A stretch of 64,000 nt of DNA from positions 1-64,000 of the forward strand of contig NZ_JAEKIS010000019.1 in assembly GCF_017311415.1 (NCBI RefSeq), read 5' to 3'. Source of the DNA: Salipiger abyssi (GTDB taxonomy: Bacteria > Pseudomonadota > Alphaproteobacteria > Rhodobacterales > Rhodobacteraceae). A program made the position numbers and the translations under genes. Shown here piece after piece: positions 1-64,000 of this stretch (position 1 is its first letter; each line of letters begins with the position of its first letter). The notes beneath the pieces were generated by a model that searched no databases, had not been told where the DNA came from, and was given only the letters and a program-made list of their open reading frames with translations.

Positions 1-59
1 TTCGTGATCAATTCCACCGCTTCCTGCTTGAACTCGCGGCTGAATGCTCTTCTCGTCAT
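1..59 (-). CDS. IS3-family transposase OrfA, N-terminal fragment (cut by window edge)
   Basis: Only the first 19 codons are visible, read from an ATG at 59: MTRRAFSREFKQEAVELIT. This is the usual opening of IS3-type OrfA proteins, the start of the helix-turn-helix that binds the element's ends (family knowledge). The reading strand points away from the ribosomal genes. GGAGAAAC lies just upstream of the ATG and is a plausible ribosome binding site. Whether the full element is intact, or has the usual orfA/orfB frameshift, cannot be seen. The family assignment rests on a short stretch but is characteristic. Confidence 0.65.
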   Translation of the reverse strand, partial: MTRRAFSREFKQEAVELIT

Positions 60-114
60 GTAGTTTCTCCGGTTTCATAAACACCTTATCTCGGTGTCCA
101 CGAAACCGGCAGCA
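1..114 (-). mobile_element. Terminal part of an IS3-family insertion sequence (runs off the left edge)
   Basis: The minus strand at 59 starts an IS3-type OrfA reading off the window. Upstream of it, positions 93-114 read GGTGTCCACGAAACCGGCAGCA, so read outwards the element would begin with TG (113-114), as IS3 termini do. A partial echo of the terminus (GGTTTCATAAACACC, 71-85) lies just inside it. The outer boundary at 114 is inferred; the other end and the target duplication are outside the window. Confidence 0.55.
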
Positions 115-179
115 GGCCACATTCCCATAAAGATATCAGAGGATTAGGGCATAGCACCTACGCAGGGTATCGTGCTTCT

Positions 180-494
180 ATGCCCTACTTTGATGAGTTG
201 AAGCTCTTAGGCAGTGTATTCGAAAACACTAAAGACCTTCCGCTACCAGGTGAAGTGGCCGAGCGTGTAGGTGCAGATCCAACACGCGATGCCGAACTCG
301 AGTGGCGCATTCTGTTTAATCAACTTCGTGTATTAGACGACATCTATGATCGTCCATTTCGGACTAGGTATCCGGAGCCCGGACCGATCATACTCCCAGA
401 ACCAGTTTTCATCATTGTTGGCGTCAAATTGATACTGAATGCGATGCTGGAGAGGCTCGATATGCCACTCTTACCGAACTCAGGGCGAGACTAA
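180..494 (+). CDS. Hypothetical protein, possibly 5'-truncated by the IS
   Basis: A 104-residue protein of unknown function, acidic at the N-terminus, ending with a hydrophobic stretch (IIVGVKLILNAML) and a short polar tail. I recognise no domain. The ATG at 180 has no purine-rich ribosome binding site. The same frame stays open upstream to 81, across the presumed IS boundary, with the first in-frame stop at 78-80. It may therefore be the 3' part of a longer gene cut by the insertion. Base composition is clearly lower in G+C than the ribosomal genes that follow, suggesting different ancestry. It could also be non-coding. Confidence 0.4.
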   Translation: MPYFDELKLLGSVFENTKDLPLPGEVAERVGADPTRDAELEWRILFNQLRVLDDIYDRPFRTRYPEPGPIILPEPVFIIVGVKLILNAMLERLDMPLLPNSGRD

Positions 495-502
495 GCTAAC
501 CC

Positions 503-531
503 TTGCCAACGCCCCCCAACCAGCCTATAGA
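503..531 (+). promoter_or_regulatory. Candidate sigma-70-type promoter for the rpmC operon
   Basis: TTGCCA (503-508) and TATAGA (526-531) are separated by exactly 17 bases, matching 5/6 and 4/6 of the consensus. They lie about 90 bases ahead of rpmC, in the 124-bp gap after the hypothetical gene. A local promoter would let the spc half of the operon be expressed although an IS and an unrelated gene sit upstream. Predicted from sequence only. Confidence 0.5.
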
Positions 532-618
532 GCCCGCTCATCCACCTCCACCGGGAATCAGGGTGACCCGCATAACGACGGGGCTCTCCGGTGATGTTGC
601 AACAAAGGAGCGACCGAC

Positions 619-825
619 ATGGACGCCAAAGAGCTCAGCTCGAAGACCCCGGACCAGCTCCGGGACGAGCTTGTGGCCCTGAAGAAGGAGGCCTTCAACC
701 TCCGCTTCCAGAAAGCCACCGGCCAGATCGAAAACACCGCACGCATCCGTCAGGTGCGCCGCGACGTGGCGCGGGTCAACACCGTGCTCAACCAGAAAGC
801 CGCGGCAGCGGCGTCTGCGGAATAA
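619..825 (+). CDS. rpmC: 50S ribosomal protein L29
   Basis: A 68-residue protein of normal L29 length, with the typical opening ([18 protein letters not shown]) and the conserved core [16 protein letters not shown] followed by [17 protein letters not shown]29 is a helical hairpin bound to 23S rRNA near the peptide exit tunnel. AAAGGAG lies ten bases before the ATG. It is the first ribosomal gene in view, followed by rpsQ after 12 bases. In most bacteria rplP precedes it; here an unrelated gene and an IS do, with a candidate promoter between. Confidence 0.97.
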
Positions 826-837
826 GGAGTTCCCAAT

Positions 838-1068
838 ATGCCCAAGCGTATCCTGCAAGGCACCGTGACCTCCACCGCCAACGCCCAGACCGTCACGGTT
901 CAGGTGGTCCGCCGCTTCAAGCACCCCGTGCTGCAGAAGACCATCAAGAAGTCGAAGAAATACCGCGCTCATGACGAGGCGGAAAAATTCGCTGTCGGCG
1001 ATATGGTCCGCATCATCGAATGCGCGCCCAAGTCGAAAACGAAACGCTGGGAGGTGATCGCGGAGTAA
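838..1068 (+). CDS. rpsQ: 30S ribosomal protein S17
   Basis: A 76-residue S17 of the short OB-fold type that binds 16S rRNA early in assembly. Recognisable segments are [39 protein letters not shown] and the C-terminal [25 protein letters not shown] is placed just before the ATG. It lies 12 bases after rpmC. The gap to rplN is larger (76 bases) than elsewhere in the operon and contains two small hairpins. Confidence 0.97.
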
Positions 1069-1079
1069 TCCACGACACC

Positions 1080-1125
1080 TTTCGGTTTGATCGAAACCCT
1101 GGGGGGTAGACCAAGAACAACCCCC
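1080..1125 (+). other. Hairpin-containing gap between rpsQ and rplN
   Basis: Two possible stem-loops lie in the 76-base gap: TTTCG-7-CGAAA (1080-1096), and GGGGGT (1102-1107) with ACCCCC (1120-1125). Neither is followed by a T-run, so a processing or control site is more likely than a terminator. No function can be assigned. Confidence 0.3.
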
Positions 1126-1144
1126 AAAGGTCGGGAGAAACCAC

Positions 1145-1513
1145 ATGATCCAGATGCAGACCAATCTGGATGTCGCTGACAATTCCGGTGCCCGGAAAGT
1201 TCAGTGCATCAAGGTCCTCGGCGGCTCGCATCGCCGCTATGCATCGGTCGGCGACATCATCGTCGTATCGGTGAAAGAGGCCATTCCGCGCGGTCGCGTG
1301 AAGAAGGGTGACGTCCGTAAGGCCGTCGTCGTGCGCACCGCCAAGGAAGTTCGCCGTGAAGACGGCACCACCATTCGCTTCGACCGCAACGCCGCTGTCA
1401 TCCTGAACAATTCGGGCGAGCCGGTCGGCACCCGTATCTTCGGGCCGGTGGTGCGCGAGCTGCGTGCGAAGAACTTCATGAAGATCATCTCGCTGGCTCC
1501 GGAGGTGCTCTGA
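1145..1513 (+). CDS. rplN: 50S ribosomal protein L14
   Basis: A 122-residue L14 of exact family length. It starts [20 protein letters not shown] and contains [32 protein letters not shown] and the C-terminal [20 protein letters not shown]14 sits at the subunit interface and helps form an intersubunit bridge. GGGAGAAA precedes the ATG. Only two bases separate its stop codon from rplX, so the two are surely co-transcribed and probably translationally coupled. Confidence 0.97.
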
Positions 1514-1515
1514 CC

Positions 1516-1827
1516 ATGGCTGCCAAACTGAAAAAGGGCGACAACGTCATCGTTCTCGCCGGCAAGGACAAGGGCAAGACCGGGACCATCGAGTCCGTCA
1601 GCCCGAAAACCGGCAAGGCCGTTGTCGGCGGCGTCAACATGGCCGTTCGCCACACCCGCCAGAGCCAGACGTCGCAAGGCGGCCGTCTGCCGCAGGCGAT
1701 GCCCATCGACCTGAGCAACCTGGCCGTCGTCGATGCAAACGGCAAACCGACCCGCGTTGGCTTCCGCATGGAAGGCGACAAGAAGGTCCGTTTCGCCAAG
1801 ACCACGGGGGACGTGATCGATGCTTGA
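1516..1827 (+). CDS. rplX: 50S ribosomal protein L24
   Basis: A 103-residue L24 with the KOW motif near the N-terminus ([20 protein letters not shown]), then [13 protein letters not shown] and a C-terminal part with [20 protein letters not shown]24 is an early 23S-binding protein that starts large-subunit assembly. The ribosome binding site lies within the end of rplN (GGAGGTGC). Its 3' end overlaps the start of rplE by eight bases, a sign of coupled translation. Confidence 0.97.
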
Positions 1828-2380
1828 TACCGCGACCTATACCCCGCGCCTGAAGACGCTGTTCCGCGACAGCATCAAGGCCGCGATGAAGGAAGAGTTC
1901 GGCTACAAGAACGAGATGCAGATCCCGCGTCTGGACAAGATCGTTCTGAACATTGGCTGTGGTGCCGAGGCGGTGCGCGATTCCAAGAAGGCCAAATCGG
2001 CCGTTGAGGATCTGACCGCCATCGCCGGTCAGAAAGCCGTCACCACGAAAGCCAAGAAGTCGATCGCCGGCTTCCGCGTTCGTGAAGAGATGCCGCTCGG
2101 TGCCAAGGTCACGCTCCGCGGTGACCGGATGTATGATTTCCTCGACCGCCTGATCGGTATCGCGATGCCCCGCATCCGCGACTTCCGTGGCGTGAAGCCG
2201 TCCTTCGACGGGCGCGGCAACTTTGCCATGGGCGTGAAGGAACACATCGTCTTCCCCGAGATCGAGTTCGACAAGGTCGACGAGGTCTGGGGCATGGACA
2301 TCATCATCACCACCACCGCCGCAACCGACGCGGAAGCCAAGGCGCTGTTGAAGCATTTCAACATGCCCTTCAACGCCTGA
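1820..2380 (+). CDS. rplE: 50S ribosomal protein L5
   Basis: A 186-residue L5, which binds 5S rRNA and contacts P-site tRNA. Landmarks are [57 protein letters not shown] and the C-terminal [20 protein letters not shown]. The ATG at 1820 lies inside the rplX coding end, overlapping by eight bases. Twelve bases separate it from rpsN. Confidence 0.97.
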
Positions 2381-2392
2381 GGAGCGAGACAC

Positions 2393-2698
2393 ATGGCCAA
2401 GAAATCCATGATCGAACGCGAAAAGAAGCGCCAGGCGCTGGTGGAGAAATACGCCGCCAAGCGCGCTGAGCTCAAAGAGATCGCGACCGACGAATCCAAA
2501 CCGATGGAAGAGCGCTTCAAGGCTCGCCTGAAGCTGGCGAAGCTGCCGCGCAATTCCTCGCCCACCCGGCTGCACAACCGCTGCCAGCTGACGGGTCGTC
2601 CCCATGCTTACTACCGCAAGCTCAAGATCAGCCGGATCGCCCTGCGCGACCTCGGCTCGAACGGCCAGCTTCCCGGTGTGGTCAAGTCGAGCTGGTAA
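2393..2698 (+). CDS. rpsN: 30S ribosomal protein S14 (zinc-independent long form)
   Basis: A 101-residue S14 of the long type. The C-terminal part ([20 protein letters not shown], then [16 protein letters not shown]) carries the family signature but no paired CxxC motifs, so it is the form that does not bind zinc. S14 is a late-assembling head protein of the small subunit. GGAGCGAGAC precedes the ATG. It is 12 bases from both rplE and rpsH. Confidence 0.97.
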
Positions 2699-2710
2699 GG
2701 AGGGTATGAT

Positions 2711-3103
2711 ATGAACGATCCTATCGGCGATATGCTCACCCGGATCCGCAACTCGCAGATGCGCGGCAAGTCCACCGTCACCACGCCGGCCTCCAAGCTG
2801 CGTGCCTGGGTGCTCGACGTGCTGGCAGACGAAGGCTACATCCGCGGCTACGAGTCCGGCACCGATTCCAACGGTCACCCGACCCTGGAAATCAGCCTGA
2901 AATATTTCGACGGCACCCCCGTCATTCGCGAGCTTCAGCGGGTCTCCAAGCCCGGCCGCCGCGTCTATATGGGTGTCAAGGACATCCCCTCGGTCCGTCA
3001 GGGCCTGGGTGTGTCGATTGTCAGCACGCCGAAGGGCGTGATGTCGGACGCAAACGCCCGCGCTGCCAATGTCGGCGGCGAGGTGCTCTGCACGGTATTC
3101 TAA
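2711..3103 (+). CDS. rpsH: 30S ribosomal protein S8
   Basis: A 130-residue S8 starting [19 protein letters not shown], with [20 protein letters not shown] and the C-terminal [21 protein letters not shown]8 binds the central domain of 16S rRNA. In enterobacteria it is also the translational repressor of the spc operon, acting near rplE (known there; no target structure was demonstrated here). AAGGAGG lies just before the start. Ten bases separate it from rplF. Confidence 0.97.
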
Positions 3104-3113
3104 GGAGGGACGC

Positions 3114-3647
3114 ATGTCTCGTATTGGGAAAAAGCCGGTTGAGCTGCCCTCGGGTGTTTCCGCATCCGTCAGCGGCCAGACCGTGGAAGTGAAGGGGCCG
3201 AAAGGCAGCCAGATCTTCAACGCCACCGACGATGTGACCATTGCGGTCGAAGACAACACCATCACCGTGACGCCGCGCGGCAATTCCAAGCGCGCCCGTC
3301 AGCAGTGGGGTATGTCCCGGACCATCGTGGCCAACATGGTTCACGGCGTGTCGAACACCTTCAAGAAAGAGCTCGAGATCCAGGGCGTGGGTTACCGCGC
3401 GCAGGTTCAGGGCTCGACCCTGAAGCTGAACCTCGGCTACAGCCACGATGTGAATTTCGACATTCCGCAGGGCATCACGGTCACCACGCCGAAGCCGACG
3501 GAAATCATCATCGAGGGCCACAACGCCCAAGAGGTCGGTCAGGTGGCGGCGAATATCCGCGACTGGCGCCGTCCGGAGCCGTACAAAGGCAAGGGTATTC
3601 GCTACAAAGGTGAGTACATCTTCGCCAAGGAAGGCAAGAAGAAGTAA
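3114..3647 (+). CDS. rplF: 50S ribosomal protein L6
   Basis: A 177-residue L6 with the two repeated domains: [18 protein letters not shown] at the start and, in the second half, [22 protein letters not shown] and the C-terminal [18 protein letters not shown]. The frame is open further upstream to 3069, but the ATG at 3114 follows AAGGAGG at a proper distance and matches the family N-terminus. L6 lies at the base of the L7/L12 stalk. It is 11 bases from rplR. Confidence 0.97.
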
Positions 3648-3658
3648 GGACGCGAAAA

Positions 3659-4018
3659 ATGGCAAACAGCAAACGGGATCTGTTCCTCAAGCGCCGCCTG
3701 CGCGTCCGGAACAAGCTTCGCAAGGTGAACGCCGGCCGCGTGCGGCTGTCGGTTCACCGCTCGAACAAGAACATCAGCGTGCAGCTGATCGACGACGTGC
3801 GCGGCGTGACGCTCGCATCCGCCTCCTCGATGGAGAAGGATCTGGGCGTCGTCGGCAAAGGCAATGTGGAGGCGGCCCAGAAGGTCGGCGCTCTGCTGGC
3901 CGAGCGCGCAAAGGCGGCTGGCGTGGACGAAGCCTATTTCGACCGTGGCGGCTTTCTGTATCACGGTCGCGTCAAGGCCCTGGCCGACGCCGCGCGTGAG
4001 GCGGGCCTGAAGATCTGA
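3659..4018 (+). CDS. rplR: 50S ribosomal protein L18
   Basis: A 119-residue L18, a 5S rRNA-binding protein. Visible motifs are the basic start ([19 protein letters not shown]), [20 protein letters not shown] and the C-terminal [27 protein letters not shown] precedes the ATG. The gap after it (188 bases to rpsE) is unusually long for this operon and contains two palindromes, one of a family found elsewhere in the window. Confidence 0.97.
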
Positions 4019-4025
4019 TCGTGGC

Positions 4026-4080
4026 GGTGGGCCGATGGCCCACCCTGCGCATCGTTCCGCGGGGCGGCGCTGTCGCCCCG
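4026..4080. repeat. GGTGGGCC palindrome plus a second hairpin in the rplR-rpsE gap
   Basis: GGTGGGCC-GAT-GGCCCACC (4026-4044) belongs to a family of short palindromes also found at 12812, 22258, 27707 and 27936. Its flank (CCCTGCGC, reverse complement GCGCAGGG) shows it is in the opposite orientation to most copies. A second stem, CGGGGCG-7-CGCCCCG, follows at 4060-4080. No T-run follows, so the operon is probably read through. A short open frame across these hairpins has no ribosome binding site and is not called. Confidence 0.6.
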
Positions 4081-4206
4081 TTTCCTGTAGGCGGAGACGC
4101 CTCGATGATCCGGGCCAGCGCAGTGCACGCGGCACCTGGATTGGAGAAAAACCGGTGCAAGACGGCCCTGGCCGATGCGCGCCGACCCTGAACAGAGGAA
4201 TGCCTG

Positions 4207-4785
4207 ATGGCAGAACGTGATAACCGCCGTGGCAACCGTCGCGACCGCGACGAGACCCCGGAATTCGCCGATCGCCTGGTTGCGATCAACCGCGTGTCCA
4301 AGACCGTGAAGGGCGGTAAGCGCTTCGGCTTTGCCGCGCTCGTCGTCGTGGGCGACCAGAAGGGCCGTGTCGGCTTTGGCAAGGGTAAGGCCAAGGAGGT
4401 CCCCGAGGCCATCCGCAAGGCCACCGAGCAGGCGAAGCGCAAGATGATCCGCGTGCCGCTGAAAGAAGGCCGCACGCTGCATCACGACATCGAAGGCCGC
4501 CACGGCGCGGGCAAGGTCGTCATGCGCACCGCACCGACCGGTACCGGTATCATCGCCGGCGGTCCGATGCGTGCCGTGTTCGAAATGTTGGGTATTCACG
4601 ACGTGGTCGCCAAATCGACCGGCTCGCAGAACCCTTACAACATGATCCGTGCCACGCTGAATGGCCTGACCCGCGAGCAGTCGCCGCGCAACGTCGCGCA
4701 GCGCCGCGGCAAGAAGGTCGCCGATATCCTGCCGAAGCGCGAAGAAGCGTCGGCCGATGCAACCCTCGTGGCCGAGGAGGTCTGA
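4207..4785 (+). CDS. rpsE: 30S ribosomal protein S5
   Basis: A 192-residue S5 with a charged N-terminal extension rich in Arg/Asp, then the S5 core: [40 protein letters not shown] and [20 protein letters not shown]5 lines the mRNA entry site and contributes to decoding accuracy. AGAGGAATGCCTG precedes the ATG at 4207. It is followed five bases later by rpmD. Confidence 0.97.
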
Positions 4786-4790
4786 GATCC

Positions 4791-4979
4791 ATGGCTAAGA
4801 CAATCGTCGTGAAGCAGATCGGCTCGCCGATCCGTCGCCCCGCCATCCAGCGTCAGACGCTGGTGGGCCTGGGCCTGAACAAGATGAACAAGACGCGTGA
4901 ACTGGAAGACACCCCCGCCGTGCGCGGTATGGTCGCCAAGATCCCGCATCTTGTGGAAATCGTCGAAGAGCGCGGCTGA
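4791..4979 (+). CDS. rpmD: 50S ribosomal protein L30
   Basis: A 62-residue L30: [20 protein letters not shown], then [20 protein letters not shown]. It is the last ribosomal gene on this strand and is followed 24 bases later by an intrinsic terminator. In the standard spc operon rplO and secY come next. Here they lie 22 kb away on the opposite strand, so this stop codon marks one side of a rearrangement (inference from gene order). Confidence 0.97.
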
Positions 4980-5003
4980 GCGCGTTTGAAACGGTTAGGG
5001 ATC

Positions 5004-5040
5004 GGGCCCGGGAGCATGTGCTTCCGGGCCCTTCTCGTTT
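5004..5040 (+). terminator. Intrinsic terminator after rpmD
   Basis: GGGCCCGGGAGC (5004-5015), loop ATGT, GCTTCCGGGCCC (5020-5031), then TTCTCGTTT. The 12-bp stem has one G-T pair and is very G+C-rich. It would end the rpmC-rpmD transcript. Confidence 0.8.
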
Positions 5041-5059
5041 GATGCTGTGTGTGGCGGGG

Positions 5060-5115
5060 CCCAAGATTCTTCGTACGAAGAATCTTGGGTAGCAGAATTT
5101 TCTTACGAAAATTCT
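5060..5115. repeat. Paired A+T-rich palindromes at the rpmD/aapP junction
   Basis: Positions 5060-5089 are a perfect 30-bp palindrome centred on CGTACG (half-site CCCAAGATTCTTCGT). Directly after it, AGAATTTTC-TTAC-GAAAATTCT (5094-5115) forms a second hairpin. The same layout of two adjacent A+T-rich hairpins occurs at 60218-60265. They lie between two convergent terminators, at one presumed end of the inverted block. Confidence 0.8.
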
Positions 5116-5134
5116 TGCTGCCGGAGCCGGCCAC

Positions 5135-5162
5135 AAAAAAGACCCGCCCCGGGTGGGGCAGG
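5135..5162 (-). terminator. Intrinsic terminator of the aapJQMP operon
   Basis: Read on the minus strand, CCTGCCCC-ACCC-GGGGCGGG is followed by TCTTTTTT. It begins about 25 bases beyond the aapP stop codon and would end the transporter transcript, which runs toward the ribosomal operon. Confidence 0.75.
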
Positions 5163-5187
5163 CCATCTGCTTGCAGGGCAGGGGGCC

Positions 5188-5976
5188 TCAGTGGCCGAGG
5201 ATCTGACTCAGGAAGAGCTTGGTGCGCTCGTGCTGCGGGTTGTTGAAGAACTCCTTCGGTTCGTTTTGCTCCACGATCTGGCCCGCGTCCATAAAGATCA
5301 CCCGGTTCGCCACGGCCTGCGCAAAGCCCATCTCATGCGTCACGCAGATCATGGTCATGCCTTCTTCGGCAAGCGAAACCATCGTGTCGAGCACCTCCTT
5401 GATCATCTCCGGGTCGAGCGCCGAGGTCGGCTCGTCGAAGAGCATGATTCTCGGCTTCATGCAGAGCGAGCGGGCGATGGCCACGCGCTGCTGCTGACCG
5501 CCCGAGAGCTGACCAGGATATTTGTTGGCCTGCTCGGGGATCTTCACCTTTTCGAGAAAATGCATCGCCGTGGCCTCGGCTTCTTTCTTGGGGATCTTGC
5601 GCACCCAGATCGGCGCCAGCGTGCAGTTTTCCAGAATGGTCAGATGCGGGAAGAGGTTGAAATGCTGGAACACCATGCCGACTTCGGAGCGGATCTTGTC
5701 GATGTTCTTGAGATCCGATCCCAGCTCGGTGCCGTCGACGATGATCTGTCCGGCCTGATGCTCTTCGAGCCGGTTGATGCAGCGGATCATGGTCGACTTC
5801 CCTGAGCCCGAGGGCCCGGCGACGACGATCCGCTCGCCGCGATGCACCGTCAGGTCGATGTCGCGCAACACATGGAAACTGCCGTACCATTTGTTCATCT
5901 TGGTGATCTGGATGGCCACCTCGTCGGAGACCGTCATGTGGCTGCGGTCGACGGTCTCGGTCGCTTGTTGTTGCAT
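5188..5976 (-). CDS. aapP: General L-amino acid ABC transporter, ATP-binding subunit
   Basis: A 262-residue ABC ATPase of the polar amino-acid type (AapP/BztD/GlnQ), energising uptake of glutamate, glutamine, aspartate and related amino acids at the inner membrane. Visible are Walker [11 protein letters not shown]-loop [13 protein letters not shown], signature [13 protein letters not shown], Walker [13 protein letters not shown] and the H-loop [18 protein letters not shown] precedes the ATG. It is the last gene of aapJQMP, 12 bases after aapM, and a terminator follows. A 25-residue N-terminal extension precedes the ABC domain. The exact substrate range is inferred from family and operon. Confidence 0.93.
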
Positions 5977-5988
5977 GATCAGGTCTCC

Positions 5989-7305
5989 TTAACGATGCTC
6001 ACGGCGGAGCTTTTTCTCGAGAAACAGGGAATAGCGGCCCATGCTGAAGCAGAACACGAAGAAGCACAGGCCGATAAAGACGAAGAGCTCCCAGTAGATG
6101 CCATTCCACTCGGTACTGGCGCGGATCGCGTTAGATAGTCCGATCGGGTCGAGCAGGCCGATGAAGACCACCAGCGTGGTGTCCTTGAAGAGCCCGATGA
6201 AGGTGTTGACGATGCCGGGGATCGAGATCTTCAGCGCCTGCGGCAGGATGATCAGCCGCATGCTCTTCCAGTAATCGAGCCCCAGCGCGTCGGCGGCCTC
6301 GTATTGGCCCTTGGGCAGCGCCGCGAGCCCGCCACGCACAACCTCGGCGATATAGGCCGAGGAGAACAGCGTCACCATGATGATCACCCGCAGCATGAGG
6401 TCGAAATTCGTCCCCGGCGGCAGGAAGTAGTTCAGCAGCAGCGACGCGGTGAAGAGCCAGACGATCAGCGGCACGCCACGGATGACCTCGATAAAGATCA
6501 CCGAGCATTTGTTGATGATGAAGAGATCCGACTGCCGCCCCAGCGCCAGCACGATGCCCAGCGGCAGCGACAGCACGATGCCCGAGACGCCGATGATCGT
6601 GGCCAGCATGAAGCCGCCGATATCGTTGGAGCCGACCGGCTCCAGCCCGATGGGAATTGCCGCCGCGAGCCCGCCGGCCAGCGGACCGGCGACGAAGGCC
6701 CAGTAGAGCACCGGCACCACGATGGCGAGGATCAGCCCGCCGAGCGCGCCGATGGCCGGCCCTGCAAAGCGCAGCACCGCCCAGCCCAGCACAAAGCCCA
6801 GGGCGACCGCGACGGGCATCCAGGCCGAGCCGCCCCAGATCAACCAGAACAGCACGAAAGGCGCCAAAAGCGAGCCCCAGAGCATCTTGCGCGGCAGCGA
6901 GGCAAAGAGCACCGGTGCGATGGCCATGAGGAAGACCACAAAGGCCAGCACCGGCCGCCAGTAGAGTTCGGGCGGGTAGAAGCCGAAGAGCAGCTGGTTC
7001 CAGCGCTCTCCGATCACCGCCCAGCAGGCGACCGAGGCACCGGCGCCGTAGATCTCGTCACGGATCTCGCGGCACTGCGCCAGGCTGTCGGCGCTCCAGA
7101 TCCCCAGCGCCGCCCAGGGCACAACGTGGCTGAGCGCAACCCAGATCACCCAGAGCGAGACGATGGTGAGCAGGACATTGACCCAGGAGGACAGCAGGTT
7201 CTCGTGGATCCACTTGTAGGCGCCGGATTGCGAGAGCGGCGGCTCGCGCTGCTCGACCATGCTGTCGCGGACATAGGCGACGGTCTGTGCATGTGTTTCG
7301 CTCAT
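5989..7305 (-). CDS. aapM: General L-amino acid ABC transporter, permease AapM
   Basis: A 438-residue integral membrane permease with many hydrophobic segments. The C-terminal half carries the BPD-type permease fold, with the EAA-like coupling loop ADALGLDYWKSMRLIILPQA that contacts the ATPase. A long first half with extra membrane segments and a soluble loop is typical of AapM/BztC rather than of short HisM-type permeases. It forms the channel with AapQ. The ATG lies one base after the aapQ stop codon, so translation is probably coupled. SD-like GGAGCGG is within the aapQ end. Confidence 0.92.
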   Translation of the reverse strand: MSETHAQTVAYVRDSMVEQREPPLSQSGAYKWIHENLLSSWVNVLLTIVSLWVIWVALSHVVPWAALGIWSADSLAQCREIRDEIYGAGASVACWAVIGERWNQLLFGFYPPELYWRPVLAFVVFLMAIAPVLFASLPRKMLWGSLLAPFVLFWLIWGGSAWMPVAVALGFVLGWAVLRFAGPAIGALGGLILAIVVPVLYWAFVAGPLAGGLAAAIPIGLEPVGSNDIGGFMLATIIGVSGIVLSLPLGIVLALGRQSDLFIINKCSVIFIEVIRGVPLIVWLFTASLLLNYFLPPGTNFDLMLRVIIMVTLFSSAYIAEVVRGGLAALPKGQYEAADALGLDYWKSMRLIILPQALKISIPGIVNTFIGLFKDTTLVVFIGLLDPIGLSNAIRASTEWNGIYWELFVFIGLCFFVFCFSMGRYSLFLEKKLRREHR

Positions 7306-7306
7306 G

Positions 7307-8539
7307 TCACCGCTCCTTCAGCTTCACGGACGAGTTGTAGATGTTCATCGCGCCCGAGATCAGCAGACTCAGCACCAGATAGAACAGCCCCAGCAGCAGC
7401 ATGCCTTCCAGCTCGCGCCCGGTCTGGTTGATGGTGATGCCGCCCAGGGTCGAGCGGACGTCCATATAGCCCACGGCGATGGCGAGAGAGCTGTTCTTGG
7501 TCAGGTTGAGGAACTGCGAGATCAGCGGCGGGATGATCACCCGCATCGCCTGCGGCAGGATCACCAGGTTCATTGTGGTGCCCGGGCGGAGCCCCAGCGC
7601 ATAGGCGGCCTCTGTCTGGCCTTTGGAGACGGCGAGAATGCCGCCGCGCACGATCTCGGCGATGAAGGCGCCGGTATAGAGCGACAGCGCCAGCCAGAGC
7701 GCGATGAGCGAGTTGCGCAGGTGGATGCCGCCGCCGAAATTGAAGCCCTGAAGCGAAGGAATGTCCCAGAAGGCGCCCATCAGCACCATGAGGATGGCGG
7801 TGGGGATCACCAGCAGGCCGAGAATGAAATACCAGGTGGTCGGGCGGACGCCGGTGGCCTCCTGCTTTTCGGTGGCCCAGTGCCGCAGCCGCTGGATGCC
7901 GAAGATCGACGCGCCCAGCACGATCAGTACCAGCAGCCAGTTGAAGAACCCGTTGGTGAAGAGAGGGGTGCCGAAATGGATCGCGGGAATATAGACGCCG
8001 CGGTTGGTGATCGCGATCACGTCGAAGAGCATCGTGGAATCCGGATCTTCTCCACGGAATGCGCTGGGGGCCGGGGTGCTCTCGGTCATCAGCGCAAAGA
8101 TCAGCACGATCCAGAGCAGCAGCGGCACGTTGCGGAAGCCTTCGACATAGACCGCCATGAGCCGCGAGACGAGCCAGTTGCTGGACAGGCGCAGCACCCC
8201 GGCGATCACGCCCAGGACGGTGGCGAGAGCACAGCCCAGAAAGGCCACCAGCACGGTGTTGATGATGCCGACAAGTGCCGCGCGCCCATGCGTGCTCTGA
8301 CTGTTATATTCGATCAGCCTTTGGTTGATGTCGTAGCCGGAGGGCTGGCTCAGAAAGCCGAAATCGAAATCCTTGCCCAGATTCTGAAGGTTGTGGATCG
8401 TGTTCGAGACGAGCCAGGAGAACAACAGCATCAGCAGAATCATGGCTACGACCTGGATGGTCATAGAGCGATAGCGTGTGTCGTAGATAAGCTGCGACAG
8501 CCGGAAGCCTTGCCCCGGCGGGTCCGTCATCGTCGTCAT
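7307..8539 (-). CDS. aapQ: General L-amino acid ABC transporter, permease AapQ
   Basis: A 410-residue permease with an N-terminal membrane segment (VVAMILLMLLFSWLVSNTI), a large extracytoplasmic insertion between membrane helices (roughly residues 130-230) and a C-terminal permease core with the coupling loop AAYALGLRPGTTMNLVILPQ. This is the AapQ/BztB layout and it pairs with AapM. GGGAGAAG stands before the ATG at 8539; a second in-frame ATG lies at 8530. The 165-base gap to aapJ contains a strong hairpin, so aapQ is probably made at lower level than the binding protein. Confidence 0.92.
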   Translation of the reverse strand: MTTMTDPPGQGFRLSQLIYDTRYRSMTIQVVAMILLMLLFSWLVSNTIHNLQNLGKDFDFGFLSQPSGYDINQRLIEYNSQSTHGRAALVGIINTVLVAFLGCALATVLGVIAGVLRLSSNWLVSRLMAVYVEGFRNVPLLLWIVLIFALMTESTPAPSAFRGEDPDSTMLFDVIAITNRGVYIPAIHFGTPLFTNGFFNWLLVLIVLGASIFGIQRLRHWATEKQEATGVRPTTWYFILGLLVIPTAILMVLMGAFWDIPSLQGFNFGGGIHLRNSLIALWLALSLYTGAFIAEIVRGGILAVSKGQTEAAYALGLRPGTTMNLVILPQAMRVIIPPLISQFLNLTKNSSLAIAVGYMDVRSTLGGITINQTGRELEGMLLLGLFYLVLSLLISGAMNIYNSSVKLKER

Positions 8540-8662
8540 TTTCTTCTCCCCGGCGGCTTCCGTTCTTCCTGGGCGCCGTGCCGGTTGATCCGGCCTCCTG
8601 CCCCTCTTCGGAAACTCGTATTGGTCTTTGATTTGTCGTTGTTATGGGTCTTTAGGTGGAAA

Positions 8663-8688
8663 GGGCGCGGGGTGTTACCCCCGCGCCC
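8663..8688 (-). promoter_or_regulatory. Hairpin between aapJ and aapQ
   Basis: On the minus strand, GGGCGCGGGGG-TAACA-CCCCGCGCCC lies 17 bases after the aapJ stop codon, followed by TTTCC. Such stems commonly protect the upstream binding-protein mRNA or partly end transcription, giving excess binding protein over permease (known for ABC operons; inferred here). Confidence 0.65.
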
Positions 8689-8704
8689 CCGTTTGCGGTT
8701 CCGA

Positions 8705-9724
8705 TCAGCGGAACGGCGGGCTGTACATCAGGCCGCCCTCGGTCCACTGCGCGTTCAGGCCGCGCGACAGGCCAATCGGGGTGTTTTCGCCGATGTTCTT
8801 CTCGAAGATCTCGCCGTAGTTGCCGTTGGCCATGATGGCTTTCTGAGCCCAGTCGGCTTCCAGGCCGATCATCGAGCCCAGTTCGCCCTCGGTGCCCAGC
8901 AGGCGGTTGATTTCCGGATTGTTGCCCGGCGCGGCCGACAGCTCGCCGATATTGGCCGAGGTCACGCCGTATTCTTCGGCGGCGATCAGGGCGTTCAGGG
9001 TCCAGCGCACGATGTCGCCCCACTCGTTGTCACCGTGACGGACCAGCGGGCCCAGCGGCTCTTTCGAGATGATTTCCGGCAGGATGACGTGATCGCCGGG
9101 CGCCTCGAAGGAGGCGCGGGTGGCGGCGAGGCCCGAGGCGTCGGTGGTGTAGACGTCGCAAGCGCCGGCCAGATACTGCTGCTGCGCTTCGGCGTTGGTT
9201 TCGATCGGCACCGGCTCGTAGCTGATGTTGTTCACGCGGAAGAAGTCCGCGAGGTTCAGCTCGGTGGTGGTGCCGGTCTGGATGCAGACGGTGGCGCCGT
9301 CGAGTTCCTTGGCCGAGCTTACACCCAGCTCTTTCGGAATCATGAAGCCTTGGCCGTCATAGTAGTTCACACCGACGAACTCGAACTTGAGGTCGTTGTC
9401 GCGAGAGAAGGTCCATGTGGTGTTGCGGGCCAGCATGTCGATTTCACCGGAGGCGAGCGCGGTAAAGCGCGTCTGGCCGGTGGTCGGGACGAACTCGACA
9501 GCCATCGGATCGCCGAGAACGGCCGCGGCAACGGCACGGCAGACCGCCACGTCAAAGCCTTGCCAAACGCCGTTTGCGTCGGGGGCCGAGAAACCGGTCA
9601 GGCCGGTGGACACGCCGCAGTTCAGGTTGCCACGCGCCTTGACGTCGTCGAGAGTCGCCGCACTGGCCGCACCTGCTGCCAGACCGGCAACCGTGAGTGC
9701 GCCAAGGATTACGGTTTTCTTCAT
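8705..9724 (-). CDS. aapJ: General L-amino acid ABC transporter, periplasmic binding protein
   Basis: A 339-residue solute-binding protein with a cleavable signal peptide (MKKTVILGALTVAGLAAGAASA). The mature part starts with LDDVKARGNLNCGVSTGLTG, the usual opening of AapJ/BztA, and continues with GFDVAVCRAVAAAVLGD and PTTGQTRFTALASGEIDMLA, the family 3 binding-protein signature. It captures amino acids in the periplasm for AapQMP. AGGAAGAGGTTAAC precedes the ATG. It is first in the operon and likely the most highly expressed gene of it. Confidence 0.94.
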   Translation of the reverse strand: MKKTVILGALTVAGLAAGAASAATLDDVKARGNLNCGVSTGLTGFSAPDANGVWQGFDVAVCRAVAAAVLGDPMAVEFVPTTGQTRFTALASGEIDMLARNTTWTFSRDNDLKFEFVGVNYYDGQGFMIPKELGVSSAKELDGATVCIQTGTTTELNLADFFRVNNISYEPVPIETNAEAQQQYLAGACDVYTTDASGLAATRASFEAPGDHVILPEIISKEPLGPLVRHGDNEWGDIVRWTLNALIAAEEYGVTSANIGELSAAPGNNPEINRLLGTEGELGSMIGLEADWAQKAIMANGNYGEIFEKNIGENTPIGLSRGLNAQWTEGGLMYSPPFR

Positions 9725-9867
9725 GTTAACCTCTTCCTGTTGTCCGGCCCCTCATGAGCCGGTTCCGTGGCCCGAAGGCCGTGAATACCGATGAGTGGGT
9801 GCTCCCCCCCTCTGGTGCCCGCGAGTTTGTTCGGAAACGTTCTGGGAGGTCAAGCCACCCGTCCGGT
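9725..9867 (-). promoter_or_regulatory. Upstream region of aapJ
   Basis: This 143-bp stretch should hold the aapJ promoter. A possible -35 TTGACC lies at 9853-9848 on the minus strand, but its 17-base partner ACAAAC is a poor -10, so the assignment is weak. No binding site is recognised. Confidence 0.3.
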
Positions 9868-9890
9868 AAAAACGTCCCGCGATGCCGGGA
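9868..9890 (-). terminator. Probable terminator after the ATP12 gene
   Basis: On the minus strand, TCCCG-GCATCG-CGGGA is followed by CGTTTTT, about 30 bases after the stop codon at 9923. The short stem makes it a moderate terminator. It separates the crcB-to-ATP12 run from aapJ. Confidence 0.55.
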
Positions 9891-9922
9891 TATTGTGCAA
9901 TGAAATTCGACGCGAGACCCGA

Positions 9923-10636
9923 TTAAGCGGCTCGACACAGGGCAAAAAAGCGATGCGCGTGAAGAAATGCCGCACGTTTGTGCGCTGCCATTTCCCGGGC
10001 CTCCTCATCGACGCCCCAGAGCTCTTCCTGCCAGCTTTCGTCAAGCCGGGAGAGCGCCCAGAGATCTTCGGGATCGTGCTCGGTGCCGGTGGCGGCGAAT
10101 CCCAGGATCAGCGAGCCGCTCAGCGACACCAGGTCATGAAACGCCGCCAGTTCGAACGGATCGAGCAGATGCGCGCGCGCGGCCAGTGTCTCCAGCGCGC
10201 CGGCGTCCTGCGCCTCATGCATCAGCCCGGTGCGGGGCTCCAGCCGCGCTCCCAGCGCCGTCTCGGCCCAGTCGAGCATCGGATCCCAGCGCTCGGCCTG
10301 GCGCTGCACCAGCGCCTCGGGTTCTTCGGCGCGGTAGCACAGCAGATCGGCGTCACCGTACTCCGCCAGCATCTGCGCCACCGCCTCCCGCTGCGGCGCG
10401 ACCTTTTCGATGGCGCTGTTGGCAGTGCGGGTGAAGGGCATCGCGCCGGGGTCGATCTTTTCCTCCTGCGCCTGCCATTCCGCCGCGATCTCCTCGGCCA
10501 GCGCCCTGGTCGGCACCACCAGCGGCGATTTGCCCGGGGTCATCACCCGACGCCCGTCGAGAAACACGCCGAACCCGCCTTCGGCGGGCGCGGCGGTTGC
10601 GTCCGTATAGAACCTGCGGGGGGCCCATTCGCTCAT
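9923..10636 (-). CDS. ATP12-family F1-ATPase assembly chaperone
   Basis: A 237-residue ATP12-type chaperone. In mitochondria Atp12 binds the F1 alpha subunit during assembly, and the bacterial homologue is presumed to do the same in the cytoplasm. Family features are RRFYTDATAAPAEGGFGVFL and LDGRRVMTPGKSPLVVPTRA, AEEIAAEWQAQEEKIDPGAM and PFTRTANSAIEKV, then a helical C-terminal half. The frame is open 86 codons further upstream, into the HAD gene, but the ATG at 10636 overlaps the HAD stop as ATGA and fits the family N-terminus. The alphaproteobacterial neighbourhood (rluC, HAD) is usual for it. Confidence 0.88.
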   Translation of the reverse strand: MSEWAPRRFYTDATAAPAEGGFGVFLDGRRVMTPGKSPLVVPTRALAEEIAAEWQAQEEKIDPGAMPFTRTANSAIEKVAPQREAVAQMLAEYGDADLLCYRAEEPEALVQRQAERWDPMLDWAETALGARLEPRTGLMHEAQDAGALETLAARAHLLDPFELAAFHDLVSLSGSLILGFAATGTEHDPEDLWALSRLDESWQEELWGVDEEAREMAAHKRAAFLHAHRFFALCRAA

Positions 10637-11307
10637 GCGCTCTGCTCCCAGATCTGTGCCAGCAGGCCGGGCAGGGCGCGGATGTCTTCGATCACCAGAT
10701 GCGCGTCCTTCAGCCGTGCGGCGTCGTGATATCCCCAGCTGACGCCCACCGCGAGCATCCCCGCCGCGCGCGCCATCTGCATGTCGTAGCTGGTATCGCC
10801 GATCATCACCGCGCGCTTTGCCGGCACGCCGGTCTCCGACAGCGCCGCTTCGAGCATCGCCGGGTGCGGTTTCGACGGGTGATCGTCGCCGCATTGTTGG
10901 GTCACGAAGAGCGGGCGCAAATCGTGCCCGTCGAGCAGCGCGTCGAGCCCGCGGCGCGATTTGCCGGTGGCGATGCCCAGAAGCGTCTCGTCCTCCGCGT
11001 GGAGCTGATCGAGCACGCTGCGCACATGCGGGAAGAGCGGCGAGCTCTGCGGCGTGCCCTTCTCGCTGCGCAGACCGAAATAGCGCTGCTTGTAGGCGGC
11101 GATCATGCTCTCGTGCTGCGCCTTGGCGGCGGGCGCCAGCTCCATCAGCGCGATGGGCAGCGCCAGCCCGACCTGCGACAGCACCGCCTCGCGGTCGGGC
11201 ACCGGCAGGCCGGCGCTTTCGAAGGCGGCAGTCATCGAGGCCATGATATCGGCCTGGCTGTCCACCAGCGTGCCGTCGACATCGAAGATCACAAGACGCA
11301 GATCCAT
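10633..11307 (-). CDS. HAD-IA family phosphatase (phosphoglycolate-phosphatase-like)
   Basis: A 224-residue haloacid-dehalogenase hydrolase. Motif I is VIFDVDGTLVDS with the two catalytic aspartates. Motif II is LGIATGKSRRGLDALL. Motif III/IV is HPAMLEAA followed by MIGDTSYDMQMARAAG. The helical cap lies between motifs I and II, making it subclass IA. It is a small-molecule phosphatase; phosphoglycolate or pyrophosphate-type substrates are possible but not shown. It starts one base after the rluC stop and overlaps the ATP12 gene by four bases, so the three are one operon. Confidence 0.85.
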   Translation of the reverse strand: MDLRLVIFDVDGTLVDSQADIMASMTAAFESAGLPVPDREAVLSQVGLALPIALMELAPAAKAQHESMIAAYKQRYFGLRSEKGTPQSSPLFPHVRSVLDQLHAEDETLLGIATGKSRRGLDALLDGHDLRPLFVTQQCGDDHPSKPHPAMLEAALSETGVPAKRAVMIGDTSYDMQMARAAGMLAVGVSWGYHDAARLKDAHLVIEDIRALPGLLAQIWEQSA

Positions 11308-11308
11308 G

Positions 11309-12355
11309 TCAGTGCAGCTCCTCGAACGGGTCGTCGGCGGCGATATCCTCGGCCCAGCCCAGCGTCTCCCAGCTATGGGCCATATGCTCGGGCAGGGGGG
11401 CGGTGACGGTGACGGGCTTCCTGGTCACCGGATGTTCGAAGCTGATCGAGCGGGCATGCAGGTGCAGCTTTTTTGAGATCACCCCGCCTAGCTGCGCGCC
11501 CCAGCCGTCGCCGAGATTTTCCTGCCCCGAGCCGCCATATTTGCCGTCGCCGATGATCGGGTGGCCGATCTCGGCCATATGCGCGCGCAGCTGGTGGGTG
11601 CGTCCGGTGATCGGCTCCAGCGCCACCCAGGAGGCGCGGCCGGCGACGCGGTAGAGCGTGGCGTAAAGCGTATGCGCCCGCTGCGCGCCGGGGGTCGTGT
11701 TCATGTCGCGCGGGTGCACGCAGATCATCTTTTCGCCCTCGCCATGGCGCCCGTGTCCCGGAGCTTTGACCAGCCCGTAACGGATCTCGCCCAGATAGGG
11801 GGTGGGCACGCCGGCGACGAGCGCCCAGTAGATCTTGCGCGTGCGGCGGTGGCGGATCGCAGCGGTGAGCGCCTGTGCCATCTCGCGGGTGCGCGCCAGC
11901 AGCAGCACGCCCGAGGTATCCTTGTCGAGCCGGTGCACGAGGCGCGGCTTTTCGTCGAAGCCGAATCTCAGCGCCTCGGCGAGCCCGTCCACATGGCGCG
12001 TCTGCTTGCTGCCGCCCTGGCTCGGCAGGCCCGGCGGCTTGTTCAGCGCGATGATATGGTCGTCCTTCCAGAGCACGCAGGACTGGATGAGCTTGGCGTC
12101 GGCCTCCGAGACCTTGGGCTTCGGCGCGGCAGCGGGTTTCTCTCCGGGCTCCGGCAGCGGCGGGATGCGCACCTGCTGGCCGGTCGCGAGCCGGGTCGAG
12201 GCCTTGGCGCGGGCGCCGTCGATGCGCAGCTCGCCCTTGCGGCACATCTTTTCGATGCGCCCCTGCTGGAGATGCGGGAAGAGCCGCTTGAGCCAGCGGT
12301 CGAGGCGCTGGTCGCCATCCCCCGGCCCGACGGTGATGGTCTGTACGCCGCTCAT
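11309..12355 (-). CDS. rluC: RluA-family 23S rRNA pseudouridine synthase (RluC-like)
   Basis: A 348-residue enzyme with an N-terminal S4 RNA-binding domain (GDQRLDRWLKRLFPHLQQGR) and an RluA-type catalytic domain. The catalytic aspartate is in HRLDKDTSGVLLLART and the C-terminal motif is TGRTHQLRAHMAEIGHPI. RluC converts three uridines of 23S rRNA near the peptidyl-transferase centre in E. coli; site specificity here is inferred. A proline/lysine-rich linker (about residues 65-85) joins the domains. The start overlaps the crcB stop by four bases. Confidence 0.87.
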   Translation of the reverse strand: MSGVQTITVGPGDGDQRLDRWLKRLFPHLQQGRIEKMCRKGELRIDGARAKASTRLATGQQVRIPPLPEPGEKPAAAPKPKVSEADAKLIQSCVLWKDDHIIALNKPPGLPSQGGSKQTRHVDGLAEALRFGFDEKPRLVHRLDKDTSGVLLLARTREMAQALTAAIRHRRTRKIYWALVAGVPTPYLGEIRYGLVKAPGHGRHGEGEKMICVHPRDMNTTPGAQRAHTLYATLYRVAGRASWVALEPITGRTHQLRAHMAEIGHPIIGDGKYGGSGQENLGDGWGAQLGGVISKKLHLHARSISFEHPVTRKPVTVTAPLPEHMAHSWETLGWAEDIAADDPFEELH

Positions 12356-12729
12356 GCGAAGACGCTCCTTGCGGCCATGAGCCCGGCGAAGAGCGCCGCG
12401 AGCGAGACCAGCACAGAGGCGGCCACGTATCCCAGAGCCAGCGCCACCTCGCCGCGCTCGTAGAGCGTGGCGAAATCCAGCGAGAAGGAAGAGAAAGTGG
12501 TGAAGCCGCCGAGAAAACCGATGGTGAGGAAGGGGGCGAAACGCGTGGCCGAGAAATTCGCCAGCACCACGACCAGAACCCCCATCAGGAAGGAGCCGAG
12601 GATGTTCACGGTGAGCGTTCCCCAGGGAAAGCTCCGCCCCATCAGCGCGGTCATCCCGACGCCGGTGAGATAGCGCGACGACGCGCCCAATGCGCCCCCA
12701 AGGGCGACCTGAAGAAGGGTGAAGCTCAT
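12352..12729 (-). CDS. crcB: Fluoride efflux channel CrcB/Fluc
   Basis: A 125-residue membrane protein with four hydrophobic segments. It starts MSFTLLQVALGGALGASSRY and carries the family motifs GTLTVNILGSFLMG and GFLGGFTTFSSFSLDF, the latter containing the phenylalanines and serines of the fluoride path. CrcB works as a dual-topology dimer that exports fluoride. The frame runs further upstream to 12840 through a repeat, but the ATG at 12729 matches the family start. I saw no fluoride riboswitch in the 130 bases before it. Confidence 0.9.
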   Translation of the reverse strand: MSFTLLQVALGGALGASSRYLTGVGMTALMGRSFPWGTLTVNILGSFLMGVLVVVLANFSATRFAPFLTIGFLGGFTTFSSFSLDFATLYERGEVALALGYVAASVLVSLAALFAGLMAARSVFA

Positions 12730-12811
12730 CCCGGCGATGTGTCGCGTGGGGGGCGGCTTGTCAAGCGCGCGCGCGATTATCAGGCCCGCGTGGCCCTCCA
12801 GCGCGCCGTAG

Positions 12812-12830
12812 GGTGGGCAATTTGCCCACC
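12812..12830. repeat. GGTGGGC palindrome between crcB and the amidotransferase gene
   Basis: GGTGGGCAA-T-TTGCCCACC, preceded by CGTAG, is a 9-bp inverted repeat of the interspersed family. No T-run follows on either strand. Confidence 0.7.
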
Positions 12831-12858
12831 GTCGGCCCACGTCCCGCCGGGCTCCCTG

Positions 12859-13593
12859 CTAGTTCCAGAGCGCCGCGCTGGCCTGCTCTGCCTCTGCCTC
12901 GGCGGCGGGAAGCTGCGCGGCATTCTCACGCCCGGCGCGGGCCGCCGCCACCAGCGAGCGGAACAGACGGCGGTGGGCGCGGCGATAGATCAGATGTTCC
13001 GGATGCCACTGCACCCCCAGCGCGAACGGGTCGCTCATGCGCTCTATGGCCTGCACCATGCCGCCCTCATCGCGCGCGGCCACCTGCAAACCATCGCCGA
13101 GCCGGTCCACCGCCTGGCTGTGCAGCGCGTTGACATAGAGACATTCCGCCCGCGCAGAGTGCGCCAGCAGCGTGCCGCTGCCGATCGAGACCTTCTTGCG
13201 CGGCAGGATCGTGCGGATATTGCGCGAATCGTAGACCCGGTAGGCATCCTGATGCAGCGTGCCGCCCAGCACGATATTGAGCATCTGTGAGCCACGGCAG
13301 ATCCCCAGGATCGGCAATTGCCGCTCGAAGGCGCCGCGCAGCACGTCCTGTTCCAGCTTGTCGCGCGCCGGGTCGAGTCGCACGCCGACGCGCAGCTCGC
13401 CGCCGTAAAGCGTCGGCGCGATGTCGTCGCCGCCGCCGATCACCACCCCGTCTACCGCGTCGAGATCGACCTTGCGATAGCCCGTCTGCCAGCGCAGCGC
13501 CCGCCCGCCCGCGAGCCGGATCGCCAGCGCCATCAGCGGAAACACCCGCCAGCCCGAGCGGCGCGATACCGTGACCCCGATCACCGGCCTCAC
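12859..13593 (-). CDS. Class I glutamine amidotransferase-like protein (peptidase C26 type)
   Basis: A 244-residue protein of the gamma-glutamyl-GABA hydrolase/PuuD type. The nucleophile elbow is LGICRGSQMLNIVLGGTL (catalytic Cys), an oxyanion region GVVIGGGDDIAPTLYGG precedes it, and the His-x-Glu pair is in ALGVQWHPEHL. It should hydrolyse a gamma-glutamyl bond or release ammonia from glutamine. The GTG start at 13593 overlaps the amidoligase stop as GTGA, so the two are made together. Amidoligase plus class I amidotransferase is a known coupled pair, probably making and cleaving, or feeding, a peptide-like amide. Substrate unknown. Confidence 0.8.
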   Translation of the reverse strand: MRPVIGVTVSRRSGWRVFPLMALAIRLAGGRALRWQTGYRKVDLDAVDGVVIGGGDDIAPTLYGGELRVGVRLDPARDKLEQDVLRGAFERQLPILGICRGSQMLNIVLGGTLHQDAYRVYDSRNIRTILPRKKVSIGSGTLLAHSARAECLYVNALHSQAVDRLGDGLQVAARDEGGMVQAIERMSDPFALGVQWHPEHLIYRRAHRRLFRSLVAAARAGRENAAQLPAAEAEAEQASAALWN

Positions 13594-14558
13594 AGCCCCG
13601 CCTCCAGCAGCAGTTCCTGCACCTTCCACGCCCAGTCCGGGCGGATCGTCGTCATCGAGGCGCGGTGCGCGCGCCAGGCGGCTTTGAGCCGCTCCAGCAG
13701 GGCGGCATTCTCCGCCACCCGCTCGACCAGCACCCAGCGGTTCCACTCCCTGGCCAGCGACCAGTTCGGCTCATCGATGCGGCAGTCGGGCAGCCGCCAG
13801 TGATAGGTGGGCCGGGCCGAGATTTGCTCCATATCCATCACCCGCGCCACCCGCGTGCGGTCGATCTGCGCAAACAGGCAGAGCATATCGAGCCCGTGAT
13901 TGCGCGACGGCGCATGCTCCAGATAGGTGTCGATCAGCGCTGCCATGGTGGCCGGCGCCCCGGGCGCCGCCAGCCGGTCGATCAGCGCGCGCGGATAGGG
14001 ATCGACCCAGGGCAGCAGCCGGCGCGACATGTCGATCCCGGCGATACGGCGCAGGTGGTCCTCGACCAGCGCGTAAGCGGTCAGCACCGGCGCGATATCG
14101 TCGAAAGTCAGCGACACCGCCTCGGGGTTGAAATGCACGCCAAAGCCCAGAAGCACTCCGCCACTGGTGCCCGTCGCGCCGGCTTCGGCCAGCCGGTCTA
14201 GCGCTGTGTCGAGCTGGGTGATCTGCGCGATCTCCAGCGGCTTGGAGACGATCTCCACCGGCACCACGTTGCGCGCCAGATCGCGCAGCTGCCGGCCCAG
14301 CCCCTCGTATTCCAGCTTCAGCAGCGGGCGGCTGTCGAGATAGATCTCGAAATCGCCGAGCGCGCTGTCGATCACCTGCCATTGTCCCGGCAGCTTTTCG
14401 CGCGCCTGCCCGCCCAGGCTGCCGCTCAGCAGCGCCGCCACCCGCGCCTCGGTGAGCCCGGACAGTTCGATCTCGACACCGACATGCCGCGCGCGCCCGT
14501 CAGCCGTGTGCGGGCGCGGCAGCGGCAGGACCGGCGGCGGATCAGAAATCGCGGACAT
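13590..14558 (-). CDS. Putative amidoligase family protein
   Basis: A 322-residue protein that I assign to the Amidoligase_2 group of the carboxylate-amine ligase (COOH-NH2/glutamine-synthetase-like) superfamily, from GVEIELSGLTEARVAALLSG near residue 27, VPVEIVSKPLEIAQITQLDT in the middle and VLLGFGVHFNPEAVSL with conserved His/Asn. Such enzymes form amide or isopeptide bonds using ATP. It lies directly behind the stress-response kinase gene, overlapping its 3' end by 17 bases, and is coupled to an amidotransferase downstream. The substrate cannot be read from sequence; a gamma-glutamyl or cell-wall-type amide is only a guess. Confidence 0.72.
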   Translation of the reverse strand: MSAISDPPPVLPLPRPHTADGRARHVGVEIELSGLTEARVAALLSGSLGGQAREKLPGQWQVIDSALGDFEIYLDSRPLLKLEYEGLGRQLRDLARNVVPVEIVSKPLEIAQITQLDTALDRLAEAGATGTSGGVLLGFGVHFNPEAVSLTFDDIAPVLTAYALVEDHLRRIAGIDMSRRLLPWVDPYPRALIDRLAAPGAPATMAALIDTYLEHAPSRNHGLDMLCLFAQIDRTRVARVMDMEQISARPTYHWRLPDCRIDEPNWSLAREWNRWVLVERVAENAALLERLKAAWRAHRASMTTIRPDWAWKVQELLLEAGL

Positions 14559-16332
14559 TGGGCACCCCGGTCGGCACGGTTTCGTCCGGTTCGAAATCCT
14601 TCAGCGCAAACGCCACCCGGACTCGGTAAGTCCCGCCCTCGAGCCCCTGCTCCAGCGTGCCGCCGAGCTGCATGGCAAAGGCCTGGATCAGACGTGAGCC
14701 CAGCCCGGCGGGCTCGATATCCATATCGGCCTCTTCCCCGGCGCGCGCCGGACCTTCCGGGGCGGCGGTGTTGGTGATCTCGAGCAGGGCGCCGGCCTCT
14801 TCGTCGCGCACAAAGCGGACAAAGACTCTGGCCTCGCGCGCACCCTCAGGCGGGGCGGCGTATTTCATCGCATTGGTCAGCGCCTCAGCGGTGAGCAGCG
14901 ACACCGGCACCGCCTGATCGGGCACCGCCTCGATCGGATCCAGTTCCGTTTCAACCTTCACCGGACGCCCGCTGATTTCGGTCATCTGCGCCATCTGCTG
15001 CACCAGATCGCCAAGCAGCTGGCCGGCATCCACATGGCCGAGATCGTCGGTCTGATAGAGATTGCGGTGGATCGTCGCCAGGCTGCGGATGCGGTCCTGC
15101 AAGCGGTGCAGAACCATGCGCGTCTCGGCGGCCCGCGCCTGACGGATCTGCATGTTCATGATCGAGGAAATGAGCTGGAGGTTGTTTTTTACCCGGTGAT
15201 GCACTTCCTTGAGCAGGATGGTCTTTTCACGCAGGGCGTTTTCCTGCTGCGCCTCGTCGCGCAGGATGCCCTCGGCCATGTCGAGGAAATCGTCCTCCAT
15301 CTCGGCCAGCTCCGCCGGCATTTCGCCGCGCACGCGCAGGTCGGCGATGCGGCGGGTTCGGGCAAAGGTGCGCATGCGCCGCGACAGGCGTTTGACGTGG
15401 CGGATCACCAGCCGGTTCACGGCGAGGAACGCCACGATCACCGAGGCCGCCCACATCAGCAGCGGCAGCGCCTTGGCGATGCCGCTGACGGTGATCGCCT
15501 GCGCCTCGGCGTTGTCGCGGCTCCAGATCCCCAGCGCATGGACCATGCCGGGGACCAGCGGGGCCGCCGCGTAGACACGGGTTTTGCCGTCGGCGCTGCG
15601 TGCTGCAAAGCTCTGTGCACGCGCGCCGACGAGGCTGGCGAGATCGAGATCGGCGGGCAGGAGCCTCGCGGCGTTGTCCACGCCTTCGCGCGAGGACAGG
15701 ATTTCGCCGTGCTCGTTGATCGTCACCAATTCCTCGAAGTCGTTGGGAACGTCGAGCTTCTGTCCTTGAGGTAGCAGCGAGGAGGGCACCGAGAGCAACA
15801 CATGGCCTGCCAGAGTTTCGCCGGTGTAGTAGGGTTCGGCAACGACGATGACGGAGCGCTTGCTGATCGGTGCCGACCGGTTGAGCCAGGCCGCGGCGCC
15901 GGGCGAGTCGAGCAGGGCCTGAAGCCGAGGAGATGTCCGGCTGTCGAGCCCGGGGCCGGCAGAGGAACAGGGGATCCCGCCATCGGCAGTCATCAGCGCG
16001 GCAAAGGAATAGCCGGGCGATGCGGCCAGATAGGAGGAGAGACGCAGGGAACATTCCTCGTCATCGTCGAGATCGCCGAGCTCCTGGCCCAGCGTTGCCC
16101 CCAGCGCCTGCGCCACGCCCTGCGCGCGCAACACCGCTTCGCGCTCGCCCACCGCGGCGGCCTCGGTCAGCGCCACAAGCGAAAGCTGCGAACGCAGCCG
16201 TGTTTCCTGCTGGAGCTTCGACGTCTGAAAATACGCGACGACCCCGATCGGTACCAGAGCCAGCGTCAGAAAGAGGATCATGCGCGCCGCAAGGCCCATG
16301 GGCCGCAGGCGCGGGCTGTCCGCGTGATTCAT
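14542..16332 (-). CDS. Sensor histidine kinase, HisKA_2 type (general stress response, PhyK-like)
   Basis: A 596-residue membrane kinase. A membrane segment at residues 17-36 and another near 287-308 enclose an extracytoplasmic sensor domain of about 250 residues with three cysteines. A HAMP-like linker follows. The dimerisation box LLKEVHHRVKNNLQLISSIM (His near 378) is of the HisKA_2 type used by PhyR-activating kinases. The HATPase region has LLTAEALTNAMKYAAP (N box) and GLGSRLIQAFAMQLGG (G box). It lies 43 bases after ecfG on the same strand, so it most likely phosphorylates PhyR encoded next door. The stimulus is unknown. Confidence 0.87.
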   Translation of the reverse strand: MNHADSPRLRPMGLAARMILFLTLALVPIGVVAYFQTSKLQQETRLRSQLSLVALTEAAAVGEREAVLRAQGVAQALGATLGQELGDLDDDEECSLRLSSYLAASPGYSFAALMTADGGIPCSSAGPGLDSRTSPRLQALLDSPGAAAWLNRSAPISKRSVIVVAEPYYTGETLAGHVLLSVPSSLLPQGQKLDVPNDFEELVTINEHGEILSSREGVDNAARLLPADLDLASLVGARAQSFAARSADGKTRVYAAAPLVPGMVHALGIWSRDNAEAQAITVSGIAKALPLLMWAASVIVAFLAVNRLVIRHVKRLSRRMRTFARTRRIADLRVRGEMPAELAEMEDDFLDMAEGILRDEAQQENALREKTILLKEVHHRVKNNLQLISSIMNMQIRQARAAETRMVLHRLQDRIRSLATIHRNLYQTDDLGHVDAGQLLGDLVQQMAQMTEISGRPVKVETELDPIEAVPDQAVPVSLLTAEALTNAMKYAAPPEGAREARVFVRFVRDEEAGALLEITNTAAPEGPARAGEEADMDIEPAGLGSRLIQAFAMQLGGTLEQGLEGGTYRVRVAFALKDFEPDETVPTGVPNVRDF

Positions 16333-16375
16333 AGCGTTCCGTTCGTTTTCAAGACGTTCCCGCCAGCAGAGCGAC

Positions 16376-16936
16376 TCAGCTCAGCACACCGCCCGCGCGC
16401 CCTGCCGCCACGACGGCCATGGTCGCCTGGTCGGTCATCTCCAACTCGTCCTCGTCGTCGAGCTTGAGCAATTCCGCCAGCCGCGCCCGGGCGCGGTTGA
16501 CACGGCTCTTGATCGTGCCGACGGCAACGCCGCAGGTCTCTGCCGCATCTTCATAGGAAAAGCCCTGCGCACCGACAAGTACCAGCGCCTCACGTTGCTC
16601 GTCGGAAAGCTGCACGAAGGCGCGGCGGAAATCGGCCATTTGCAGACGCCCGTCATGGGCGGGCTTTTCCGACAGGCTTTCGGTAAAGATGCCCTCGGCG
16701 TCCGAGACCTCGCGCCCTGCCTTGCGCCGGTTCGAGTAATAGGTGTTGCGCAGAATGGTGAACAGCCATGCCCGCATATTGGTGCCGGCCTCGAAAGTGC
16801 CGATCTTGGTCCAGGCTTTGACCAGCGTGTCCTGCACCATGTCGTCAGCAACTGCGCCATTGCGGGTCAGCGACAGTGCGAAGGCGCGCAATGCCGGGAT
16901 ATGGTCGACGATCTCGTCGCGAGGGTCGGCGCTCAT
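16376..16936 (-). CDS. ecfG: EcfG-type extracytoplasmic-function sigma factor
   Basis: A 186-residue sigma factor. Region 2 contains LRAFALSLTRNGAVADDMVQ, DTLVKAWTKIGTFEAGTN and MRAWLFTILRNTYYSNRRK. Region 4 contains DEQREALVLVGAQGFSYEDA and VGTIKSRVNRARARL. EcfG directs RNA polymerase to GGAAC-n16/17-CGTT promoters of the general stress regulon. Its ATG overlaps the nepR stop as ATGA, the usual NepR-EcfG coupling. The frame continues far upstream through nepR and antisense to phyR; that extension is spurious. The divergent phyR and the kinase behind it complete the circuit. Confidence 0.92.
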   Translation of the reverse strand: MSADPRDEIVDHIPALRAFALSLTRNGAVADDMVQDTLVKAWTKIGTFEAGTNMRAWLFTILRNTYYSNRRKAGREVSDAEGIFTESLSEKPAHDGRLQMADFRRAFVQLSDEQREALVLVGAQGFSYEDAAETCGVAVGTIKSRVNRARARLAELLKLDDEDELEMTDQATMAVVAAGRAGGVLS

Positions 16937-17103
16937 TTGGATTCGCCCCCGGTCGGTTCGCTGCCCTCGTCCTGCGCGCGCAGCTGCGCGATCAAGTCGA
17001 GAAACCGGTCGGGAACGGCTTCGTCGAGCATGTCCTGATAGACCCGCCGCAGGTTCTCGTCGATCACCTCGGTGTCTTTGTCTTTTCTCCGCGTCTGACC
17101 CAT
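16933..17103 (-). CDS. nepR: Anti-sigma factor NepR
   Basis: A 56-residue protein read from the ATG at 17103. Its core DENLRRVYQDMLDEAVPDRF followed by LDLIAQL is the NepR motif that holds EcfG inactive until phosphorylated PhyR takes its place. It ends in an acidic tail and its stop codon overlaps the ecfG start. It is first in the nepR-ecfG-kinase transcript and divergent from phyR across a 109-bp gap carrying an EcfG-type promoter. Confidence 0.9.
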   Translation of the reverse strand: MGQTRRKDKDTEVIDENLRRVYQDMLDEAVPDRFLDLIAQLRAQDEGSEPTGGESK

Positions 17104-17154
17104 GACTGTCCTTACTGCTTTCTACGGTGCCCGCGCACTTTTTTTCCACTCTGC

Positions 17155-17188
17155 GGGAACCAATGCAGTTAAGATACGTTTGGTTCCC
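17155..17188. promoter_or_regulatory. Divergent EcfG-type promoter region of phyR and nepR-ecfG
   Basis: On the plus strand GGAAC (17156-17160), 16 bases and CGTT (17177-17180) match the EcfG consensus exactly and lead into phyR. GGGAACCAA (17155-17163) is mirrored by TTGGTTCCC (17180-17188), so the minus strand also has GGAAC; 17 bases on it has CATT, one mismatch to CGTT. The system therefore probably autoregulates, with one block serving both directions. The minus promoter is the weaker prediction. Confidence 0.75.
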
Positions 17189-17212
17189 GAAAAAACGCAA
17201 AAAGGGAAGATC

Positions 17213-18016
17213 ATGATGACAAAGGGTGACCTGAGTCAGGGTATCGGAGCAGCGCTGCCCTATCTGCGCCGCTACGCGCGCGCGCTGACCGGCAGCCAGA
17301 GCACCGGCGACAATTACGCCGCCGCCACGCTCGAAGCCATTCTTGCCGACCGCAGCGCCGCCATCGAGGCCAGCACGCCCAAGGTCGGGCTGTTCCGCGT
17401 CTTCCACGGGATCTGGGCCACAACCGGCGCACCGGTCGCGAGCGAGGATGCGGGCGCGCTCGCCAAGGCGCAGGACCGTCTGTCCAAGCTGACCACCAAC
17501 AGCCGCGAGGCGCTGCTGCTGCACACGATCGAGGAATTCAGTCTCAGCCAGGTGGGCGAGGTCATGCAGATCTCGACCGAAGAGGCCGACGAGCTGGTGC
17601 GTATGGCCCGGCACGAGATGGCGGATGCGGTCTCGGGCCGGGTGCTGATCATCGAGGACGAGGCGATCATCGCCATGGATCTCGAAAGCATCGTCGCCGA
17701 TCTCGGCCACCGGGTGACCGGCGTGGCCCGCACCCGCGATGCGGCGGTGAAGCTCGCCGCGAAAGAAGCCCCGGATCTGGTGCTTGCCGATATTCAGCTT
17801 GCCGACAATTCCTCGGGTATCGACGCGGTGAACGATATTCTGGGAGAGCTGGGCGAGCGCCCTGTGATCTTTATCACCGCCTTCCCCGAGCGGCTGCTGA
17901 CCGGCGAGCGTCCGGAACCGGCCTTCCTCATCTCCAAACCCTATTCCGAGGATCAGGTGCGTTCTGCGGTGAGCCAGGCGATGTTCTTCTCCTCGACGGA
18001 GACGTTGAAGGCCTGA
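17213..18016 (+). CDS. phyR: Response regulator PhyR
   Basis: A 267-residue anti-anti-sigma response regulator. Residues 1-135 form a sigma-like domain (YLRRYARALTGSQSTGDNYA, LLHTIEEFSLSQVGEVMQIS) that captures NepR. Residues 143-260 form a receiver (VLIIEDEAIIAMDLESIVAD, phospho-acceptor Asp193 in LADIQLADNS, Thr in FITAFPERL, Lys in ISKPYSEDQV). The frame is open upstream to 17102, but ATG 17213 follows AAAGGGA and the EcfG promoter; 17216 is an alternative. It is encoded alone, divergent from nepR-ecfG, with a terminator behind it. Confidence 0.93.
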   Translation: MMTKGDLSQGIGAALPYLRRYARALTGSQSTGDNYAAATLEAILADRSAAIEASTPKVGLFRVFHGIWATTGAPVASEDAGALAKAQDRLSKLTTNSREALLLHTIEEFSLSQVGEVMQISTEEADELVRMARHEMADAVSGRVLIIEDEAIIAMDLESIVADLGHRVTGVARTRDAAVKLAAKEAPDLVLADIQLADNSSGIDAVNDILGELGERPVIFITAFPERLLTGERPEPAFLISKPYSEDQVRSAVSQAMFFSSTETLKA

Positions 18017-18038
18017 GCGCCCGCCGCTTGCGAATGAC

Positions 18039-18068
18039 AAAGGCGCGCCCGCAACGGCGCGCCTTTTT
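18039..18068. terminator. Terminator between phyR and rarA (convergent genes)
   Basis: AAAGGCGCGCC (18039-18049), six-base loop, GGCGCGCC (18056-18063) and TTTTT. It serves phyR; with a shorter T-run on the minus strand it may also stop rarA transcripts. Confidence 0.8.
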
Positions 18069-18095
18069 GCTTGTGACGGGGCATGTGGCGCCTGC

Positions 18096-19409
18096 TCAGC
18101 CGTTCCGCTCGCGCCGCAGCCGGGCGAAATATTCCACGCGCTTTTTCAGATCGCGCTCAAAGCCGCGTTCCACGGGCGCATAGAACTGCGTGCGGCCCAT
18201 ATCCTCGGGGAAGTAATCCTGCCCCGAAAACGCATCCTCGGCGTCGTGATCGTAGGCATAGCCGCTGCCGTAGCCCTGTTCCTTCATCAGCCTGGTGGGG
18301 GCGTTGAGGATATGTTTAGGCGGCATCAGCGAGCCGGTCTTTTTCGCCGCCGCGCGGGCGCCCTTGTAGGCGGCATAGGCGGCGTTGGATTTCGGCGCGA
18401 GCGCCAGATAGATCACCGCATTGGCCAGCGCCAGCTCGCCCTCGGGCGAGCCCAGCCGCTCATAGGTCTGCCAGCTGTCGATGCAGACGACCTGTGCCTG
18501 CGGATCGGCGAGGCCGATATCCTCCACCGCCATGCGGGTCAGCCGGCGGGCGAGAAAGCGCGGATCCTCTCCCGCCTCCAGCATCCGCGAGAACCAGTAG
18601 AGCGCCGCGTCCGGGTCGGAGCCGCGGATGGATTTGTGCAGCGCCGAGATCAGGTTGTAATGGCCGTCGCCGGATTTGTCGTATTGCGCCGCGCGCCGCA
18701 TCAGCCGGTGGGTCAGCGCATCGGTGTCGAGCTTGCCCGTCACCCGCCAGGCCATCACCTGCTCGATGAGGTTCAAAAGCGCGCGCCCGTCGCCATCGGC
18801 CATCTCCAGCAGCGCCTCGCGCGCCGCGCCGTCGAGGGGCAGAGGGCGGTCGAGCTCCTTCTCGGCGCGCTGCGCCAGCCGTTCGAGATCGGCGAGCGCC
18901 AGCCGTTCCAGCACCAGCACCTGTGCCCGCGACAAAAGCGCCGCGTTCAGCTCAAAGCTCGGGTTCTCTGTGGTGGCGCCGACGAGCAGGATCGTGCCGT
19001 CCTCCATATGCGGCAGAAAGCCGTCCTGCTGCGCCTTGTTGAAACGGTGGATCTCGTCGACGAACAGCAGTGTGCCCTGACCGTTGGCGCGGCGGTGCTT
19101 GGCCGCCTCGAAGACCTTGCGCAGCTCCGGCACGCCGGTGAAGATCGCGCTGATCTGCACGAAATGCAGCTCGGTCGCATCCGCCAGCAGCCGCGCGATG
19201 GTGGTCTTGCCCACGCCCGGCGGCCCCCAGAACACCAGGCTCGACAGCGAGCCCGAGGCCAGCATCACGCCGAGCGGCGCGTCGGGGCCGAGAACCTGCT
19301 CCTGCCCGATCACCTCGCCCAGCGTCTTGGGGCGCAGGCGGTCGGCCAGCGGGCGGGGCGCGGTGCTTTCGGGCGTTGCGCCGGGACCCTTGTCGAAGAG
19401 ATCGGCCAC
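18096..19409 (-). CDS. rarA: Replication-associated recombination protein A (AAA ATPase RarA/MgsA)
   Basis: A 437-residue clamp-loader-like AAA+ ATPase that acts at stalled forks. Visible are [16 protein letters not shown], Walker [17 protein letters not shown], Walker [17 protein letters not shown], sensor 1 [14 protein letters not shown] and the C-terminal MgsA part with [20 protein letters not shown]. The GTG at 19409 is chosen because it lies four bases after the protease stop codon and the family starts with a short DLF-type N-terminus; the open frame upstream runs antisense through the protease gene end. It is probably co-transcribed with the protease. Confidence 0.9.
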
Positions 19410-19413
19410 AGGC

Positions 19414-20796
19414 TCAGGTCCGGAACCGCAGCGAGACCCGACCGCCGCCGCGCAGCGCGTCGATCCGCACGCGCGGGGCGGCGCGCTCCAGCAGCCGGCC
19501 CACATCGCCGGTCTTCTCCACCGCGCGGCCATTGATGGCGCGCAGCACGTCTCCGGGGCGCAACCCGATGCGCGCGCCGTAAGGGCCGGGATCGGTCACC
19601 ACCACACCGTCATCGGGCAGGGGCATGTTCAGCTCCGCGCCGACCGCCGGGTTGATCCGCGCCAGCGCCAGCCCGGGCAGGACCGCATCCTCATCCAGCG
19701 TCACCGCCTTGCGTGGGGGCGTCTCGGGGGCGGCGATCATCTCGACCTCTGCCATCTGCGGCGCACCGTCATGCAGGTAGCGTATGCGCGCCACATGACC
19801 GAGCCCGCGCACCGACATGCGGAACAGCATCTCGGGCGGGGTGTTGACCGGCTGGCCGTCCACATCCAGCACCACGTCGCCCACCTCCAGCCCGGCCTTG
19901 GCAAAGGGGCTTTCGGGATGCAGATCGGCGATCAGCACGCCATTCGGCAGGCCGAGCCCGAGGCTTTCGGAGAGATCGGCGTTCACCGGCTGGCCGATCA
20001 TCCCGGCCCAGGGCCGCTCGAAATCGCTATTGCCGGCGCGGGCCTGGTCGACGAACTGCGCCACAAGCGCAGAGGGGATGGCGAAGCCGATGCCGTTCGA
20101 GCCGCCGGAGCGGGTGAGGATCGAGGTGTTCACCCCGATCAGCCGGCCCTTGACGTCGATCAGCGCACCGCCGGAATTGCCCGGGTTGATCGGCGCATCG
20201 GTCTGGATGAAATAGCCGCGCGCATTGCCCGTGGCGGTGCCCGAGCGCGCCAGCCCCGAGACGATGCCGGAGGAGACAGTCTGACCCACCCCGAACGGGT
20301 TGCCGATGGCCAGCACCAGCTCGCCCACCTCCACCGTGTCACTGTCGCGCAGCGGCAGGAAGGGCATTTCGCCCGCATCCTCCAGCTTGAGGATGGCGAG
20401 ATCCGCCTCCTCGTCGCCGATCAGCACGCTGGCCTCGTATTCCGCGCCGTTGTTGAGCACCACGCGAATATCGGTGGCCTGGCCGACGACGTGATAATTC
20501 GACACGACGATCCCGTCTTCCGAGAGGATCACGCCGGAGCCCAGCGAGTTCTGCACCCGGGGGCGCCCGCCGAAATCGCGGAAAAGATTGCCGAAGAGCG
20601 GATCGCCGGCGAACGGGCTGCGCGACTGCACGACGCGGCGGGCGTAGATATTGACCACCGCCGGGGTGGCCTGTTTCACCAGCGGCGCGAAGCTGAGGGA
20701 GATCTCGGCCTGACTTTCCGGCACGCGCGGCTCGGGCGTCTGGGCGGCGAGCGGCGCGGCGGCGAGGCTGAGGGCGATAAGGCAGATGCGGAGCAT
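19414..20796 (-). CDS. Do-like (DegP/DegQ/HtrA) periplasmic serine protease
   Basis: A 460-residue HtrA-type protease. It has a signal peptide (MLRICLIALSLAAAPLAAQ), then the trypsin-like domain with His in VVSNYHVVGQATDI, Asp in EEADLAILKLED and Ser in NPGNSGGALIDVKGRLIGVN, followed by two PDZ domains (ESLGLGLPNGVLIADLHPES; ALARINPAVGAELNMPLPDD). It degrades or refolds damaged periplasmic proteins. AGGAGG sits before ATG 20796; the frame upstream of it is not used. A short segment (about residues 325-350) between the PDZ domains is acidic and proline-rich. Confidence 0.9.
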   Translation of the reverse strand: MLRICLIALSLAAAPLAAQTPEPRVPESQAEISLSFAPLVKQATPAVVNIYARRVVQSRSPFAGDPLFGNLFRDFGGRPRVQNSLGSGVILSEDGIVVSNYHVVGQATDIRVVLNNGAEYEASVLIGDEEADLAILKLEDAGEMPFLPLRDSDTVEVGELVLAIGNPFGVGQTVSSGIVSGLARSGTATGNARGYFIQTDAPINPGNSGGALIDVKGRLIGVNTSILTRSGGSNGIGFAIPSALVAQFVDQARAGNSDFERPWAGMIGQPVNADLSESLGLGLPNGVLIADLHPESPFAKAGLEVGDVVLDVDGQPVNTPPEMLFRMSVRGLGHVARIRYLHDGAPQMAEVEMIAAPETPPRKAVTLDEDAVLPGLALARINPAVGAELNMPLPDDGVVVTDPGPYGARIGLRPGDVLRAINGRAVEKTGDVGRLLERAAPRVRIDALRGGGRVSLRFRT

Positions 20797-20910
20797 GGTT
20801 GGACCTCCTGATCCTTCGCATATGCCCGCCTGACCCGGCGGATTCAAGCCGGGGCGCAGGAACGCGGATCGTGCCCCGGGCGTTGGGTCGAGGCAGCAAA
20901 GGAGGACCCC

Positions 20911-21111
20911 ATGGCAGAGCGACACAGATCCGAAGACGGCCGCCGCGAGACCGAAGAGTATCTCGACAAGGCGGACACGCCGGCGCAGCAGGGCCGCGAC
21001 GGCGGCCAGGTGGAGCGTAAGGTCGGCACGCGCGACCTGCTCAAGCGCGCGGAGCAGGACCGGCCCGGTGCGACGCGGGTCCGCAAATCCGACGAGAAAT
21101 CCGAATCGTAA
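20911..21111 (+). CDS. Small hydrophilic protein, unknown function
   Basis: A 66-residue, very polar protein (Arg/Glu/Asp/Lys-rich, no hydrophobic segment), likely disordered: EDGRRETEEYLDKADTPAQQ, ERKVGTRDLLKRAEQDR. AAAGGAGG before the ATG makes translation plausible. It is divergent from the protease gene and 11 bases ahead of the host-attachment-like gene, so the two are probably one transcript. Its composition resembles small stress proteins, and the GSR locus is close, but no function can be claimed. Confidence 0.65.
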   Translation: MAERHRSEDGRRETEEYLDKADTPAQQGRDGGQVERKVGTRDLLKRAEQDRPGATRVRKSDEKSES

Positions 21112-21122
21112 GGAGAGTGACC

Positions 21123-21578
21123 ATGATCGAACTGAAGCAAGGCACCTGGGTCGTCGTGACCGACAGCGAAAAGGCGCTTTTCCTGCGCAATCTGACCGAT
21201 CACGAGAACCCCAATCTGGACCTGTTCGGCGAGGAGGTGCAGGAAAACCCCTCGGATCGAGAGCAGGGCGCCAACCGCCCGGGCCGGATGCAGGATGGCG
21301 GCGTGCAGCAGCGCTCCGCCATGGCCGATACCGACTGGCACGAGCTGCAAAAGGAGCGCTTTGCGGCGGATCTGGCGGAGCATCTATATGACGAGGCCCA
21401 TAAGGGCGCGTTCGAACGGCTGGTGCTGGTCGCCGCGCCCAAGGTGCTGGGCGATCTGCGCGAGGCGCTGCACAAGGAGGTGTCGGATCGGGTGATCGCC
21501 GAGGTGCCGAAAACGCTCACCAACCATCCGGTCGACAAGATCGAGGCGCTGGTGAAGAAGGAGCTCGAAACCGCCTGA
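21123..21578 (+). CDS. Host attachment / baeRF-family protein
   Basis: A 151-residue protein resembling the family annotated as required for attachment to host cells (Host_attach, baeRF, an eRF1-related fold). It begins with KQGTWVVVTDSEKALFLRN, has the typical middle LQKERFAADLAEHLYDEAHK and the segment ERLVLVAAPKVLGDLREAL, and ends in VKKELETA. The archaeal/bacterial eRF1 relatives may act on ribosomes; the attachment name is historical. ATG 21123 lies 7 bases after AGGAG; GTG 21117 is too close to it. A terminator follows. Confidence 0.75.
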   Translation: MIELKQGTWVVVTDSEKALFLRNLTDHENPNLDLFGEEVQENPSDREQGANRPGRMQDGGVQQRSAMADTDWHELQKERFAADLAEHLYDEAHKGAFERLVLVAAPKVLGDLREALHKEVSDRVIAEVPKTLTNHPVDKIEALVKKELETA

Positions 21579-21602
21579 TTGGCAGGGGCCGGTTGCGCAA
21601 AG

Positions 21603-21640
21603 AAAAAGGCGCCGCGGGAGCGATCCCTGCGGCGCCTTTC
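21603..21640. terminator. Bidirectional terminator between the baeRF gene and rplQ
   Basis: A stem of GGCGCCGC-GGGA with TCCCT-GCGGCGCC (21608-21636) is flanked by AAAAA on the left and TTTC on the right, so it can end transcripts from both sides, including the rplO-rplQ ribosomal transcript. Confidence 0.8.
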
Positions 21641-21661
21641 CTGTTCCGAACCGGTCGAAGA

Positions 21662-22081
21662 TCAGTCTTCGGCGGCTTCCAGCGCGGCCAGGCGGGCCTT
21701 GTCGGCGGAGCCTTTGGCGTCGACATCGCGGTCGACCAGCTCGATGATCGCCATCGGCGCCATGTCGCCATAGCGGAAGCCGGCCTTCAGCACGCGGCAA
21801 TAGCCGCCCGAACGCTCGGCGTAGCGCGGGCCGAGGATCTCGAAGAGCTTGGCGACGTGGATGTCCTGCTTGAGCTGGGCGGCGGCCTGACGGCGCGCGT
21901 GCACATCGCCGCGCTTGCCGAGGGTGATCAGCTTGTCGATGACGCGCTTGAGTTCCTTGGCTTTCGGCAGGGTGGTCTTGATCTGCTCATGCTCGATGAG
22001 CGAGCCGGCCATGTTCGCCCACAGCGCCTTGCGGTGCTCGTGGGTACGGTTCAGGCGGCGGTAACCTTTTGCGTGACGCAT
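21662..22081 (-). CDS. rplQ: 50S ribosomal protein L17
   Basis: A 139-residue L17: [20 protein letters not shown], then [20 protein letters not shown] and a C-terminal part ending in an alphaproteobacterial extension rich in Ala/Lys/Asp. L17 binds 23S rRNA near the tunnel exit. AAAGGAGAAAGAAAC precedes the ATG. A 210-base gap with two kinds of repeat separates it from rpoA. Last gene of the rplO-side ribosomal group, followed by a terminator. Confidence 0.97.
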
Positions 22082-22186
22082 GTTTCTTTCTCCTTTTGCC
22101 CTCTACGGGCGGTTTTGCTTTGTCCGGCAGCCCATGCGTGCGGGCCGCTCTCCTTGGGGCAGGTTGCCCTGTCTTTTGCCCAACCC

Positions 22187-22246
22187 GCCCCGGACGTGAT
22201 CCGGGGCCTCCGGGCGTGAGGTCCCGGATCACGTCCGGGACGGGGC
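22187..22246. repeat. Long inverted repeat (REP-like) between rpoA and rplQ
   Basis: CCCGGACGTGATCCGGG appears in both arms, as GCCCCGGACGTGATCCGGGGCCTC (22187-22210) and its mirrored form within 22219-22246. Each arm is itself partly palindromic. This is the type of interspersed REP common in alphaproteobacteria. Confidence 0.7.
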
Positions 22247-22257
22247 CTTTTGCGTAG

Positions 22258-22277
22258 GGTGGGCAATGCTGCCCACC
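22258..22277. repeat. GGTGGGC palindrome upstream of rplQ
   Basis: GGTGGGCA-ATGC-TGCCCACC, preceded by GCGTAG and followed by GCTCGCCG: another copy of the interspersed family, here inside a ribosomal operon directly behind rpoA. Confidence 0.7.
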
Positions 22278-22291
22278 GCTCGCCGTAGCGC

Positions 22292-23308
22292 TTAAAACTG
22301 GTCTTCCAGCTTCTTCGCGAGATCCTCGATGTTGTCCGGCGGCCAGTCCTCGACATCCATGCCGAGATGCAGACCCATGGAGGACAGCACTTCCTTGATC
22401 TCGTTCAGCGACTTGCGGCCGAAGTTCGGGGTGCGGAGCATCTCGGCTTCGGTTTTCTGGATCAGGTCGCCGATATAGACGATATTGTCGTTCTTCAGAC
22501 AGTTGGCCGAACGCACGGAAAGCTCCAGCTCGTCCACCTTCTTGAGGAGGAGCGGGTTGAATTCCAGACCGTCGTCGTCGTCCTGACGCGAGGCGCTTTC
22601 GGGCTCTTCGAAGTTCACGAAGATCGACAGCTGATCCTGAAGGATGCGCGCCGCATAGGCAATCGCGTCCTCGGGGGTGACCGAGCCGTCGGTCTCCACC
22701 TTCATGGTCAGCTTGTCATAGTCCAGCACCTGGCCCTCACGGGTCGGCTGCACCTCATAGGCGACCTTCTTGACCGGCGAATAGATGGCGTCGATCGGGA
22801 TCAGGCCGATGGGCGCGTCTTCCGGCTTGTTCTTGTCGGCCGAGACATAGCCCTTGCCGGTGTTGACGGTCAGTTCCACGTAGAAATCCGCACCGTCGTC
22901 GAGGTGGCAGATCACGTGGTCCTTGTTCAGAACGTCGATGCCGGCGGTTTCCGCGATGTCGGCAGCGGTTACGACGCCCGGGCCTTTTGCGTTGATCGAC
23001 AAGCGCTTGGGCCCCTCGACTTCCATACGCAGCGAAACGCCCTTGAGGTTCAGGACGATATCCGTCACATCTTCGCGCACACCGGCGACGGACGAAAACT
23101 CGTGCAGAACGTTGTCGATTTGCACGCTGGTGATGGCCGCGCCCTGAAGGCTCGACAGCAGCACCCGGCGCAGGGCGTTGCCCAGCGTCAGGCCAAAGCC
23201 GCGCTCCAGCGGTTCGGCGACGACCGTGGCCACGCGGGTCGGGTCTGCGCCGGGGCGAACCTCCAGCTGGGTCGGCTTGATCAGTTCAGCCCAATTCTTG
23301 TGGATCAT
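22292..23308 (-). CDS. rpoA: DNA-directed RNA polymerase subunit alpha
   Basis: A 338-residue alpha subunit. The N-terminal assembly domain has [20 protein letters not shown] followed by [14 protein letters not shown]. The C-terminal domain that contacts UP elements and activators has [20 protein letters not shown] and [23 protein letters not shown] 23308 ([20 protein letters not shown]) matches the family; the frame is open upstream to 23392 but without family similarity. GGAGGGACGT precedes the start. Followed after the repeats by rplQ. Confidence 0.97.
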
Positions 23309-23423
23309 ACGTCCCTCCATTCCTGTCCGTGCCCCATGTCCAAAAGGCGCAGACGCCCGAGGTTGAAATGACGAAGGCAGGGCCCCGCTCAATGGCAGGG
23401 CCCCACCTTGAAAAGTGATGCGA

Positions 23424-23816
23424 TCAGACGCGGCGGCGCTTCGGCGGGCGGCAGCCGTTATGGGCGATCGGCGTCACGTCGCGGATCGACGTGATGTTGA
23501 AGCCGACTGCGGCCAGAGCGCGCAGGGCCGATTCACGGCCCGAGCCGGGGCCCTGAACTTCGACTTCGAGCGTTTTCACGCCGTGTTCCTGCGCCTTCTT
23601 GCCCGCGTCTTCCGCGGCCAGCTGAGCGGCGTAGGGGGTCGATTTCCGCGAGCCCTTGAAGCCCATGGTGCCGGCGGACGACCAGGAGATCGCGTTGCCC
23701 TGCACATCCGAGATCAGGATCTTGGTGTTGTTGAAGGACGAGTTCACATGCGCCACACCGGCGGCGATGTTCTTGGAGACCTTCTTCTTGCCTCCGCGAC
23801 GGGTATCACGTGCCAT
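23424..23816 (-). CDS. rpsK: 30S ribosomal protein S11
   Basis: A 130-residue S11: [20 protein letters not shown], then [20 protein letters not shown] and the C-terminal [20 protein letters not shown] followed by RRV. S11 lies on the platform near the E site. AAGGGAGGCACT precedes the ATG. It is 15 bases after rpsM. Confidence 0.97.
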
Positions 23817-23831
23817 ATCTGAGTGCCTCCC

Positions 23832-24200
23832 TTACTTCTTCTTGCCGGCAATCGGCTTCGCCGGGCCCTTGCGGGTGCGGGCGTTGGTGTGGGTGCGCTG
23901 ACCGCGCACGGGGAGGTTGCGACGGTGACGCAGACCGCGGTAGCAGCCGAGGTCCATCAGACGCTTGATATTCATCTGCGTCTCACGGCGAAGGTCGCCT
24001 TCGACGGTGAAGTTGGCGTCGATATGCTCGCGGATGGCAAGCACTTCGGCATCGGACAGCTCGTTCACGCGGCGCGACGGCTCGATGTTCACGGCTTCAC
24101 AGATGGATTTGGCCGAGGTGTGGCCGATACCGGTGATATAGGTGAGGGCGATAGGTACCCGTTTGTTGGTCGGGATATTGACGCCGGCAATACGTGCCAA
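23832..24200 (-). CDS. rpsM: 30S ribosomal protein S13 (TTG start)
   Basis: A 122-residue S13, the usual length, if read from the TTG at 24200 (the encoded start would be [20 protein letters not shown]). Other landmarks are [16 protein letters not shown] and the C-terminal [20 protein letters not shown]. An ATG 33 bases upstream would add 11 residues foreign to the family, and AAAGGAACAGAGAC fits the TTG. S13 contacts P-site tRNA and an intersubunit bridge. Between it and adk lies an opposite-strand BLUF gene, so rpsM-rpsK-rpoA-rplQ probably has its own promoter. Confidence 0.93.
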
Positions 24201-24255
24201 GTCTCTGTTCCTTTCGTTGCGGTTCCGTAGCACCAGAACCTTTTTTCACAACATG

Positions 24256-24283
24256 AGCCCGAAAGCCGTTCCGCCTTCGGGCT
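24256..24283 (-). promoter_or_regulatory. Leader hairpin upstream of rpsM
   Basis: AGCCCGAA (24256-24263) and TTCGGGCT (24276-24283) form an 8-bp stem 56 bases before the rpsM start, and TGCGGAG/CTCCGCA (24303-24329) a second. Neither has a T-run in the right place. They could belong to an untranslated leader that controls the operon; no known ribosomal-protein motif is recognised. The rest of 24201-24491 shows no gene. Confidence 0.35.
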
Positions 24284-24491
24284 GTCCGCTGATGAGGTGA
24301 TCTGCGGAGGGGGAGCGACCCGCTCCGCATGTCTGATTCTCGGTTAGAGATGCGGGTGGGTATGAGGATTCGGAACGCGGGTCAAGGGGATTATGGGAAC
24401 CGCTTGCAATGCCCTGGCGTTTGGTCCCTCATGAACAGCAAGTATCCAGACCGACACCCGACCCGGACGCCGCGCGCGTCGTAAGGCCAAT

Positions 24492-24887
24492 ATGATCACT
24501 CAGCTTCTATATACAAGCGCTTCGCGCCATCCGCGCGGGCATGCCTCGGATATCGACGTCCTTCGGGAAGCGATGACCCACAACGCCCGGGAGGGGGTGA
24601 CGGGGTACCTGCTGCGCGACGAGGACGGATTCTGTCAGGTGCTCGAAGGGCCGCGAGAGATCGTCGAACGCCTGTTCCTGCGGATCGCGCGGGATCTGCG
24701 CCATTTCGACGTGGTGCTGCGTATGCGCCGCACCGTTGCCGAGCGCGGCTTTCTGGGCTGGTCGATGGGCTATGCAAGCCTGTCGCCCGAGGACAGCGCC
24801 TTTCTCGCGACGCAGTTCGCCGAAGGCGAGGGCGGGGTGCTGCTCGCCTTCAACCGCATCGGGAAGGTGGCCTCCGCGCGCGGGTGA
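24492..24887 (+). CDS. BLUF-domain blue-light photoreceptor
   Basis: A 131-residue single-domain BLUF protein that would bind FAD. The residues of the photocycle are present: Tyr7 (QLLYTSAS), Asn31 (THNAREGVTGYLL), Gln49 (GFCQVLEGP), Trp90 and Met92 (GFLGWSMGY). No output domain is fused, so it must act through a protein partner, as short BLUF proteins do. It is transcribed against the ribosomal genes, between adk and rpsM. The ribosome binding site before ATG 24492 is poor (TAAGGCCAAT). A hairpin follows the stop codon. The partner is not evident. Confidence 0.88.
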   Translation: MITQLLYTSASRHPRGHASDIDVLREAMTHNAREGVTGYLLRDEDGFCQVLEGPREIVERLFLRIARDLRHFDVVLRMRRTVAERGFLGWSMGYASLSPEDSAFLATQFAEGEGGVLLAFNRIGKVASARG

Positions 24888-24915
24888 GTTGGGCGGAGCG
24901 AGCAGCCTGGAATGA

Positions 24916-24942
24916 GAAGAGCGGACACCGGGCCCGCTCTTC
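24916..24942. terminator. Hairpin between BLUF gene and adk (convergent ends)
   Basis: GAAGAGCGG-9-CCGCTCTTC, a perfect 9-bp stem between the two stop codons. T-richness after it is modest on both sides (TCATTCC; GATCTCTTG), so termination is plausible rather than certain. Confidence 0.5.
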
Positions 24943-24973
24943 GATCTCTTGACTGTTGGGGCCGCGCTCGGGC

Positions 24974-25611
24974 TCAGCCGTCAAGCTTGCCGGCAATCGC
25001 CGTCTTGACGTCGTCGATCTCGCCCAGCCCGTCGACGCGGCAATGCTGGCCCTTGGCGTAGTAATAGCCGATCAGTGGCGAGGTCTGCTTGTAATATTCC
25101 ATCAGACGCTTCTTGAGGCTGTCGGCATTGTCGTCCGCGCGGCGCTTGAACTCGGTGCCGCCGCAGTTGGAGCATTTTCCATCCGCCGGGATCGGCTTGG
25201 TGATGTCGTTATAGACTTCGCCGCAATCGCCGCAGGTCGAGCGCGCGGTGATGCGCTCCACCAGCGCCTCGTCATTGACCCGCAGCTCGACCACCTTGTC
25301 GAGCGTCTGGCCCATATCGGCGAGCAGCTCCGCCAGCGCGTCGGCCTGTTTCAGCGTGCGCGGGAAGCCGTCGAAGATGAAGCCGGAGCCGCCGGCTTCG
25401 AGCTTTTCACGGATCAGGCCGATGACGATCTCGTCGGTGACGAGCTCGCCGCGGGCCATGACCTCTGCGACCTTCTTGCCCATCTCGGTGCCGCTGTCCT
25501 TGGCCTCACGCAGCATGTCGCCGGTGGAGAGCTGGGTCATGCCCCGCTCTTCGACGAGAATGCGTGCCTGAGTGCCTTTGCCCGCGCCGGGCGGTCCAAG
25601 AAGTATAATGT

Positions 25612-25615
<4 letters not shown>
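24974..25615 (-). CDS. adk: Adenylate kinase (zinc-type lid)
   Basis: A 213-residue enzyme interconverting ATP+AMP and 2 ADP. P-loop [17 protein letters not shown]-binding [24 protein letters not shown]. The long lid contains two CxxC pairs ([12 protein letters not shown] and [10 protein letters not shown]), so it should bind zinc. Its ATG overlaps the secY stop as ATGA, the common secY-adk coupling. A hairpin and the opposite-strand BLUF gene follow. Confidence 0.96.
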
Positions 25616-26976
<1,361 letters not shown>

Positions 26977-26995
26977 GCGGGTCCTCTCTGAGGCG

Positions 26996-27034
26996 AAAAC
27001 GCCGCCGGAAGCGCTTTCCGGCTCCGGCGGCGTT
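26996..27034 (-). terminator. Terminator-like hairpin between rplO and secY
   Basis: On the minus strand, AACGCCGCCGGA (27034-27023) and TCCGGCGGCGTT (27009-26998) pair perfectly over 12 bp, followed by TTTTCG. It is as good a terminator as the one after rpmD, yet lies inside what is normally one operon. It may attenuate secY. Confidence 0.7.
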
Positions 27035-27087
27035 CGTGGAAAACGTGGGGCCTTATGTAAGCGGCACGCTTGCCGCTCACAACCCGC

Positions 27088-27558
27088 TTATTCGGCGGCT
27101 GCCGCTGCCGTGACTTTCAGAGCGCCGCCGGCTTTCTCGACCGCCTCGACCGCCGATTTCGACGCGCCGGTGGTTTCGATGGTCAGGGCCGAGGTCACTT
27201 CGCCCTTGGCCAGCACGCGGATGCCGTCGAGCTTGCGGCGCACGAGACCCGAGGAGATCAGGGTCTCTTCGGTGATGCTGCCGGCGTCGAGCTTGCCCGC
27301 ATCGACGAATTTCTGGATCAGGCCGAGGTTGACCACAGCGTAGCTCTTGCGGTTCGGCTTGGTGAAGCCGCGCTTGGGCAGACGCTGGTAGAGCGGCATC
27401 TGGCCGCCTTCGTAGCCGTTGATGGCCACACCCGAGCGGGATTTCTGACCTTTGATACCACGGCCACCCATCTTGCCCTTGCCCGAGCCCGGGCCACGGC
27501 CGATGCGTTTCTTCGAGCGGGTTGCGCCCGCGTTGTCGCGAAGTTCGTTGAGTTTCAT
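27088..27558 (-). CDS. rplO: 50S ribosomal protein L15
   Basis: A 156-residue L15: [56 protein letters not shown] and a C-terminal tail of alanines. The ATG at 27558 follows GGAGAAGCGAC; longer open frames upstream in two registers are spurious. In nearly all bacteria rplO follows rpmD. Here it opens a separate transcription unit on the minus strand, with a candidate promoter about 95 bases upstream. Confidence 0.96.
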
Positions 27559-27631
27559 GTCGCTTCTCCATTGCCGGATATGGCCCCCGAAGCGACTGGG
27601 CCAAACACGGCGTTTCTTGGTGTTTTGAATC

Positions 27632-27682
27632 GGTGGCGCAAAGCCACCGGGGGCGTATAGCGCCGAGGGGCCTGTCACGCAA
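27632..27682 (-). promoter_or_regulatory. Candidate promoter and leader hairpin of rplO
   Basis: On the minus strand TTGCGT (27682-27677), 17 bases and TATACG (27659-27654) form a possible sigma-70 promoter, weak at the -35. The transcript would carry GGTGGC-TTTGC-GCCACC (27648-27632) in its leader. A promoter is required somewhere here, since rplO has no ribosomal gene upstream. Confidence 0.4.
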
Positions 27683-27706
27683 GGGCGGTGTGGGGTGAGG
27701 AGGAGC

Positions 27707-27725
27707 GGTGGGCAGAGTGCCCACC
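27707..27725. repeat. GGTGGGC palindrome, reverse orientation
   Basis: GGTGGGCA-GAG-TGCCCACC; the flanks (GAGC before, reverse complement of the GCTC found after other copies) place it in reverse orientation relative to the copy at 27936. Confidence 0.65.
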
Positions 27726-27935
27726 ATGGTCGCAACGTTTGGCGTAGCCGCGCCATCGCCGGGCCGCGGGATGGCGATCCGGCAGACCGAACCTCTCGAT
27801 TTATTCCGGCCAAATCCGAAAGACCTCGACACACGGTGTCAACGTCACCAAATCGCCAGCCCGGGGGGGCGGGCCGGCGATGGCGCTGCGGCGCTGCGCG
27901 CCTTGATTCCGCGCCAGGGCGTCGCTCGGACGTAG

Positions 27936-27954
27936 GGTGGGCAATTGGCCCACC
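27936..27954. repeat. GGTGGGC palindrome, forward orientation
   Basis: GGTGGGC-AATTG-GCCCACC preceded by CGTAG, as in the copies at 12812 and 22258. It lies 24 bases beyond the ubiK stop codon on the downstream side. Confidence 0.7.
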
Positions 27955-27977
27955 GCACCCGGAGCCGTCTCGCCCGT

Positions 27978-28223
27978 TTACTCCGCGCCCTTCTCCAGCG
28001 CGTCGAGCCGCGCTTTCAGCGCTTCGTTCTCCTCGCGCGCCTTCTGCGCCATGGCGCGCACCGCGTCGAACTCTTCGCGGGTGACGAAATCGCGATCGGC
28101 CAGCCAGCGGTCGATCATCGACTTCATCGCCGTCTCCGCCTCGTCCTTGGCACCCTGCGCCACGCCCATCGCGTTGGTCATCAGCTGCGAGATGTCGTCG
28201 AATACCTTGTTGCGCGTCTGCAT
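27978..28223 (-). CDS. ubiK: UbiK-type accessory factor (BMFP/YqiC family)
   Basis: An 81-residue protein with an amphipathic N-terminal half ([20 protein letters not shown]) and a C-terminal coiled coil ([20 protein letters not shown]), plus the conserved [11 protein letters not shown] between them. This is the BMFP/UbiK layout; UbiK helps organise ubiquinone synthesis in E. coli, and related proteins are membrane-active. GGAGTCTCCC lies before the ATG (weak). It is divergent from lgt, a common alphaproteobacterial arrangement. Confidence 0.8.
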
Positions 28224-28320
28224 GGGAGACTCCTGATCCTGAACTCCCTTCCTATATGGGCCGCAACCGCTCCGGCCTCAAGGTTGACTTCCCCGCGAAA
28301 GCCACGGCACTGATGCGCCC

Positions 28321-29208
28321 ATGAAAGCCGCCATTCCCTTTCCGCCGCTCTCCTCCGAGCTGTTCTCGATCTCCATCGGGGGCTTCGAATTTGCCCTGCG
28401 CTGGTACGCGCTGGCCTATATCGCCGGCATCCTGATCGGCTGGCAGCTGGCGGCGGCAGCGGTGAAGCGCAGCGTGCTCTGGCGCAACGACACCCCGCCG
28501 ATGAGCGCGGCGCAGGTCGAGCAGCTCATGACCTGGGTGATTCTCGGCATCATCCTCGGCGGGCGGCTCGGTTTCGTGCTGTTCTACCAGCCGGCCTATT
28601 ACCTCGCCCACCCGGCCGAGATCCTGATGGTCTGGCACGGCGGTATGTCCTTCCATGGCGGGCTCTTGGGCGTGATCCTCGCGGTGCTGGGCTTCTGCCT
28701 CAGGAACCGCATTCCGCTGATGCCCACCGCCGACATGATGGCGCTCGCGGTGCCGCCCGGTCTGCTGCTGGGGCGGATCGCCAATTTCGTCAATGCCGAG
28801 CTCTGGGGCCGGCCCACCGATCTGCCCTGGGGGGTGATATTTCCCGGTGCGGCGGCGCAGGAGTGCGGGCAGGCGCTGGTCGCTGAATGCGCCCGCCACC
28901 CCTCGCAACTCTATGAGGCGGGGCTCGAGGGGCTGCTGCTGGGCGGGCTGCTGATCTGGCTGGCCTTCTTCCGTGGGGCTCTGAAACGGCCGGGCAGGAT
29001 CGCCGGCATTTTCTTTGCCGGCTACGGCATCGCCCGGGTGCTGGTCGAGCTGGTGCGCCAGCCCGACGCGCAATTCGTCTCGCCGGGCAATCCGCTGGGG
29101 CTGGCCTGGCATGTGAACGGCTACGGGCTCACCATGGGGCAGATCCTGTCGCTGCCGATGATCGTCATCGGCCTGTGGCTGGCCATCAGGGCAGGGCGCC
29201 GGACATGA
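28321..29208 (+). CDS. lgt: Prolipoprotein diacylglyceryl transferase
   Basis: A 295-residue membrane enzyme that adds diacylglycerol to the lipobox cysteine of prelipoproteins. Seven hydrophobic segments are visible. Signatures are [52 protein letters not shown] and the arginine motif [20 protein letters not shown]. The ATG is preceded by a weak ribosome binding site. Its stop overlaps the methyltransferase start as ATGA, so lgt-midA-pgeF form one operon. Confidence 0.95.
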
Positions 29209-30266
29209 CCCCGCTGGAGGAGATCCTGCACAAGCGCATCGCCGCCGAGGGGCCGATGAGCATCGCGGAATACATGTCGCTCTGCCTCATGCATCCGCAG
29301 TACGGCTACTATCCGACCCGCGATCCGCTCGGCGCGGCGGGCGATTTCATCACCGCGCCCGAGGTCAGCCAGATGTTCGGCGAGCTGCTGGGGCTCTGTC
29401 TGGCGCAATGCTGGATGGATCAGGGCCGGCCCGAAACCTTTGTGCTGGCCGAGCTGGGGCCGGGCCGGGGCACGCTGATGGCCGACGCCACCCGCGCCAT
29501 GCGCGGGGTGCCCGGCATGCTGGAGGCGGCGCGGCTGCATCTGGTCGAGACCTCGCCGCGGCTGCGCGACGAACAGCGGCGGCGGCTGGGGCCGCTGATG
29601 CCGGTCTGGCACGAGAGCGTCGCCGATCTGCCCGAGGCGCCGCTCTTCCTGCTCGCCAACGAGTTCTTCGACGCGCTGCCGATCCGGCAATTCCTGCGCG
29701 CGGGCGATGCCTGGGCCGAGCGTGTCGTGGGGCTGCGCGACGGCGCGCTGCGCTTCGGGCTGACCGAGCCGGTGGCGCAGGCGGCGCTGGCGCCCCGGCT
29801 GGCGGATACGAGTGAGGGCGATCTGGTCGAAACCTGCGCCCCGGCGCAGGGAATCGCCGAAGAGCTGGGCCGCCGCATCGCCGCGCATGGCGGCGCGGCG
29901 CTGATCGTCGATTACGGCGCCGAGCGCAGCCTTGGCGATACGTTCCAGGCGCTGCGGCGGCATGAACGTGCCGACCCGCTGGCGGCACCGGGAGAGGCCG
30001 ATCTGACCGCGCATGTGGATTTCGGCGCGCTGGCCGAAGCGGCCCCCTGCGCCCATACGCAGCTCACCCCGCAGGGGCTGTTTCTCGAACGCCTCGGTAT
30101 CACCGACCGCGCCCGCGCGCTGGCCGCGAAGCTCTCGGGCGCGGCGCTCGAGTCCCATGTCGCGGCACATCGCCGGTTGACGCATCCCGCCGAAATGGGT
30201 TCGTTGTTCAAGACACTCGGATTCTTCCCCGAAGGTGCGACGCCACCGCCCGGATTGCTGACATGA
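29205..30266 (+). CDS. Class I SAM-dependent methyltransferase, MidA/NDUFAF7 family
   Basis: A 353-residue protein. The N-terminus [20 protein letters not shown] and the following [20 protein letters not shown] are typical of the DUF185/MidA family. Motif [20 protein letters not shown] binds SAM, and [15 protein letters not shown] and LIVDYGAE are conserved. In mitochondria NDUFAF7 methylates an arginine of a complex I subunit; by analogy the bacterial protein may modify NuoD (inference). ATG 29205 overlaps lgt; the frame is open 10 codons earlier. Confidence 0.87.
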
Positions 30267-31018
30267 TGCTGGAAATCATCACCTCCCAAAGCCTCTCGCC
30301 GCTGCGGCACGGGTTCTTTACCCGCAAGGGCGGCGCCTCCTCGGGGGTGTTCGCCGGGCTGAACTGCGGTGCCGGCTCGTCGGATCAGTCCGAGATCGTG
30401 GCGATCAACCGCGCCCGCGTCGCCGAGGCGATGGACGTGCCGGTCAGCCATCTGGTCAATGTGCATCAGACCCATTCCGCCCGCGTGGTCACGGTTGATG
30501 GCCCGCATGACGGCCCGGTGCCCGAGGCCGACGGGCTGGTCACAGCGACGCCCGGCGTGGCGCTTTCTGTGCTGACGGCGGATTGCCAGCCGGTGCTGTT
30601 CGCCGATGCGCAGGCCGGGGTGGTGGGCGCCGCCCATGCGGGCTGGCGCGGCGCCATCGACGGGGTGCTGGACGAGACGATTTCCGCGATGGTGGCGCTC
30701 GGCGCCGTGCGCGAAAACATCAAGGCGGTGATCGGCCCGGCGATCAGCCAGCGCGCCTATGAGGTCGGGCCGGAATTCTTTGACGATTTCATGGGCGAGG
30801 ATCCCGGCAACGCCCGGTTCTTTGCTGGCGGGGCGGGGGACCGGCTGCATTTCGATCTGCCGGGCTACGGGCTGCACAAGATGCGCGAGGCCGGGATCGA
30901 GGCGGAGTGGACGCGGCACTGCACCTATTCCGATCCGGAGCGGTTTTTCTCCTATCGCCGCTCCTGCCATGAGAAAGAGGCCGATTACGGGCGGCTGATC
31001 TCGGTGATCCGCCTCTGA
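30263..31018 (+). CDS. pgeF: YfiH/LACC1-family purine nucleoside phosphorylase-like protein (PgeF)
   Basis: A 251-residue protein of the old multicopper polyphenol-oxidase family. It has the zinc/active-site motifs VNVHQTHSARVV, LSVLTADCQPVLFAD, GAAHAGWRGAIDGV and the end CTYSDPERFFSYRRSCHEKE. Members act as purine nucleoside phosphorylase/adenosine deaminase, and PgeF corrects peptidoglycan precursors carrying L-Ser in place of L-Ala. It overlaps the methyltransferase by four bases (ATGATG start; 30266 is the alternative). Confidence 0.88.
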   Translation: MMLEIITSQSLSPLRHGFFTRKGGASSGVFAGLNCGAGSSDQSEIVAINRARVAEAMDVPVSHLVNVHQTHSARVVTVDGPHDGPVPEADGLVTATPGVALSVLTADCQPVLFADAQAGVVGAAHAGWRGAIDGVLDETISAMVALGAVRENIKAVIGPAISQRAYEVGPEFFDDFMGEDPGNARFFAGGAGDRLHFDLPGYGLHKMREAGIEAEWTRHCTYSDPERFFSYRRSCHEKEADYGRLISVIRL

Positions 31019-31170
31019 CATCGGTGAGATTCGGAAACAAACGGGCGCGATGCCCGAAATTGTCCTCCATTGGTCAAAAACCCGCCTCAATTCGGCAGCA
31101 TGGTTTTCCTCAGGCACGCAGGGGGCACCTGCGCTGACAGGCAAAAGCAAAAAGACCAAGGAGCAGGACC

Positions 31171-31314
31171 ATGACCAAGCAAAGCCGTTTCATCAAATCG
31201 GTCGTCGCCAACGCCAAGAGCGCCGAGGTGACACTGCCCTTCGCGCGCGGTGCCCGCCGTGCCGAGATGATCGCGCGCCGCAAGGGGCAGGCGGCGATTC
31301 TCAAGCGCGCCTGA
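31171..31314 (+). CDS. Small basic protein (47 aa), unknown function
   Basis: A 47-residue Lys/Arg-rich protein: TKQSRFIKSVVANAKSAEVT, then LPFARGARRAEMIARRKGQA and AILKRA. AAGGAGC stands seven bases before the ATG, a strong translation signal. No cysteines, no membrane segment. The charge pattern suggests nucleic-acid or ribosome binding, but this is only inferred. It lies 150 bases after pgeF and 243 before the Hint protein, with a terminator-like hairpin in between. I do not recognise the family. Confidence 0.65.
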   Translation: MTKQSRFIKSVVANAKSAEVTLPFARGARRAEMIARRKGQAAILKRA

Positions 31315-31405
31315 AAAAGCACCTGAAAACCGCTCTCGATTCGCCAGAGATTCGGCGGATTGTGGCGGTAACGTTCAGAAATACCTGACAATCCTCGATA
31401 ATGAG

Positions 31406-31444
31406 CCGGATTGACCGCGAAAAATCGGTCAAATCCGGTTTAAT
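31406..31444 (+). terminator. Inverted repeat / terminator-like hairpin before the Hint gene
   Basis: CCGGATTGACCG-8-CGGTCAAATCCGG (31406-31438, one bulged T) is followed by TTTAATTTT. It lies in the lower-G+C, gene-free stretch 31315-31557 and could end the transcript of the small basic protein; nothing else was recognised there. Confidence 0.55.
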
Positions 31445-31557
31445 TTTGACAGATCCGGGGCATTGCGGCGTAGTCGTGTTCAACGAAATCGCAATGTCCT
31501 TCTGTCGTTGTTGGTGGGGGCCAACACGGATGTGACCAGCCTTCGAGGGGTGTTCAC

Positions 31558-32349
31558 ATGTCTAGCCTTCACGAGTCTTTCCGTTCCGTCGATCGTGCGG
31601 TTTCTCTGCAAATTTCCCGTAACGCCGGTTCTCTTCGGGACGGGCGACCTCGTCGCGCCTCTTCTCTCATGCGCAAATACGAGGTCGCCGCGTTGTCGCC
31701 GGATCTCTCAATCGCCTTCAACAGCCATATCGCTCCGGCCTCGCCGCTCTTCGAAGAGGCCGCGACTGCCTTTGCGCGCGGCACGCTGATGCCGACCGTG
31801 CGCGGCCCGGTGGCGATCGAGGATCTGCTGCCCGGCGATTATCTCGAAACCAGCGAGGGCGCGCAGCCGGTCACCTGGATCGGCTCTACGACCTATGTGC
31901 CCGGTGTCGACGAGGATGCCACCACGCTGGCCTCTATGGTGCGCATCACCTCGGATGCGTTTGGGCCGGGGCGCCCGATGGGCGACGTTCTGGTCGGTCC
32001 CGCCGCGCGCATGGTGCTCCGGCGCGGGCGGCTGAAATCGCTGATCGGGCAGGAAAAGGTTCTGGTGCCAGTGTCCGATTTCGCCGATGGCGACCGCATC
32101 GTACGCGTCCGCCCCGGCGGGGCGGTGCAGCTCTTCCACGTCATGCTGGGCCGGCACGCGACCATCCGAGTCGGCGGGATCGAGATGGAATCCTATCACC
32201 CGGGCAAGGCGCTGTCGCAGATCAACGGCGACAACACCCGGGCCTTCTTCCTCTCGATGTTCCCCAATATCGACGCGGTGCAGGATTTCGGCGAGCTCAC
32301 CATGACCCGCACCTCGCGCGAGGTGATCGAGAGCCTGACGGCGGTGTGA
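31558..32349 (+). CDS. Hint-domain (Hedgehog/intein) protein
   Basis: A 263-residue protein. After a basic 70-residue N-terminus comes a Hint_2-type domain: ATAFARGTLMPTVRGPVAIE and DLLPGDYLETSEGAQPVTWI, then the later blocks MVLRRGRLKSLIGQEKVLVP and QLFHVMLGRHATIRVGGIEM. In a true intein or Hedgehog domain a Cys/Ser/Thr begins the domain; here the position shows Ala-Arg-Gly-Thr, so self-cleavage is uncertain. Such short Hint proteins recur in roseobacters with unknown role. No signal peptide is evident. The gene ends 9 bases from the convergent Lrp gene. Confidence 0.78.
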   Translation: MSSLHESFRSVDRAVSLQISRNAGSLRDGRPRRASSLMRKYEVAALSPDLSIAFNSHIAPASPLFEEAATAFARGTLMPTVRGPVAIEDLLPGDYLETSEGAQPVTWIGSTTYVPGVDEDATTLASMVRITSDAFGPGRPMGDVLVGPAARMVLRRGRLKSLIGQEKVLVPVSDFADGDRIVRVRPGGAVQLFHVMLGRHATIRVGGIEMESYHPGKALSQINGDNTRAFFLSMFPNIDAVQDFGELTMTRTSREVIESLTAV

Positions 32350-32358
32350 GCCGACCGC

Positions 32359-32859
32359 TCAGGCGGAGCGGCTGAGCCGCTCTTCGAGCACGTCGAAAGG
32401 CACGCCCGGTTCGTCCTTGGCGCCGCGGATCACCAGCGATGTCTTGACGCTTCCGACATTCTCGGCGGTCAGCAGCTCTCCGGTCAGGAAGCTCTGGAAG
32501 GTCGAGAGATCGGGGGCGACGCATTTCAGGATGAAATCCACCTCGCCGTTCAGCATGTGACACTCGCGCACCAGCGGCCAGGCGCGGCAGCGCTCCTCAA
32601 AGGCGCGCAGGTCGCTCTCGGCCTGGCTTTGCAGCCCGACCATGGCAAAGACCTGCACCTCGAATCCCAGCTCGCGCGGGTCGACATCGGCGTGATAGCC
32701 ACGGATGAAACCCTGTTCCTCCAGGGTGCGCACACGGCGCAGGCAGGGCGGGGCAGAGATGCCCACACGTTTGGCAAGTTCGACATTGGTCATGCGACCG
32801 TCGGCTTGCAGCTCGGCCAGAATCTTTCGGTCGATCGGATCGAGCCGGTTCCCAGGCAT
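32359..32859 (-). CDS. Lrp/AsnC-family transcriptional regulator
   Basis: A 166-residue regulator with an N-terminal helix-turn-helix (LDPIDRKILAELQADGRMTN, then VELAKRVGISAPPCLRRVRT) and a C-terminal RAM ligand-binding domain (FVGLQ-like MVGLQSQAESDLRAFEERCR, MLNGEVDFILKCVAPDLSTF). It probably senses an amino acid. It is divergent from trxB across 191 bases that contain an inverted repeat, an arrangement frequent in Rhodobacteraceae, so it may regulate itself and trxB. The ligand is not known. Confidence 0.9.
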   Translation of the reverse strand: MPGNRLDPIDRKILAELQADGRMTNVELAKRVGISAPPCLRRVRTLEEQGFIRGYHADVDPRELGFEVQVFAMVGLQSQAESDLRAFEERCRAWPLVRECHMLNGEVDFILKCVAPDLSTFQSFLTGELLTAENVGSVKTSLVIRGAKDEPGVPFDVLEERLSRSA

Positions 32860-32915
32860 AGTCTTCCCTCATGTGAATTCGCGATTGTTATACCACCCCC
32901 AGCGCGCTGCGCAAT

Positions 32916-32939
32916 AATGTTTCATATTCGCGAAACATT
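32916..32939. promoter_or_regulatory. Inverted repeat in the lrp-trxB divergent region
   Basis: AATGTTTC-8-GAAACATT, a perfect 8-bp inverted repeat in an A+T-rich patch 57 bases upstream of the Lrp start. It is a candidate operator for the Lrp-type regulator. Unproven. Confidence 0.45.
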
Positions 32940-33050
32940 GTTAATCAATGGGTGTTTTGCCGCGTCAGTTTGCGTCTGGGGTTTGCGCCGCCCCGTGCGG
33001 TAGCTATATGCAGGGCGGAACGCGAATGTCACTGCTTGCGAGGCACCACC

Positions 33051-34055
33051 ATGTCCGACACCCGCCACACCAAGGTTCTTATCATCGGGTCCGGCCCGGC
33101 CGGTTACACCGCCGGGGTCTATGCCTCCCGCGCGATGCTCGAGCCGCTTCTGGTGCAGGGTCTGGAGCCCGGCGGCCAGCTGACCACCACCACCGAGGTG
33201 GAGAACTGGCCCGGCCAGACCGAGATTCAAGGCCCCGAGCTGATGGTCAACATGGAGGCGCATGCGCGCGCCATGGGCACCGAGATCATCGGCGATATCA
33301 TCAGCAAGCTGGAGCTCGAAAAGCGCCCCTTCGTGGCGCATGGCGACAGTGGAACGACCTACACCGCCGACGCGGTGATCCTCGCCACCGGCGCGCGGGC
33401 GAAATGGCTGGGGCTGCCTTCGGAAGACGCCTACAAGGGCTTTGGTGTCTCGGCCTGCGCCACCTGTGACGGGTTCTTCTATCGCGGGCAGGAGATCGTG
33501 GTGATCGGCGGCGGCAACACCGCCGTGGAAGAGGCGCTGTTCCTGACCAATTTCGCCTCGAAGGTGACGCTGATCCACCGCCGCGACGAGCTGCGCGCGG
33601 AAAAGATCCTTCAAGACCGGCTGCTCAAGCATGAAAAGATCGTGCCGCTTTGGCATCACCAGCTTGAGGAAGTCGTGGGCGAGGACAGCCCCAAGGGCGT
33701 GACTGCCGTGCGGGCCAAGGATGTGCGCACCGGCGCGATCACCGAGATCCCGTGCAAGGGTGTGTTTGTCGCCATCGGCCACGCGCCGGCGAACGAGCTG
33801 GTCAAGGATGTGCTGGAGACCCATATGGGCGGCTATGTGAAGACCCAGCCCGACAGCACCGCGACGTCGATCCCTGGCGTGTTCGCCGCCGGCGATCTGA
33901 CCGACCACAAATACCGTCAGGCGGTGACCTCTGCCGGCATGGGCTGCATGGCCGCGCTTGAGGCCGAGCGCTGGCTGGCCGAGCAGGGCATCGACGAGGG
34001 CAAGGATGTCTCCGAGCCGCTGGGCTATGGTGCCGAAACGCCGGTCGCCGGGTGA
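33051..34055 (+). CDS. trxB: Thioredoxin reductase (NADPH)
   Basis: A 334-residue FAD/NADPH enzyme. FAD motif [20 protein letters not shown]; redox-active CATC in [15 protein letters not shown] (Cys near 136 and 139); NADPH motif [17 protein letters not shown]-terminal FAD contact [20 protein letters not shown]. It reduces thioredoxin in the cytoplasm. The frame is open from 32952, but ATG 33051 matches the family start. A terminator follows. Confidence 0.95.
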
Positions 34056-34080
34056 GGCGAGCTGATATGCTGTCGATCGA

Positions 34081-34110
34081 AAGGGGCGTGCCGCGGGCGC
34101 GCCCTTTTTT
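34081..34110 (+). terminator. Terminator after trxB
   Basis: AAGGGGCGTGCC (34081-34092), loop GCG, GGCGCGCCCTT (34096-34106) and a run of six T. It starts 26 bases after the trxB stop. Confidence 0.75.
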
Positions 34111-34225
34111 CTGAGCTGGCGGTGCCCGATCTCCGGGCAGGCCGCCGTTGCATAACCGCCACGTCGGCGGGAATCGGCCCGGGCGCGAGATTTGGGGTTT
34201 CGCGGTTGCAGCATTCGTGCAATGC

Positions 34226-34239
34226 GTTCACTCGTGAAC
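34226..34239. promoter_or_regulatory. Palindrome upstream of the MarR-sulfate activation gene
   Basis: GTTCAC-TC-GTGAAC, a perfect 14-bp palindrome 19 bases before the ATG at 34259; TTGCA-7-TGCAA (34205-34221) lies just upstream. Placement suits an operator bound by the MarR-like domain encoded directly after it. Inferred. Confidence 0.5.
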
Positions 34240-34258
34240 ACACTTTGAGTCGCTTGCT

Positions 34259-36337
34259 ATGTCAACGCCTGGTGCGAAACCGATCACGGATGAGGAAGGC
34301 CCGCTCTTCCATCTCCTGCGACAGCTCGATCTGTCGCCGGATGCGTCGCAGCGGCAAATCTCCTCGGCGATCGGCGTTTCTCTGGGGCGGCTCAATGCGC
34401 AACTTCGTGCCGCTGCCGAAGCCGGGTTCATCAAAGTCAGCGAACGTGCCGGGCCGGATCGGCGCCAGCGCTTCGCCTATACGCTGACCTCGCGCGGAGC
34501 GGCGGAAAAGGCCCGTTTGACGGACCGGTTCCTCGCGAGGAAACTCCTGGAATACCAGGTGCTCCATGCAGAACTGACCGGCTCTGCCAGCAGCTACATT
34601 CCACCCACTGACAGGAACAGATTGATGCAAAACTACCTTGCTCCCATTCCGGAGCTGTTCGTTTCCTACGACAGCGCCCAGAAGCTGAAGGTCGAAGCGG
34701 GGGATCTTATCTCGCATGACCTGACCCCGCGCCAGATCTGCGATCTCGAGCTGCTGATGAACGGCGGTTTCCACCCGCTCAAGGGCTTCCTGAGCGAGGA
34801 AGACTACGACGGCGTCGTCGAGAACATGCGCCTCGCCGACGGCGCGCTCTGGCCGATGCCGATCACGCTCGACGTGAGCGAAGCCTTTGCCGAAAAGATC
34901 GAGATCGACCAGGACATCGCCCTGCGCGACCAGGAAGGCGTGATCCTCGCCACCATGACCGTCACCGACAAATGGGTGCCGAACAAATCGCGCGAGGCCG
35001 AAAAGGTCTTTGGTGCCGACGACGATGCGCACCCGGCGGTCAACTACCTGCACAACACCGCCGGCAAGGTCTATCTGGGCGGTCCCATCACCGGCATCCA
35101 GCAGCCGGTGCATTACGATTTCCGCGCCCGCCGCGACACGCCCAACGAGCTGCGCGCCACCTTTCGCAAGCTCGGCTGGCGCAAGGTCGTGGCCTTCCAG
35201 ACCCGTAACCCGCTACACCGCGCCCACCAGGAGCTGACCTTCCGCGCCGCGCGTGAAAGCCAGGCCAACCTGCTGATCCACCCGGTCGTCGGCATGACCA
35301 AACCGGGCGATGTCGATCACTTCACCCGCGTGCGCTGCTACGAGGCGGTTCTCGACAAGTACCCGGCCTCGACCACCACCATGTCGCTGCTGCCGCTCGC
35401 CATGCGCATGGCCGGCCCCCGCGAGGCGGTCTGGCACGGGCTGATCCGCAAGAACTATGGCGTGACCCATTTCATCGTCGGCCGCGACCACGCGGGCCCC
35501 GGCAAGAACTCGGCAGGCGAAGATTTCTACGGTCCCTATGACGCGCAGGAGCTCTTCAAGCAGCACGAGGAAGAGATGGGCATCGAAATGGTGCCGTTCA
35601 AACACATGGTCTATGTGGAAGAGCGCGCCCAGTACGAGCCCAACGACGAGATCGCCGACAAGGACAAGGTCAACATCCTGAACATCTCGGGCACCGAGCT
35701 GCGGCGTCGTCTTCAGGAAGGTCTCGAGATCCCCGAGTGGTTCTCTTTCCCCGAGGTTGTCGCCGAGCTGCGCAAGACCAAGCCGCCGCGCTCGCAGCAG
35801 GGGTTCACCGTGTTCTTCACCGGCTTCTCGGGCTCGGGCAAATCGACCATCGCCAACGCTCTGATGACCAAGCTGATGGAGATGGGCGGTCGTCCGGTGA
35901 CGCTGCTCGACGGCGATATCGTGCGGAAGAACCTCAGCTCCGAGCTGGGTTTCTCGAAAGAGCACCGCGACCTGAACATCCGCCGCATCGGCTATGTCGC
36001 GTCCGAGATCACCAAGAACGGCGGTATCGCGATCTGCGCGCCCATCGCGCCCTACGCGGCCACCCGCCGTGCGGTGCGTGAGGATATCGAGCAGTTCGGC
36101 GCCTTTATCGAGGTGCATGTCGCAACCACGATCGAGGAATGCGAGCGTCGTGACCGCAAGGGGCTATACAAGCTGGCGCGTGAGGGCAAGATCAAGGAGT
36201 TCACCGGGATCTCCGACCCCTACGATGTGCCCGCCAACCCCGAGCTGCGTGTCGAGACCGAGAATGTCGATGTCGACAACTGCGCCCATCAGGTGGTGCT
36301 GAAGCTGGAAAGCATGGGGCTGATCGCCGGCATCTGA
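34259..36337 (+). CDS. MarR-like regulator domain fused to bifunctional sulfate adenylyltransferase/APS kinase
   Basis: One uninterrupted frame of 692 residues. Residues 1-110 are a winged helix like EPS-associated MarR regulators (RQISSAIGVSLGRLNAQLRA, AAEKARLTDRFLARKLLEYQ). From Met123 (ATG 34625, weak AGGA before it) follows a complete 570-residue enzyme: ATP sulfurylase with RNPLHRAHQELTFRAARESQ near 317 and GRDHAGPGKN near 407, then an APS kinase with Walker A GFSGSGKST near 521. It makes APS and PAPS from sulfate and ATP. Either a real fusion that senses or regulates, or two products with internal initiation at 34625. Homologues normally start at the Met123 equivalent. Confidence 0.85.
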   Translation: MSTPGAKPITDEEGPLFHLLRQLDLSPDASQRQISSAIGVSLGRLNAQLRAAAEAGFIKVSERAGPDRRQRFAYTLTSRGAAEKARLTDRFLARKLLEYQVLHAELTGSASSYIPPTDRNRLMQNYLAPIPELFVSYDSAQKLKVEAGDLISHDLTPRQICDLELLMNGGFHPLKGFLSEEDYDGVVENMRLADGALWPMPITLDVSEAFAEKIEIDQDIALRDQEGVILATMTVTDKWVPNKSREAEKVFGADDDAHPAVNYLHNTAGKVYLGGPITGIQQPVHYDFRARRDTPNELRATFRKLGWRKVVAFQTRNPLHRAHQELTFRAARESQANLLIHPVVGMTKPGDVDHFTRVRCYEAVLDKYPASTTTMSLLPLAMRMAGPREAVWHGLIRKNYGVTHFIVGRDHAGPGKNSAGEDFYGPYDAQELFKQHEEEMGIEMVPFKHMVYVEERAQYEPNDEIADKDKVNILNISGTELRRRLQEGLEIPEWFSFPEVVAELRKTKPPRSQQGFTVFFTGFSGSGKSTIANALMTKLMEMGGRPVTLLDGDIVRKNLSSELGFSKEHRDLNIRRIGYVASEITKNGGIAICAPIAPYAATRRAVREDIEQFGAFIEVHVATTIEECERRDRKGLYKLAREGKIKEFTGISDPYDVPANPELRVETENVDVDNCAHQVVLKLESMGLIAGI

Positions 36338-36361
36338 GCCGCGTCATACCTGACGAACGAG

Positions 36362-36391
36362 AGGGCCATGCACATTGTGCGTGGCCCTTTT
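36362..36391 (+). terminator. Terminator after the sulfate activation gene
   Basis: AGGGCCATGCAC-ATT-GTGCGTGGCCCT followed by TTTCTT; one A-C mismatch-like step in a 12-bp stem. The next 160 bases to the island boundary contain no gene. Confidence 0.75.
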
Positions 36392-36550
36392 CTTATGCCG
36401 GGTGAGGGGGCGCTGTGCGGGGCGGCCGCCGCTTTTGAGGCCGTTTGGGCCGTCTGGAATGGGTAGGGAGGATGAGCGCGGCAGCCGAACTCACGCGACG
36501 CGCCGCTCAGATGCGGAAGGATTTCGGTTGTCGTGATTTTCGGAGGGGTT

Positions 36551-36565
36551 TGGTAGCGGAGGAGG
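36551..36565. repeat. Attachment site copy att (left end of the element)
   Basis: TGGTAGCGGAGGAGG, identical to the tRNA-Met 3' end at 44672-44686. The left copy also starts a hairpin with the next bases (GGTAGC-GGAGGAG-GCTACC). Confidence 0.85.
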
Positions 36566-36682
36566 CTACCGATGCAATGTCTGCCAGCATCTAAGGCCGT
36601 CTAAAATACCATTTGTTCACAGCTACTTGATAAGCAAGCATGTCTGCTACCGTCTTGAAATGGGTGCCTAGTTCTGCCAGAT

Positions 36683-36706
36683 TTCTTAGGCAGAGATTAG
36701 GCAGAG
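36683..36706. repeat. TTCTTAGGCAG-type repeats near the left end (possible integrase arm sites)
   Basis: TTCTTAGGCAG (36683-36693) and ATTAGGCAGAG (36696-36706) lie in direct orientation 118 bases inside the left att site. The same words occur near the right end (44601-44619) and, inverted, at 39096-39116 and 41802-41814. Confidence 0.65.
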
Positions 36707-36715
36707 GGTTAGGAC

Positions 36716-38128
36716 ATGCGGGAAATCTATCGGCTAAGCGACAGGGCGGTGCGGGCAATCACAGGGCCAGAGCCGGGCAAGACGGTCATGCGCCTGAACG
36801 ACGGCGGCGGGCTGTTCCTTCGCGTCACCAAACACAAGAGCAAGCAAGGCGTCGAACGCGTGTCGAAGTCATGGGAATTCTTCTTCACGTTGAACAGCAA
36901 GACTTCCTGCACCGGCCTTGGCCCCTATGCGCCGAACGATAAAGCACCCGGCCTGACGTTGAAGGCAGCGCGGGACAAAGCGCACGAACTCCGCAAGATC
37001 GTCGCCGAAGGTCGCAACCCCGTCGCAGAACGGAAGGCGGCACGGGCGAACGCCGACGTGCGGAAGGTCGTAACGTTCGCCGACGCGTTGGACGACTATA
37101 CGAAGGGCGGGCGCGTTCAGGGTTTCAAGAGCGAACGCCACCGGCACAACTGGCGGGCCAGCATCGAAATCCATGCCCTGCCGAAGATTGGTGACATAGA
37201 CGTTGGCGCGATTAGCCGTAACGACATTGAAAGCGTGCTGGAACCCCTGTGGGCAACCAAGACCGAAACCGCCCGCCGCGTTCGTATGCGGCTGTCGAAA
37301 GTCTTTGAATGGGCGATCTATAAGGGTTGGCGCGAAACCGACGACCCGTCTTCGCTTAGTATGCTTAAGGTCTGGATTGACAACCAAGGCGCAGCCGAAA
37401 AGAGCCACCACCCCGCATTGCCGTTGGAAGATATGCCCGCATGGTTCGGCGAACTGCGGAAGCGCGACGGTATGGCGGCGCGGGCGCTAGAACTTCTGGC
37501 CCTGTGCGCCGTGCGGCAGGACAACGTTATCAACGCGACATGGGACCAATTCCACGACCTAGACGGCGATAGCCCGACGTGGCGGATTTCGTCGCGCGAC
37601 ATGAAGGTGAAGACCGACAAGGACGGAAAGCCCCTGCCCGAACACCGTGTGCCGTTGCCGAAAGCCGCCGTCGAAATGCTCCGCAGGCTGCCGCGCGAAG
37701 CTAGCCCCCGTAAGAAGGATGGCAGGACATTGGTATTTCCCGCCCCGCGTGGTGGCGAACTTTCCACGGCAGGTATCCGCAAGGTCTTGGAGCGGATGCA
37801 CAATGCGGAATTACGTGCCGGTCGGAAGGGATGGATTGACCCCAACGTGTTGACCAAGCCGGAAGACCCGAGCGAAGCCCCGCAACCGAAAATGGCTGTG
37901 CCCCATGGCTTCCGCAGCACCTTCAAGGACTACTGCGCGCAGCGTGGGTTCGACAATATCCAAAGCGAAATCGCTCTTGCCCACAACGTAGGCGACAAGG
38001 TGTTTCAAGCCTACCTTCGCACCGATCTTGTAGAGCAACGCCGCGCCATGATGAACGCATGGGCCGGATTCTGCCACGGCGACGAACCCACCGCCAACGT
38101 GGTTCAGCTTCGTGAGGCAACAGCATGA
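36716..38128 (+). CDS. Tyrosine-type site-specific integrase
   Basis: A 470-residue integrase of the P4-like type: an N-terminal arm-binding DUF4102 region (AITGPEPGKTVMRLNDGGGL, LTLKAARDKAHELRKIVAEG), a SAM-like core-binding domain and the catalytic domain. The first catalytic Arg is in ALCAVRQDNVINATW, the H-x-x-R box in VPHGFRSTFKDYCAQ, and the last His and Tyr in ALAHNVGDKVFQAYLRTDLV. It would recombine the tRNA-Met att site. The gene starts 150 bases inside the left att copy and overlaps the next gene by four bases. No ribosome binding site of note before ATG 36716 other than TTAGGAC. Confidence 0.92.
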   Translation: MREIYRLSDRAVRAITGPEPGKTVMRLNDGGGLFLRVTKHKSKQGVERVSKSWEFFFTLNSKTSCTGLGPYAPNDKAPGLTLKAARDKAHELRKIVAEGRNPVAERKAARANADVRKVVTFADALDDYTKGGRVQGFKSERHRHNWRASIEIHALPKIGDIDVGAISRNDIESVLEPLWATKTETARRVRMRLSKVFEWAIYKGWRETDDPSSLSMLKVWIDNQGAAEKSHHPALPLEDMPAWFGELRKRDGMAARALELLALCAVRQDNVINATWDQFHDLDGDSPTWRISSRDMKVKTDKDGKPLPEHRVPLPKAAVEMLRRLPREASPRKKDGRTLVFPAPRGGELSTAGIRKVLERMHNAELRAGRKGWIDPNVLTKPEDPSEAPQPKMAVPHGFRSTFKDYCAQRGFDNIQSEIALAHNVGDKVFQAYLRTDLVEQRRAMMNAWAGFCHGDEPTANVVQLREATA

Positions 38129-38619
38129 CCGATAGCAGGCACGAAGACCTTGCCGCATTCATCGGTTGCACAGTCGCCGACGTTGAAACTGCATTCGGTG
38201 ACTTGTTCGGCTTCGCGCTGTGGGCAGCGGAACGTTCGGAAACCGGGGTGGCAAAGAAGGAAGCGACGAACCTGCGCGCCATCGCCGATGAACTGGACAA
38301 AGTGCCCGGTTCCGATCTTAGCGACATGCGCGACGAATTACAGATGCGCGCCAAGGCCGCAGAGCATTTCACAGACAATCGCGCATACCCCGCGACCAAA
38401 GGCCGTAGGGAACGGGCGCGGGTTATCGCCTGCGCCGTAGCACGCGTTTTCGTGGCGACCGGGCGCAACATCGGCAAGGGCACGTCACAGAACGATGCGG
38501 GCGAACCAACGTCGAAATACGGGCAGGCGGTCAAGCAAGCCCTTGAACTGTATGGAATTCGGGCGAATTGGCGTCAGCCCGCGAAGGACGCAGCGGCCCA
38601 ATATAGCAATACCAACTAA
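38125..38619 (+). CDS. Hypothetical protein of the element, coupled to the integrase
   Basis: A 164-residue soluble protein, Ala/Glu/Arg-rich and mostly helical by appearance: DLAAFIGCTVADVETAFGDL, EATNLRAIADELDKVPGSDL, RARVIACAVARVFVATGRNI, ending in a short polar tail. Its start overlaps the integrase stop (ATGA), so the two are made together, which suggests a role in integration or its control. I recognise no domain. Confidence 0.7.
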   Translation: MTDSRHEDLAAFIGCTVADVETAFGDLFGFALWAAERSETGVAKKEATNLRAIADELDKVPGSDLSDMRDELQMRAKAAEHFTDNRAYPATKGRRERARVIACAVARVFVATGRNIGKGTSQNDAGEPTSKYGQAVKQALELYGIRANWRQPAKDAAAQYSNTN

Positions 38620-38679
38620 CCCCCGATTTTTCATTTCAGTTGGCATTTTTTCAGGGCGCGGCGTTTCGGTCAATTTTCA

Positions 38680-38701
38680 CACATGCCCCCATAGACATGT
38701 G
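38680..38701. promoter_or_regulatory. Inverted repeat before the AlpA-like gene
   Basis: CACATG-10-CATGTG, ending 12 bases before the ATG of the AlpA-like gene, in an A+T-rich stretch. Candidate operator for that regulator or for an outside repressor. Confidence 0.45.
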
Positions 38702-38713
38702 AGGAACCTACCA

Positions 38714-39016
38714 ATGAGCACCCCGACCACCGACGCTAGCAAGCCCGGCCCCACCTTCACCCCCGCGCAGCTTGTCCCGAACGCCCTTCTGCGAACCCCC
38801 GCCGTTTGCACCGTCACCGGCATGGCCCGCCCGACGCTCTATCAGGCGATGGCCGAAGGGCTGTTCCCCCGACCGATCAAACTTGGCGAAAAGTCTTCGG
38901 CGTGGCCTGCGTCCGAAGTGAACGCCGTGCTTGCCGCCCGCATCGCCGGTCGCAGCAACGACGAAATCCGCGAACTTGTCACCGAACTGACCGCCGCGCG
39001 CAAACTCCGCGTTTGA
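38714..39016 (+). CDS. AlpA-family regulator / excisionase-like protein
   Basis: A 100-residue DNA-binding protein of the AlpA type: LLRTPAVCTVTGMARPTLYQ, then AMAEGLFPRPIKLGEKSSAW and PASEVNAVLAARIAG. In phage P4-like elements AlpA proteins act as activator or excisionase for the adjacent integrase. GAGGAACC lies just before ATG 38714; the longer open frame from 38495 is not used. Preceded by an inverted repeat, followed by a perfect hairpin at 39021-39043. Confidence 0.85.
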   Translation: MSTPTTDASKPGPTFTPAQLVPNALLRTPAVCTVTGMARPTLYQAMAEGLFPRPIKLGEKSSAWPASEVNAVLAARIAGRSNDEIRELVTELTAARKLRV

Positions 39017-39020
39017 CGCT

Positions 39021-39043
39021 ATGGCAGCACCATACGCTGCCAT
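39021..39043 (+). terminator. Hairpin after the AlpA-like gene
   Basis: ATGGCAGC-7-GCTGCCAT, a perfect 8-bp stem starting five bases after the stop codon, followed by TCTTCGTCG. Likely a weak terminator. Confidence 0.5.
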
Positions 39044-39095
39044 TCTTCGTCGTAGTTATCTGAAAAACATAGATAAGTGCAGGGGCGCATTTACT

Positions 39096-39116
39096 TGCCT
39101 AAGCCCTGCCTAAGAA
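39096..39116. repeat. Inverted copies of the TTAGGCA repeat before the replication gene
   Basis: TGCCTAAG (39096-39103) and CTGCCTAAGAA (39106-39116) are the reverse complement of the end repeats, placed directly upstream of the primase-helicase start. They could serve as its operator or as iterons. Confidence 0.55.
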
Positions 39117-39126
39117 CAGGCACGAC

Positions 39127-41037
39127 ATGACCGCGCAAACCGCATTAGAGAACATACCCCAAGAACTGCGGTCGTATCCTCAATGGGTATGCCACGACGC
39201 AGCAAAACGCCCGATCAATCCCCACACGGGGCAGCTAGCCGACGTGTCCGACCCTACGACATGGGGCAGCTTCGACCAAGCCCGCACAATAGCCGAAGCC
39301 GGGCGGTGCGCAGGCGTCGGCTTCGTGTTCACCGATAGCGATCCGTTCGTTGGTATTGACCTTGACGTGTCCGAAGGCTCGGGACCGTCCGACGGGCAAC
39401 AACGCATCTTCGGGGCGTTCAACACCTACGCAGAACATTCGCCGTCCGCGCGTGGCCTGCATATTATCGCCAAGGGCAGGGTATCCGACGGCGGCGTGCG
39501 CAACAGCGCATTGGGCGTCGAAGTCTATTCGTCGGGCCGGTTCTTCACGTTTACGGGCAACGTTGTGCGTAGCGCACCGATTGCCGAATGCCAGCCACTT
39601 GTTGACGCGCTGTGCGCCGAAATCAGGCCACACCGGGACACAGGGGCGGGCGAAACGCCAAACCCATGCCCCGCGCCGCAGATCACCGACGAAACCTTGC
39701 GCGAACGCATCTGCGAAAGCGCCGCGAACCGGGACTACTACGAAGGCCGCGTGTCGGATTGGTCAGCCGCATACTTCGCCCTGATTTGCGCCGCGTGCCT
39801 CTTTTCCAGCGACGAAGCGCAGGTGCGCCGTATCGTTATGGCAAGCCCCTTGGTGCAGGACGCTCCGCCGAAGGGCCGTGAGACGCGGGCACAGAAGGCC
39901 GAACGCCTGTGGGCACGGGAATACGCCAGCGCCGCCCGCAGGGGCGCACAGGAACGGCAGGAACGCACGCAGGCGGTGGAGCATGGGCGACAACTGGCCG
40001 CTGGCCTGTCCGGGCAGCTAGCCCGCGCCACGGCCCCGGCACAGGGCCAGGACGAAAAGCCGGGCCGGTCGCTGCTACGTTCGGCCCGCGACCTGCAACA
40101 CCGGCACTTCCCCGCGATCCGTTGGGCCGTGCCGAATGTCCTGCCCGAAGGTTTGACCATTTTTGCGGGCGTGCCCAAGGTCGGGAAAAGTTGGTTCGCC
40201 CTTGATGTTGCCCGCGCCAAAGCCGACGGCGATTGCGTGCTTGGGCAGCAATGCGACCGCGGCGACGTGTTGATGCTGGCCCTTGAAGACAACGAACGCC
40301 GGTTGCAGGACCGTTTTCGTCGGATCACAGGCGGGGGCGACTTCCCCGACAACCTCGACTACGCGACCGAATGGCCGCGCCTTGACGAAGGCGGCGTAGA
40401 CTACGTTGCGAACTGGATTGAGGGTGCGGCGAACCCTTCGCTTATCGTCATTGACACGCTCGCCATGGTGAAGCCGGTGCCCACAGGGCGGAACAAATCG
40501 GCCTATGACCACGACGTGAGCGCGTTGAAGCCGCTGCACCGCCTTGCCAGCGAAAAACGCGTGGCAATCGTCGTGGTGACGCACACCCGGAAGGCGCAAG
40601 CCGACGAACCCGTAGAACGCGTAAGTTCGACACTTGGCCTAACCGGCGTCGCCGATACGATCATGCTTTTGGGGCGTGGCCCCCGCGAAGCTACCGGCAT
40701 TCTCTATGCCCGTGGCCGGGACATTGCCGAATTTGAACTTGCGGTGAAGTTTGAAGATCACCGTTGGCAGGTCGAAGGCGACCCGAAGCTAGCCTTCGCA
40801 GGCGACACGCAGAAAATCCTAATCGACGCCATGACCAAGGGCGCAACCACGCCGAAGGAAATGGAAGAAGCGACCGGGCTTTCGGGCGAAAACGTGCGCC
40901 AAACCCTGCAACGTATGGTCAAGGCACAGCGCGTTTTCCGGCATGGCTACGGGAAGTATGCCTTGCCCGCATGGACCGACACCCCGGCTTTCCTCCTAGA
41001 TACCCCCCATCACACTAGTCACAGTCACAATGGGTAG
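39127..41037 (+). CDS. Primase / RepA-type helicase replication protein of the element
   Basis: A 636-residue replication protein. Residues 1-190 look like a primase-polymerase domain (metal-binding FVGIDLDVSE, then SARGLHIIAKG). About residues 330-560 form a RecA-like hexameric helicase of the RepA/AAA_25 type: Walker A GVPKVGKSWFALDVA, Walker B SLIVIDTLAMVKP, VAIVVVTHTRK. The C-terminus is a winged helix (GATTPKEMEEATGLSGENVR). It should start and unwind replication of the excised element. A 29-bp direct repeat begins within its last codons, possibly the origin. Domain boundaries are estimates. Confidence 0.85.
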   Translation: MTAQTALENIPQELRSYPQWVCHDAAKRPINPHTGQLADVSDPTTWGSFDQARTIAEAGRCAGVGFVFTDSDPFVGIDLDVSEGSGPSDGQQRIFGAFNTYAEHSPSARGLHIIAKGRVSDGGVRNSALGVEVYSSGRFFTFTGNVVRSAPIAECQPLVDALCAEIRPHRDTGAGETPNPCPAPQITDETLRERICESAANRDYYEGRVSDWSAAYFALICAACLFSSDEAQVRRIVMASPLVQDAPPKGRETRAQKAERLWAREYASAARRGAQERQERTQAVEHGRQLAAGLSGQLARATAPAQGQDEKPGRSLLRSARDLQHRHFPAIRWAVPNVLPEGLTIFAGVPKVGKSWFALDVARAKADGDCVLGQQCDRGDVLMLALEDNERRLQDRFRRITGGGDFPDNLDYATEWPRLDEGGVDYVANWIEGAANPSLIVIDTLAMVKPVPTGRNKSAYDHDVSALKPLHRLASEKRVAIVVVTHTRKAQADEPVERVSSTLGLTGVADTIMLLGRGPREATGILYARGRDIAEFELAVKFEDHRWQVEGDPKLAFAGDTQKILIDAMTKGATTPKEMEEATGLSGENVRQTLQRMVKAQRVFRHGYGKYALPAWTDTPAFLLDTPHHTSHSHNG

Positions 41038-41072
41038 CCCTCTCTAGATACCCCCCGTCACAGTAGTAACAG
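40996..41072. repeat. Duplicated 29-bp direct repeat after the replication gene (possible origin)
   Basis: Copies at 40996-41024 and 41044-41072 share 26 of 29 bases (CTAGATACCCCCC, TCACA, TAGT and ACAG are conserved), with a 48-bp period. Directly after lies a GTGACTGTGACGGCTGTGAT-type stretch (41078-41097) that mirrors the CACAGTCAC words. A position next to the replication gene suits an origin or iteron. Confidence 0.6.
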
Positions 41073-41128
41073 AGAGAGTGACTGTGACGGCTGTGATTGT
41101 GATCCCTTAAAGAAAGGACCGCCCCGCC

Positions 41129-41710
41129 ATGTATGTTCACGACGCAATCACCCATAGCAGGCTTTCGGACCTATTCGACATGGCCGAAGACATGATACTT
41201 GGACGCGGCTGCTATTCGCCCGACGTGGTGGAGCAAGTGCTTTTCGACCGATACATGTATTTCGTGTCGGCTTATCTGTCGGGATGCACGCAATATCTTC
41301 TGACCGAAGAGCGTTGTGCAGGCGAAAGCTTTATCTGCGAACTGTGCGAGAAAGCCGGGGCGACGAAGTTTCTGCGCTATAGCTACAAGATGGCCGAACA
41401 ACTCATGGCGCAACCCCGCTTCTACTTCCCGAATTTTGAGCAAATGGCGACCGCAAAGTATCTGGACATGCTCAACAACATAGACGACGTTGACCGCCTG
41501 CGGTTTTCCGGCTTGGTGTTGTTCGCCGTTGCGCACATTCCCGGTGCCCGAAGCGACATGCGCCGCATTCTACGTCGTAGGGGCATTGACGGTGGCGAAC
41601 GGTATATCCCGACGCTTGTTGCCGACGAAACCATGACGCAGCGTATCCGCGCGGTGCAGGGGTTGCCCCCTGTGGGGAAGGGCCGAAAGCGCATTCGCAA
41701 GCACGCGTAG
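41129..41710 (+). CDS. Hypothetical protein of the element
   Basis: A 193-residue protein with an acidic helical N-terminal half (LFDMAEDMILGRGCYSPDVV; four cysteines, three of them between residues 54 and 74) and a basic C-terminal end (VGKGRKRIRKHA). The four-cysteine content could bind a metal. AAAGAAAGGACC precedes the ATG. Not recognised. It stands alone between the repeat region and a 260-base gap. Confidence 0.65.
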   Translation: MYVHDAITHSRLSDLFDMAEDMILGRGCYSPDVVEQVLFDRYMYFVSAYLSGCTQYLLTEERCAGESFICELCEKAGATKFLRYSYKMAEQLMAQPRFYFPNFEQMATAKYLDMLNNIDDVDRLRFSGLVLFAVAHIPGARSDMRRILRRRGIDGGERYIPTLVADETMTQRIRAVQGLPPVGKGRKRIRKHA

Positions 41711-41970
41711 AATATATGGTAGCCATATAGGCTGCCGATTTTCGGCATAACTACGTGTAACGAATCAGGATTTTCCCGACGCAGTTTCCCCGCCTATAGA
41801 TTGCCTAAGAACAGTCTGAAATATCAACGCGCTTTCGTTCGCATAAACTATTTTTGTCTTCATTTGTCTATTTTGAAACTCATGCCTGAATTCGTTTGAC
41901 CGCTTGGAATTGACCCGGCTTAGCTTTCGATAAGACGCCCATAATGGGCCGGAATTGACGGGTTCAGGCA
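41711..41970. other. 260-bp gap in the element with hairpins and a TTAGGCA repeat
   Basis: Contains TATATGG-TAG-CCATATA (41713-41729), GCCGA-TTT-TCGGC (41734-41746), one inverted repeat copy TGCCTAAGAACAG (41802-41814) and two GGAATTGAC words before the next gene. It probably ends one transcript and starts the four-gene cluster. No clear -35/-10 pair was found. Confidence 0.45.
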
Positions 41971-42231
41971 ATGGAAAACGCAGCACCTACAGCGGCATGG
42001 GGCAACACCCCCCACCCCCAAGAGGGGAAAGCCCGTCGTGTGCGCGTGAAGCTGGATAGCGTGACCGACGCCCGCAAGGAAATGGCGAAGCTATACCGCG
42101 AAGCCCGCGCCGGGAAAATCGACGTGCAGGACGCAAGCCGCTTGGCAAACATTCTCATGCTTATAGGTCGCATGATCGAAGGCAGCGACTTTGAGCGCCG
42201 CCTAGAAGCCCTTGAAGCGGGGGAACGGTAA
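41971..42231 (+). CDS. Small phage-type protein, possibly packaging-related
   Basis: An 86-residue protein. After a Pro/Ala-rich start it reads VRVKLDSVTDARKEMAKLYR, EARAGKIDVQDASRLANILM, LIGRMIEGSDFERRLEALEA. Small proteins of this pattern are often encoded beside terminase genes in prophages, which hints at DNA packaging (recalled resemblance, not proven). The ribosome binding site is weak. Its stop overlaps the start of the next gene by one base; first of a four-gene overlapping cluster. Confidence 0.65.
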   Translation: MENAAPTAAWGNTPHPQEGKARRVRVKLDSVTDARKEMAKLYREARAGKIDVQDASRLANILMLIGRMIEGSDFERRLEALEAGER

Positions 42232-42491
42232 TGGCCTGCCCCGCAATCGCCGCACGCCTGAAACGGCTGGAAACCCGCAACCGACCGCCCGTCCGGGTTC
42301 ACGGTTCCGTCGCGCGGTTCACGCCCCAAGGCCAGCTTATCGGCACCATGCCGAAGGGGCCGTGCATGATCGTGACCGACCACGGGTCCGACGACGAATG
42401 GCAGGCCGCGCTATTGGCGCAGCAAGCCCGACTTATCAACGAAGCAAGCGAAACAATCGCAGAAGAAGAAGGAAATAGGCACAATGCGTAG
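42231..42491 (+). CDS. Hypothetical protein of the element
   Basis: An 86-residue protein starting with a basic stretch (AIAARLKRLETRNRPPVRVH), a beta-rich centre (GSVARFTPQGQLIGTMPKGP, CMIVTDH) and an acidic helical end. It starts at the last base of the upstream gene (TAATG) and overlaps the downstream one by eight bases, so expression is tightly coupled. No recognised family. Confidence 0.6.
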   Translation: MACPAIAARLKRLETRNRPPVRVHGSVARFTPQGQLIGTMPKGPCMIVTDHGSDDEWQAALLAQQARLINEASETIAEEEGNRHNA

Positions 42492-43209
42492 CGTCATGGG
42501 AAGCCCCGCAATCGGGCACGCAGAAGGGAATAGCGTTCATCTTGTCCCGTCGCGGGCAAACACGATCCAGAATTTGCGCACAAACACTTGGCTGCGCATC
42601 AAGCTTGGCGACCCGGCGAAGCTTCCGAGCGTGAAGAACGATCTTGAAGCCCTGTTTTCCAAGGTCACGGCGACGACCGAAAAGGCGCAGAAGCTAGCGG
42701 GCGACCGGACGCGCAACAAGGCGCAACAGCACATGGCCGCGCACGAACTTGCCGTGCAGCTTTCCAGCGACCTGCGGCGTCACGCCCAAATTTTCGGGAA
42801 GAAGGCCAATGAACTCAAAGACGACGGGCAGGCCGTCGCCGACGAAATCTTGGGACCGCGCGATAACTATGGCTATCTGCAATCCGAAATCCGGGGCTGG
42901 ATCAGGGACCAAATCAAGACACCGGAAGGGATGCAGAAGGTATCCAACGCCTACAAGGTGGATTTGCAGGTCGCATCCACCATCTATTCTTCGCCGTCGT
43001 TTCTCATGGATATGACCGACCAATTGCATTCGACCATGCGCTTGAAAGCCGTCGAACTTTTCGCGCCGTCGGGCTTCAAGCTGTTGAATGAAGGTGTCGA
43101 ACTTGCCGACAAGGTGCAGAACTACGAACGCGTCGTAGGCGACGTGCATTCGTCGTATTACTCGCACGAAGTCGTTGAAGCGGCACAGGCAAGCCGCGTC
43201 GAAGTCTAA
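42484..43209 (+). CDS. Hypothetical helical protein of the element
   Basis: A 241-residue, mostly helical soluble protein: SVKNDLEALFSKVTATTEKA, MAAHELAVQLSSDLRRHAQI, GYLQSEIRGWIRDQIKTPEG, TDQLHSTMRLKAVELFAPSG. No catalytic motif or membrane segment is seen. It overlaps its neighbours on both sides (eight bases upstream, one base downstream), so it belongs to a four-gene unit that may form a complex. The family is not recognised. Confidence 0.65.
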   Translation: MRSVMGSPAIGHAEGNSVHLVPSRANTIQNLRTNTWLRIKLGDPAKLPSVKNDLEALFSKVTATTEKAQKLAGDRTRNKAQQHMAAHELAVQLSSDLRRHAQIFGKKANELKDDGQAVADEILGPRDNYGYLQSEIRGWIRDQIKTPEGMQKVSNAYKVDLQVASTIYSSPSFLMDMTDQLHSTMRLKAVELFAPSGFKLLNEGVELADKVQNYERVVGDVHSSYYSHEVVEAAQASRVEV

Positions 43210-43709
43210 TGACCGCCGCGACGGACATAGCAAAGCTGGTCGCATGGATTGCGGCCAGTAGCCCGGCGAAGCGGCCCGCGCCGATGCACGGCTATGTGCA
43301 GGTGCCGCCCTATGCGTGCCTGTGGCCGATTGACCCCGCCGTTGCGGCCTATCCCGATTGGAGCGGGCTAGGGGAGCGCCAGTTGCCCTTGTGCGTGCCC
43401 ACAGCAGCCCTAGCCGCCCCGGTGATGGATCAGCGCCTAGGCTGGTCCTGTGCGGCCCTGCCAGCCGTTTCCGAGCGCCTGCACCATATCATGCACCATG
43501 TGCCGGAAAGCCGATGGGACGTGCCCACCTGCCTAGCTGTGGGCATCACTTCGCCCGCAACCACGATCAACGCCGCCCTTGCCGCCGAAGGCTTGGCCGT
43601 AGACCTGACCGAAACCGCCTTGCTTGCCGTGCCGCTCTATACCGTTACCGCGTCGGATCGTGCCCGCACCCTTGAAGTCTGCCGCAGCACCTACGCCGTC
43701 GCCGTCTGA
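43209..43709 (+). CDS. Hypothetical protein of the element
   Basis: A 166-residue Ala/Pro-rich protein with three cysteines and several tryptophans: DIAKLVAWIAASSPAKRPAP, YVQVPPYACLWPIDPAVAAY, VSERLHHIMHHVPESRWDVP. Last gene of the overlapping cluster (TAATG junction), followed by a terminator. I recognise no domain; the codon use is like the rest of the element. Confidence 0.6.
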   Translation: MTAATDIAKLVAWIAASSPAKRPAPMHGYVQVPPYACLWPIDPAVAAYPDWSGLGERQLPLCVPTAALAAPVMDQRLGWSCAALPAVSERLHHIMHHVPESRWDVPTCLAVGITSPATTINAALAAEGLAVDLTETALLAVPLYTVTASDRARTLEVCRSTYAVAV

Positions 43710-43740
43710 CATAGCTACCCGAAGTGCCAAGGGCAACTGA

Positions 43741-43779
43741 CCCCGGTTCGCGTTCAACGACGCAGCCGGGGTTTCTTTT
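43741..43779. terminator. Terminator between convergent genes of the element
   Basis: CCCCGG (43741-43746) pairs with CCGGGG (43766-43771), with inner GCGT/ACGC pairing, then TTTCTTTTC. It ends the plus-strand cluster just before the convergent minus-strand gene. Confidence 0.65.
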
Positions 43780-44420
43780 CATTCGTCAGGCGCAGGACGC
43801 GGCGGGATATACGAAACTGGCCCCATTGTCTCAGCCCCTTCAAAGTAGAAAAGCCCAAATTCGTCGGCAAGTTTTTTGATAGCACTAGACTTCCAAATCA
43901 CTTTCGGCCCGCCGTGGTTGATAGCCCAAGCAACCATTCCCGGCTTTGGGTCATCTATCATCAGGTCAAACCAAACCTTTTCATCGGGCTTCCAAACCAC
44001 ATTGTCGGGCAGCAATGCTTTGAGGAAAGGCGCGCACCTTGCAATGTCGCACCAAACTTCGGCAAGCGTGTCCCTCAAACCGACGTCTCTACTGGACATT
44101 GTGACAAGTCGATAAACCATCGCCGCCCACATGAACCAAGCGAACCGACGCATATTGATCTCATCTCTAGCGGCAGACTGTTTTTCAGCGCATTCAATGA
44201 TGAAGTCATCTATCGAGAATGCCGAACCCTGTTGCTTTGCAACGTTGTGCATCGCGCCGACAATTGGAATCAGGTTTTGATACGCTACAAGCACATGCGC
44301 TTTTGTCGCGTTGTCCAATCCATCAAATAGTTCTTTGACGAAGTTCGCATAGTCAGCGTTCCCGCCGTTGAGTATTGCTCGCAACGGGTTCTCAGTCTTC
44401 TTTTTCAGGAACCCGAACAT
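43779..44420 (-). CDS. Hypothetical protein of the element, only gene on the minus strand
   Basis: A 213-residue protein: FGFLKKKTENPLRAILNGGN, NFVKELFDGLDNATKAHVLV, RRFAWFMWAAMVYRLVTMSS and the end WKSSAIKKLADEFGLFYFEG. One hydrophobic helix is possible in the middle. The chosen ATG at 44420 follows GGGGGTATTTG; an ATG at 44435 adds five residues. It lies beside the right end of the element and is read opposite to all the other genes there, the place where accessory cargo such as phage defence often sits. Function unknown. Confidence 0.65.
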   Translation of the reverse strand: MFGFLKKKTENPLRAILNGGNADYANFVKELFDGLDNATKAHVLVAYQNLIPIVGAMHNVAKQQGSAFSIDDFIIECAEKQSAARDEINMRRFAWFMWAAMVYRLVTMSSRDVGLRDTLAEVWCDIARCAPFLKALLPDNVVWKPDEKVWFDLMIDDPKPGMVAWAINHGGPKVIWKSSAIKKLADEFGLFYFEGAETMGPVSYIPPRPAPDE

Positions 44421-44600
44421 CAAATACCCCCGCATTTACAGCCATAGTGATCTAAGCACTTCGAGGGCGCGGTTGGGAAGAGTTTTCGGGCCGAACCCAT
44501 GTCGTTCGACCGGACGGCGACCACAGAAGGGTGCGGCACGCGGTCACGTCTTCGTGAGCGCGTGCGGGGCTTTCGGGGCCGATTTAACGGCTGTCCGAAC

Positions 44601-44619
44601 CTAGGCAATTCTTAGGCAG
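44601..44619. repeat. TTAGGCA-type repeats near the right end of the element
   Basis: CTAGGCA (44601-44607) and TTCTTAGGCAG (44609-44619) lie 53 bases inside the right att site. The eleven-base word is identical in sequence and direction to the one near the left end. The stretch 44436-44671 has no gene. Confidence 0.65.
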
Positions 44620-44671
44620 GGCGATTTTCTGCGAAATTTTCTTAGCTATTTCAATATGTTATAAGGGTAAA

Positions 44672-44748
44672 TGGTAGCGGAGGAGGGACTTGAACCCCCG
44701 ACACGCGGATTATGATTCCGCTGCTCTAACCAACTGAGCTACTCCGCC
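44672..44748 (-). tRNA. tRNA-Met (CAT anticodon), integration site of the element
   Basis: A 77-nt cloverleaf on the minus strand: acceptor GGCGGAG/CTCCGCT, D-arm GCTC-AGTTGGTTA-GAGC, anticodon stem GCGGA/TCCGC with loop ATCATAA (anticodon CAT), T-arm GGGGG-TTCAAGT-CCCTC and encoded ACCA. The body resembles alphaproteobacterial elongator tRNA-Met; it lacks the A11:T24 and C1-A72 features of initiator tRNA. tRNA-Ile2, which also has CAT, is less likely. Its last 15 bases are the att core. Confidence 0.9.
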
Positions 44749-44909
44749 ATACCGTGGAGCGGTGGGTATGATAGCGGGGGCAGAGCGTCAAGCAGAAAAA
44801 TGCAGGGGCGGGCCGCAAAAGAAAGCCGCTCCGGACGGCGTGAAAAATACCTGCTCCTTGAGGCGGCAAAACCGTGTAGGATCGGGAGCCTGAGCCTTAG
44901 GGAGGAGGA

Positions 44910-45314
44910 ATGATGAAACAGAAAGTCAGGTCTGTCGCGGTGGGTCTTCTGGTTGCGGGGGCATTGCCCGCGATGGCCGTGGCGCAGACGGTGAGCGACG
45001 TGCATTTCCCAAAGGGGCAATACGGCACGCATGTCAGCGGTCAGGTCACCGGCCACGATTACCACGACTACCGGCTGGGCGCGGGCGCGGGGCAGGAAAT
45101 GTTTGTCGAGCTCGACAGCGGCGGCTCGGCCTATTTCAACATCCTGCCGCCGGGCAGCGACAATGTTGCGATCTACAACAGCTCGATCAATGGCAACGCC
45201 ACCACGGTGACCCTGCCGGAAAAGGGCACCTATGTGATCCGCGTCTATCTGATGGGAAATGCCGAAGACAGCGGACAGACCGTGCCTTTTGAGCTCGACC
45301 TGTCGATCCAGTAG
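44910..45314 (+). CDS. PliG-like periplasmic inhibitor of g-type lysozyme
   Basis: A 134-residue exported protein. Signal peptide with AVGLLVAGALPAMAVAQ, then VHFPKGQYGTHVSGQVTGHD with the KG..SG..GYDY-like pattern, GQEMFVELDSGGSAYFNILP, LPEKGTYVIRVYLMGNAEDS. This pattern matches PliG, a periplasmic inhibitor that shields peptidoglycan from goose-type lysozyme of animal hosts (activity known in E. coli; inferred here). GGAGG (44901) fits ATG 44913 better than ATG 44910. It lies next to the tRNA, outside the element. Confidence 0.75.
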   Translation: MMKQKVRSVAVGLLVAGALPAMAVAQTVSDVHFPKGQYGTHVSGQVTGHDYHDYRLGAGAGQEMFVELDSGGSAYFNILPPGSDNVAIYNSSINGNATTVTLPEKGTYVIRVYLMGNAEDSGQTVPFELDLSIQ

Positions 45315-45354
45315 GCCGCACAGGGGAGATTGCGGGGCGGGATGCCCCGCAAGC

Positions 45355-46662
45355 CTATTTCACGATCTTTTCGTCGCGGACGAACATGTTGGCCCAGGCG
45401 CGGTCGACCAGCTCGGGCGTCATCTTGTAGGGCAGCCCTTCGAAATCGCACACCGCGATCATCTGATCGATCAGGAAGATTGGCTGATAGTTCGCATAGA
45501 CATTGTTGATCGTCGGATATTTCGTCTTGAGCAGATGCACAAGCGAGGCTTCGTCGAGCTGCATCTTTCTCTTGCGGGCGACCAGCGCGAAGATCTTGAG
45601 GAAATCCTCTTGGTTCGGCCCGTCGATCTTGATCTTGAAGAAGATCCGCCGCAGCGCCGCCTTGTCGAAGATCTCGTTGGGGTGGAAGTTTGTGGAAAAG
45701 ATCACCAGCGTGTCAAAGGGCACCTCGAATTTCTCGCCCGATTGCAGGGCGAGGATGTCCTTGTTCTCTTCCAGCGGCACGATCCAGCGGTTCACCAGCT
45801 TTTGCGGCGGTTCCGCCTGACGGCCGAGGTCGTCGACGATGAAGATGCCACCGGTGGCCTTGAGCTGAAGCGGCGCCTGATAGGTGCGCGCGGTGGGGTT
45901 GTAGACCAGGTCGAGCATGTCGAGCGACAGCTCGCCGCCGGTGATCACCGTGGGGCGCTCACACAGCACATAGCGCGTGTCGAAGCGCGTGGTGCGGCGC
46001 AGGCGCGAGGGGTCGTCCTCGGCGGATTCAGCGGCGGAATGCACGATCGGGTCGTAGACCGAGATCACCTGACCGGAATATTCGATGGCGCGGGGCACAT
46101 AGATCTTGTCGCCCATCGCATCGCGGATGCCGTTCGAGATAGAGGATTTGCCGTTGCCCGGCGGGCCGTACATCAGGATCGACCGCCCGGATCCGACGGC
46201 CGGGCCGAGATGCGCGATCAGGTTTTCCGGCAGCACCAAATCGCCCATGGCGCCGACCAGCTGGTCGCGGGTGATCTGGACGTTGCGGATCGACTGGCGC
46301 TTAACCTGTTCGGCATAGAGATGCAGGGGCACCGGCATCGGGCCGAAATACTCCGATTGCGACAGCGCGTCGAGCGCGCGTGCCTTGCCGGAATCGGTAA
46401 GCTGATAGCTCATCTCGTTGCTGGCATTGGCGCTGAGCGTGCCCATCGCCTCCATAAGCCCCTGCGAGCGCCCCAGGTCGATAAGCTCCTGGGTGATGCC
46501 CATCGGCAGGCAGACCGCCTTGGCCAGCTCGCTCACCGTGTTGGCGTTCTTGCGGAAGATGGTCTTGAGCATGATGTCACGCATGAAGACCGATGAGAGG
46601 CTCATCTCATCCAGACGTTTCGGAGGAGGAGGCGCCATGACGGCGCTGGGTTCCATATTCAT
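45355..46662 (-). CDS. AAA-type ATPase associated with the Tad pilus locus
   Basis: A 435-residue protein. Residues 20-130 form a winged-helix-like part (SELAKAVCLPMGITQELIDL, YQLTDSGKARALDALSQSEY). The AAA domain follows: Walker A MYGPPGNGKSSISNGIRDAM, Walker B GGIFIVDDLGRQ, sensor FSTNFHPNEIFDKAALRR. Such ATPases accompany Tad loci in roseobacters; the role is unknown, perhaps remodelling of an assembly complex or regulation. ATG 46662 (MNMEPSAVM) was chosen over the longer frame to 46719; 46656 is possible. Separated from the prepilin peptidase gene by 108 bases. Confidence 0.75.
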   Translation of the reverse strand: MNMEPSAVMAPPPPKRLDEMSLSSVFMRDIMLKTIFRKNANTVSELAKAVCLPMGITQELIDLGRSQGLMEAMGTLSANASNEMSYQLTDSGKARALDALSQSEYFGPMPVPLHLYAEQVKRQSIRNVQITRDQLVGAMGDLVLPENLIAHLGPAVGSGRSILMYGPPGNGKSSISNGIRDAMGDKIYVPRAIEYSGQVISVYDPIVHSAAESAEDDPSRLRRTTRFDTRYVLCERPTVITGGELSLDMLDLVYNPTARTYQAPLQLKATGGIFIVDDLGRQAEPPQKLVNRWIVPLEENKDILALQSGEKFEVPFDTLVIFSTNFHPNEIFDKAALRRIFFKIKIDGPNQEDFLKIFALVARKRKMQLDEASLVHLLKTKYPTINNVYANYQPIFLIDQMIAVCDFEGLPYKMTPELVDRAWANMFVRDEKIVK

Positions 46663-46770
46663 CTCTGCAAGGCCCCATTCGGATCTGTTGCCGTGTAAGA
46701 AACAACAGCTTTGTGGCAAGAGATGGGCCGGCCTTGGGAATTGCAGCGGCCTCCGCGCCGCGCGCAGGGG

Positions 46771-47268
46771 TCAGCTGCCGTAGAAAACGCCGAGGATCAG
46801 ATAGAGCGCCAGCGTGCCGCCCAGGGCCATGCCCATGGGGAAGCGCTTGCCGCTCGACCAGCTTTTCCATTCGGGGGCGAGCCGTTGCAGCCCCGACCAT
46901 TTCGCGATGCGGTGGCTCAGGAAGGCGGCCAGCAGCGTTGCGGCGAAGAGCGCGAGCAGAAAGCGCAGGTCGCCGACATGGATCATCGGCGCGGCGGCGG
47001 CGGCGAATTTCGCGTCGCCCGCGCCCATCACGCCGCCGGCGTTGAGTGCGATGCCCGCCACCAGAACCGCCGCGAAATGGGTGTAGCGCCAGAGATAGTC
47101 GTCGAAGGGCAGGGCGATCAGCCCGACCAGAACGAAGACGACGACGAGCGCCAGGTTGGCCTGGTTGGTGATCCGCAGCTCCCGCATGTCGGTAAAGCAG
47201 ACATACAGGCAGAGCGGGATCACGAAAGGCGCGAACCAGAGCGCGGAGGCGGCGGAAATCGACAGCAT
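46771..47268 (-). CDS. cpaA: Prepilin peptidase (CpaA/TadV type)
   Basis: A 165-residue inner-membrane aspartyl protease with about five hydrophobic segments. The two catalytic aspartates are in CFTDMRELRITN and GAGDAKFAAA (GxGD motif). It lacks the N-methylation domain of larger PilD enzymes, as in other CpaA/TadV proteins. It would remove the leader from the Flp pilins encoded at the other end of the locus. ATG 47268 lies four bases after the TPR gene. Confidence 0.88.
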   Translation of the reverse strand: MLSISAASALWFAPFVIPLCLYVCFTDMRELRITNQANLALVVVFVLVGLIALPFDDYLWRYTHFAAVLVAGIALNAGGVMGAGDAKFAAAAAPMIHVGDLRFLLALFAATLLAAFLSHRIAKWSGLQRLAPEWKSWSSGKRFPMGMALGGTLALYLILGVFYGS

Positions 47269-47272
47269 CGGA

Positions 47273-48133
47273 TCAGTTTGAAATGTTCGATTCCAGCGCG
47301 GCCAGCGCCGTCGCGGCCGCATCGAAATGTTGCGGATGGGTCTCGATCGCATCGCGCAGCAGCCCTTTGCCGATCTCGACATCGCCGCGCTTGACCGCCG
47401 AGAGACCCAGCGTGTGCAAGAGCTCGGCGCGTTCGACCTGGGTCATCTGCATGACCGGCAATGTGTAGTTGCCCTGGGCGCCGCGCGCCAGAACCAGATT
47501 GTTCTTTGCTGTGAACATCGACGGATCGTGGCGCAGCGTGTCGTAGAACATCTTTTCGGCGCCGGCATAGTCGCCGCGGCTCAGCTTGGAATAGCCCCAG
47601 TTGTTCAGCACCGGCGCGGGGCGCGTGGTGAGCCCCACGGCGGTCTCGTAAAAGCTGTCGGCCTTTTTCCAGTCCTTGTGACTGTCCGCGATCATCGCCT
47701 CCAGGCGGTAGCGCTGATAGGTCTCGTGGGTCGGGGGGATAGAGGTCAGAACCTGTTCGGCTTTTTCCCAGTCGTTATTGCGGATCAGCGCATCGGCGAG
47801 GGCCACGCGGTCCTCGTCGGTCGCCTCCTCATGCTCGACGACGCGGCCCCAGGCGATGGTGGCTTCCTGGCTGCGCTTTGCCCGTACCAGCGATTTGGCA
47901 AGGCCGCGCATCAGGTCGATCCGGCCCGGGTCGATCTTGTTGGCGCGCTGGAAATAGGCGGCCGCCTCCGTCGGGTCTGCTGCCTTGAGCATGACATCGT
48001 TCAGCCCGGCGCCGTCGATGGCGTTCACACCGGCGAATTCGCGGTCGACCGCGTCCTTGTCTATCGTCTTTTCACAGGCGGAAAGGGTGATAACCCCTGC
48101 GGCGCAGAGGATCACAAGGGTAGGGTGGCGCAT
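47273..48133 (-). CDS. TadD-like TPR lipoprotein
   Basis: A 286-residue lipoprotein (lipobox VITLSAC, Cys20) with several tetratricopeptide repeats, e.g. AAAYFQRANKIDPGRIDLMR, WGYSKLSRGDYAGAEKMFYD. TadD proteins are needed for Flp secretion, probably as pilotins or scaffolds for the secretin (family knowledge). It follows a second TPR lipoprotein after 30 bases and precedes cpaA by four. Confidence 0.83.
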   Translation of the reverse strand: MRHPTLVILCAAGVITLSACEKTIDKDAVDREFAGVNAIDGAGLNDVMLKAADPTEAAAYFQRANKIDPGRIDLMRGLAKSLVRAKRSQEATIAWGRVVEHEEATDEDRVALADALIRNNDWEKAEQVLTSIPPTHETYQRYRLEAMIADSHKDWKKADSFYETAVGLTTRPAPVLNNWGYSKLSRGDYAGAEKMFYDTLRHDPSMFTAKNNLVLARGAQGNYTLPVMQMTQVERAELLHTLGLSAVKRGDVEIGKGLLRDAIETHPQHFDAAATALAALESNISN

Positions 48134-48163
48134 TTGTTGCGTCCTTTTACTGCTCTTGCCTCA

Positions 48164-48721
48164 TCAGCCGATGCGGTGGATCAGATAGGTTCCGCTGCCC
48201 CGCCGCTCGAGCCTGTATTCTTGTTCTTCGGCGTCAGCATAGCCCGGATTTTCAAATTTTGCGAGCGCCAAGCGCAGATTGTCGCGGATTGCGTCACTTT
48301 CGCCATTGTCGAGCGCGTAGGCACGCCGGAACACTTCCGCAGCCTCAGCGGTCTTTCCGCGTTCGATCAGCACGACGCCGAGATTGTTCCAGGCCTCTGC
48401 CCATTCGGGTTCCGCATCCACCGCCTTGCGCAGGAGCGTCTCCGACTGGTTCAGCCGCCCGAGCCCCAGATTGGCCGAACCCAGCGATGTCAGCACCTCT
48501 CCGGTCAGCCCGTGCTTGCCGGCGGCGCGGGTGTAGGCCTCGAGCGCCAGCTCGTATTCTCCCGCCTCCATCAGCTGATGGCCCACAATCAAGCCGTCCA
48601 CCGCCTCGCCGCGCGGGTCGACGGCGGGCGCGTAGGTCGGGTTGTCGGACGCAAACGGGCCGCCTGTGGAACAGGCGGCCAGCAGCAGGCTCGTCAGGCA
48701 GGCGGTCAGGCCTAATTTCAT
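48164..48721 (-). CDS. tadD: TadD-like TPR lipoprotein (shorter)
   Basis: A 185-residue lipoprotein with lipobox LLLAACS (Cys17) and three or so TPR units (HQLMEAGEYELALEAYTRAA, AEAWNNLGVVLIERGKTAEA). With the next gene it makes two TPR lipoproteins in tandem, a usual feature of alphaproteobacterial tad loci. It lies four bases after tadC. Confidence 0.83.
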   Translation of the reverse strand: MKLGLTACLTSLLLAACSTGGPFASDNPTYAPAVDPRGEAVDGLIVGHQLMEAGEYELALEAYTRAAGKHGLTGEVLTSLGSANLGLGRLNQSETLLRKAVDAEPEWAEAWNNLGVVLIERGKTAEAAEVFRRAYALDNGESDAIRDNLRLALAKFENPGYADAEEQEYRLERRGSGTYLIHRIG

Positions 48722-48725
48722 CGCG

Positions 48726-49700
48726 TCACTTGAAGCTGATATTCCCGAGCTGTGTGATGCTCATCACCGACGGACCAACAAGAATGATCAGCAGCGGTGG
48801 CACCGTGAGCATCATAGTGGTCAGGGTCATCTTTGTCGGCAGTTTGTTTGCCTTTTCTTCGGCACGCATGACCCTTTTGTCACGCATTTCCGACGCATAG
48901 ACCCGCAGCGCGTCGGCAATCGACGTCCCGAAGCTGGCCGCCTGGTTCAGAACGGTCACGAAAGAGGCAACGTCCTGCACGCCGCAGCGCTCACCCATGT
49001 CGCTGAGCACGCTGCGCTTGTCCTTGCCGGCCTTCATCTCGTGACTGATGATCTCGAATTCATCGGCCAGCGCCGGGTAGGAGGCGCGGATTTCTCTGGC
49101 AACGCGTACGATGGACTGGTCGAGCGACTGACCCGCCTCGACGCAGACCAGCATCATGTCGAGCGCGTCGGGAAAGCCTTCCTCGATCTGCTTCTTGCGC
49201 TCTTCGACGCGCTTGGTGATCCAGTATTTGGGCGCGAGGTAGCCGATGGCGCCGGGGCCGACGATGTAGATCAGCTTGGTTTGCAGCGTCGCGTCGGGGC
49301 CGTCCTTGAACAGAAAGTAATAGATCGTGCCCACGATCAGCAGCCCTATACCCAGCACCATCTGCGCCAAATAGTAGAGCCGCACCGCATCGCGGGTACG
49401 ATAGCCCGCCTGCAACAGCTTGAGCCGCATCTGCCCGAGTTCCTCGGCGCTTTGCGGTTCGAGATACTGGGCGTATTTGTTGAGCTTTGCATGGCGGCGG
49501 TTGTCGCGCAGGATCGCTTTGGTTTCCGCGTCCATCCGGGCGCGACCGCTCTTGGCGAGCTTGTCCATCGGGTCGGGCTTCTGTTTCAGAAGCATCGGGA
49601 TGGTGGCGAGGATCAGCAGAAGGGCCAGGCCCGCGACGACCATCAGCGGTCCCGCCGGGCCGAGCGCCTCGGTGATCATGGTTCCAAGTGTGTCGAACAT
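48726..49700 (-). CDS. tadC: Tad pilus inner-membrane platform protein TadC
   Basis: A 324-residue GspF-like membrane protein with four hydrophobic segments. The T2SSF core is EEGFPDALDMMLVCVEAGQS followed by LDQSIVRVAREI, with the repeat-like ASFGTSIADALRVYASEMRD near the end. With TadB it forms the membrane platform on which CpaF acts. The segment just before the first helix is short. 13 bases after tadB. Confidence 0.9.
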   Translation of the reverse strand: MFDTLGTMITEALGPAGPLMVVAGLALLLILATIPMLLKQKPDPMDKLAKSGRARMDAETKAILRDNRRHAKLNKYAQYLEPQSAEELGQMRLKLLQAGYRTRDAVRLYYLAQMVLGIGLLIVGTIYYFLFKDGPDATLQTKLIYIVGPGAIGYLAPKYWITKRVEERKKQIEEGFPDALDMMLVCVEAGQSLDQSIVRVAREIRASYPALADEFEIISHEMKAGKDKRSVLSDMGERCGVQDVASFVTVLNQAASFGTSIADALRVYASEMRDKRVMRAEEKANKLPTKMTLTTMMLTVPPLLIILVGPSVMSITQLGNISFK

Positions 49701-49713
49701 GGCTGGGGCCTCT

Positions 49714-50679
49714 TCAGACTTTGATATTCACGAGCATCCGCATGACGATGATGTTCAACGTCAGGAAGATCGCCACGAGGAAACAGGCGGGAATGAACCA
49801 GGGGTGATCCATCACCTCGTCGTAGTAATGCGGGTCGGTCAGCTGGATGATCAGCAGCACGGCGACCGGAAAGCCCGAGAGGAACTTGCCCGACCATTGC
49901 GCCTCGGCGGTGATCGCCTTCACCCTGCGGAACAGCCGGAAGCGCGAGCGGATCACCTTGGCGAGCCCGTCGAGGATCTCCGCCAGGTTGCCGCCCGATT
50001 GCTGCTGGATCGAGACCGCCACGGCGAGGAAGCGCAGATCCTGCATGTCCAGCCGCTCGGCCATATGCTTGAGGCTTTCACCGATGTCGCGGCCATAGGT
50101 GGATTCGTCGGAAATCACGCCGAACTCGGTGGCCAGCGGATCCTTGATCTCGCGCGAGACGACCGCGATGGCCGAGCTGAACGGGTGACCCACCCGCAAC
50201 GAGCGCACCATCAGTTCCACCGCGTCCGGAAGCTGTTCCTCGATCAGGGCAAGGCGTTTCTTGGCCTTGTGGTTGACCCACATGAACACGCCGCCGACGC
50301 CCATGCCGATCCCCATCACGAGGCGCACCGGCAGGCCGGCCTCGGTGCCGATGGTCAGGCCGAGAAAGGCAAAGACGCTGACACCCGCCATGATGCCGAT
50401 CAGCTGGTTCGGAGTGAAGGCGAGGGCCGCCTTCTGCGCCCGGTCGGCGAGCAGCGAATAAAGCGGGATGCCGCGGCTTTCCAGGTGCTGGTCCATCTCC
50501 TTGCGGAGCTTGGCAAGCACCTGCTCGCGGTTGACGTTCTTGTCCAGCATCTCCAGCCGGCGGTTCACCCGGCTGTTGAGGCTGATAGAGCGCCCGAATG
50601 CCACGAGATAGACACCCTCGACGAGAACGAGGACGCCGAGGAAGATCAGACCATAGATGATCAGTTCTGCGGACAGCAT
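49714..50679 (-). CDS. tadB: Tad pilus inner-membrane platform protein TadB
   Basis: A 321-residue GspF-like protein, paralogous to TadC. N-terminal membrane helix LIIYGLIFLGVLVLVEGVYL, T2SSF core EEQLPDAVELMVRSLRVGHP followed by FSSAIAVVSREI and QQQSGGNLAEILDGLAKVIR, then a C-terminal pair of helices. Starts three bases after the cpaF stop codon. Confidence 0.9.
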   Translation of the reverse strand: MLSAELIIYGLIFLGVLVLVEGVYLVAFGRSISLNSRVNRRLEMLDKNVNREQVLAKLRKEMDQHLESRGIPLYSLLADRAQKAALAFTPNQLIGIMAGVSVFAFLGLTIGTEAGLPVRLVMGIGMGVGGVFMWVNHKAKKRLALIEEQLPDAVELMVRSLRVGHPFSSAIAVVSREIKDPLATEFGVISDESTYGRDIGESLKHMAERLDMQDLRFLAVAVSIQQQSGGNLAEILDGLAKVIRSRFRLFRRVKAITAEAQWSGKFLSGFPVAVLLIIQLTDPHYYDEVMDHPWFIPACFLVAIFLTLNIIVMRMLVNIKV

Positions 50680-50682
50680 GGC

Positions 50683-52116
50683 TTACTCCGGGCGGAAGGG
50701 TTCGTAGACCGACGGCGGGATATCGTAACCCCACATCTTGAAGCGCTCCGAATAATGGCTGCGCACGCCGGTGGCGGTGAAATGGCCGATGATCTTGTTG
50801 TCGGGTGTCAGGCCGACGCGCTGGAAGCGGAACAGCTCCTGCATCGAGATCACGTCGCCCTCCATGCCGGTGATCTCGGTGATCGAGGTCATCCGGCGCG
50901 AGCCGTCCTGAAGGCGCGAGGCCTGCACGATGAGGTTCACGGCCGAGGAGATCTGGCTGCGCATCGCCTTGAGCGGCATTTCCACGCCGGACATGGCGAT
51001 CATGTTTTCCATCCGGCTGATGCCGTCGCGCGGGTTGTTGGCGTGGATGGTGGTCATCGAACCGTCATGGCCGGTATTCATGGCCTGAAGCATGTCGATC
51101 ACTTCCTCGCCTCGCGTCTCGCCGACGATAATGCGGTCGGGGCGCATCCGCAGCGCGTTCTTGAGACAGTCGCGCGGCGTGACCGCACCCTTGCCCTCGA
51201 CGTTTGGCGGACGGCTTTCCATCCGGCCCACATGGGTCTGCTGGAGCTGGAGTTCCGCAGTATCCTCGATGGTGAGGATGCGCTCGCTGTCGTCGATGAA
51301 GGAGGACAGCGCGTTGAGCGTGGTTGTCTTACCCGAACCGGTGCCGCCCGAAACGATCACGTTCAGGCGTGTGGCGACGGCGGCTTGCAGATATACCGCC
51401 ATCTCTTCGCTGAAAGCGCCGAAATTAATGAGGTCGTCGATCGACAGCTTGTCTTTTTTGAACTTCCGGATCGACACCAGCGAGCCATCCACCGCAATCG
51501 GCGGGACCATGGCGTTGAAACGCGAGCCGTCGGCGAGACGGGCGTCGACATAGGGGTTGGATTCGTCGACCCGCCGGCCCACAGCCGAGACGATCTTGTC
51601 GATGATGCGCATCAGGTGGCGCTCGTCCTTGAACACCACATCCGAGAGCGTCAGTTTCCCCGCGCGTTCGATAAAGATCTGATGCGGCCCGTTGACGAGA
51701 ATATCCGAGACGGTGTCGTCCTGAAGCAGCGTCTCAAGAGGGCCGAGCCCCTTGACCTCGTCATACAGTTCCTGGTTCAGCGTCGTGCGCTCTTCGCGGT
51801 TCAGAACGATGCTCTTGTCGTTCAGCGTCTCGGCGACGATGGCGCTGATTTCCTCGCGCAGCTCCTTCTCGCTGGCCTGGTCGATGGCCGCCAGGTTGAG
51901 GTTGTCGAGCAGTGCGCGGTGCAGTTCGAGCTTGATGTCGCCGAGCCGCTCCTTGCGCTTCTTTTCGCGGTCCTGCGGTTCGGCCTCGGCGGGCTTCTTT
52001 GCCATCGGCTTGCGCTGCGAAACCGGTTTTGGAGCTTTGGCCACGGGGGCCGGCCGGGGCGCTTCGGCGACCGGCGTGGCCTGCTTGACCGCGGTTTTTT
52101 TGTAACGTGAGAACAT
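50683..52116 (-). CDS. cpaF: Tad pilus secretion ATPase CpaF/TadA
   Basis: A 477-residue GspE-family hexameric ATPase that powers Flp assembly in the cytoplasm. After an Ala/Pro/Lys-rich N-terminal tail comes the T2SSE core: LLQDDTVSDILVNGPHQIFI, Walker A SGGTGSGKTTTLNALSSFID (about residue 257), Asp box TIEDTAELQLQQTHV, Walker B DRIIVGETRGEEVID and His box DGSMTTIHANNPRDGISRM. 15 bases after cpaE. Confidence 0.93.
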   Translation of the reverse strand: MFSRYKKTAVKQATPVAEAPRPAPVAKAPKPVSQRKPMAKKPAEAEPQDREKKRKERLGDIKLELHRALLDNLNLAAIDQASEKELREEISAIVAETLNDKSIVLNREERTTLNQELYDEVKGLGPLETLLQDDTVSDILVNGPHQIFIERAGKLTLSDVVFKDERHLMRIIDKIVSAVGRRVDESNPYVDARLADGSRFNAMVPPIAVDGSLVSIRKFKKDKLSIDDLINFGAFSEEMAVYLQAAVATRLNVIVSGGTGSGKTTTLNALSSFIDDSERILTIEDTAELQLQQTHVGRMESRPPNVEGKGAVTPRDCLKNALRMRPDRIIVGETRGEEVIDMLQAMNTGHDGSMTTIHANNPRDGISRMENMIAMSGVEMPLKAMRSQISSAVNLIVQASRLQDGSRRMTSITEITGMEGDVISMQELFRFQRVGLTPDNKIIGHFTATGVRSHYSERFKMWGYDIPPSVYEPFRPE

Positions 52117-52131
52117 GGATCAGGCTCCTTC

Positions 52132-53361
52132 TCAGGCGGCTTCCGCATCGGTCTGGCCGATGCTGTGAAGCTCTGCCGCCAGTTTGGCGATATCCTTGCG
52201 CAGCGGGTTCTTGGGCGCGCTGGCTGCCAGCGGCATGCCGTGATCGCCGGCCATGGCCACGGCCTTGCCGCCATCGGGCAGATGCACGTCGAGGCGGATG
52301 CCGAGGCTTTCGGCCATGCGCTTGGCGCGGCTCTTGCCCTGAAGATCGGTGAATTTCGGCGCCCGGTTGAGCACAAAGCGCAGCTTGTCGATCGGCAGTT
52401 CCTCGGCCTGGAGCGCGCGCTTGAGCCGCAGCGTGTTCTGGGCCGAGCGCATGTCGAGTTCGAGGAGGGCGAAATAGACCTGTGCTTCAAGCAGCACGGT
52501 CTCTGTCCATTGCACCAGGGTGCCCGGCATGTCGACGACGACGTAGTCGAAATGCTCGCGGGCCACGTCGAGCAGGGCTTTCACTTCCTCTGGGGTGATC
52601 ATGTCGAGCGGGATCACATCCGCCGGCGATGTCAGAACCTGAAGCTTGTCCTCAAAGGTCACCAGCGCCTGGCCGAAGCTGTCGCCGTCCATTGCGTCGA
52701 TATCGCTCAGCAGTTCCAGCACCGCTTCGCGGCGCGGCAAATCGAGATAGGTGGCGACCGAGCCGAATTGCAGCCCGAAATCGAGCAGGCAGACGCGCGG
52801 CGCGTGGTCCTTGCTGATTGTGGCGAGCTCCCATGCGAGGTTGACCGCGAATGTGGTCGCGCCGCATCCGCCGCACATGCCCTGTGCGGCGATCAACACA
52901 CCGTCGCCGCCGCCCGACAGCTGCACACCCTCGCGCGCCTGAGCCGCCGTCGGCCGCTGGCGCAGCCGCTCGACCGCGGCTGCCAGCTCGCCCTCGGGAA
53001 GCGGGTAGGGGACAAATTCGTCGGCGCCGCCGCGCAGCAGCTGGTGAAGTGCCGCCGGGGTCACATCCTCGGCGATCAGGACGACCTTCACATTGCGCTG
53101 CTTGGCGGCGGCGATCACCTCCGACAGCAGGCCAAGCTCGTCCTCATCCTCTTCGTCGATGGCAAGGGCAACGAATTCAATGCCTTGAGCGTCGGGCTGG
53201 CGCAGAAAGGCCAGCGCCTCGCCAAAGCCGAGATCGCCCCAGCCTTCGCCAAGCATGTCTTCCATATCCTCGATGAGAAGATCGAAATCCTGCACGTTCC
53301 GGCTGATCGTGCAGGCGACGATCGGGCTTGGATCGCTTTGCAGCGCAGTACTACTCGTCAT
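52132..53361 (-). CDS. cpaE: Tad pilus localisation protein CpaE/TadZ
   Basis: A 409-residue protein: an N-terminal receiver-like domain without an obvious phospho-Asp, then a MinD/ParA-like ATPase domain. The Walker A site is degenerate (GMCGGCGATTFAVNLAWELA), lacking the usual lysine, as noted for some TadZ proteins. LCLLDFGLQFGS-type and YVVVDMPGTLVQWTETVLLE segments follow. It places the pilus machine at the cell pole in relatives. 207 bases without a gene separate it from the OmpA gene, so it probably has its own promoter. Confidence 0.87.
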   Translation of the reverse strand: MTSSTALQSDPSPIVACTISRNVQDFDLLIEDMEDMLGEGWGDLGFGEALAFLRQPDAQGIEFVALAIDEEDEDELGLLSEVIAAAKQRNVKVVLIAEDVTPAALHQLLRGGADEFVPYPLPEGELAAAVERLRQRPTAAQAREGVQLSGGGDGVLIAAQGMCGGCGATTFAVNLAWELATISKDHAPRVCLLDFGLQFGSVATYLDLPRREAVLELLSDIDAMDGDSFGQALVTFEDKLQVLTSPADVIPLDMITPEEVKALLDVAREHFDYVVVDMPGTLVQWTETVLLEAQVYFALLELDMRSAQNTLRLKRALQAEELPIDKLRFVLNRAPKFTDLQGKSRAKRMAESLGIRLDVHLPDGGKAVAMAGDHGMPLAASAPKNPLRKDIAKLAAELHSIGQTDAEAA

Positions 53362-53568
53362 TGCCTCTCATCCTTTACCTTTTAGGGCGGTCCCGGACGG
53401 CAAAGGTAAAGGCAGTCGAATAGGCTTTTACCCGCTTCCAGGGCCCTTGCTCCGAGTCGCCCCGGCGCAATTCTCCCTTCTCGGGTAAGATCCTTTAAAA
53501 TGTGGGCAACATTTGGGCCGAAAAACCGTAATTGTACGGTATTGCCGGACGATATCAGTGCGGCGCGA
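53362..53568. other. Intergenic region between cpaE and the OmpA-like gene
   Basis: 207 bp, lower in G+C than its surroundings. It contains ACCGTA-ATTG-TACGGT (53525-53540), 29 bases after the OmpA stop on the minus strand, a possible terminator without T-run. The cpaE promoter should lie near 53380-53520; none is clear. Confidence 0.4.
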
Positions 53569-54252
53569 CTAGGAGTCGTCGCCGCCCCCGCCGGTGCCCG
53601 AAAGCGTGCTCGCTTGGGTGGCGCTGCGAACATATTCGCGATAAATCACCTCGGCATATTTGCCGTCGAGCACGTTGGGATGGCCTTTCACGAAGCCAGA
53701 CACCTCGGTTACCGTGCGCCGGTTACGCCGTTCGCGCCCCTGGGTCACAATGAGCGGCTGCGATTCGCCGTAGGACACCACCGCTTCGAGCCGCGAACGC
53801 GAAATGCCCTGGCTGGCGAGATAGGCCACCGCAGCCTGAGCCCGGGCCATGCCCAGTCGCTTGTTGTAGCTGTCGGAGCCGACCAGATCGGTATGGCCAT
53901 AGACGCGGAATCGCACTTCGGGGAACTGGCGGATCCAGTTGGCCTGTTCACGCAGCGTGTTGCGCGCGCCGACATCGAGCTGGGCGCTGTTGAAGGCGAA
54001 ATTCACCATCGTCGGCACTTCCTGCGCGAAGCGCTTGCCGAGATCGAAGACATAGGCCTTTTCGCCGTTCATGATCTGGGTGTTGTTCATCGTGGCATTG
54101 CCGAAATCGCCGTTGTCAGCGACCGAGCCCGCCTCCTCGAAGAACTGGTTCCGCACCGGATCGGCGCCAGGGCCGCCGCAGGCCGCAAGGAGCCCAAGGC
54201 CAAGCCCGGCCACGCTATACCTGATCATTCTGCTGCGCCCCCGCATCGTCAT
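53569..54252 (-). CDS. OmpA-family lipoprotein of the Tad locus
   Basis: A 227-residue outer-membrane lipoprotein: lipobox GLGLLAACG, then an OmpA-like peptidoglycan-binding domain (VNFAFNSAQLDVGARNTLRE, VYGHTDLVGSDSYNKRLGMA, RAQAAVAYLASQGISRSRLE). It takes the place that CpaD occupies in Caulobacter, presumably anchoring the secretin to the cell wall. ATG 54252 overlaps the cpaC stop by one base; ATG 54228 would give a more standard signal peptide. The C-terminus is a short Ser/Gly/Asp tail. Confidence 0.82.
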   Translation of the reverse strand: MTMRGRSRMIRYSVAGLGLGLLAACGGPGADPVRNQFFEEAGSVADNGDFGNATMNNTQIMNGEKAYVFDLGKRFAQEVPTMVNFAFNSAQLDVGARNTLREQANWIRQFPEVRFRVYGHTDLVGSDSYNKRLGMARAQAAVAYLASQGISRSRLEAVVSYGESQPLIVTQGRERRNRRTVTEVSGFVKGHPNVLDGKYAEVIYREYVRSATQASTLSGTGGGGDDS

Positions 54253-55670
54253 CAGTCCATCACATAGCCATAAGAGCCGGTGAAATCCTGCTTGGCAACC
54301 TCTGCCGCGCCGCCGGATGTCGGGCTTCTTTCGTCGGATGCGGTGCGACCGAACAGGAACAGGTCTTTTTCGGTCGGCGGCCGCACGCGGTCGGTCGGCA
54401 GGGCCAGCGCCTCGCCCCGGGTCGGGGTGACGAGATGCGGTGTGACGATGATCACAAGCTCTGACTGTTCGCGCTGATACTCGGCGCTGCGGAACAGTGC
54501 GCCCAGAACCGGGATGTCGCCGAGCCACGGCACCTGGCCGTTGAGATCACGGAAATCGTCCTGAAGCAGGCCGGCGATGGCAAAGCTCTCGCCGTCACGC
54601 ATCTCGACCGTTGTCGAAACCTCGCGGCGACGGAAGGCGTCGACGCTGAGCGAGTCGAGCACCACGCCGTTGGCGCTGTCGATCGAGGACACCGCGCCGA
54701 TGAGCTCCAGATTGATCAGGTCGCCATCGACGACGCGCGGGATAAAGTTCAGCTCGACGCCGAAGGGTTTGTACTCGATCGTCACCACACCATCGCCCTG
54801 CGACACCGGAATAGGGTATTCGCCGCCGGCGAGGAATTTCGCCTCCTGCCCCGAAAGAGCGGTCAGGTTGGGTTCGGCCAGAGTGCGGGAAACACCTTTG
54901 CTTTCAAGGGCTTCCAGAAGAATTCCCACTTCGAGCCCGCCGGCGTCAAAGCCGAGGAGCAGGGCGCCCTGATCGTCGCCGCTGACCTCGACCGGACTGC
55001 CGAGCCCGTTATTGCCGCTCAGCCAGGTGCCGGTTTCGGTGGCGAGATCGACGTCATCGCCGAAGATCGTGCCGCCAAGCGCCAGCGACGAGCGCAGCGC
55101 CTTGGATACCGAGCGCTGCATCTCCGCGAAGCGCACCTTCAGCATCACCTGCTGGACGCCGCCCACGGTCATCAGATTCGAAACCCGTTCGGGCGCGTAG
55201 CGCTGGGCGAGATCGAGGGCCCGTTGAAGCTTTTGCGCGCTCGACACGGTGCCGGACAGGACGATGCCGTCATTCGCGGTGCGCACTTCGATTGTCTCGT
55301 TGGGCAGGATCTGGCGCAGGCGTTCCTTGAATTCGGTCACATCGGCGGCGACGCGCACGTCCACATTGGTGATCAGCTGGCCATTCGCGTCGAAAATCGA
55401 AAGCGTCGTCGTCCCGGGCGTTTTGCCCAGCACATAGATGGTGCGGTCGGACAGCGACGAGATATCAGCGATGTTGGGGTTGGCGATAGACAGTTCCGCG
55501 AAAGGCGATCCGCTCTCGACAACCACCGCGCGGTTCATCGGCACGCTCAGAACGCTTTCGGTGCCGGTTCGGACAACTCGCAGGTTTTCCGCCTGAGCGG
55601 GGAGGGCGAGCGGGCTCGCCACCAGAGTCAGCCCGCAAAGGGCCGCCTTGAGAAACTTGTCAATTGTCAT
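54252..55670 (-). CDS. cpaC: Tad pilus outer-membrane secretin CpaC/RcpA
   Basis: A 472-residue secretin with signal peptide (LKAALCGLTLVASPLALPAQ, cleavage before AENL). N-terminal BON-like domain (SIANPNIADISSLSDRTIYV), then the secretin core with GGVQQVMLKVRFAEMQRSVS, GQEAKFLAGGEYPIPVSQGD, FGVELNFIPRVVDGDLINLE and VPWLGDIPVLGALFRSAEYQ. It forms the outer-membrane pore of the pilus. ATG 55670 was chosen over the frame to 55763, which lacks a leader. 208 bases with a hairpin separate it from cpaB. Confidence 0.92.
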   Translation of the reverse strand: MTIDKFLKAALCGLTLVASPLALPAQAENLRVVRTGTESVLSVPMNRAVVVESGSPFAELSIANPNIADISSLSDRTIYVLGKTPGTTTLSIFDANGQLITNVDVRVAADVTEFKERLRQILPNETIEVRTANDGIVLSGTVSSAQKLQRALDLAQRYAPERVSNLMTVGGVQQVMLKVRFAEMQRSVSKALRSSLALGGTIFGDDVDLATETGTWLSGNNGLGSPVEVSGDDQGALLLGFDAGGLEVGILLEALESKGVSRTLAEPNLTALSGQEAKFLAGGEYPIPVSQGDGVVTIEYKPFGVELNFIPRVVDGDLINLELIGAVSSIDSANGVVLDSLSVDAFRRREVSTTVEMRDGESFAIAGLLQDDFRDLNGQVPWLGDIPVLGALFRSAEYQREQSELVIIVTPHLVTPTRGEALALPTDRVRPPTEKDLFLFGRTASDERSPTSGGAAEVAKQDFTGSYGYVMD

Positions 55671-55830
55671 GTGACCTGCCTTTCGATCACGCCTCGGAAG
55701 CAGGTCTTGGCGCCTGCATTTCCCGCGACTTTGCGTCAGTTTCGGTTTTTTTGCAAGAATCAAAGGCTTCGGCGCCGTCCCTTATGTGGGTATCTCGCAA
55801 CATGCTGCGTTGCAGAGCTGGCGGCAGCGC

Positions 55831-55854
55831 GCGAGGCGCCGTTGGGCGCCTCGC
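55831..55854 (-). promoter_or_regulatory. Hairpin between cpaB and cpaC
   Basis: GCGAGGCGCC-GTTG-GGCGCCTCGC, a perfect 10-bp stem 24 bases after the cpaB stop. Without a T-run it is more likely an mRNA-stability element or partial terminator. Confidence 0.55.
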
Positions 55855-55878
55855 GTTCAAGTGTCTGAATTCGTTAAC

Positions 55879-56736
55879 TCAGTTTGTGCAGGGGATCGGG
55901 ATCTCGACGACCTCGGACCCGCGCCGCACACGGGTGGTGCAAACCTCTGCGGCCTGCCTCTGGGCCTGCTGTTCGATCTCTCCGAGCCCCAGCAGCGAAC
56001 GCTGATCCACCTCGATGACATCGGCCACCGTCTCGTCATTGGTTCCCATCAGCGAGAGCGACAGCCGGCCGGTGCTCTGCGCCTGCGCCAGCCCAGCCAC
56101 CTGTTGCGGGCTGATTGCCACGGTCACGGTGCGCGCGATCGACGCGTTGGCACTGTCTGCGACGGCCGTCTGGTCGATGGCGATGAGGCGGATGCCGGTT
56201 TCGATCAGACGGGTGACATCGCCGCGCGGCAGGTTGGGGTCGCCGCCGGGCATGCGGCCCGTCCAGTAGATATCGACACGGTCTCCGGGGCGCAGAAACC
56301 CCGACACACCCGAGGTCACATCGACCTTGATGGCAAAGGCACGTTCTCCGGTTTTCAAGCGCGAGGTCAGACCGGCATCGCCGCCGGGTTCGCTCACGCG
56401 CGTGTTCAGTACCGCGTCGAACTTGTCCATGGCATGCAGAACCACGCGCGGTTCGTCGCCGTCGGAGAAAAGCGGGCTTTTCTCATCGAAAATACCCGCA
56501 GGCATGATCTCCGTCGGCCACGGCGCAAGGCGCACATCTTCTTCGGTGATCACTTCGCCGTATTTCAACGCGCGGGTCGCCACATAGATCGGATGGGTCG
56601 GTACTGCTTTCACAGCCTTCTGACGCTCGTGCTGGAGCGCGTTCTGATATGCGCCAAACTGCTTTTGCGCCAGATGAACGGCAAAGCCGGCAAGGCCCAG
56701 GCCCGCGATCAGCACAAGTCCGAATACCAGTCGCAT
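55879..56736 (-). CDS. cpaB: Flp pilus assembly protein CpaB/RcpC
   Basis: A 285-residue protein anchored by an N-terminal helix (LVFGLVLIAGLGLAGFAVHL) with a periplasmic SAF domain (ATRALKYGEVITEEDVRLAP) and an RcpC C-terminal domain (FLRPGDRVDIYWTG, VTVAISPQQVAGLAQAQSTG). It is thought to work with the secretin in the periplasm. ATG 56736 follows GAGAGGT; the upstream extension to 56775 is not needed. A further 218 bases with a terminator separate it from the pilin genes. Confidence 0.88.
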   Translation of the reverse strand: MRLVFGLVLIAGLGLAGFAVHLAQKQFGAYQNALQHERQKAVKAVPTHPIYVATRALKYGEVITEEDVRLAPWPTEIMPAGIFDEKSPLFSDGDEPRVVLHAMDKFDAVLNTRVSEPGGDAGLTSRLKTGERAFAIKVDVTSGVSGFLRPGDRVDIYWTGRMPGGDPNLPRGDVTRLIETGIRLIAIDQTAVADSANASIARTVTVAISPQQVAGLAQAQSTGRLSLSLMGTNDETVADVIEVDQRSLLGLGEIEQQAQRQAAEVCTTRVRRGSEVVEIPIPCTN

Positions 56737-56897
56737 AATTCTACCTCTCGGGTTTCGCCTTGGGATGCGCGCCATCGTTTACGAAGCGCGGTCAATTCCC
56801 TGACTAGTCGATGATTATGGCCATAAGTGGGCCGCCGCGTAGCGGTTTCTGGGCGAGCGCGGTGGCTTGCCTGTCGACGGTCCGGCCGGTCCCAGAA

Positions 56898-56935
56898 CGC
56901 AAAAGGCCGCTTCGAATTCGAAGCGGGCCTTTTGC
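56898..56935 (-). terminator. Terminator after the pilin genes
   Basis: CGCAAAAGGCC-(G)CGCTTCGAATTCGAAGCG-GGCCTTTTGCG: a long, nearly perfect palindrome with A/T tracts on both sides, 20 bases after the second pilin gene. It would keep pilin transcripts largely separate from cpaB. The rest of 56737-56897 has no gene. Confidence 0.75.
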
Positions 56936-56954
56936 GATTCATTGCTCAGCAGGG

Positions 56955-57161
56955 CTATTCGGGCGTTTCTTCGGTGGGGAACAGGCGCGCCTGTTCTTGT
57001 GCCATTGCCCCTCCGGCGGCCTCATCCATCGCCGCACTGTTGTCGCGGATCTGGTAAAAGGAGATCGCCGACATTACGACCACCGACGCGGTCAGGATAA
57101 CCCAGTCGACGGTCACGGCGCCGGACTCATTCTGGAAAAAAGTTCTCAGCATCCGAAGCAT
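56955..57161 (-). CDS. Flp-type pilin, second copy
   Basis: A 68-residue prepilin. A charged leader ends NESG, followed by the hydrophobic AVTVDWVILTASVVVMSAIS stretch. The presumed cleavage is after Gly, giving Ala+1 and Asp+5 where classical Flp pilins have Glu+5. The C-terminal part is acidic (AMAQEQARLFPTEETPE). Similar to the pilin at 57267 in the first half but divergent after the helix, so it may be a minor or alternative subunit. AGGGTCTGGAAATGCTTCGG precedes the ATG. Confidence 0.82.
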   Translation of the reverse strand: MLRMLRTFFQNESGAVTVDWVILTASVVVMSAISFYQIRDNSAAMDEAAGGAMAQEQARLFPTEETPE

Positions 57162-57217
57162 TTCCAGACCCTCAATACCGAACCGGTCACATTTCGTCTT
57201 GTCTGTTCAGCGGGTTC

Positions 57218-57247
57218 CCGCCGGACCGGTTCGAGCCGGTCCGGCGG
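57218..57247 (-). promoter_or_regulatory. Hairpin between the two pilin genes
   Basis: CCGCCGGACCGG-6-CCGGTCCGGCGG, a perfect 12-bp stem 19 bases after the first pilin stop. No T-run. It probably stabilises the major pilin mRNA and lowers expression of the genes behind it. Confidence 0.65.
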
Positions 57248-57266
57248 TGAAAATGACGGCTGTCTA

Positions 57267-57476
57267 TCAGTCCGGTGCGGTGTAGTCGGTGCCGAACAGC
57301 GTGGTGCCTTCGCCCTGGATGGCAGTGCCGGCGGCGGAGATCATGGCGTCCGAGTTGTCGGAAATGGTGGTGTAGGCGCCGATCGCCATTGCGACCACGG
57401 CTGCGGTCAGCACGACCCAGTCAACCGTCACAGCACCGTCTTCGTCGTTGCGGAAGTTTTTGATGAAATTCAGCAT
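57267..57476 (-). CDS. Flp-type pilin (probable major subunit)
   Basis: A 69-residue prepilin: leader with NFIKNFRNDEDG, then AVTVDWVVLTAAVVAMAIGA, then a polar tail ending FGTDYTAPD. The segment after Gly is the pilin helix; Asp stands at +5 and Trp at +6 instead of the Glu-Tyr of Caulobacter or Aggregatibacter Flp. AGAGAGAC precedes the ATG. First gene of the Tad locus, preceded by a 360-bp A+T-rich region, and followed by an mRNA-stabilising hairpin, both fitting high expression. Confidence 0.87.
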   Translation of the reverse strand: MLNFIKNFRNDEDGAVTVDWVVLTAAVVAMAIGAYTTISDNSDAMISAAGTAIQGEGTTLFGTDYTAPD

Positions 57477-57836
57477 GTCTCTCTCCGTAGGTAAGATATT
57501 GTCTTCTGTTGCTCACATCACCGCGTCGGACCGTTGTCTGGGCCTCTCTCATTGCCCCGTCCCGCTGCGGTATGAGGAGATATAGCCCCCGGAATCAGGC
57601 AGGAATTGGGCACAATTGGTTTGATTTTGTAGTTTGACGGGAATTTTGCCGGGGGGCGAGGTAAGTCATTGAAATGTAAAGTTTTAAAAATCTATTTTCC
57701 TGAATATTAGTAGTTCGCGCGTTGTTTTCCGGCGAAAATGGCACGGCACTGCATCGATTATGTCAACGATGTTGGCCCAAAGCGGCCTTTGTGTCAGACT
57801 GGTCGCAAAGAGAACAGACCAGAGGCAGGTCGAGCG
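57477..57836. other. Divergent regulatory region between the pilin and transglycosylase genes
   Basis: 360 bp without a convincing gene. The part 57661-57720 is markedly A+T-rich for this genome. Promoters for the pilin operon (minus) and the transglycosylase (plus) must lie here. CCCAATTC/CAATTG-type words near 57600-57620 form a small inverted repeat (AATTG-GGCA-CAATT). No sigma-54 or known operator was recognised. Confidence 0.4.
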
Positions 57837-58655
57837 ATGTTCCGAACCATGGGTCTGATGGCGCTAGTGGCCGTCTTCTGCGCCGGTGTGCTGCCGGCGG
57901 ACTCTCCGCCGCCTTTTCCGGAGTTTTCCGCCAAGCGCGTGAAACCGCCGAAACCGGGCGCCAAAAAGCGGGTCACGGTACAGATCGCGCCGGTTTCAGG
58001 AACGAAACCGGCGGCGCCGGTCGCGGAGAACGCCGCGCCCTCCGGTCGCGCCGGCGGGGAGGGCTCGTTCCCGTGGTTCTGGGAAACGGTCTCCCCGACG
58101 CTGGCGGCGAGCGGGCCGGGGCGGCTGGAACCGGCGTTGGTCAAGCTTTCTGCGCCGCCGCAGGGCCGCGGCGTGGCGGCGCCGCGGCTTCAGGATCTCC
58201 AGGGGCTGGCGCAGGCGCATGGCATTGAACTGCTGAAATCCACCGTGGGCACCCGCGTCTCGCCGGCGCTCGCTCTGGCGGTGATGTCGGTAGAATCGGG
58301 CGGGCGCGCCGATGCGGTGAGCGGTGCCGGCGCGCAGGGGCTGATGCAGCTGATGCCGGCCACCGCCAAACGCTTCGGCGTGCAGGATGCCTTCGACCCG
58401 GCGGACAATATCCGCGGCGGCGTGGCCTTTCTCGACTTCCTGATGCAGACCTTCGACGGCGACCCGATCCTGGTGCTGGCCGGCTACAATGCCGGCGAGA
58501 ATTCGATCCCCAAACACGACGGTGTGCCGCTCTATGCGGAAACCCGCGATTACGTGCCCAAGGTGCTGGCCGCCTTCAGCGTGGCGCGGGGCCTCTGCCT
58601 GACCCCGCCGCAGCTGATCTCCGACGGCTGCGTGTTCCGCCTCGCCGCGAACTGA
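57837..58655 (+). CDS. Lytic transglycosylase (SLT domain)
   Basis: A 272-residue exported protein. Signal peptide (MALVAVFCAGVLPAD), a Pro/Lys-rich linker, then an SLT domain with catalytic Glu in LAVMSVESGGRADAVS, GAQGLMQLMPATAKRFGV, the insert DPADNIRGGVAFLDFLM and LAGYNAGENSI. It would open peptidoglycan; being divergent from the pilin genes it may make room for the Tad machine. ATG 57837 follows GAGGCAGG; the frame upstream to 57738 lacks a start signal. Confidence 0.88.
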   Translation: MFRTMGLMALVAVFCAGVLPADSPPPFPEFSAKRVKPPKPGAKKRVTVQIAPVSGTKPAAPVAENAAPSGRAGGEGSFPWFWETVSPTLAASGPGRLEPALVKLSAPPQGRGVAAPRLQDLQGLAQAHGIELLKSTVGTRVSPALALAVMSVESGGRADAVSGAGAQGLMQLMPATAKRFGVQDAFDPADNIRGGVAFLDFLMQTFDGDPILVLAGYNAGENSIPKHDGVPLYAETRDYVPKVLAAFSVARGLCLTPPQLISDGCVFRLAAN

Positions 58656-58741
58656 CCGGTGCGCGCGCCCGGGCTTTCATCTTTCGATAAATACTCCAGC
58701 GCCCTCTCCATCCCGGCAGGACGTCCGGGCAGCGGCGCCGG

Positions 58742-60157
58742 TCAGCCGCGCAGAACCGCACCGGGGTTCATGATGCCCCTCGGGTCCAGTGCCGCTTTGA
58801 TGGCGCGCATCGCCGCCAGTTTTGCCGGATCGCCGTAACGCTCCAGATCCTCGACCTTGAGCCGGCCGATGCCGTGCTCGGCGCTCACCGAGCCGTCCAT
58901 CTCATGCACCAGATCGTGCACCGCATGCTTGATCTCGTCGCGCTGGTTGACATGCTCCTCGCGCCGCTGGCCCGGCGCGGGAAAGACATTGTAATGCAGG
59001 TTGCCGTCGCCGAGATGGCCGAAACAGTTGATCCGGAACTCCCCCAGCCGCGCCAGCATCGGCGCGCCACGGTCGATGAACTCCGGCACCGCGCCCAGCG
59101 GCAGCGAGATATCGTGCGAGGCGATGGCGCCGATGACCCGGTTGGCCTCGGGGATGCGCTCGCGGATCGCCCAGAAATCCTGACGCTGCTGCTCGGACTG
59201 CGCAACGATCCCGTCGATGACCAGATCTGCCGCGAACCCGGCGGCGAACAGCGCCTCCAGCGCCGCCTCCGGGTCGAGCCCGCGCGCCAGCCCCAGCTCG
59301 ACCAGAACGCACCAGTCCGGCGGCTCGGGCCAAGGCTGGCGCAGCTCCGGCAGCGCCTCGGTCAGAAAGTCGAGCCCCTGACGCGAGATCAGCTCGAAGG
59401 CGCTGATGCCCTCGCCAAGCTGGTCGCGGGCGATGGCCAGCAGCTCCAGCGCGGCGGCGGGGCCTGCGACGGTAAAGAGCGCGGTGCCGGTGGCGGCGGG
59501 GATCGGCGCGAGCTTCAGCGCGGCGGCGGTGATCAGTCCCAGCGTGCCCTCGGCGCCGATCAGCAGGTTGCGCAGATCGTAGCCGGTATTGTCCTTGCGC
59601 AGCCGTTTCAGCCCGTGCCAGACCGTGCCGTCCGGCAGCACCGCCTCGAGCCCCAGAACCTGGTCGCGGGCATTGCCGTAGCGCAGTACGTTGACGCCGC
59701 CGGCATTGGTCGCCAGCAGCCCGCCGATGCGCGCGGTGCCCTCCGAGGCGAGGGAGAGCGGAAACAGCCGTCCGGCCTCGCGCGCGGCCCGCTGCACATC
59801 GGAGAGCACCGCGCCCGCCTCGGCGAGCGCGACGTTTTCCTGCGGATAGACGGCGCGGATCGCGTTCATGCGCTCCAGCGAGATCAGCAGCGGCGCCGGG
59901 CCTTCCGGTGCGATCTGGCCGCCGACCAGCCCGGTGCCGCCGCCGAAGGGAAGGACGCCGACCCGCGCATCGTTGCAGGCCCGCAGGATGGTTGACGCCT
60001 CATCGGAGCTGCGGGGCAGGGCGACCCAGCCCGAGCAGCCGTGCCAGCGCCCGCGCGGTTCTTCGAGATAGCGCGGCTCGGCGCGGCGCAGGGTGTTGTC
60101 GGGCAGGCGGGATGCAAGACGTTCGGCAAAGCCGTCATCGGCGGGGGTCAGGGTCAT
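58742..60157 (-). CDS. FAD-linked oxidase (GlcD / D-2-hydroxyacid dehydrogenase type)
   Basis: A 471-residue flavoprotein: FAD-binding PCMH domain with VGVLPFGGGTGLVGGQIAPE, SLASEGTARIGGLLATNAGG and LIGAEGTLGLITAAALKLAP, then the oxidase C-terminal domain with FGHLGDGNLHYNVFPAPGQR and SVSAEHGIGRLKVEDLERYG. These fit glycolate oxidase GlcD or D-2-hydroxyglutarate/D-lactate dehydrogenases; the substrate is open. ATG 60157 follows GAGAGGACCG. Encoded alone, with a pair of hairpins upstream. Confidence 0.87.
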   Translation of the reverse strand: MTLTPADDGFAERLASRLPDNTLRRAEPRYLEEPRGRWHGCSGWVALPRSSDEASTILRACNDARVGVLPFGGGTGLVGGQIAPEGPAPLLISLERMNAIRAVYPQENVALAEAGAVLSDVQRAAREAGRLFPLSLASEGTARIGGLLATNAGGVNVLRYGNARDQVLGLEAVLPDGTVWHGLKRLRKDNTGYDLRNLLIGAEGTLGLITAAALKLAPIPAATGTALFTVAGPAAALELLAIARDQLGEGISAFELISRQGLDFLTEALPELRQPWPEPPDWCVLVELGLARGLDPEAALEALFAAGFAADLVIDGIVAQSEQQRQDFWAIRERIPEANRVIGAIASHDISLPLGAVPEFIDRGAPMLARLGEFRINCFGHLGDGNLHYNVFPAPGQRREEHVNQRDEIKHAVHDLVHEMDGSVSAEHGIGRLKVEDLERYGDPAKLAAMRAIKAALDPRGIMNPGAVLRG

Positions 60158-60217
60158 GGTCGGTCCTCTCGGCGGCAGAGTGGTCCGGTTTTGCGGCGAT
60201 GCCAAGGGGAGCGGTGT

Positions 60218-60265
60218 GCAAATCTTTTGATGAAAAGATTTGCAAATTCTTTTCAAAGAATTTGC
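60218..60265. repeat. Paired A+T-rich hairpins between the FAD oxidase and MBL-fold genes
   Basis: GCAAATCTTTT-GATG-AAAAGATTTGC (60218-60243) and GCAAATTCTTT-TC-AAAGAATTTGC (60242-60265) are two perfect 11-bp stems sharing the GC at the join. The layout matches 5060-5115. They may end the MBL-fold transcript, which is read toward them. Confidence 0.8.
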
Positions 60266-60280
60266 CTCGCTGATCCCGGA

Positions 60281-61105
60281 TCAGTCGCGCAGCCAGGCCG
60301 GTTGCAGTACCACCACGGTCGGGCGCGGCGGCAGATCGCGCAGGCTGACCACCAGCTCGGCTCCATTGCGCCTGTCGATGGCGAATGTATCGGAGACATC
60401 GTCGAGAAACCGGCTCAGCGACTGGCCGGAAAACCAGTGCATCGGCAGGATGATCGAGCTCTTCAGCCGCTCCACCACCCGCACCATCGCGTCGAGCCCC
60501 ATGGTATAGCCGCCATCCACCGGCACCATCAGCACATCGAGCCGCCCAAGTGCCGCATATTGCGCATCGTTGGGTTCGTGATGCAGGTGCCCGAGATGGC
60601 CGATGCAGAGCCCCTCGACCTCGAAGACGAAGATCGAATTGCCCTTCTCCTCGACCCCGCCCATGGCCGAGCGGATATCGGTCGAGACATTGCGCACCAG
60701 CATTTCGCCGAGGTCGAGATGATGCTCGATACCTTCGCCGAACGCGCCCCAGCCGGGCAGCACATGCGGGATCGCCGGGTCTGGATTGGCGGTCCAGTGG
60801 GTGCCGTGGGCGTGGTTCATCGTGACGATATCGGGGATCAGTTCGGTATTGCCGATGAACCCGGTGTAGTCGGTCACCGCCTCCAGCCCGCCGCGCGTCT
60901 GGATCAGGAAACTGGCATGGGCGATATACTGGATGCGCACCGAGAACTCGGGCACCGGATCGGTCCAGGCGGCCTTGTGCAGGTAGCGCAGCCCGGGATC
61001 GGCATCGGCGATGGCGATGCAATGGGACGGGCGTCTCTGCTGCTGCGCGCTCGCGGGCAGGGCGGCGGTCAGCAGCAGGCTCAGGATCAGGCCGAGGCGC
61101 AGCAT
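60281..61105 (-). CDS. Exported metallo-beta-lactamase-fold hydrolase
   Basis: A 274-residue protein with signal peptide ([16 protein letters not shown]). The MBL fold is of the UlaG/YycJ-like kind: RIQYIAHASFLIQTRGGLEA, TMNHAHGTHWTANPDP, FEVEGLCIGHLGHLHHEP, ILPMHWFSG. The canonical HxHxDH is replaced by NHAHGTHW, which keeps His residues but lacks the usual Asp, so metal binding may differ. Substrate unknown. The ATG lies behind AAGGAGACCCGCCC. Confidence 0.8.
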   Translation of the reverse strand: MLRLGLILSLLLTAALPASAQQQRRPSHCIAIADADPGLRYLHKAAWTDPVPEFSVRIQYIAHASFLIQTRGGLEAVTDYTGFIGNTELIPDIVTMNHAHGTHWTANPDPAIPHVLPGWGAFGEGIEHHLDLGEMLVRNVSTDIRSAMGGVEEKGNSIFVFEVEGLCIGHLGHLHHEPNDAQYAALGRLDVLMVPVDGGYTMGLDAMVRVVERLKSSIILPMHWFSGQSLSRFLDDVSDTFAIDRRNGAELVVSLRDLPPRPTVVVLQPAWLRD

Positions 61106-61235
61106 GGGCGGGTCTCCTTGTTGCGTGGGCTCAGCCTAGCAGGGAAACCGCGCCGCGCATCTGACATTTGCGTTGGTGCGGCGCGGTGCGCCGCAGGGGG
61201 AGTATTTTTCGGAAAGATGAAGGCCGGGGGCTGCG

Positions 61236-61745
61236 TCAGCCGGGCAGCGTCATGGCGAGGCCGGTGAGCCAGAGGCCCGCGCCGAAGGAGAGATGGCTGA
61301 CGGCGCTGCGGCGGCGGGCGAGCCAGGGGGCGGGTGTGTTGCGCGCCGCGAGCCCGGCGCCGAGGCAGGGCTGGAGCAGCAGAAACGGCGCGGCCAGTGT
61401 CAGCAGCCCGAAGCCGAGCGCGGGAAGCGGCGTCGGGGCCGCGAGCCAGCCGGGTGTGACGATCCAGAGAAACAGTGCGGCGAAGGCGATGCCGGTGACA
61501 TAGTGCAGCGCCCAGCCCAGGGCGCGCTCGCCGGGGATCTGCGGGCTTTGCGCGATGGGGCGGTGGACCAGCCGGCCCCGGGGCAGATGGCCGAGCCAGC
61601 GGCCCAGCAGCGCGTAGTCGAGACCGGATATGCCCAGCACGCGTTTGCGGACAAGCGCGGTCAGATCCATGACCAGCGTCGCGCCGATGCCCAGGATCAG
61701 GGCCGAGAAGAGCAGGGTGAAAAGGTTGGGGGCGGGGGTCGGCAT
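61236..61745 (-). CDS. DUF2938 family membrane protein
   Basis: A 169-residue protein with four hydrophobic segments and the DUF2938 pattern: GIGATLVMDLTALVRKRVLG, GRWLGHLPRGRLVHRPIAQS, GWALHYVTGIAFAALFL, APFLLLQPCLGAGLAARNTP. Function unknown. AAGGAGCCCGTCACG precedes the ATG. It is divergent from a MerR regulator with a SoxR-like operator between, so it is probably the regulator's target. Confidence 0.82.
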   Translation of the reverse strand: MPTPAPNLFTLLFSALILGIGATLVMDLTALVRKRVLGISGLDYALLGRWLGHLPRGRLVHRPIAQSPQIPGERALGWALHYVTGIAFAALFLWIVTPGWLAAPTPLPALGFGLLTLAAPFLLLQPCLGAGLAARNTPAPWLARRRSAVSHLSFGAGLWLTGLAMTLPG

Positions 61746-61790
61746 CGTGACGGGCTCCTTGCAGAATCAGGCGATGCCCGTCGATATGCC

Positions 61791-61810
61791 ACTTCAAGTC
61801 AACTTGAGGT
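61791..61810. promoter_or_regulatory. SoxR/MerR-like operator between DUF2938 and MerR genes
   Basis: ACTTCAAGT-CA-ACTTGAGGT closely resembles the SoxR box CCTCAAGTTAACTTGAGG. It lies seven bases before the MerR start and 45 before the DUF2938 start, as expected for a MerR-type divergent control site. Confidence 0.7.
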
Positions 61811-61817
61811 CAAGCCC

Positions 61818-62243
61818 ATGCTCGACATTGCCGAGGTCGCGCGGCAGAGCGGCATTCCCGCCTCGACGCTGCGCTATTACGAGGAGCAGGGGCTGATCCG
61901 CTCCGCCGGGCGGCGGGGGCTGCGGCGGATCTTCGAGCCCGATGTGCTCACCCGGCTGTCGCTGATTTCGCTCGGGCAGATCGCCGGGTTCTCGCTGGCG
62001 GAGATCGCAGAGATCCTGCGCGATCACGAGGCGCCGGCGATTGCGCGCGAGCGGCTGCTCGACAAGGCCGATGCGCTGGATCTGCGCATCCGCGAACTGA
62101 CCGCGCTGCGCGACGGGCTACGCCATACCGCGCGCTGCACCGCGCCCAGCCACTTGGAATGTCCGAGCTTTCGCCGGCTGATGCGCGTGGCGCTCGCCCA
62201 TGCCGCGCGGCGCAGGCGGGCGGCGGCGAGGGCGGCGGATTAG
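61818..62243 (+). CDS. MerR-family transcriptional regulator
   Basis: A 141-residue regulator: helix-turn-helix IAEVARQSGIPASTLRYYEE and QGLIRSAGRRGLRRIFEPDV, then the dimerisation helix (AIARERLLDKADALDLRIRE) and a C-terminal part with CTAPSHLECPSF, two cysteines eight apart that could sense redox state or metal. It lacks the CxxCxC cluster of SoxR. ATG 61818 was chosen by family start; the operator lies directly before it, so no good ribosome binding site is present (TTGAGGTCAAGCCC). Confidence 0.85.
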   Translation: MLDIAEVARQSGIPASTLRYYEEQGLIRSAGRRGLRRIFEPDVLTRLSLISLGQIAGFSLAEIAEILRDHEAPAIARERLLDKADALDLRIRELTALRDGLRHTARCTAPSHLECPSFRRLMRVALAHAARRRRAAARAAD

Positions 62244-62249
62244 GTCCGC

Positions 62250-62834
62250 TCAGCCCACCTGGGTCTTGCCGCGCCGGTCGCCGCGCAGCGCCGCATAAAG
62301 CACATGGGTGCGCCAGCGCCCGTTGATCTGGAGATAGCTCTGCGCCACGCCCTCGTATTTGAAGCCCGAGCGCTCCAGCAGCCCGCGCGAGGCGACATTC
62401 TCCGGCAGGCAGGCGGCCTCGATCCGGCTCAGGTCGAGCCGTTCGAAAGCGTGATGCACCAGTGCCGCAATGGTCTCGCGCATATAGCCCTGGCGCGCAT
62501 AGGGCTGGCCGGTCCAGTAGCCCAGCACCCCCGATTGCGCCGGGCCGCGGCGGATATTGTCGAGTGTGATGGCGCCCAGGAGCTGCTCGTCCTCGCGGCG
62601 GAAGATGAAGAGCGGTATGGCCGTGCCGCCGGCGATGGAGCGATTGGCCCAGTAGACCCGGTTGGTAAAGGCGCGACGGGTGAGGTGATCGGGCGCCCAG
62701 GAGGGCTCCCACGGTGTCAGGTAGCCGCGGCTCTCCACGCGCAGCGTCACCCAGTTGGTGAAATCGCCGTGCTGCGGCGGGCGCAGCACCAGCCGCTCGG
62801 TGTCGAGCCGGAGCTTGCGCCGCCTCGCCAGCAT
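62250..62834 (-). CDS. GNAT N-acetyltransferase (RimJ-like)
   Basis: A 194-residue acetyltransferase of the ribosomal-protein-alanine type: LRLDTERLVLRPPQHGDFTN, GAITLDNIRRG, the acetyl-CoA motif GYWTGQPYARQGYMRETIAA, EAACLPENVASRGLLERSGF. The acceptor is unknown; RimJ-like proteins modify N-termini. ATG 62834 overlaps the peptidase stop by one base (TGATG); a GTG three bases earlier is possible. Coupled to the M16 peptidase gene. Confidence 0.86.
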   Translation of the reverse strand: MLARRRKLRLDTERLVLRPPQHGDFTNWVTLRVESRGYLTPWEPSWAPDHLTRRAFTNRVYWANRSIAGGTAIPLFIFRREDEQLLGAITLDNIRRGPAQSGVLGYWTGQPYARQGYMRETIAALVHHAFERLDLSRIEAACLPENVASRGLLERSGFKYEGVAQSYLQINGRWRTHVLYAALRGDRRGKTQVG

Positions 62835-64000
62835 CACGCCGCCCGGCGGGCCTGCAACGCCTCCAGCCCCGGGGCGCCGCTGACCGGCCCGTAAAGCGCC
62901 AGCGCCGCCGGGGCGCGCGCCGCCATGTCTTCGGCAAAGAGCCGCACGTCGCCGGTGGTGACGTTGTCGATCCGCGCCACGGTTTCCTCGATGGGCGGCA
63001 CCTTGCCCCAGATCTGCACCATGCGCGCCATGCGCTCGGCGCGGGAAGACGAGCTTTCCAGCCCCATCAGCAGCCCGGCCTTCATCTGGGCGCGGGCACG
63101 GGCGATTTCCTCGGGGCTGAGATCCTCGGCGGCGCGCTTCATCTCGTCGATGGTCAGCCCCGCCAGCGCGGCCAGTTCCTCGCCGCTGGTGCCGGCATAG
63201 ATCGTGGTCAGCCCGGTATCCGCATAGGCGCCGGTCTGTGCGAAGATTGTGTAGCAGAGCCCGCGCTTCTCGCGGATCTCCTGGAAGAGGCGCGAGGACA
63301 TGCCGCCGCCGAGCGCGATGGCATAGATCTGTGCGGTGTAGAAGCCCGGATCGCGATAGCCCGGCCCGTCGAAGGCGAGGGCGAAATGCGCCTGTTCCAG
63401 CGCTTTCTCGTGGCGGGTCTCGCCGCCGATGAAGCGGGCGGGCTCGGGCGCGGCGGCACGGCGCGGCGCGAGATCGCCAAAGATCGCCTCGGCCTGTTCC
63501 ACCAGCGCCGCGTGATCGACGGCGCCTGCCGCCGACAGGATCATCTGATCCGGCCCGTAATGCTCGGTGACGAAGGTTTCGAGATCTTCGCGCCCGAAGC
63601 CGCGCACATTGGCCGCCTCGCCGAGGATCGTGCGCCCCAGCGGCTGGCCCTGATAGGCGCGCTCCTGCAACCAGTCGAAGATCACGTCGTCGGGGGTATC
63701 CAGCGCCTGGCCGATCTCCTGAAGGATCACATGGCGCTCGGTCTCGATCTCGCGCCCGTCGAACACCGGGTTGAGCAGGATGTCGGAGATCACGTCCATC
63801 GCCAGCCTGGTGTCGTTCTCAAGCACGCGGGCGTAATAGGCGGTCACCTCGCGCGAGGTATAGGCGTTGATATAGCCGCCGACATCCTCGATGGCCTCGG
63901 CGATCTGCAAGGCGCTGCGGGTCTTGGTGCCCTTGAAGGCCATATGTTCGAGGAAATGCGCGACGCCGTTCTGTTCGAGCCGCTCGTTGCGACCACCGGC
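62834..64000 (-). CDS. M16-family zinc peptidase (processing-peptidase-like), 5' end beyond the window
   Basis: The visible 388 codons open within GGRNERLEQNGVAHFLEHMA, so the HxxEH zinc motif (HFLEH at about 63958-63944) is present and the gene continues past the right edge. Further motifs are EIETERHVILQEIGQALDTP with the third zinc-ligand Glu and the glycine-rich GGGMSSRLFQEIREKRGLCY. The full protein should be about 420 residues, like the bacterial homologues of mitochondrial processing peptidase beta. Exact role unknown; coupled to the GNAT gene. Confidence 0.9.
   Translation of the reverse strand, partial: AGGRNERLEQNGVAHFLEHMAFKGTKTRSALQIAEAIEDVGGYINAYTSREVTAYYARVLENDTRLAMDVISDILLNPVFDGREIETERHVILQEIGQALDTPDDVIFDWLQERAYQGQPLGRTILGEAANVRGFGREDLETFVTEHYGPDQMILSAAGAVDHAALVEQAEAIFGDLAPRRAAAPEPARFIGGETRHEKALEQAHFALAFDGPGYRDPGFYTAQIYAIALGGGMSSRLFQEIREKRGLCYTIFAQTGAYADTGLTTIYAGTSGEELAALAGLTIDEMKRAAEDLSPEEIARARAQMKAGLLMGLESSSSRAERMARMVQIWGKVPPIEETVARIDNVTTGDVRLFAEDMAARAPAALALYGPVSGAPGLEALQARRAA

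Follow-up and report, generated by a model that had tools for sequence, protein, structure and literature searches.

An 8-kb element in a tRNA-Met gene of Salipiger abyssi, probably a phage satellite of PICMI-like plan, and its relatives in Alphaproteobacteria

What kind of mobile DNA occupies the 3' end of a tRNA-Met gene in Salipiger abyssi (GCF_017311415.1, contig NZ_JAEKIS010000019.1)? In the window, as the whole 64-kb stretch of DNA analysed is called here, the element measures 8,136 bp (36551-44686) and is bounded by two copies of a 15-bp att repeat, TGGTAGCGGAGGAGG. The core of attR (44672-44686, plus strand) is the 3' end of the tRNA-Met(cat) gene, which lies on the minus strand at 44672-44748, and attL (36551-36565, plus strand) is an exact copy of it. 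With up to two mismatches the window holds two matches to the repeat versus 0.14 expected, and with up to one mismatch the 5.2-Mb genome holds it only at attL and attR; the control, the pattern read backwards, gave seven matches genome-wide. The G+C content of the element is 58.9% versus roughly 60-65% in the flanks, and an Rfam scan found tRNA and no other RNA family. We put the probability that this is an integrated DNA parasite, a phage satellite built on the plan of the PICMIs (phage-inducible chromosomal minimalist islands) of Vibrionaceae (PMC10803314), at about 0.73.

The element carries genes for a tyrosine integrase, an AlpA-family protein and a primase-ATPase, and seven unassigned genes. 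The integrase (36716-38128, plus strand) matches PF13356, PF22022 and PF00589, all over cut-off, and in the Pfam scan has an arm-binding domain; a search of its own genome at E 0.001 turned up no further relative. The gene overlapping it by ATGA, orf2 (38125-38619, plus strand, 164 aa), stands in the position of the PICMI gene iolg and has no family match in the profile scans. Downstream are the AlpA-family regulator/excisionase (38714-39016, plus strand; PF05930, E 4e-14) and the replication protein (39127-41037, plus strand). The latter joins a phage primase-like, PrimPol-like N-terminal half (phrog_3022, E 1e-49) to an AAA_25 ATPase in the C-terminal half (PF13481, E 2e-26), and resembles phage primases in profile searches. 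Genes orf5 to orf9 are on the same strand, orf10 on the opposite one. No ORF of the element matched a structural or conjugation family, with the exception of a weak match of orf7 to a small terminase model (phrog_5334, E 1.3e-6). The exact 15-bp repeats, the integrase, AlpA and primase-helicase accompanied by genes of no assigned function, and the lack of structural or conjugation genes had been predicted from the sequence alone, and all of this was borne out, with the reservation of orf7.

The region between the replication gene and the cargo slot is taken up by five of the unassigned genes. Homologues of orf5 (41129-41710, plus strand, 193 aa) are 87% and 53% identical in the related elements L084 and L085, the only two of six relatives with this gene; by tblastn it is absent from L086, L088, L089 and L122. 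In homologue alignments orf6 (41971-42231, plus strand, 86 aa) is the most conserved core protein. Two viral contigs carry orf6 in another setting, and on viral contig L117 its homologue directly follows capsid-like, tape-measure-like and gp10-like ORFs, names which come from reading the translations. The 86-aa protein encoded by orf7 (42231-42491, plus strand) is similar to a small terminase at that family's C-terminal end, the match covering model positions 119-159 of 162, about 41 residues; phrog_5334 is matched by five of seven orf7 homologues at E up to 1, the best at E 7e-7. As a small terminase proper orf7 was rejected, since the model, found in one of 61 relatives and there in this element itself only, does not represent the type usual in these bacteria; the name is therefore withheld from orf7. 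The orf8 product (42484-43209, plus strand, 241 aa) is an all-helical core protein of the family (AlphaFold2 mean pLDDT 89.6), and its profile is present in 11 of 394 family genomes. With its model Foldseek found nothing in PDB or BFVD that reached E 0.001, and VIA-align returned helical bundles with a best Z of 9.9, inside the range of that method's warning. For orf9 (43209-43709, plus strand, 166 aa), whose homologues were aligned, the model is of middling confidence (pLDDT 74), and again nothing in the Foldseek search reached E 0.001; tblastn did not recognise the gene in L086 and L122, which may lack it. Among 50,697 phage records there was no match to orf8, nor to orf2, orf5, orf6, orf7, orf9 or orf10. 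A hairpin followed by a T-run (43741-43780, plus strand), read by eye from the sequence, is a putative terminator; in some relatives it overlaps the conserved DNA to the left of the cargo slot.

The original prediction asked for the same gene set at tRNA genes of relatives, and there it was found: integrase, alpA and a replication gene are present in six further elements bounded by att repeats (L084, L085, L086, L088, L089 and L122), which measure 7.0-8.5 kb. Their hosts are further Rhodobacteraceae and members of a second alphaproteobacterial family; named hosts of the family are Mameliella sediminis, Roseovarius sp. 217, Thalassovita taeanensis and Anianabacter salinae. The seven elements, that of S. 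abyssi included, span 6,970-8,503 bp, have att repeats of 14-17 bp and use tRNA-Met, -Ser and -Glu genes, with four gene kinds (Met-cat, Ser-cga, Ser-gct and Glu-ttc) in seven genomes. By tblastn, relatives of the integrase, AlpA, orf6 and orf8 are in identical order in all six others, the family order being int, alpA, replication gene, orf6 and orf8, with the cargo, where present, before attR. In six of six elements checked, int shares 1 or 4 nt with an overlapping gene, start codons being chosen by hand. The DNA of orf6-orf8 is 94-96% identical to that of L084 and L085, while the integrases of these two are only 43% and 34% identical to this one and they are inserted at other tRNAs. Replication modules have been exchanged between elements (AAA_25 versus DUF3987 types) and orf6 and orf8 kept; DUF3987 (PF13148) is over cut-off in L084 and L088 and below it in L085. 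Comparison of 79 of the 185 ORFs of the six relatives with Pfam and PHROG gave integrase, AlpA, primase families, phrog_5334 (four members) and cargo domains. Capsid or conjugation genes in full-length relatives would have spoken against the prediction; among the matches listed for the 79 ORFs (25 of 29 for PHROG, 11 for Pfam) there is no capsid, tail, lysis or relaxase/conjugation family. Decayed remnants of the family are frequent (L073, L075, L076, L081, L082, L138, L140 and L141).

The closest published relatives are the PICMIs, whose gene order, as described in PMC10803314, is int-iolg-alpA-prim, with the second gene overlapping int as it does here. They are likewise of 6-8 kb and without capsid genes, and their accessory genes lie in the interval from the primase to the attachment gene, as in this family (PMC10803314). 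An int-overlapping gene (1, 4 or 13 nt) is reported for 21 of 35 PICMI subfamilies (PMC10803314), and int, alpA and prim occur together in the S. abyssi element too, although with another type of primase: the PICMI model has DUF3987/PF13148 with DUF5906/PF19263 (PMC10803314), in place of AAA_25 with phage primases. Other differences concern the integration site, which is beside fis as a PICMI hallmark (PMC10803314) and at tRNA-Met, -Ser or -Glu in this family, the hosts, which are Vibrionaceae in the former and Rhodobacteraceae with one other alphaproteobacterial family in the latter, and the orf6-orf9 block between replication gene and cargo, a place where the six-gene PICMI prototype has none (PMC10803314). 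In PICMIs a helper phage induces excision and concatemeric DNA is packaged in full-size heads (PMC10803314). Some members of the present family may be among the 68 PICMI-like hits outside Vibrionaceae (135 less 67) counted in PMC10803314.

The integrase is of the same family as that of P4 (NC_001609; E 6e-23), and among 13 P4 proteins orf88/vis matches the AlpA protein (E 2e-15). The P4 primase alpha does not match the element, and orf6-orf9 have no homologue among the P4 proteins. Two proteins of the P4 late operon have 244 and 166 aa versus 241 and 166 aa for orf8 and orf9, but size alone is not homology; taken as Sid and Delta these two were rejected, the profile comparison being empty. For Sid, Delta and Psu against the element, hhalign probabilities were 0.1-0.2 and HMMER found no match. 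A satellite-like mobile element at a tRNA gene, as originally predicted, is supported by six relatives of the same plan; the P4/PICI-like label was imprecise, since only integrase and AlpA match P4 and Sid, Psu and Delta do not, and PICMI fits the plan best.

PICIs of the Gram-negative type have an integrase, AlpA, a replication module, a small terminase or another protein that redirects packaging, and a cargo slot. By this general definition the element shares the integrase, AlpA and replication module; by the general description it also has a cargo slot and a weak possible relative of a small terminase, with no packaging protein of known PICI type identified in it. The cf-PICIs have an integrase and AlpA of like type, and L117 resembles them in having head-like genes beside the orf6 homologue; their capsid, portal, protease and head-tail genes are found neither in the element nor among the matches listed for the 79 ORFs of the relatives. 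VEIMEs and tycheposons (PMC10803314, PMC11389934) are marine and thought to be virion-borne, and are likened to the element by description; for the full name of VEIME our literature search turned up only the mention in PMC10803314. The literature searched held nothing on phage satellites in Rhodobacteraceae or Rhodobacterales, on AlpA phage satellites of Alphaproteobacteria or on PICIs detected there by SatelliteFinder, and for roseobacter phage satellites the texts available gave only elements with likely archaeal hosts.

A 7-bp box, TGCCTAA, recurs in the element. Two copies 11 bp apart are on the minus strand in the attL arm (36686-36703), two others, also 11 bp apart, on the plus strand at the putative rep promoter (39096-39113), one at 41802 in the late control region (41711-41970, plus strand) and one on the minus strand in the attR arm (44612-44618). 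All six sites of the element thus fall within four control zones making up 8.2% of its length, zones which were drawn after the motif had been seen in this element's window; the box is reversed at both att arms and forward at the rep and late promoters. Three of six elements have it in all four zones, versus 1-2 of 1000 shuffles; it was not found in L088 and is missing from the late zone of L086 and L089. The late region also holds TTTGTC at 41853 and 41863; in four of six elements such a pair, with a spacing of 10 bp, stands about 118 and 108 bp upstream of orf6. Iteron-like repeats (40990-41128; GTCAC/GTGAC in both orientations), beginning inside the 3' end of rep, form a putative origin with a 29-nt repeat at 90% and 28 repeated 6-mers versus 4.5 in shuffles, a count reached by none of 1000 mononucleotide shuffles. 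Such a repeat-rich tract is present 3' of rep in six of six elements, and the comparison gap before orf6 has a weaker excess of repeats.

That one oriented box marks both arms as well as the promoters of rep and the late genes suggests that excision, replication and late expression are under a single switch; an oriented box recurring at these places is new here. AlpA is the candidate for binding the box. The box could instead be an arm site of the integrase, which would then control the promoters itself or leave the internal copies to serve otherwise, a reading we hold to be possible but short of even odds. It accords with the arm-binding domain and with the tandem 12-bp arm repeats which in P4 flank the att core and occur in int (NC_001609 annotation). 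Two of the zones, however, lie 2.4 and 5.1 kb inward of the attL-arm sites, before rep and orf6 and in opposite orientation, and AlpA is treated as excisionase and regulator in PMC10803314. Against AlpA as promoter switch speaks that AlpA expression left satellite gene expression unchanged in PICMI (PMC10803314).

With AlpA as the favoured switch protein, the cycle would run as follows. The integrase would insert the element into the 3' end of tRNA-Met, restoring the tRNA. An active helper phage would lead to production of AlpA, which with the integrase, and probably the int-overlapping gene, would excise the circle and via the same box turn on the primase-ATPase and the late operon orf6-orf9. 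Replication would start from the repeats just downstream of the primase-ATPase gene, and the late operon would divert helper packaging or head assembly to satellite DNA, orf7 possibly contacting the helper terminase and orf8 possibly acting on head or connector. The element would probably be carried in helper phage particles, and the slot that orf10 fills here, from the orf9 terminator to attR, would hold exchangeable cargo that probably guards the host from attack by other phages. That packaging, hijacking or defence functions lie among the remaining proteins, as first guessed, is plausible. Tentatively, and with somewhat less than even confidence, we propose an undescribed alphaproteobacterial satellite family in which one switch protein, acting through the oriented box at att arms and promoters, fires excision, replication and a new four-gene hijacking module, orf6-orf9. 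This module, without P4 homologue, would take over the packaging or head assembly of the helper in a novel way; for instance, orf7 could be a small-terminase mimic which kept the large-terminase-binding end and lost the DNA-binding part.

For orf6-orf9 a role in the element's own replication and copy control is less likely than not, although no structural homology points to a virion role and the small-terminase match is short: orf6 and orf8 are retained while replication modules of AAA_25 and DUF3987 type are swapped, the block has a separate control region upstream, and on L117 the orf6 homologue comes directly after head- and tail-like genes. This last neighbourhood, together with the phage primase-like replication protein and the terminase-like end of orf7, also makes it improbable that the whole element is an island mobilised by conjugation, self-excising and self-replicating and borrowing a plasmid or ICE through an oriT only. 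Elements with only an origin of transfer do exist (PMC11389934), and an integrase with an excisionase, a replication protein of its own and cargo would suit one, but no relaxase or transfer gene is present in the element or among the matches for the relatives' 79 ORFs, and the sizes are tightly clustered at 7.0-8.5 kb. Least probable of all is an inert remnant of a once complete prophage whose structural genes have been lost. Its phage-type integrase, AlpA and primase and the eight remnant loci would agree with decay, which is contradicted by the common plan and size in seven genomes and four tRNA gene kinds, by the 94-96% identity of orf6-orf8 with L084 and L085, and by exact att copies and intact boxes.

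A candidate helper is the HK97-type prophage on contig C26 of this genome. Its large terminase was recognised by PF03354; reading of translations added a small terminase, a protease and genes for capsid and tail. As a helper it was rejected: it has no DNA or protein in common with the element above chance, and no helper is therefore claimed. A second large terminase is present in the genome at G000:C6:156455. Scans of viral contigs gave no complete element; DNA shared with phages is limited to the primase region, in 11 of 50,697 phage records, among which no packaging site common to element and phages was found.

Phage satellites are known mainly from Enterobacterales, Vibrionaceae and Firmicutes, and Rhodobacteraceae are abundant in the sea. 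The family offers exact ends, named hosts and a common module of unassigned genes in this marine-abundant group, by which it becomes testable which phages are ridden, how orf6-orf9 take over particles and whether new anti-phage genes can be found in the exchangeable cargo. In the S. abyssi element the cargo slot holds orf10 (43779-44435, minus strand, 218 aa), which is 94% identical in L074, from another genus; other relatives have different ORFs in its place, and in four remnants the slot is bordered by DNA conserved across genera. PADLOC gave no match for orf10. When 18 proteins encoded in or next to the cargo of relatives were compared with defence profiles (ten at E up to 0.1, eight at E up to 0.01), four matched: DrmD in L137 (E 7.5e-33), TIR profiles in L117 (best E 7e-13), a DruB-like profile in L072 (E 1.7e-5) and PDC-S31 in L090 (E 5.5e-4). 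A defence role is therefore suggested, from these profile matches, for the slot and not for orf10. Nuclease-like or defence-like genes are seen in the cargo slot of some relatives.

The element spans 8,136 bp (36551-44686) of contig C19 in a 5.21 Mb genome and is enclosed by two exact 15-bp repeats of the tRNA-Met 3' end; no third copy of this att core is found in the genome at up to one mismatch. The integrase gene (int, 36716-38128, forward strand) shares an ATGA overlap with orf2, and downstream of this pair lie the genes for AlpA (38714-39016, forward) and for a replication protein (rep, 39127-41037, forward), in which a phage primase-like half is fused to an AAA_25 ATPase. Aligned over 38% of the protein, the primase half shares 40% identity with the Paracoccus phage vB_PmaS-R3 primase. 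Past rep, a tract rich in repeats leads to orf5; a control region of 260 bp separates orf5 from the overlapping genes orf6-orf9 (the late block), which are followed by a hairpin and T-run, by orf10 on the opposite strand and by attR. Only two matches, both weak (E about 0.01), came from PADLOC, and the single packaging match in the element against PHROGs is that of orf7 to small terminase.

The tRNA-Met core is present in all six congeners compared, and orf2 and orf5-orf10 are absent from them, except for an orf9 tail at another place in G001. Presence of the core in genomes devoid of these genes supports an empty tRNA-Met site in the congeners, with a variable left flank, which beyond the core aligns in two of the six only (20 bp in G004, 14 bp in G006). 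Congener G019, which does not carry the element, has the 15-bp core twice, 1,101 bp apart (positions 1111 and 2212 of L114, G019:C6:326500-332000), perhaps the trace of a remnant or of a further small element at this site.

A short-pattern scan of an 84,980-species collection with the orf8 alignment gave eight loci and, together with genome searches, led to six further elements bounded by tRNA repeats. These are located in MAG bin.31 (L084, tRNA-Ser(cga), 8,503 bp), Mameliella sediminis (L085, tRNA-Ser(gct), 7,986 bp), Anianabacter salinae (L086, also L072; tRNA-Met with the same 15-bp core as the window, 7,294 bp), Roseovarius sp. 217 (L088, tRNA-Ser(cga), 7,741 bp), Thalassovita taeanensis (L089, also L079; tRNA-Glu, 8,328 bp) and a different family of the same class (L122, tRNA-Ser(cga), 6,970 bp). 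Integrase, AlpA, orf6 and orf8 are recognised by tblastn in all six. By the same search orf7 is found in L084, L085, L086 and weakly in L122 (E 0.003), orf9 in L084 and L085, and orf5 in L084 and L085 only. In L088 and L089 orf7 (22-25% identity) and orf9 (32%) are assigned by position and alignment, and the place of orf5 is taken by an ORF without family match; L086 and L122 yielded no recognisable orf9. The replication modules differ in type: PrimPol-like plus AAA_25 in the window (fused) and L089 (two ORFs), DUF3987 in L084 and L088 (over the cut-off) and L085 (below it), and no Pfam match in L086, while the L122 protein resembles the DUF3987 type by eye. To probe the original prediction of a satellite-like element, whose stated counter-evidence was capsid or conjugation genes in full-length relatives, 79 of the 185 script-listed ORFs of the six relatives, mainly element-strand and cargo-slot ORFs, were scanned against PHROGs and Pfam, matching integrase (6), AlpA (6), primase families, the small terminase phrog_5334 (4 members) and cargo domains; among the matches listed (25 of 29 PHROG and 11 Pfam families) there are no capsid, tail, lysis or relaxase families.

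The element is real and belongs to a family rather than being a single oddity, and this family has moved between hosts in evolution. From plan and homology we consider the window element a phage satellite, with a probability of about 0.73. The nearest published plan is that of the phage-inducible chromosomal minimalist islands (PICMI), which carry int, alpA and prim, in most subfamilies a gene overlapping int, and between prim and fis an accessory locus with defence genes in some; integration at fis is their hallmark, and complete islands are described from Vibrio genomes only, with incomplete variants elsewhere (PMC10803314). The overall plan is alike, whereas by site, host and primase the window element is no PICMI, and it has the additional orf6-orf9 block.

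Within this block orf6 is the best conserved gene (alignments A5 and A8). orf7 has a short match to the terminal part of a small-terminase family, presumably the part that binds the large terminase, and orf8 gives a confident all-helical model without known relative. On viral contig L117 (IMGVR_UViG_3300048597_000412, 2038-8573) an orf6 homologue stands after capsid-like, tape-measure-like and gp10-like ORFs and is followed by a pair of small ORFs and then by a pentapeptide-TIR gene, with tRNA-Glu at the contig end; L117 is possibly a capsid-forming relative. Viral contig L118 (IMGVR_UViG_2767802272_000008) carries int-AlpA-AAA-orf6 beside P2-like tail genes and is cut by the contig end. In both, the head, tail and pentapeptide names come from reading of translations, and TIR from a PADLOC profile match. 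We infer that the most likely role of orf6-orf9 is takeover of packaging or of head assembly.

The DNA from upstream of orf6 into orf8 is 96% identical between L084 and the window, and that from upstream of orf6 through orf9 is 94% identical in L085; orf9 of L084 shows 37% identity only. Each of the two lies in a different genome from the window element and at a different tRNA, and their integrases are only 43% (L084) and 34% (L085) identical to that of the window. Given such near-identity despite distant integrases and other tRNAs, the late block seems, judged from sequence, to have passed from one element or one host to another in recent times.

The slot between the terminator-like hairpin after orf9 and attR is variable in content. 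On either side of orf10 (within 43355-43786 to the left, 44529-44648 to the right) L073, L075, L076 and L081 share conserved stretches of DNA, of differing length and around a different ORF, and locus L074 keeps orf10 at 94%. Cargo includes a CoiA-like nuclease (L072), an SH3-like protein just under the Pfam cut-off (L075) and, without Pfam match and by reading of the sequence, HNH-like (L073) and PIN-like (L076) proteins.

The orf8 profile finds 11 of 394 genomes of the bacterial family and the orf6-orf9 query 27 of 394 at E 0.01, 12 of these at 1e-4; at class level the orf6 profile finds 3 of 385, own genome included in each case. Within the genus (orf2 and orf5-orf10 as query) the element is present in one of 20 genomes, and one other has an orf9 tail only, beside tRNA-Ser. 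In this congener, G001, the tail (L037, 13235-14707) adjoins the tRNA and another cargo ORF and is ended by IS-like sequence at the contig end. Remnants with part of orf8 or orf9 lie beside tRNA-Glu or tRNA-Ser in L073, L075, L081, L082, L138, L140 and L141; an attL copy was looked for in four of them (L073, L075, L081, L082) and found in none. Because these searches used orf6-orf9 and are blind to remnants without these genes, selection to keep the cargo is put here only as possible. In a decayed relative at tRNA-Glu (L137, G428:C5, 4852-9596) two inserted genes separate orf8 from orf9, and one of them matches the DrmD profile (E 7.5e-33). L123 (G714:C4, 6678-9694), from a different family of the class, has an orf6 homologue near tRNA-Val and, after it, six unknown ORFs. 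Small AAA_25 loci (L016-L022; G113, G417, G293, G229, G182, G285, G332), most with AlpA and an integrase match nearby and three with tRNA-Phe within about 7 kb, gave no relatives of orf5-orf10.

Starting from words common to both att arms, we asked for any 7-mer occurring in four control zones: the attL arm, the AlpA-rep gap, the gap before orf6 (partial in L086) and the attR arm. Such a word exists in three of six elements, namely TGCCTAA with overlapping words (window), CTACTAA/TAGTAGA (L084) and CTACCCA (L085), and was reached by 2, 2 and 1 of 1000 dinucleotide shuffles, respectively. All six copies in the window element fall inside zones making up 8.2% of it; because the pattern of the window was known before the zones were delimited, a fairer test is given by the other elements, with 7 of 7 copies inside zones in L085, 5 of 6 in L084, 6 of 7 in L086 and 4 of 6 in L089 (for L084, L086 and L089 with patterns one letter wider). 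The late zone is devoid of copies in L086 and L089, one copy in L089 preceding the ORF at the orf5 place, and L088 has no box with the one pattern tried. Copies are often paired, 11 bp apart, and in the five box-bearing elements those in arm zones are reverse only and those in promoter zones forward only. We favour AlpA as the putative binder. The competing assignment, to the arm domain of the integrase, is the less probable of the two but deserves some weight: alpA expression left satellite gene expression unchanged in PICMI115, which speaks against AlpA as a promoter switch (PMC10803314). In the same work PICMI AlpA alone is reported to induce excision.

Apart from the boxes, the tract after rep, a putative replication origin, has an excess of repeated 6-mers in all six elements (reached by 0-2 of 1000 mononucleotide shuffles), the gap before orf6 taken as comparison showing a weaker one (1-204 of 1000). 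In the putative late promoter region a TTTGTC pair, 10 bp apart, lies about 118 and 108 bp upstream of orf6 in four of six elements, two of which, L088 and L089, are close to each other in that region.

The own genome also contains an HK97-type prophage cut by a contig end (G000:C26:13001-42465; L040, L041), in which a 162-aa ORF before the large terminase gene looks like a small terminase and is unrelated to orf7. A second large-terminase gene (PF03237; G000:C6:156455-157045, L142) could be part of a further prophage or of a gene transfer agent.
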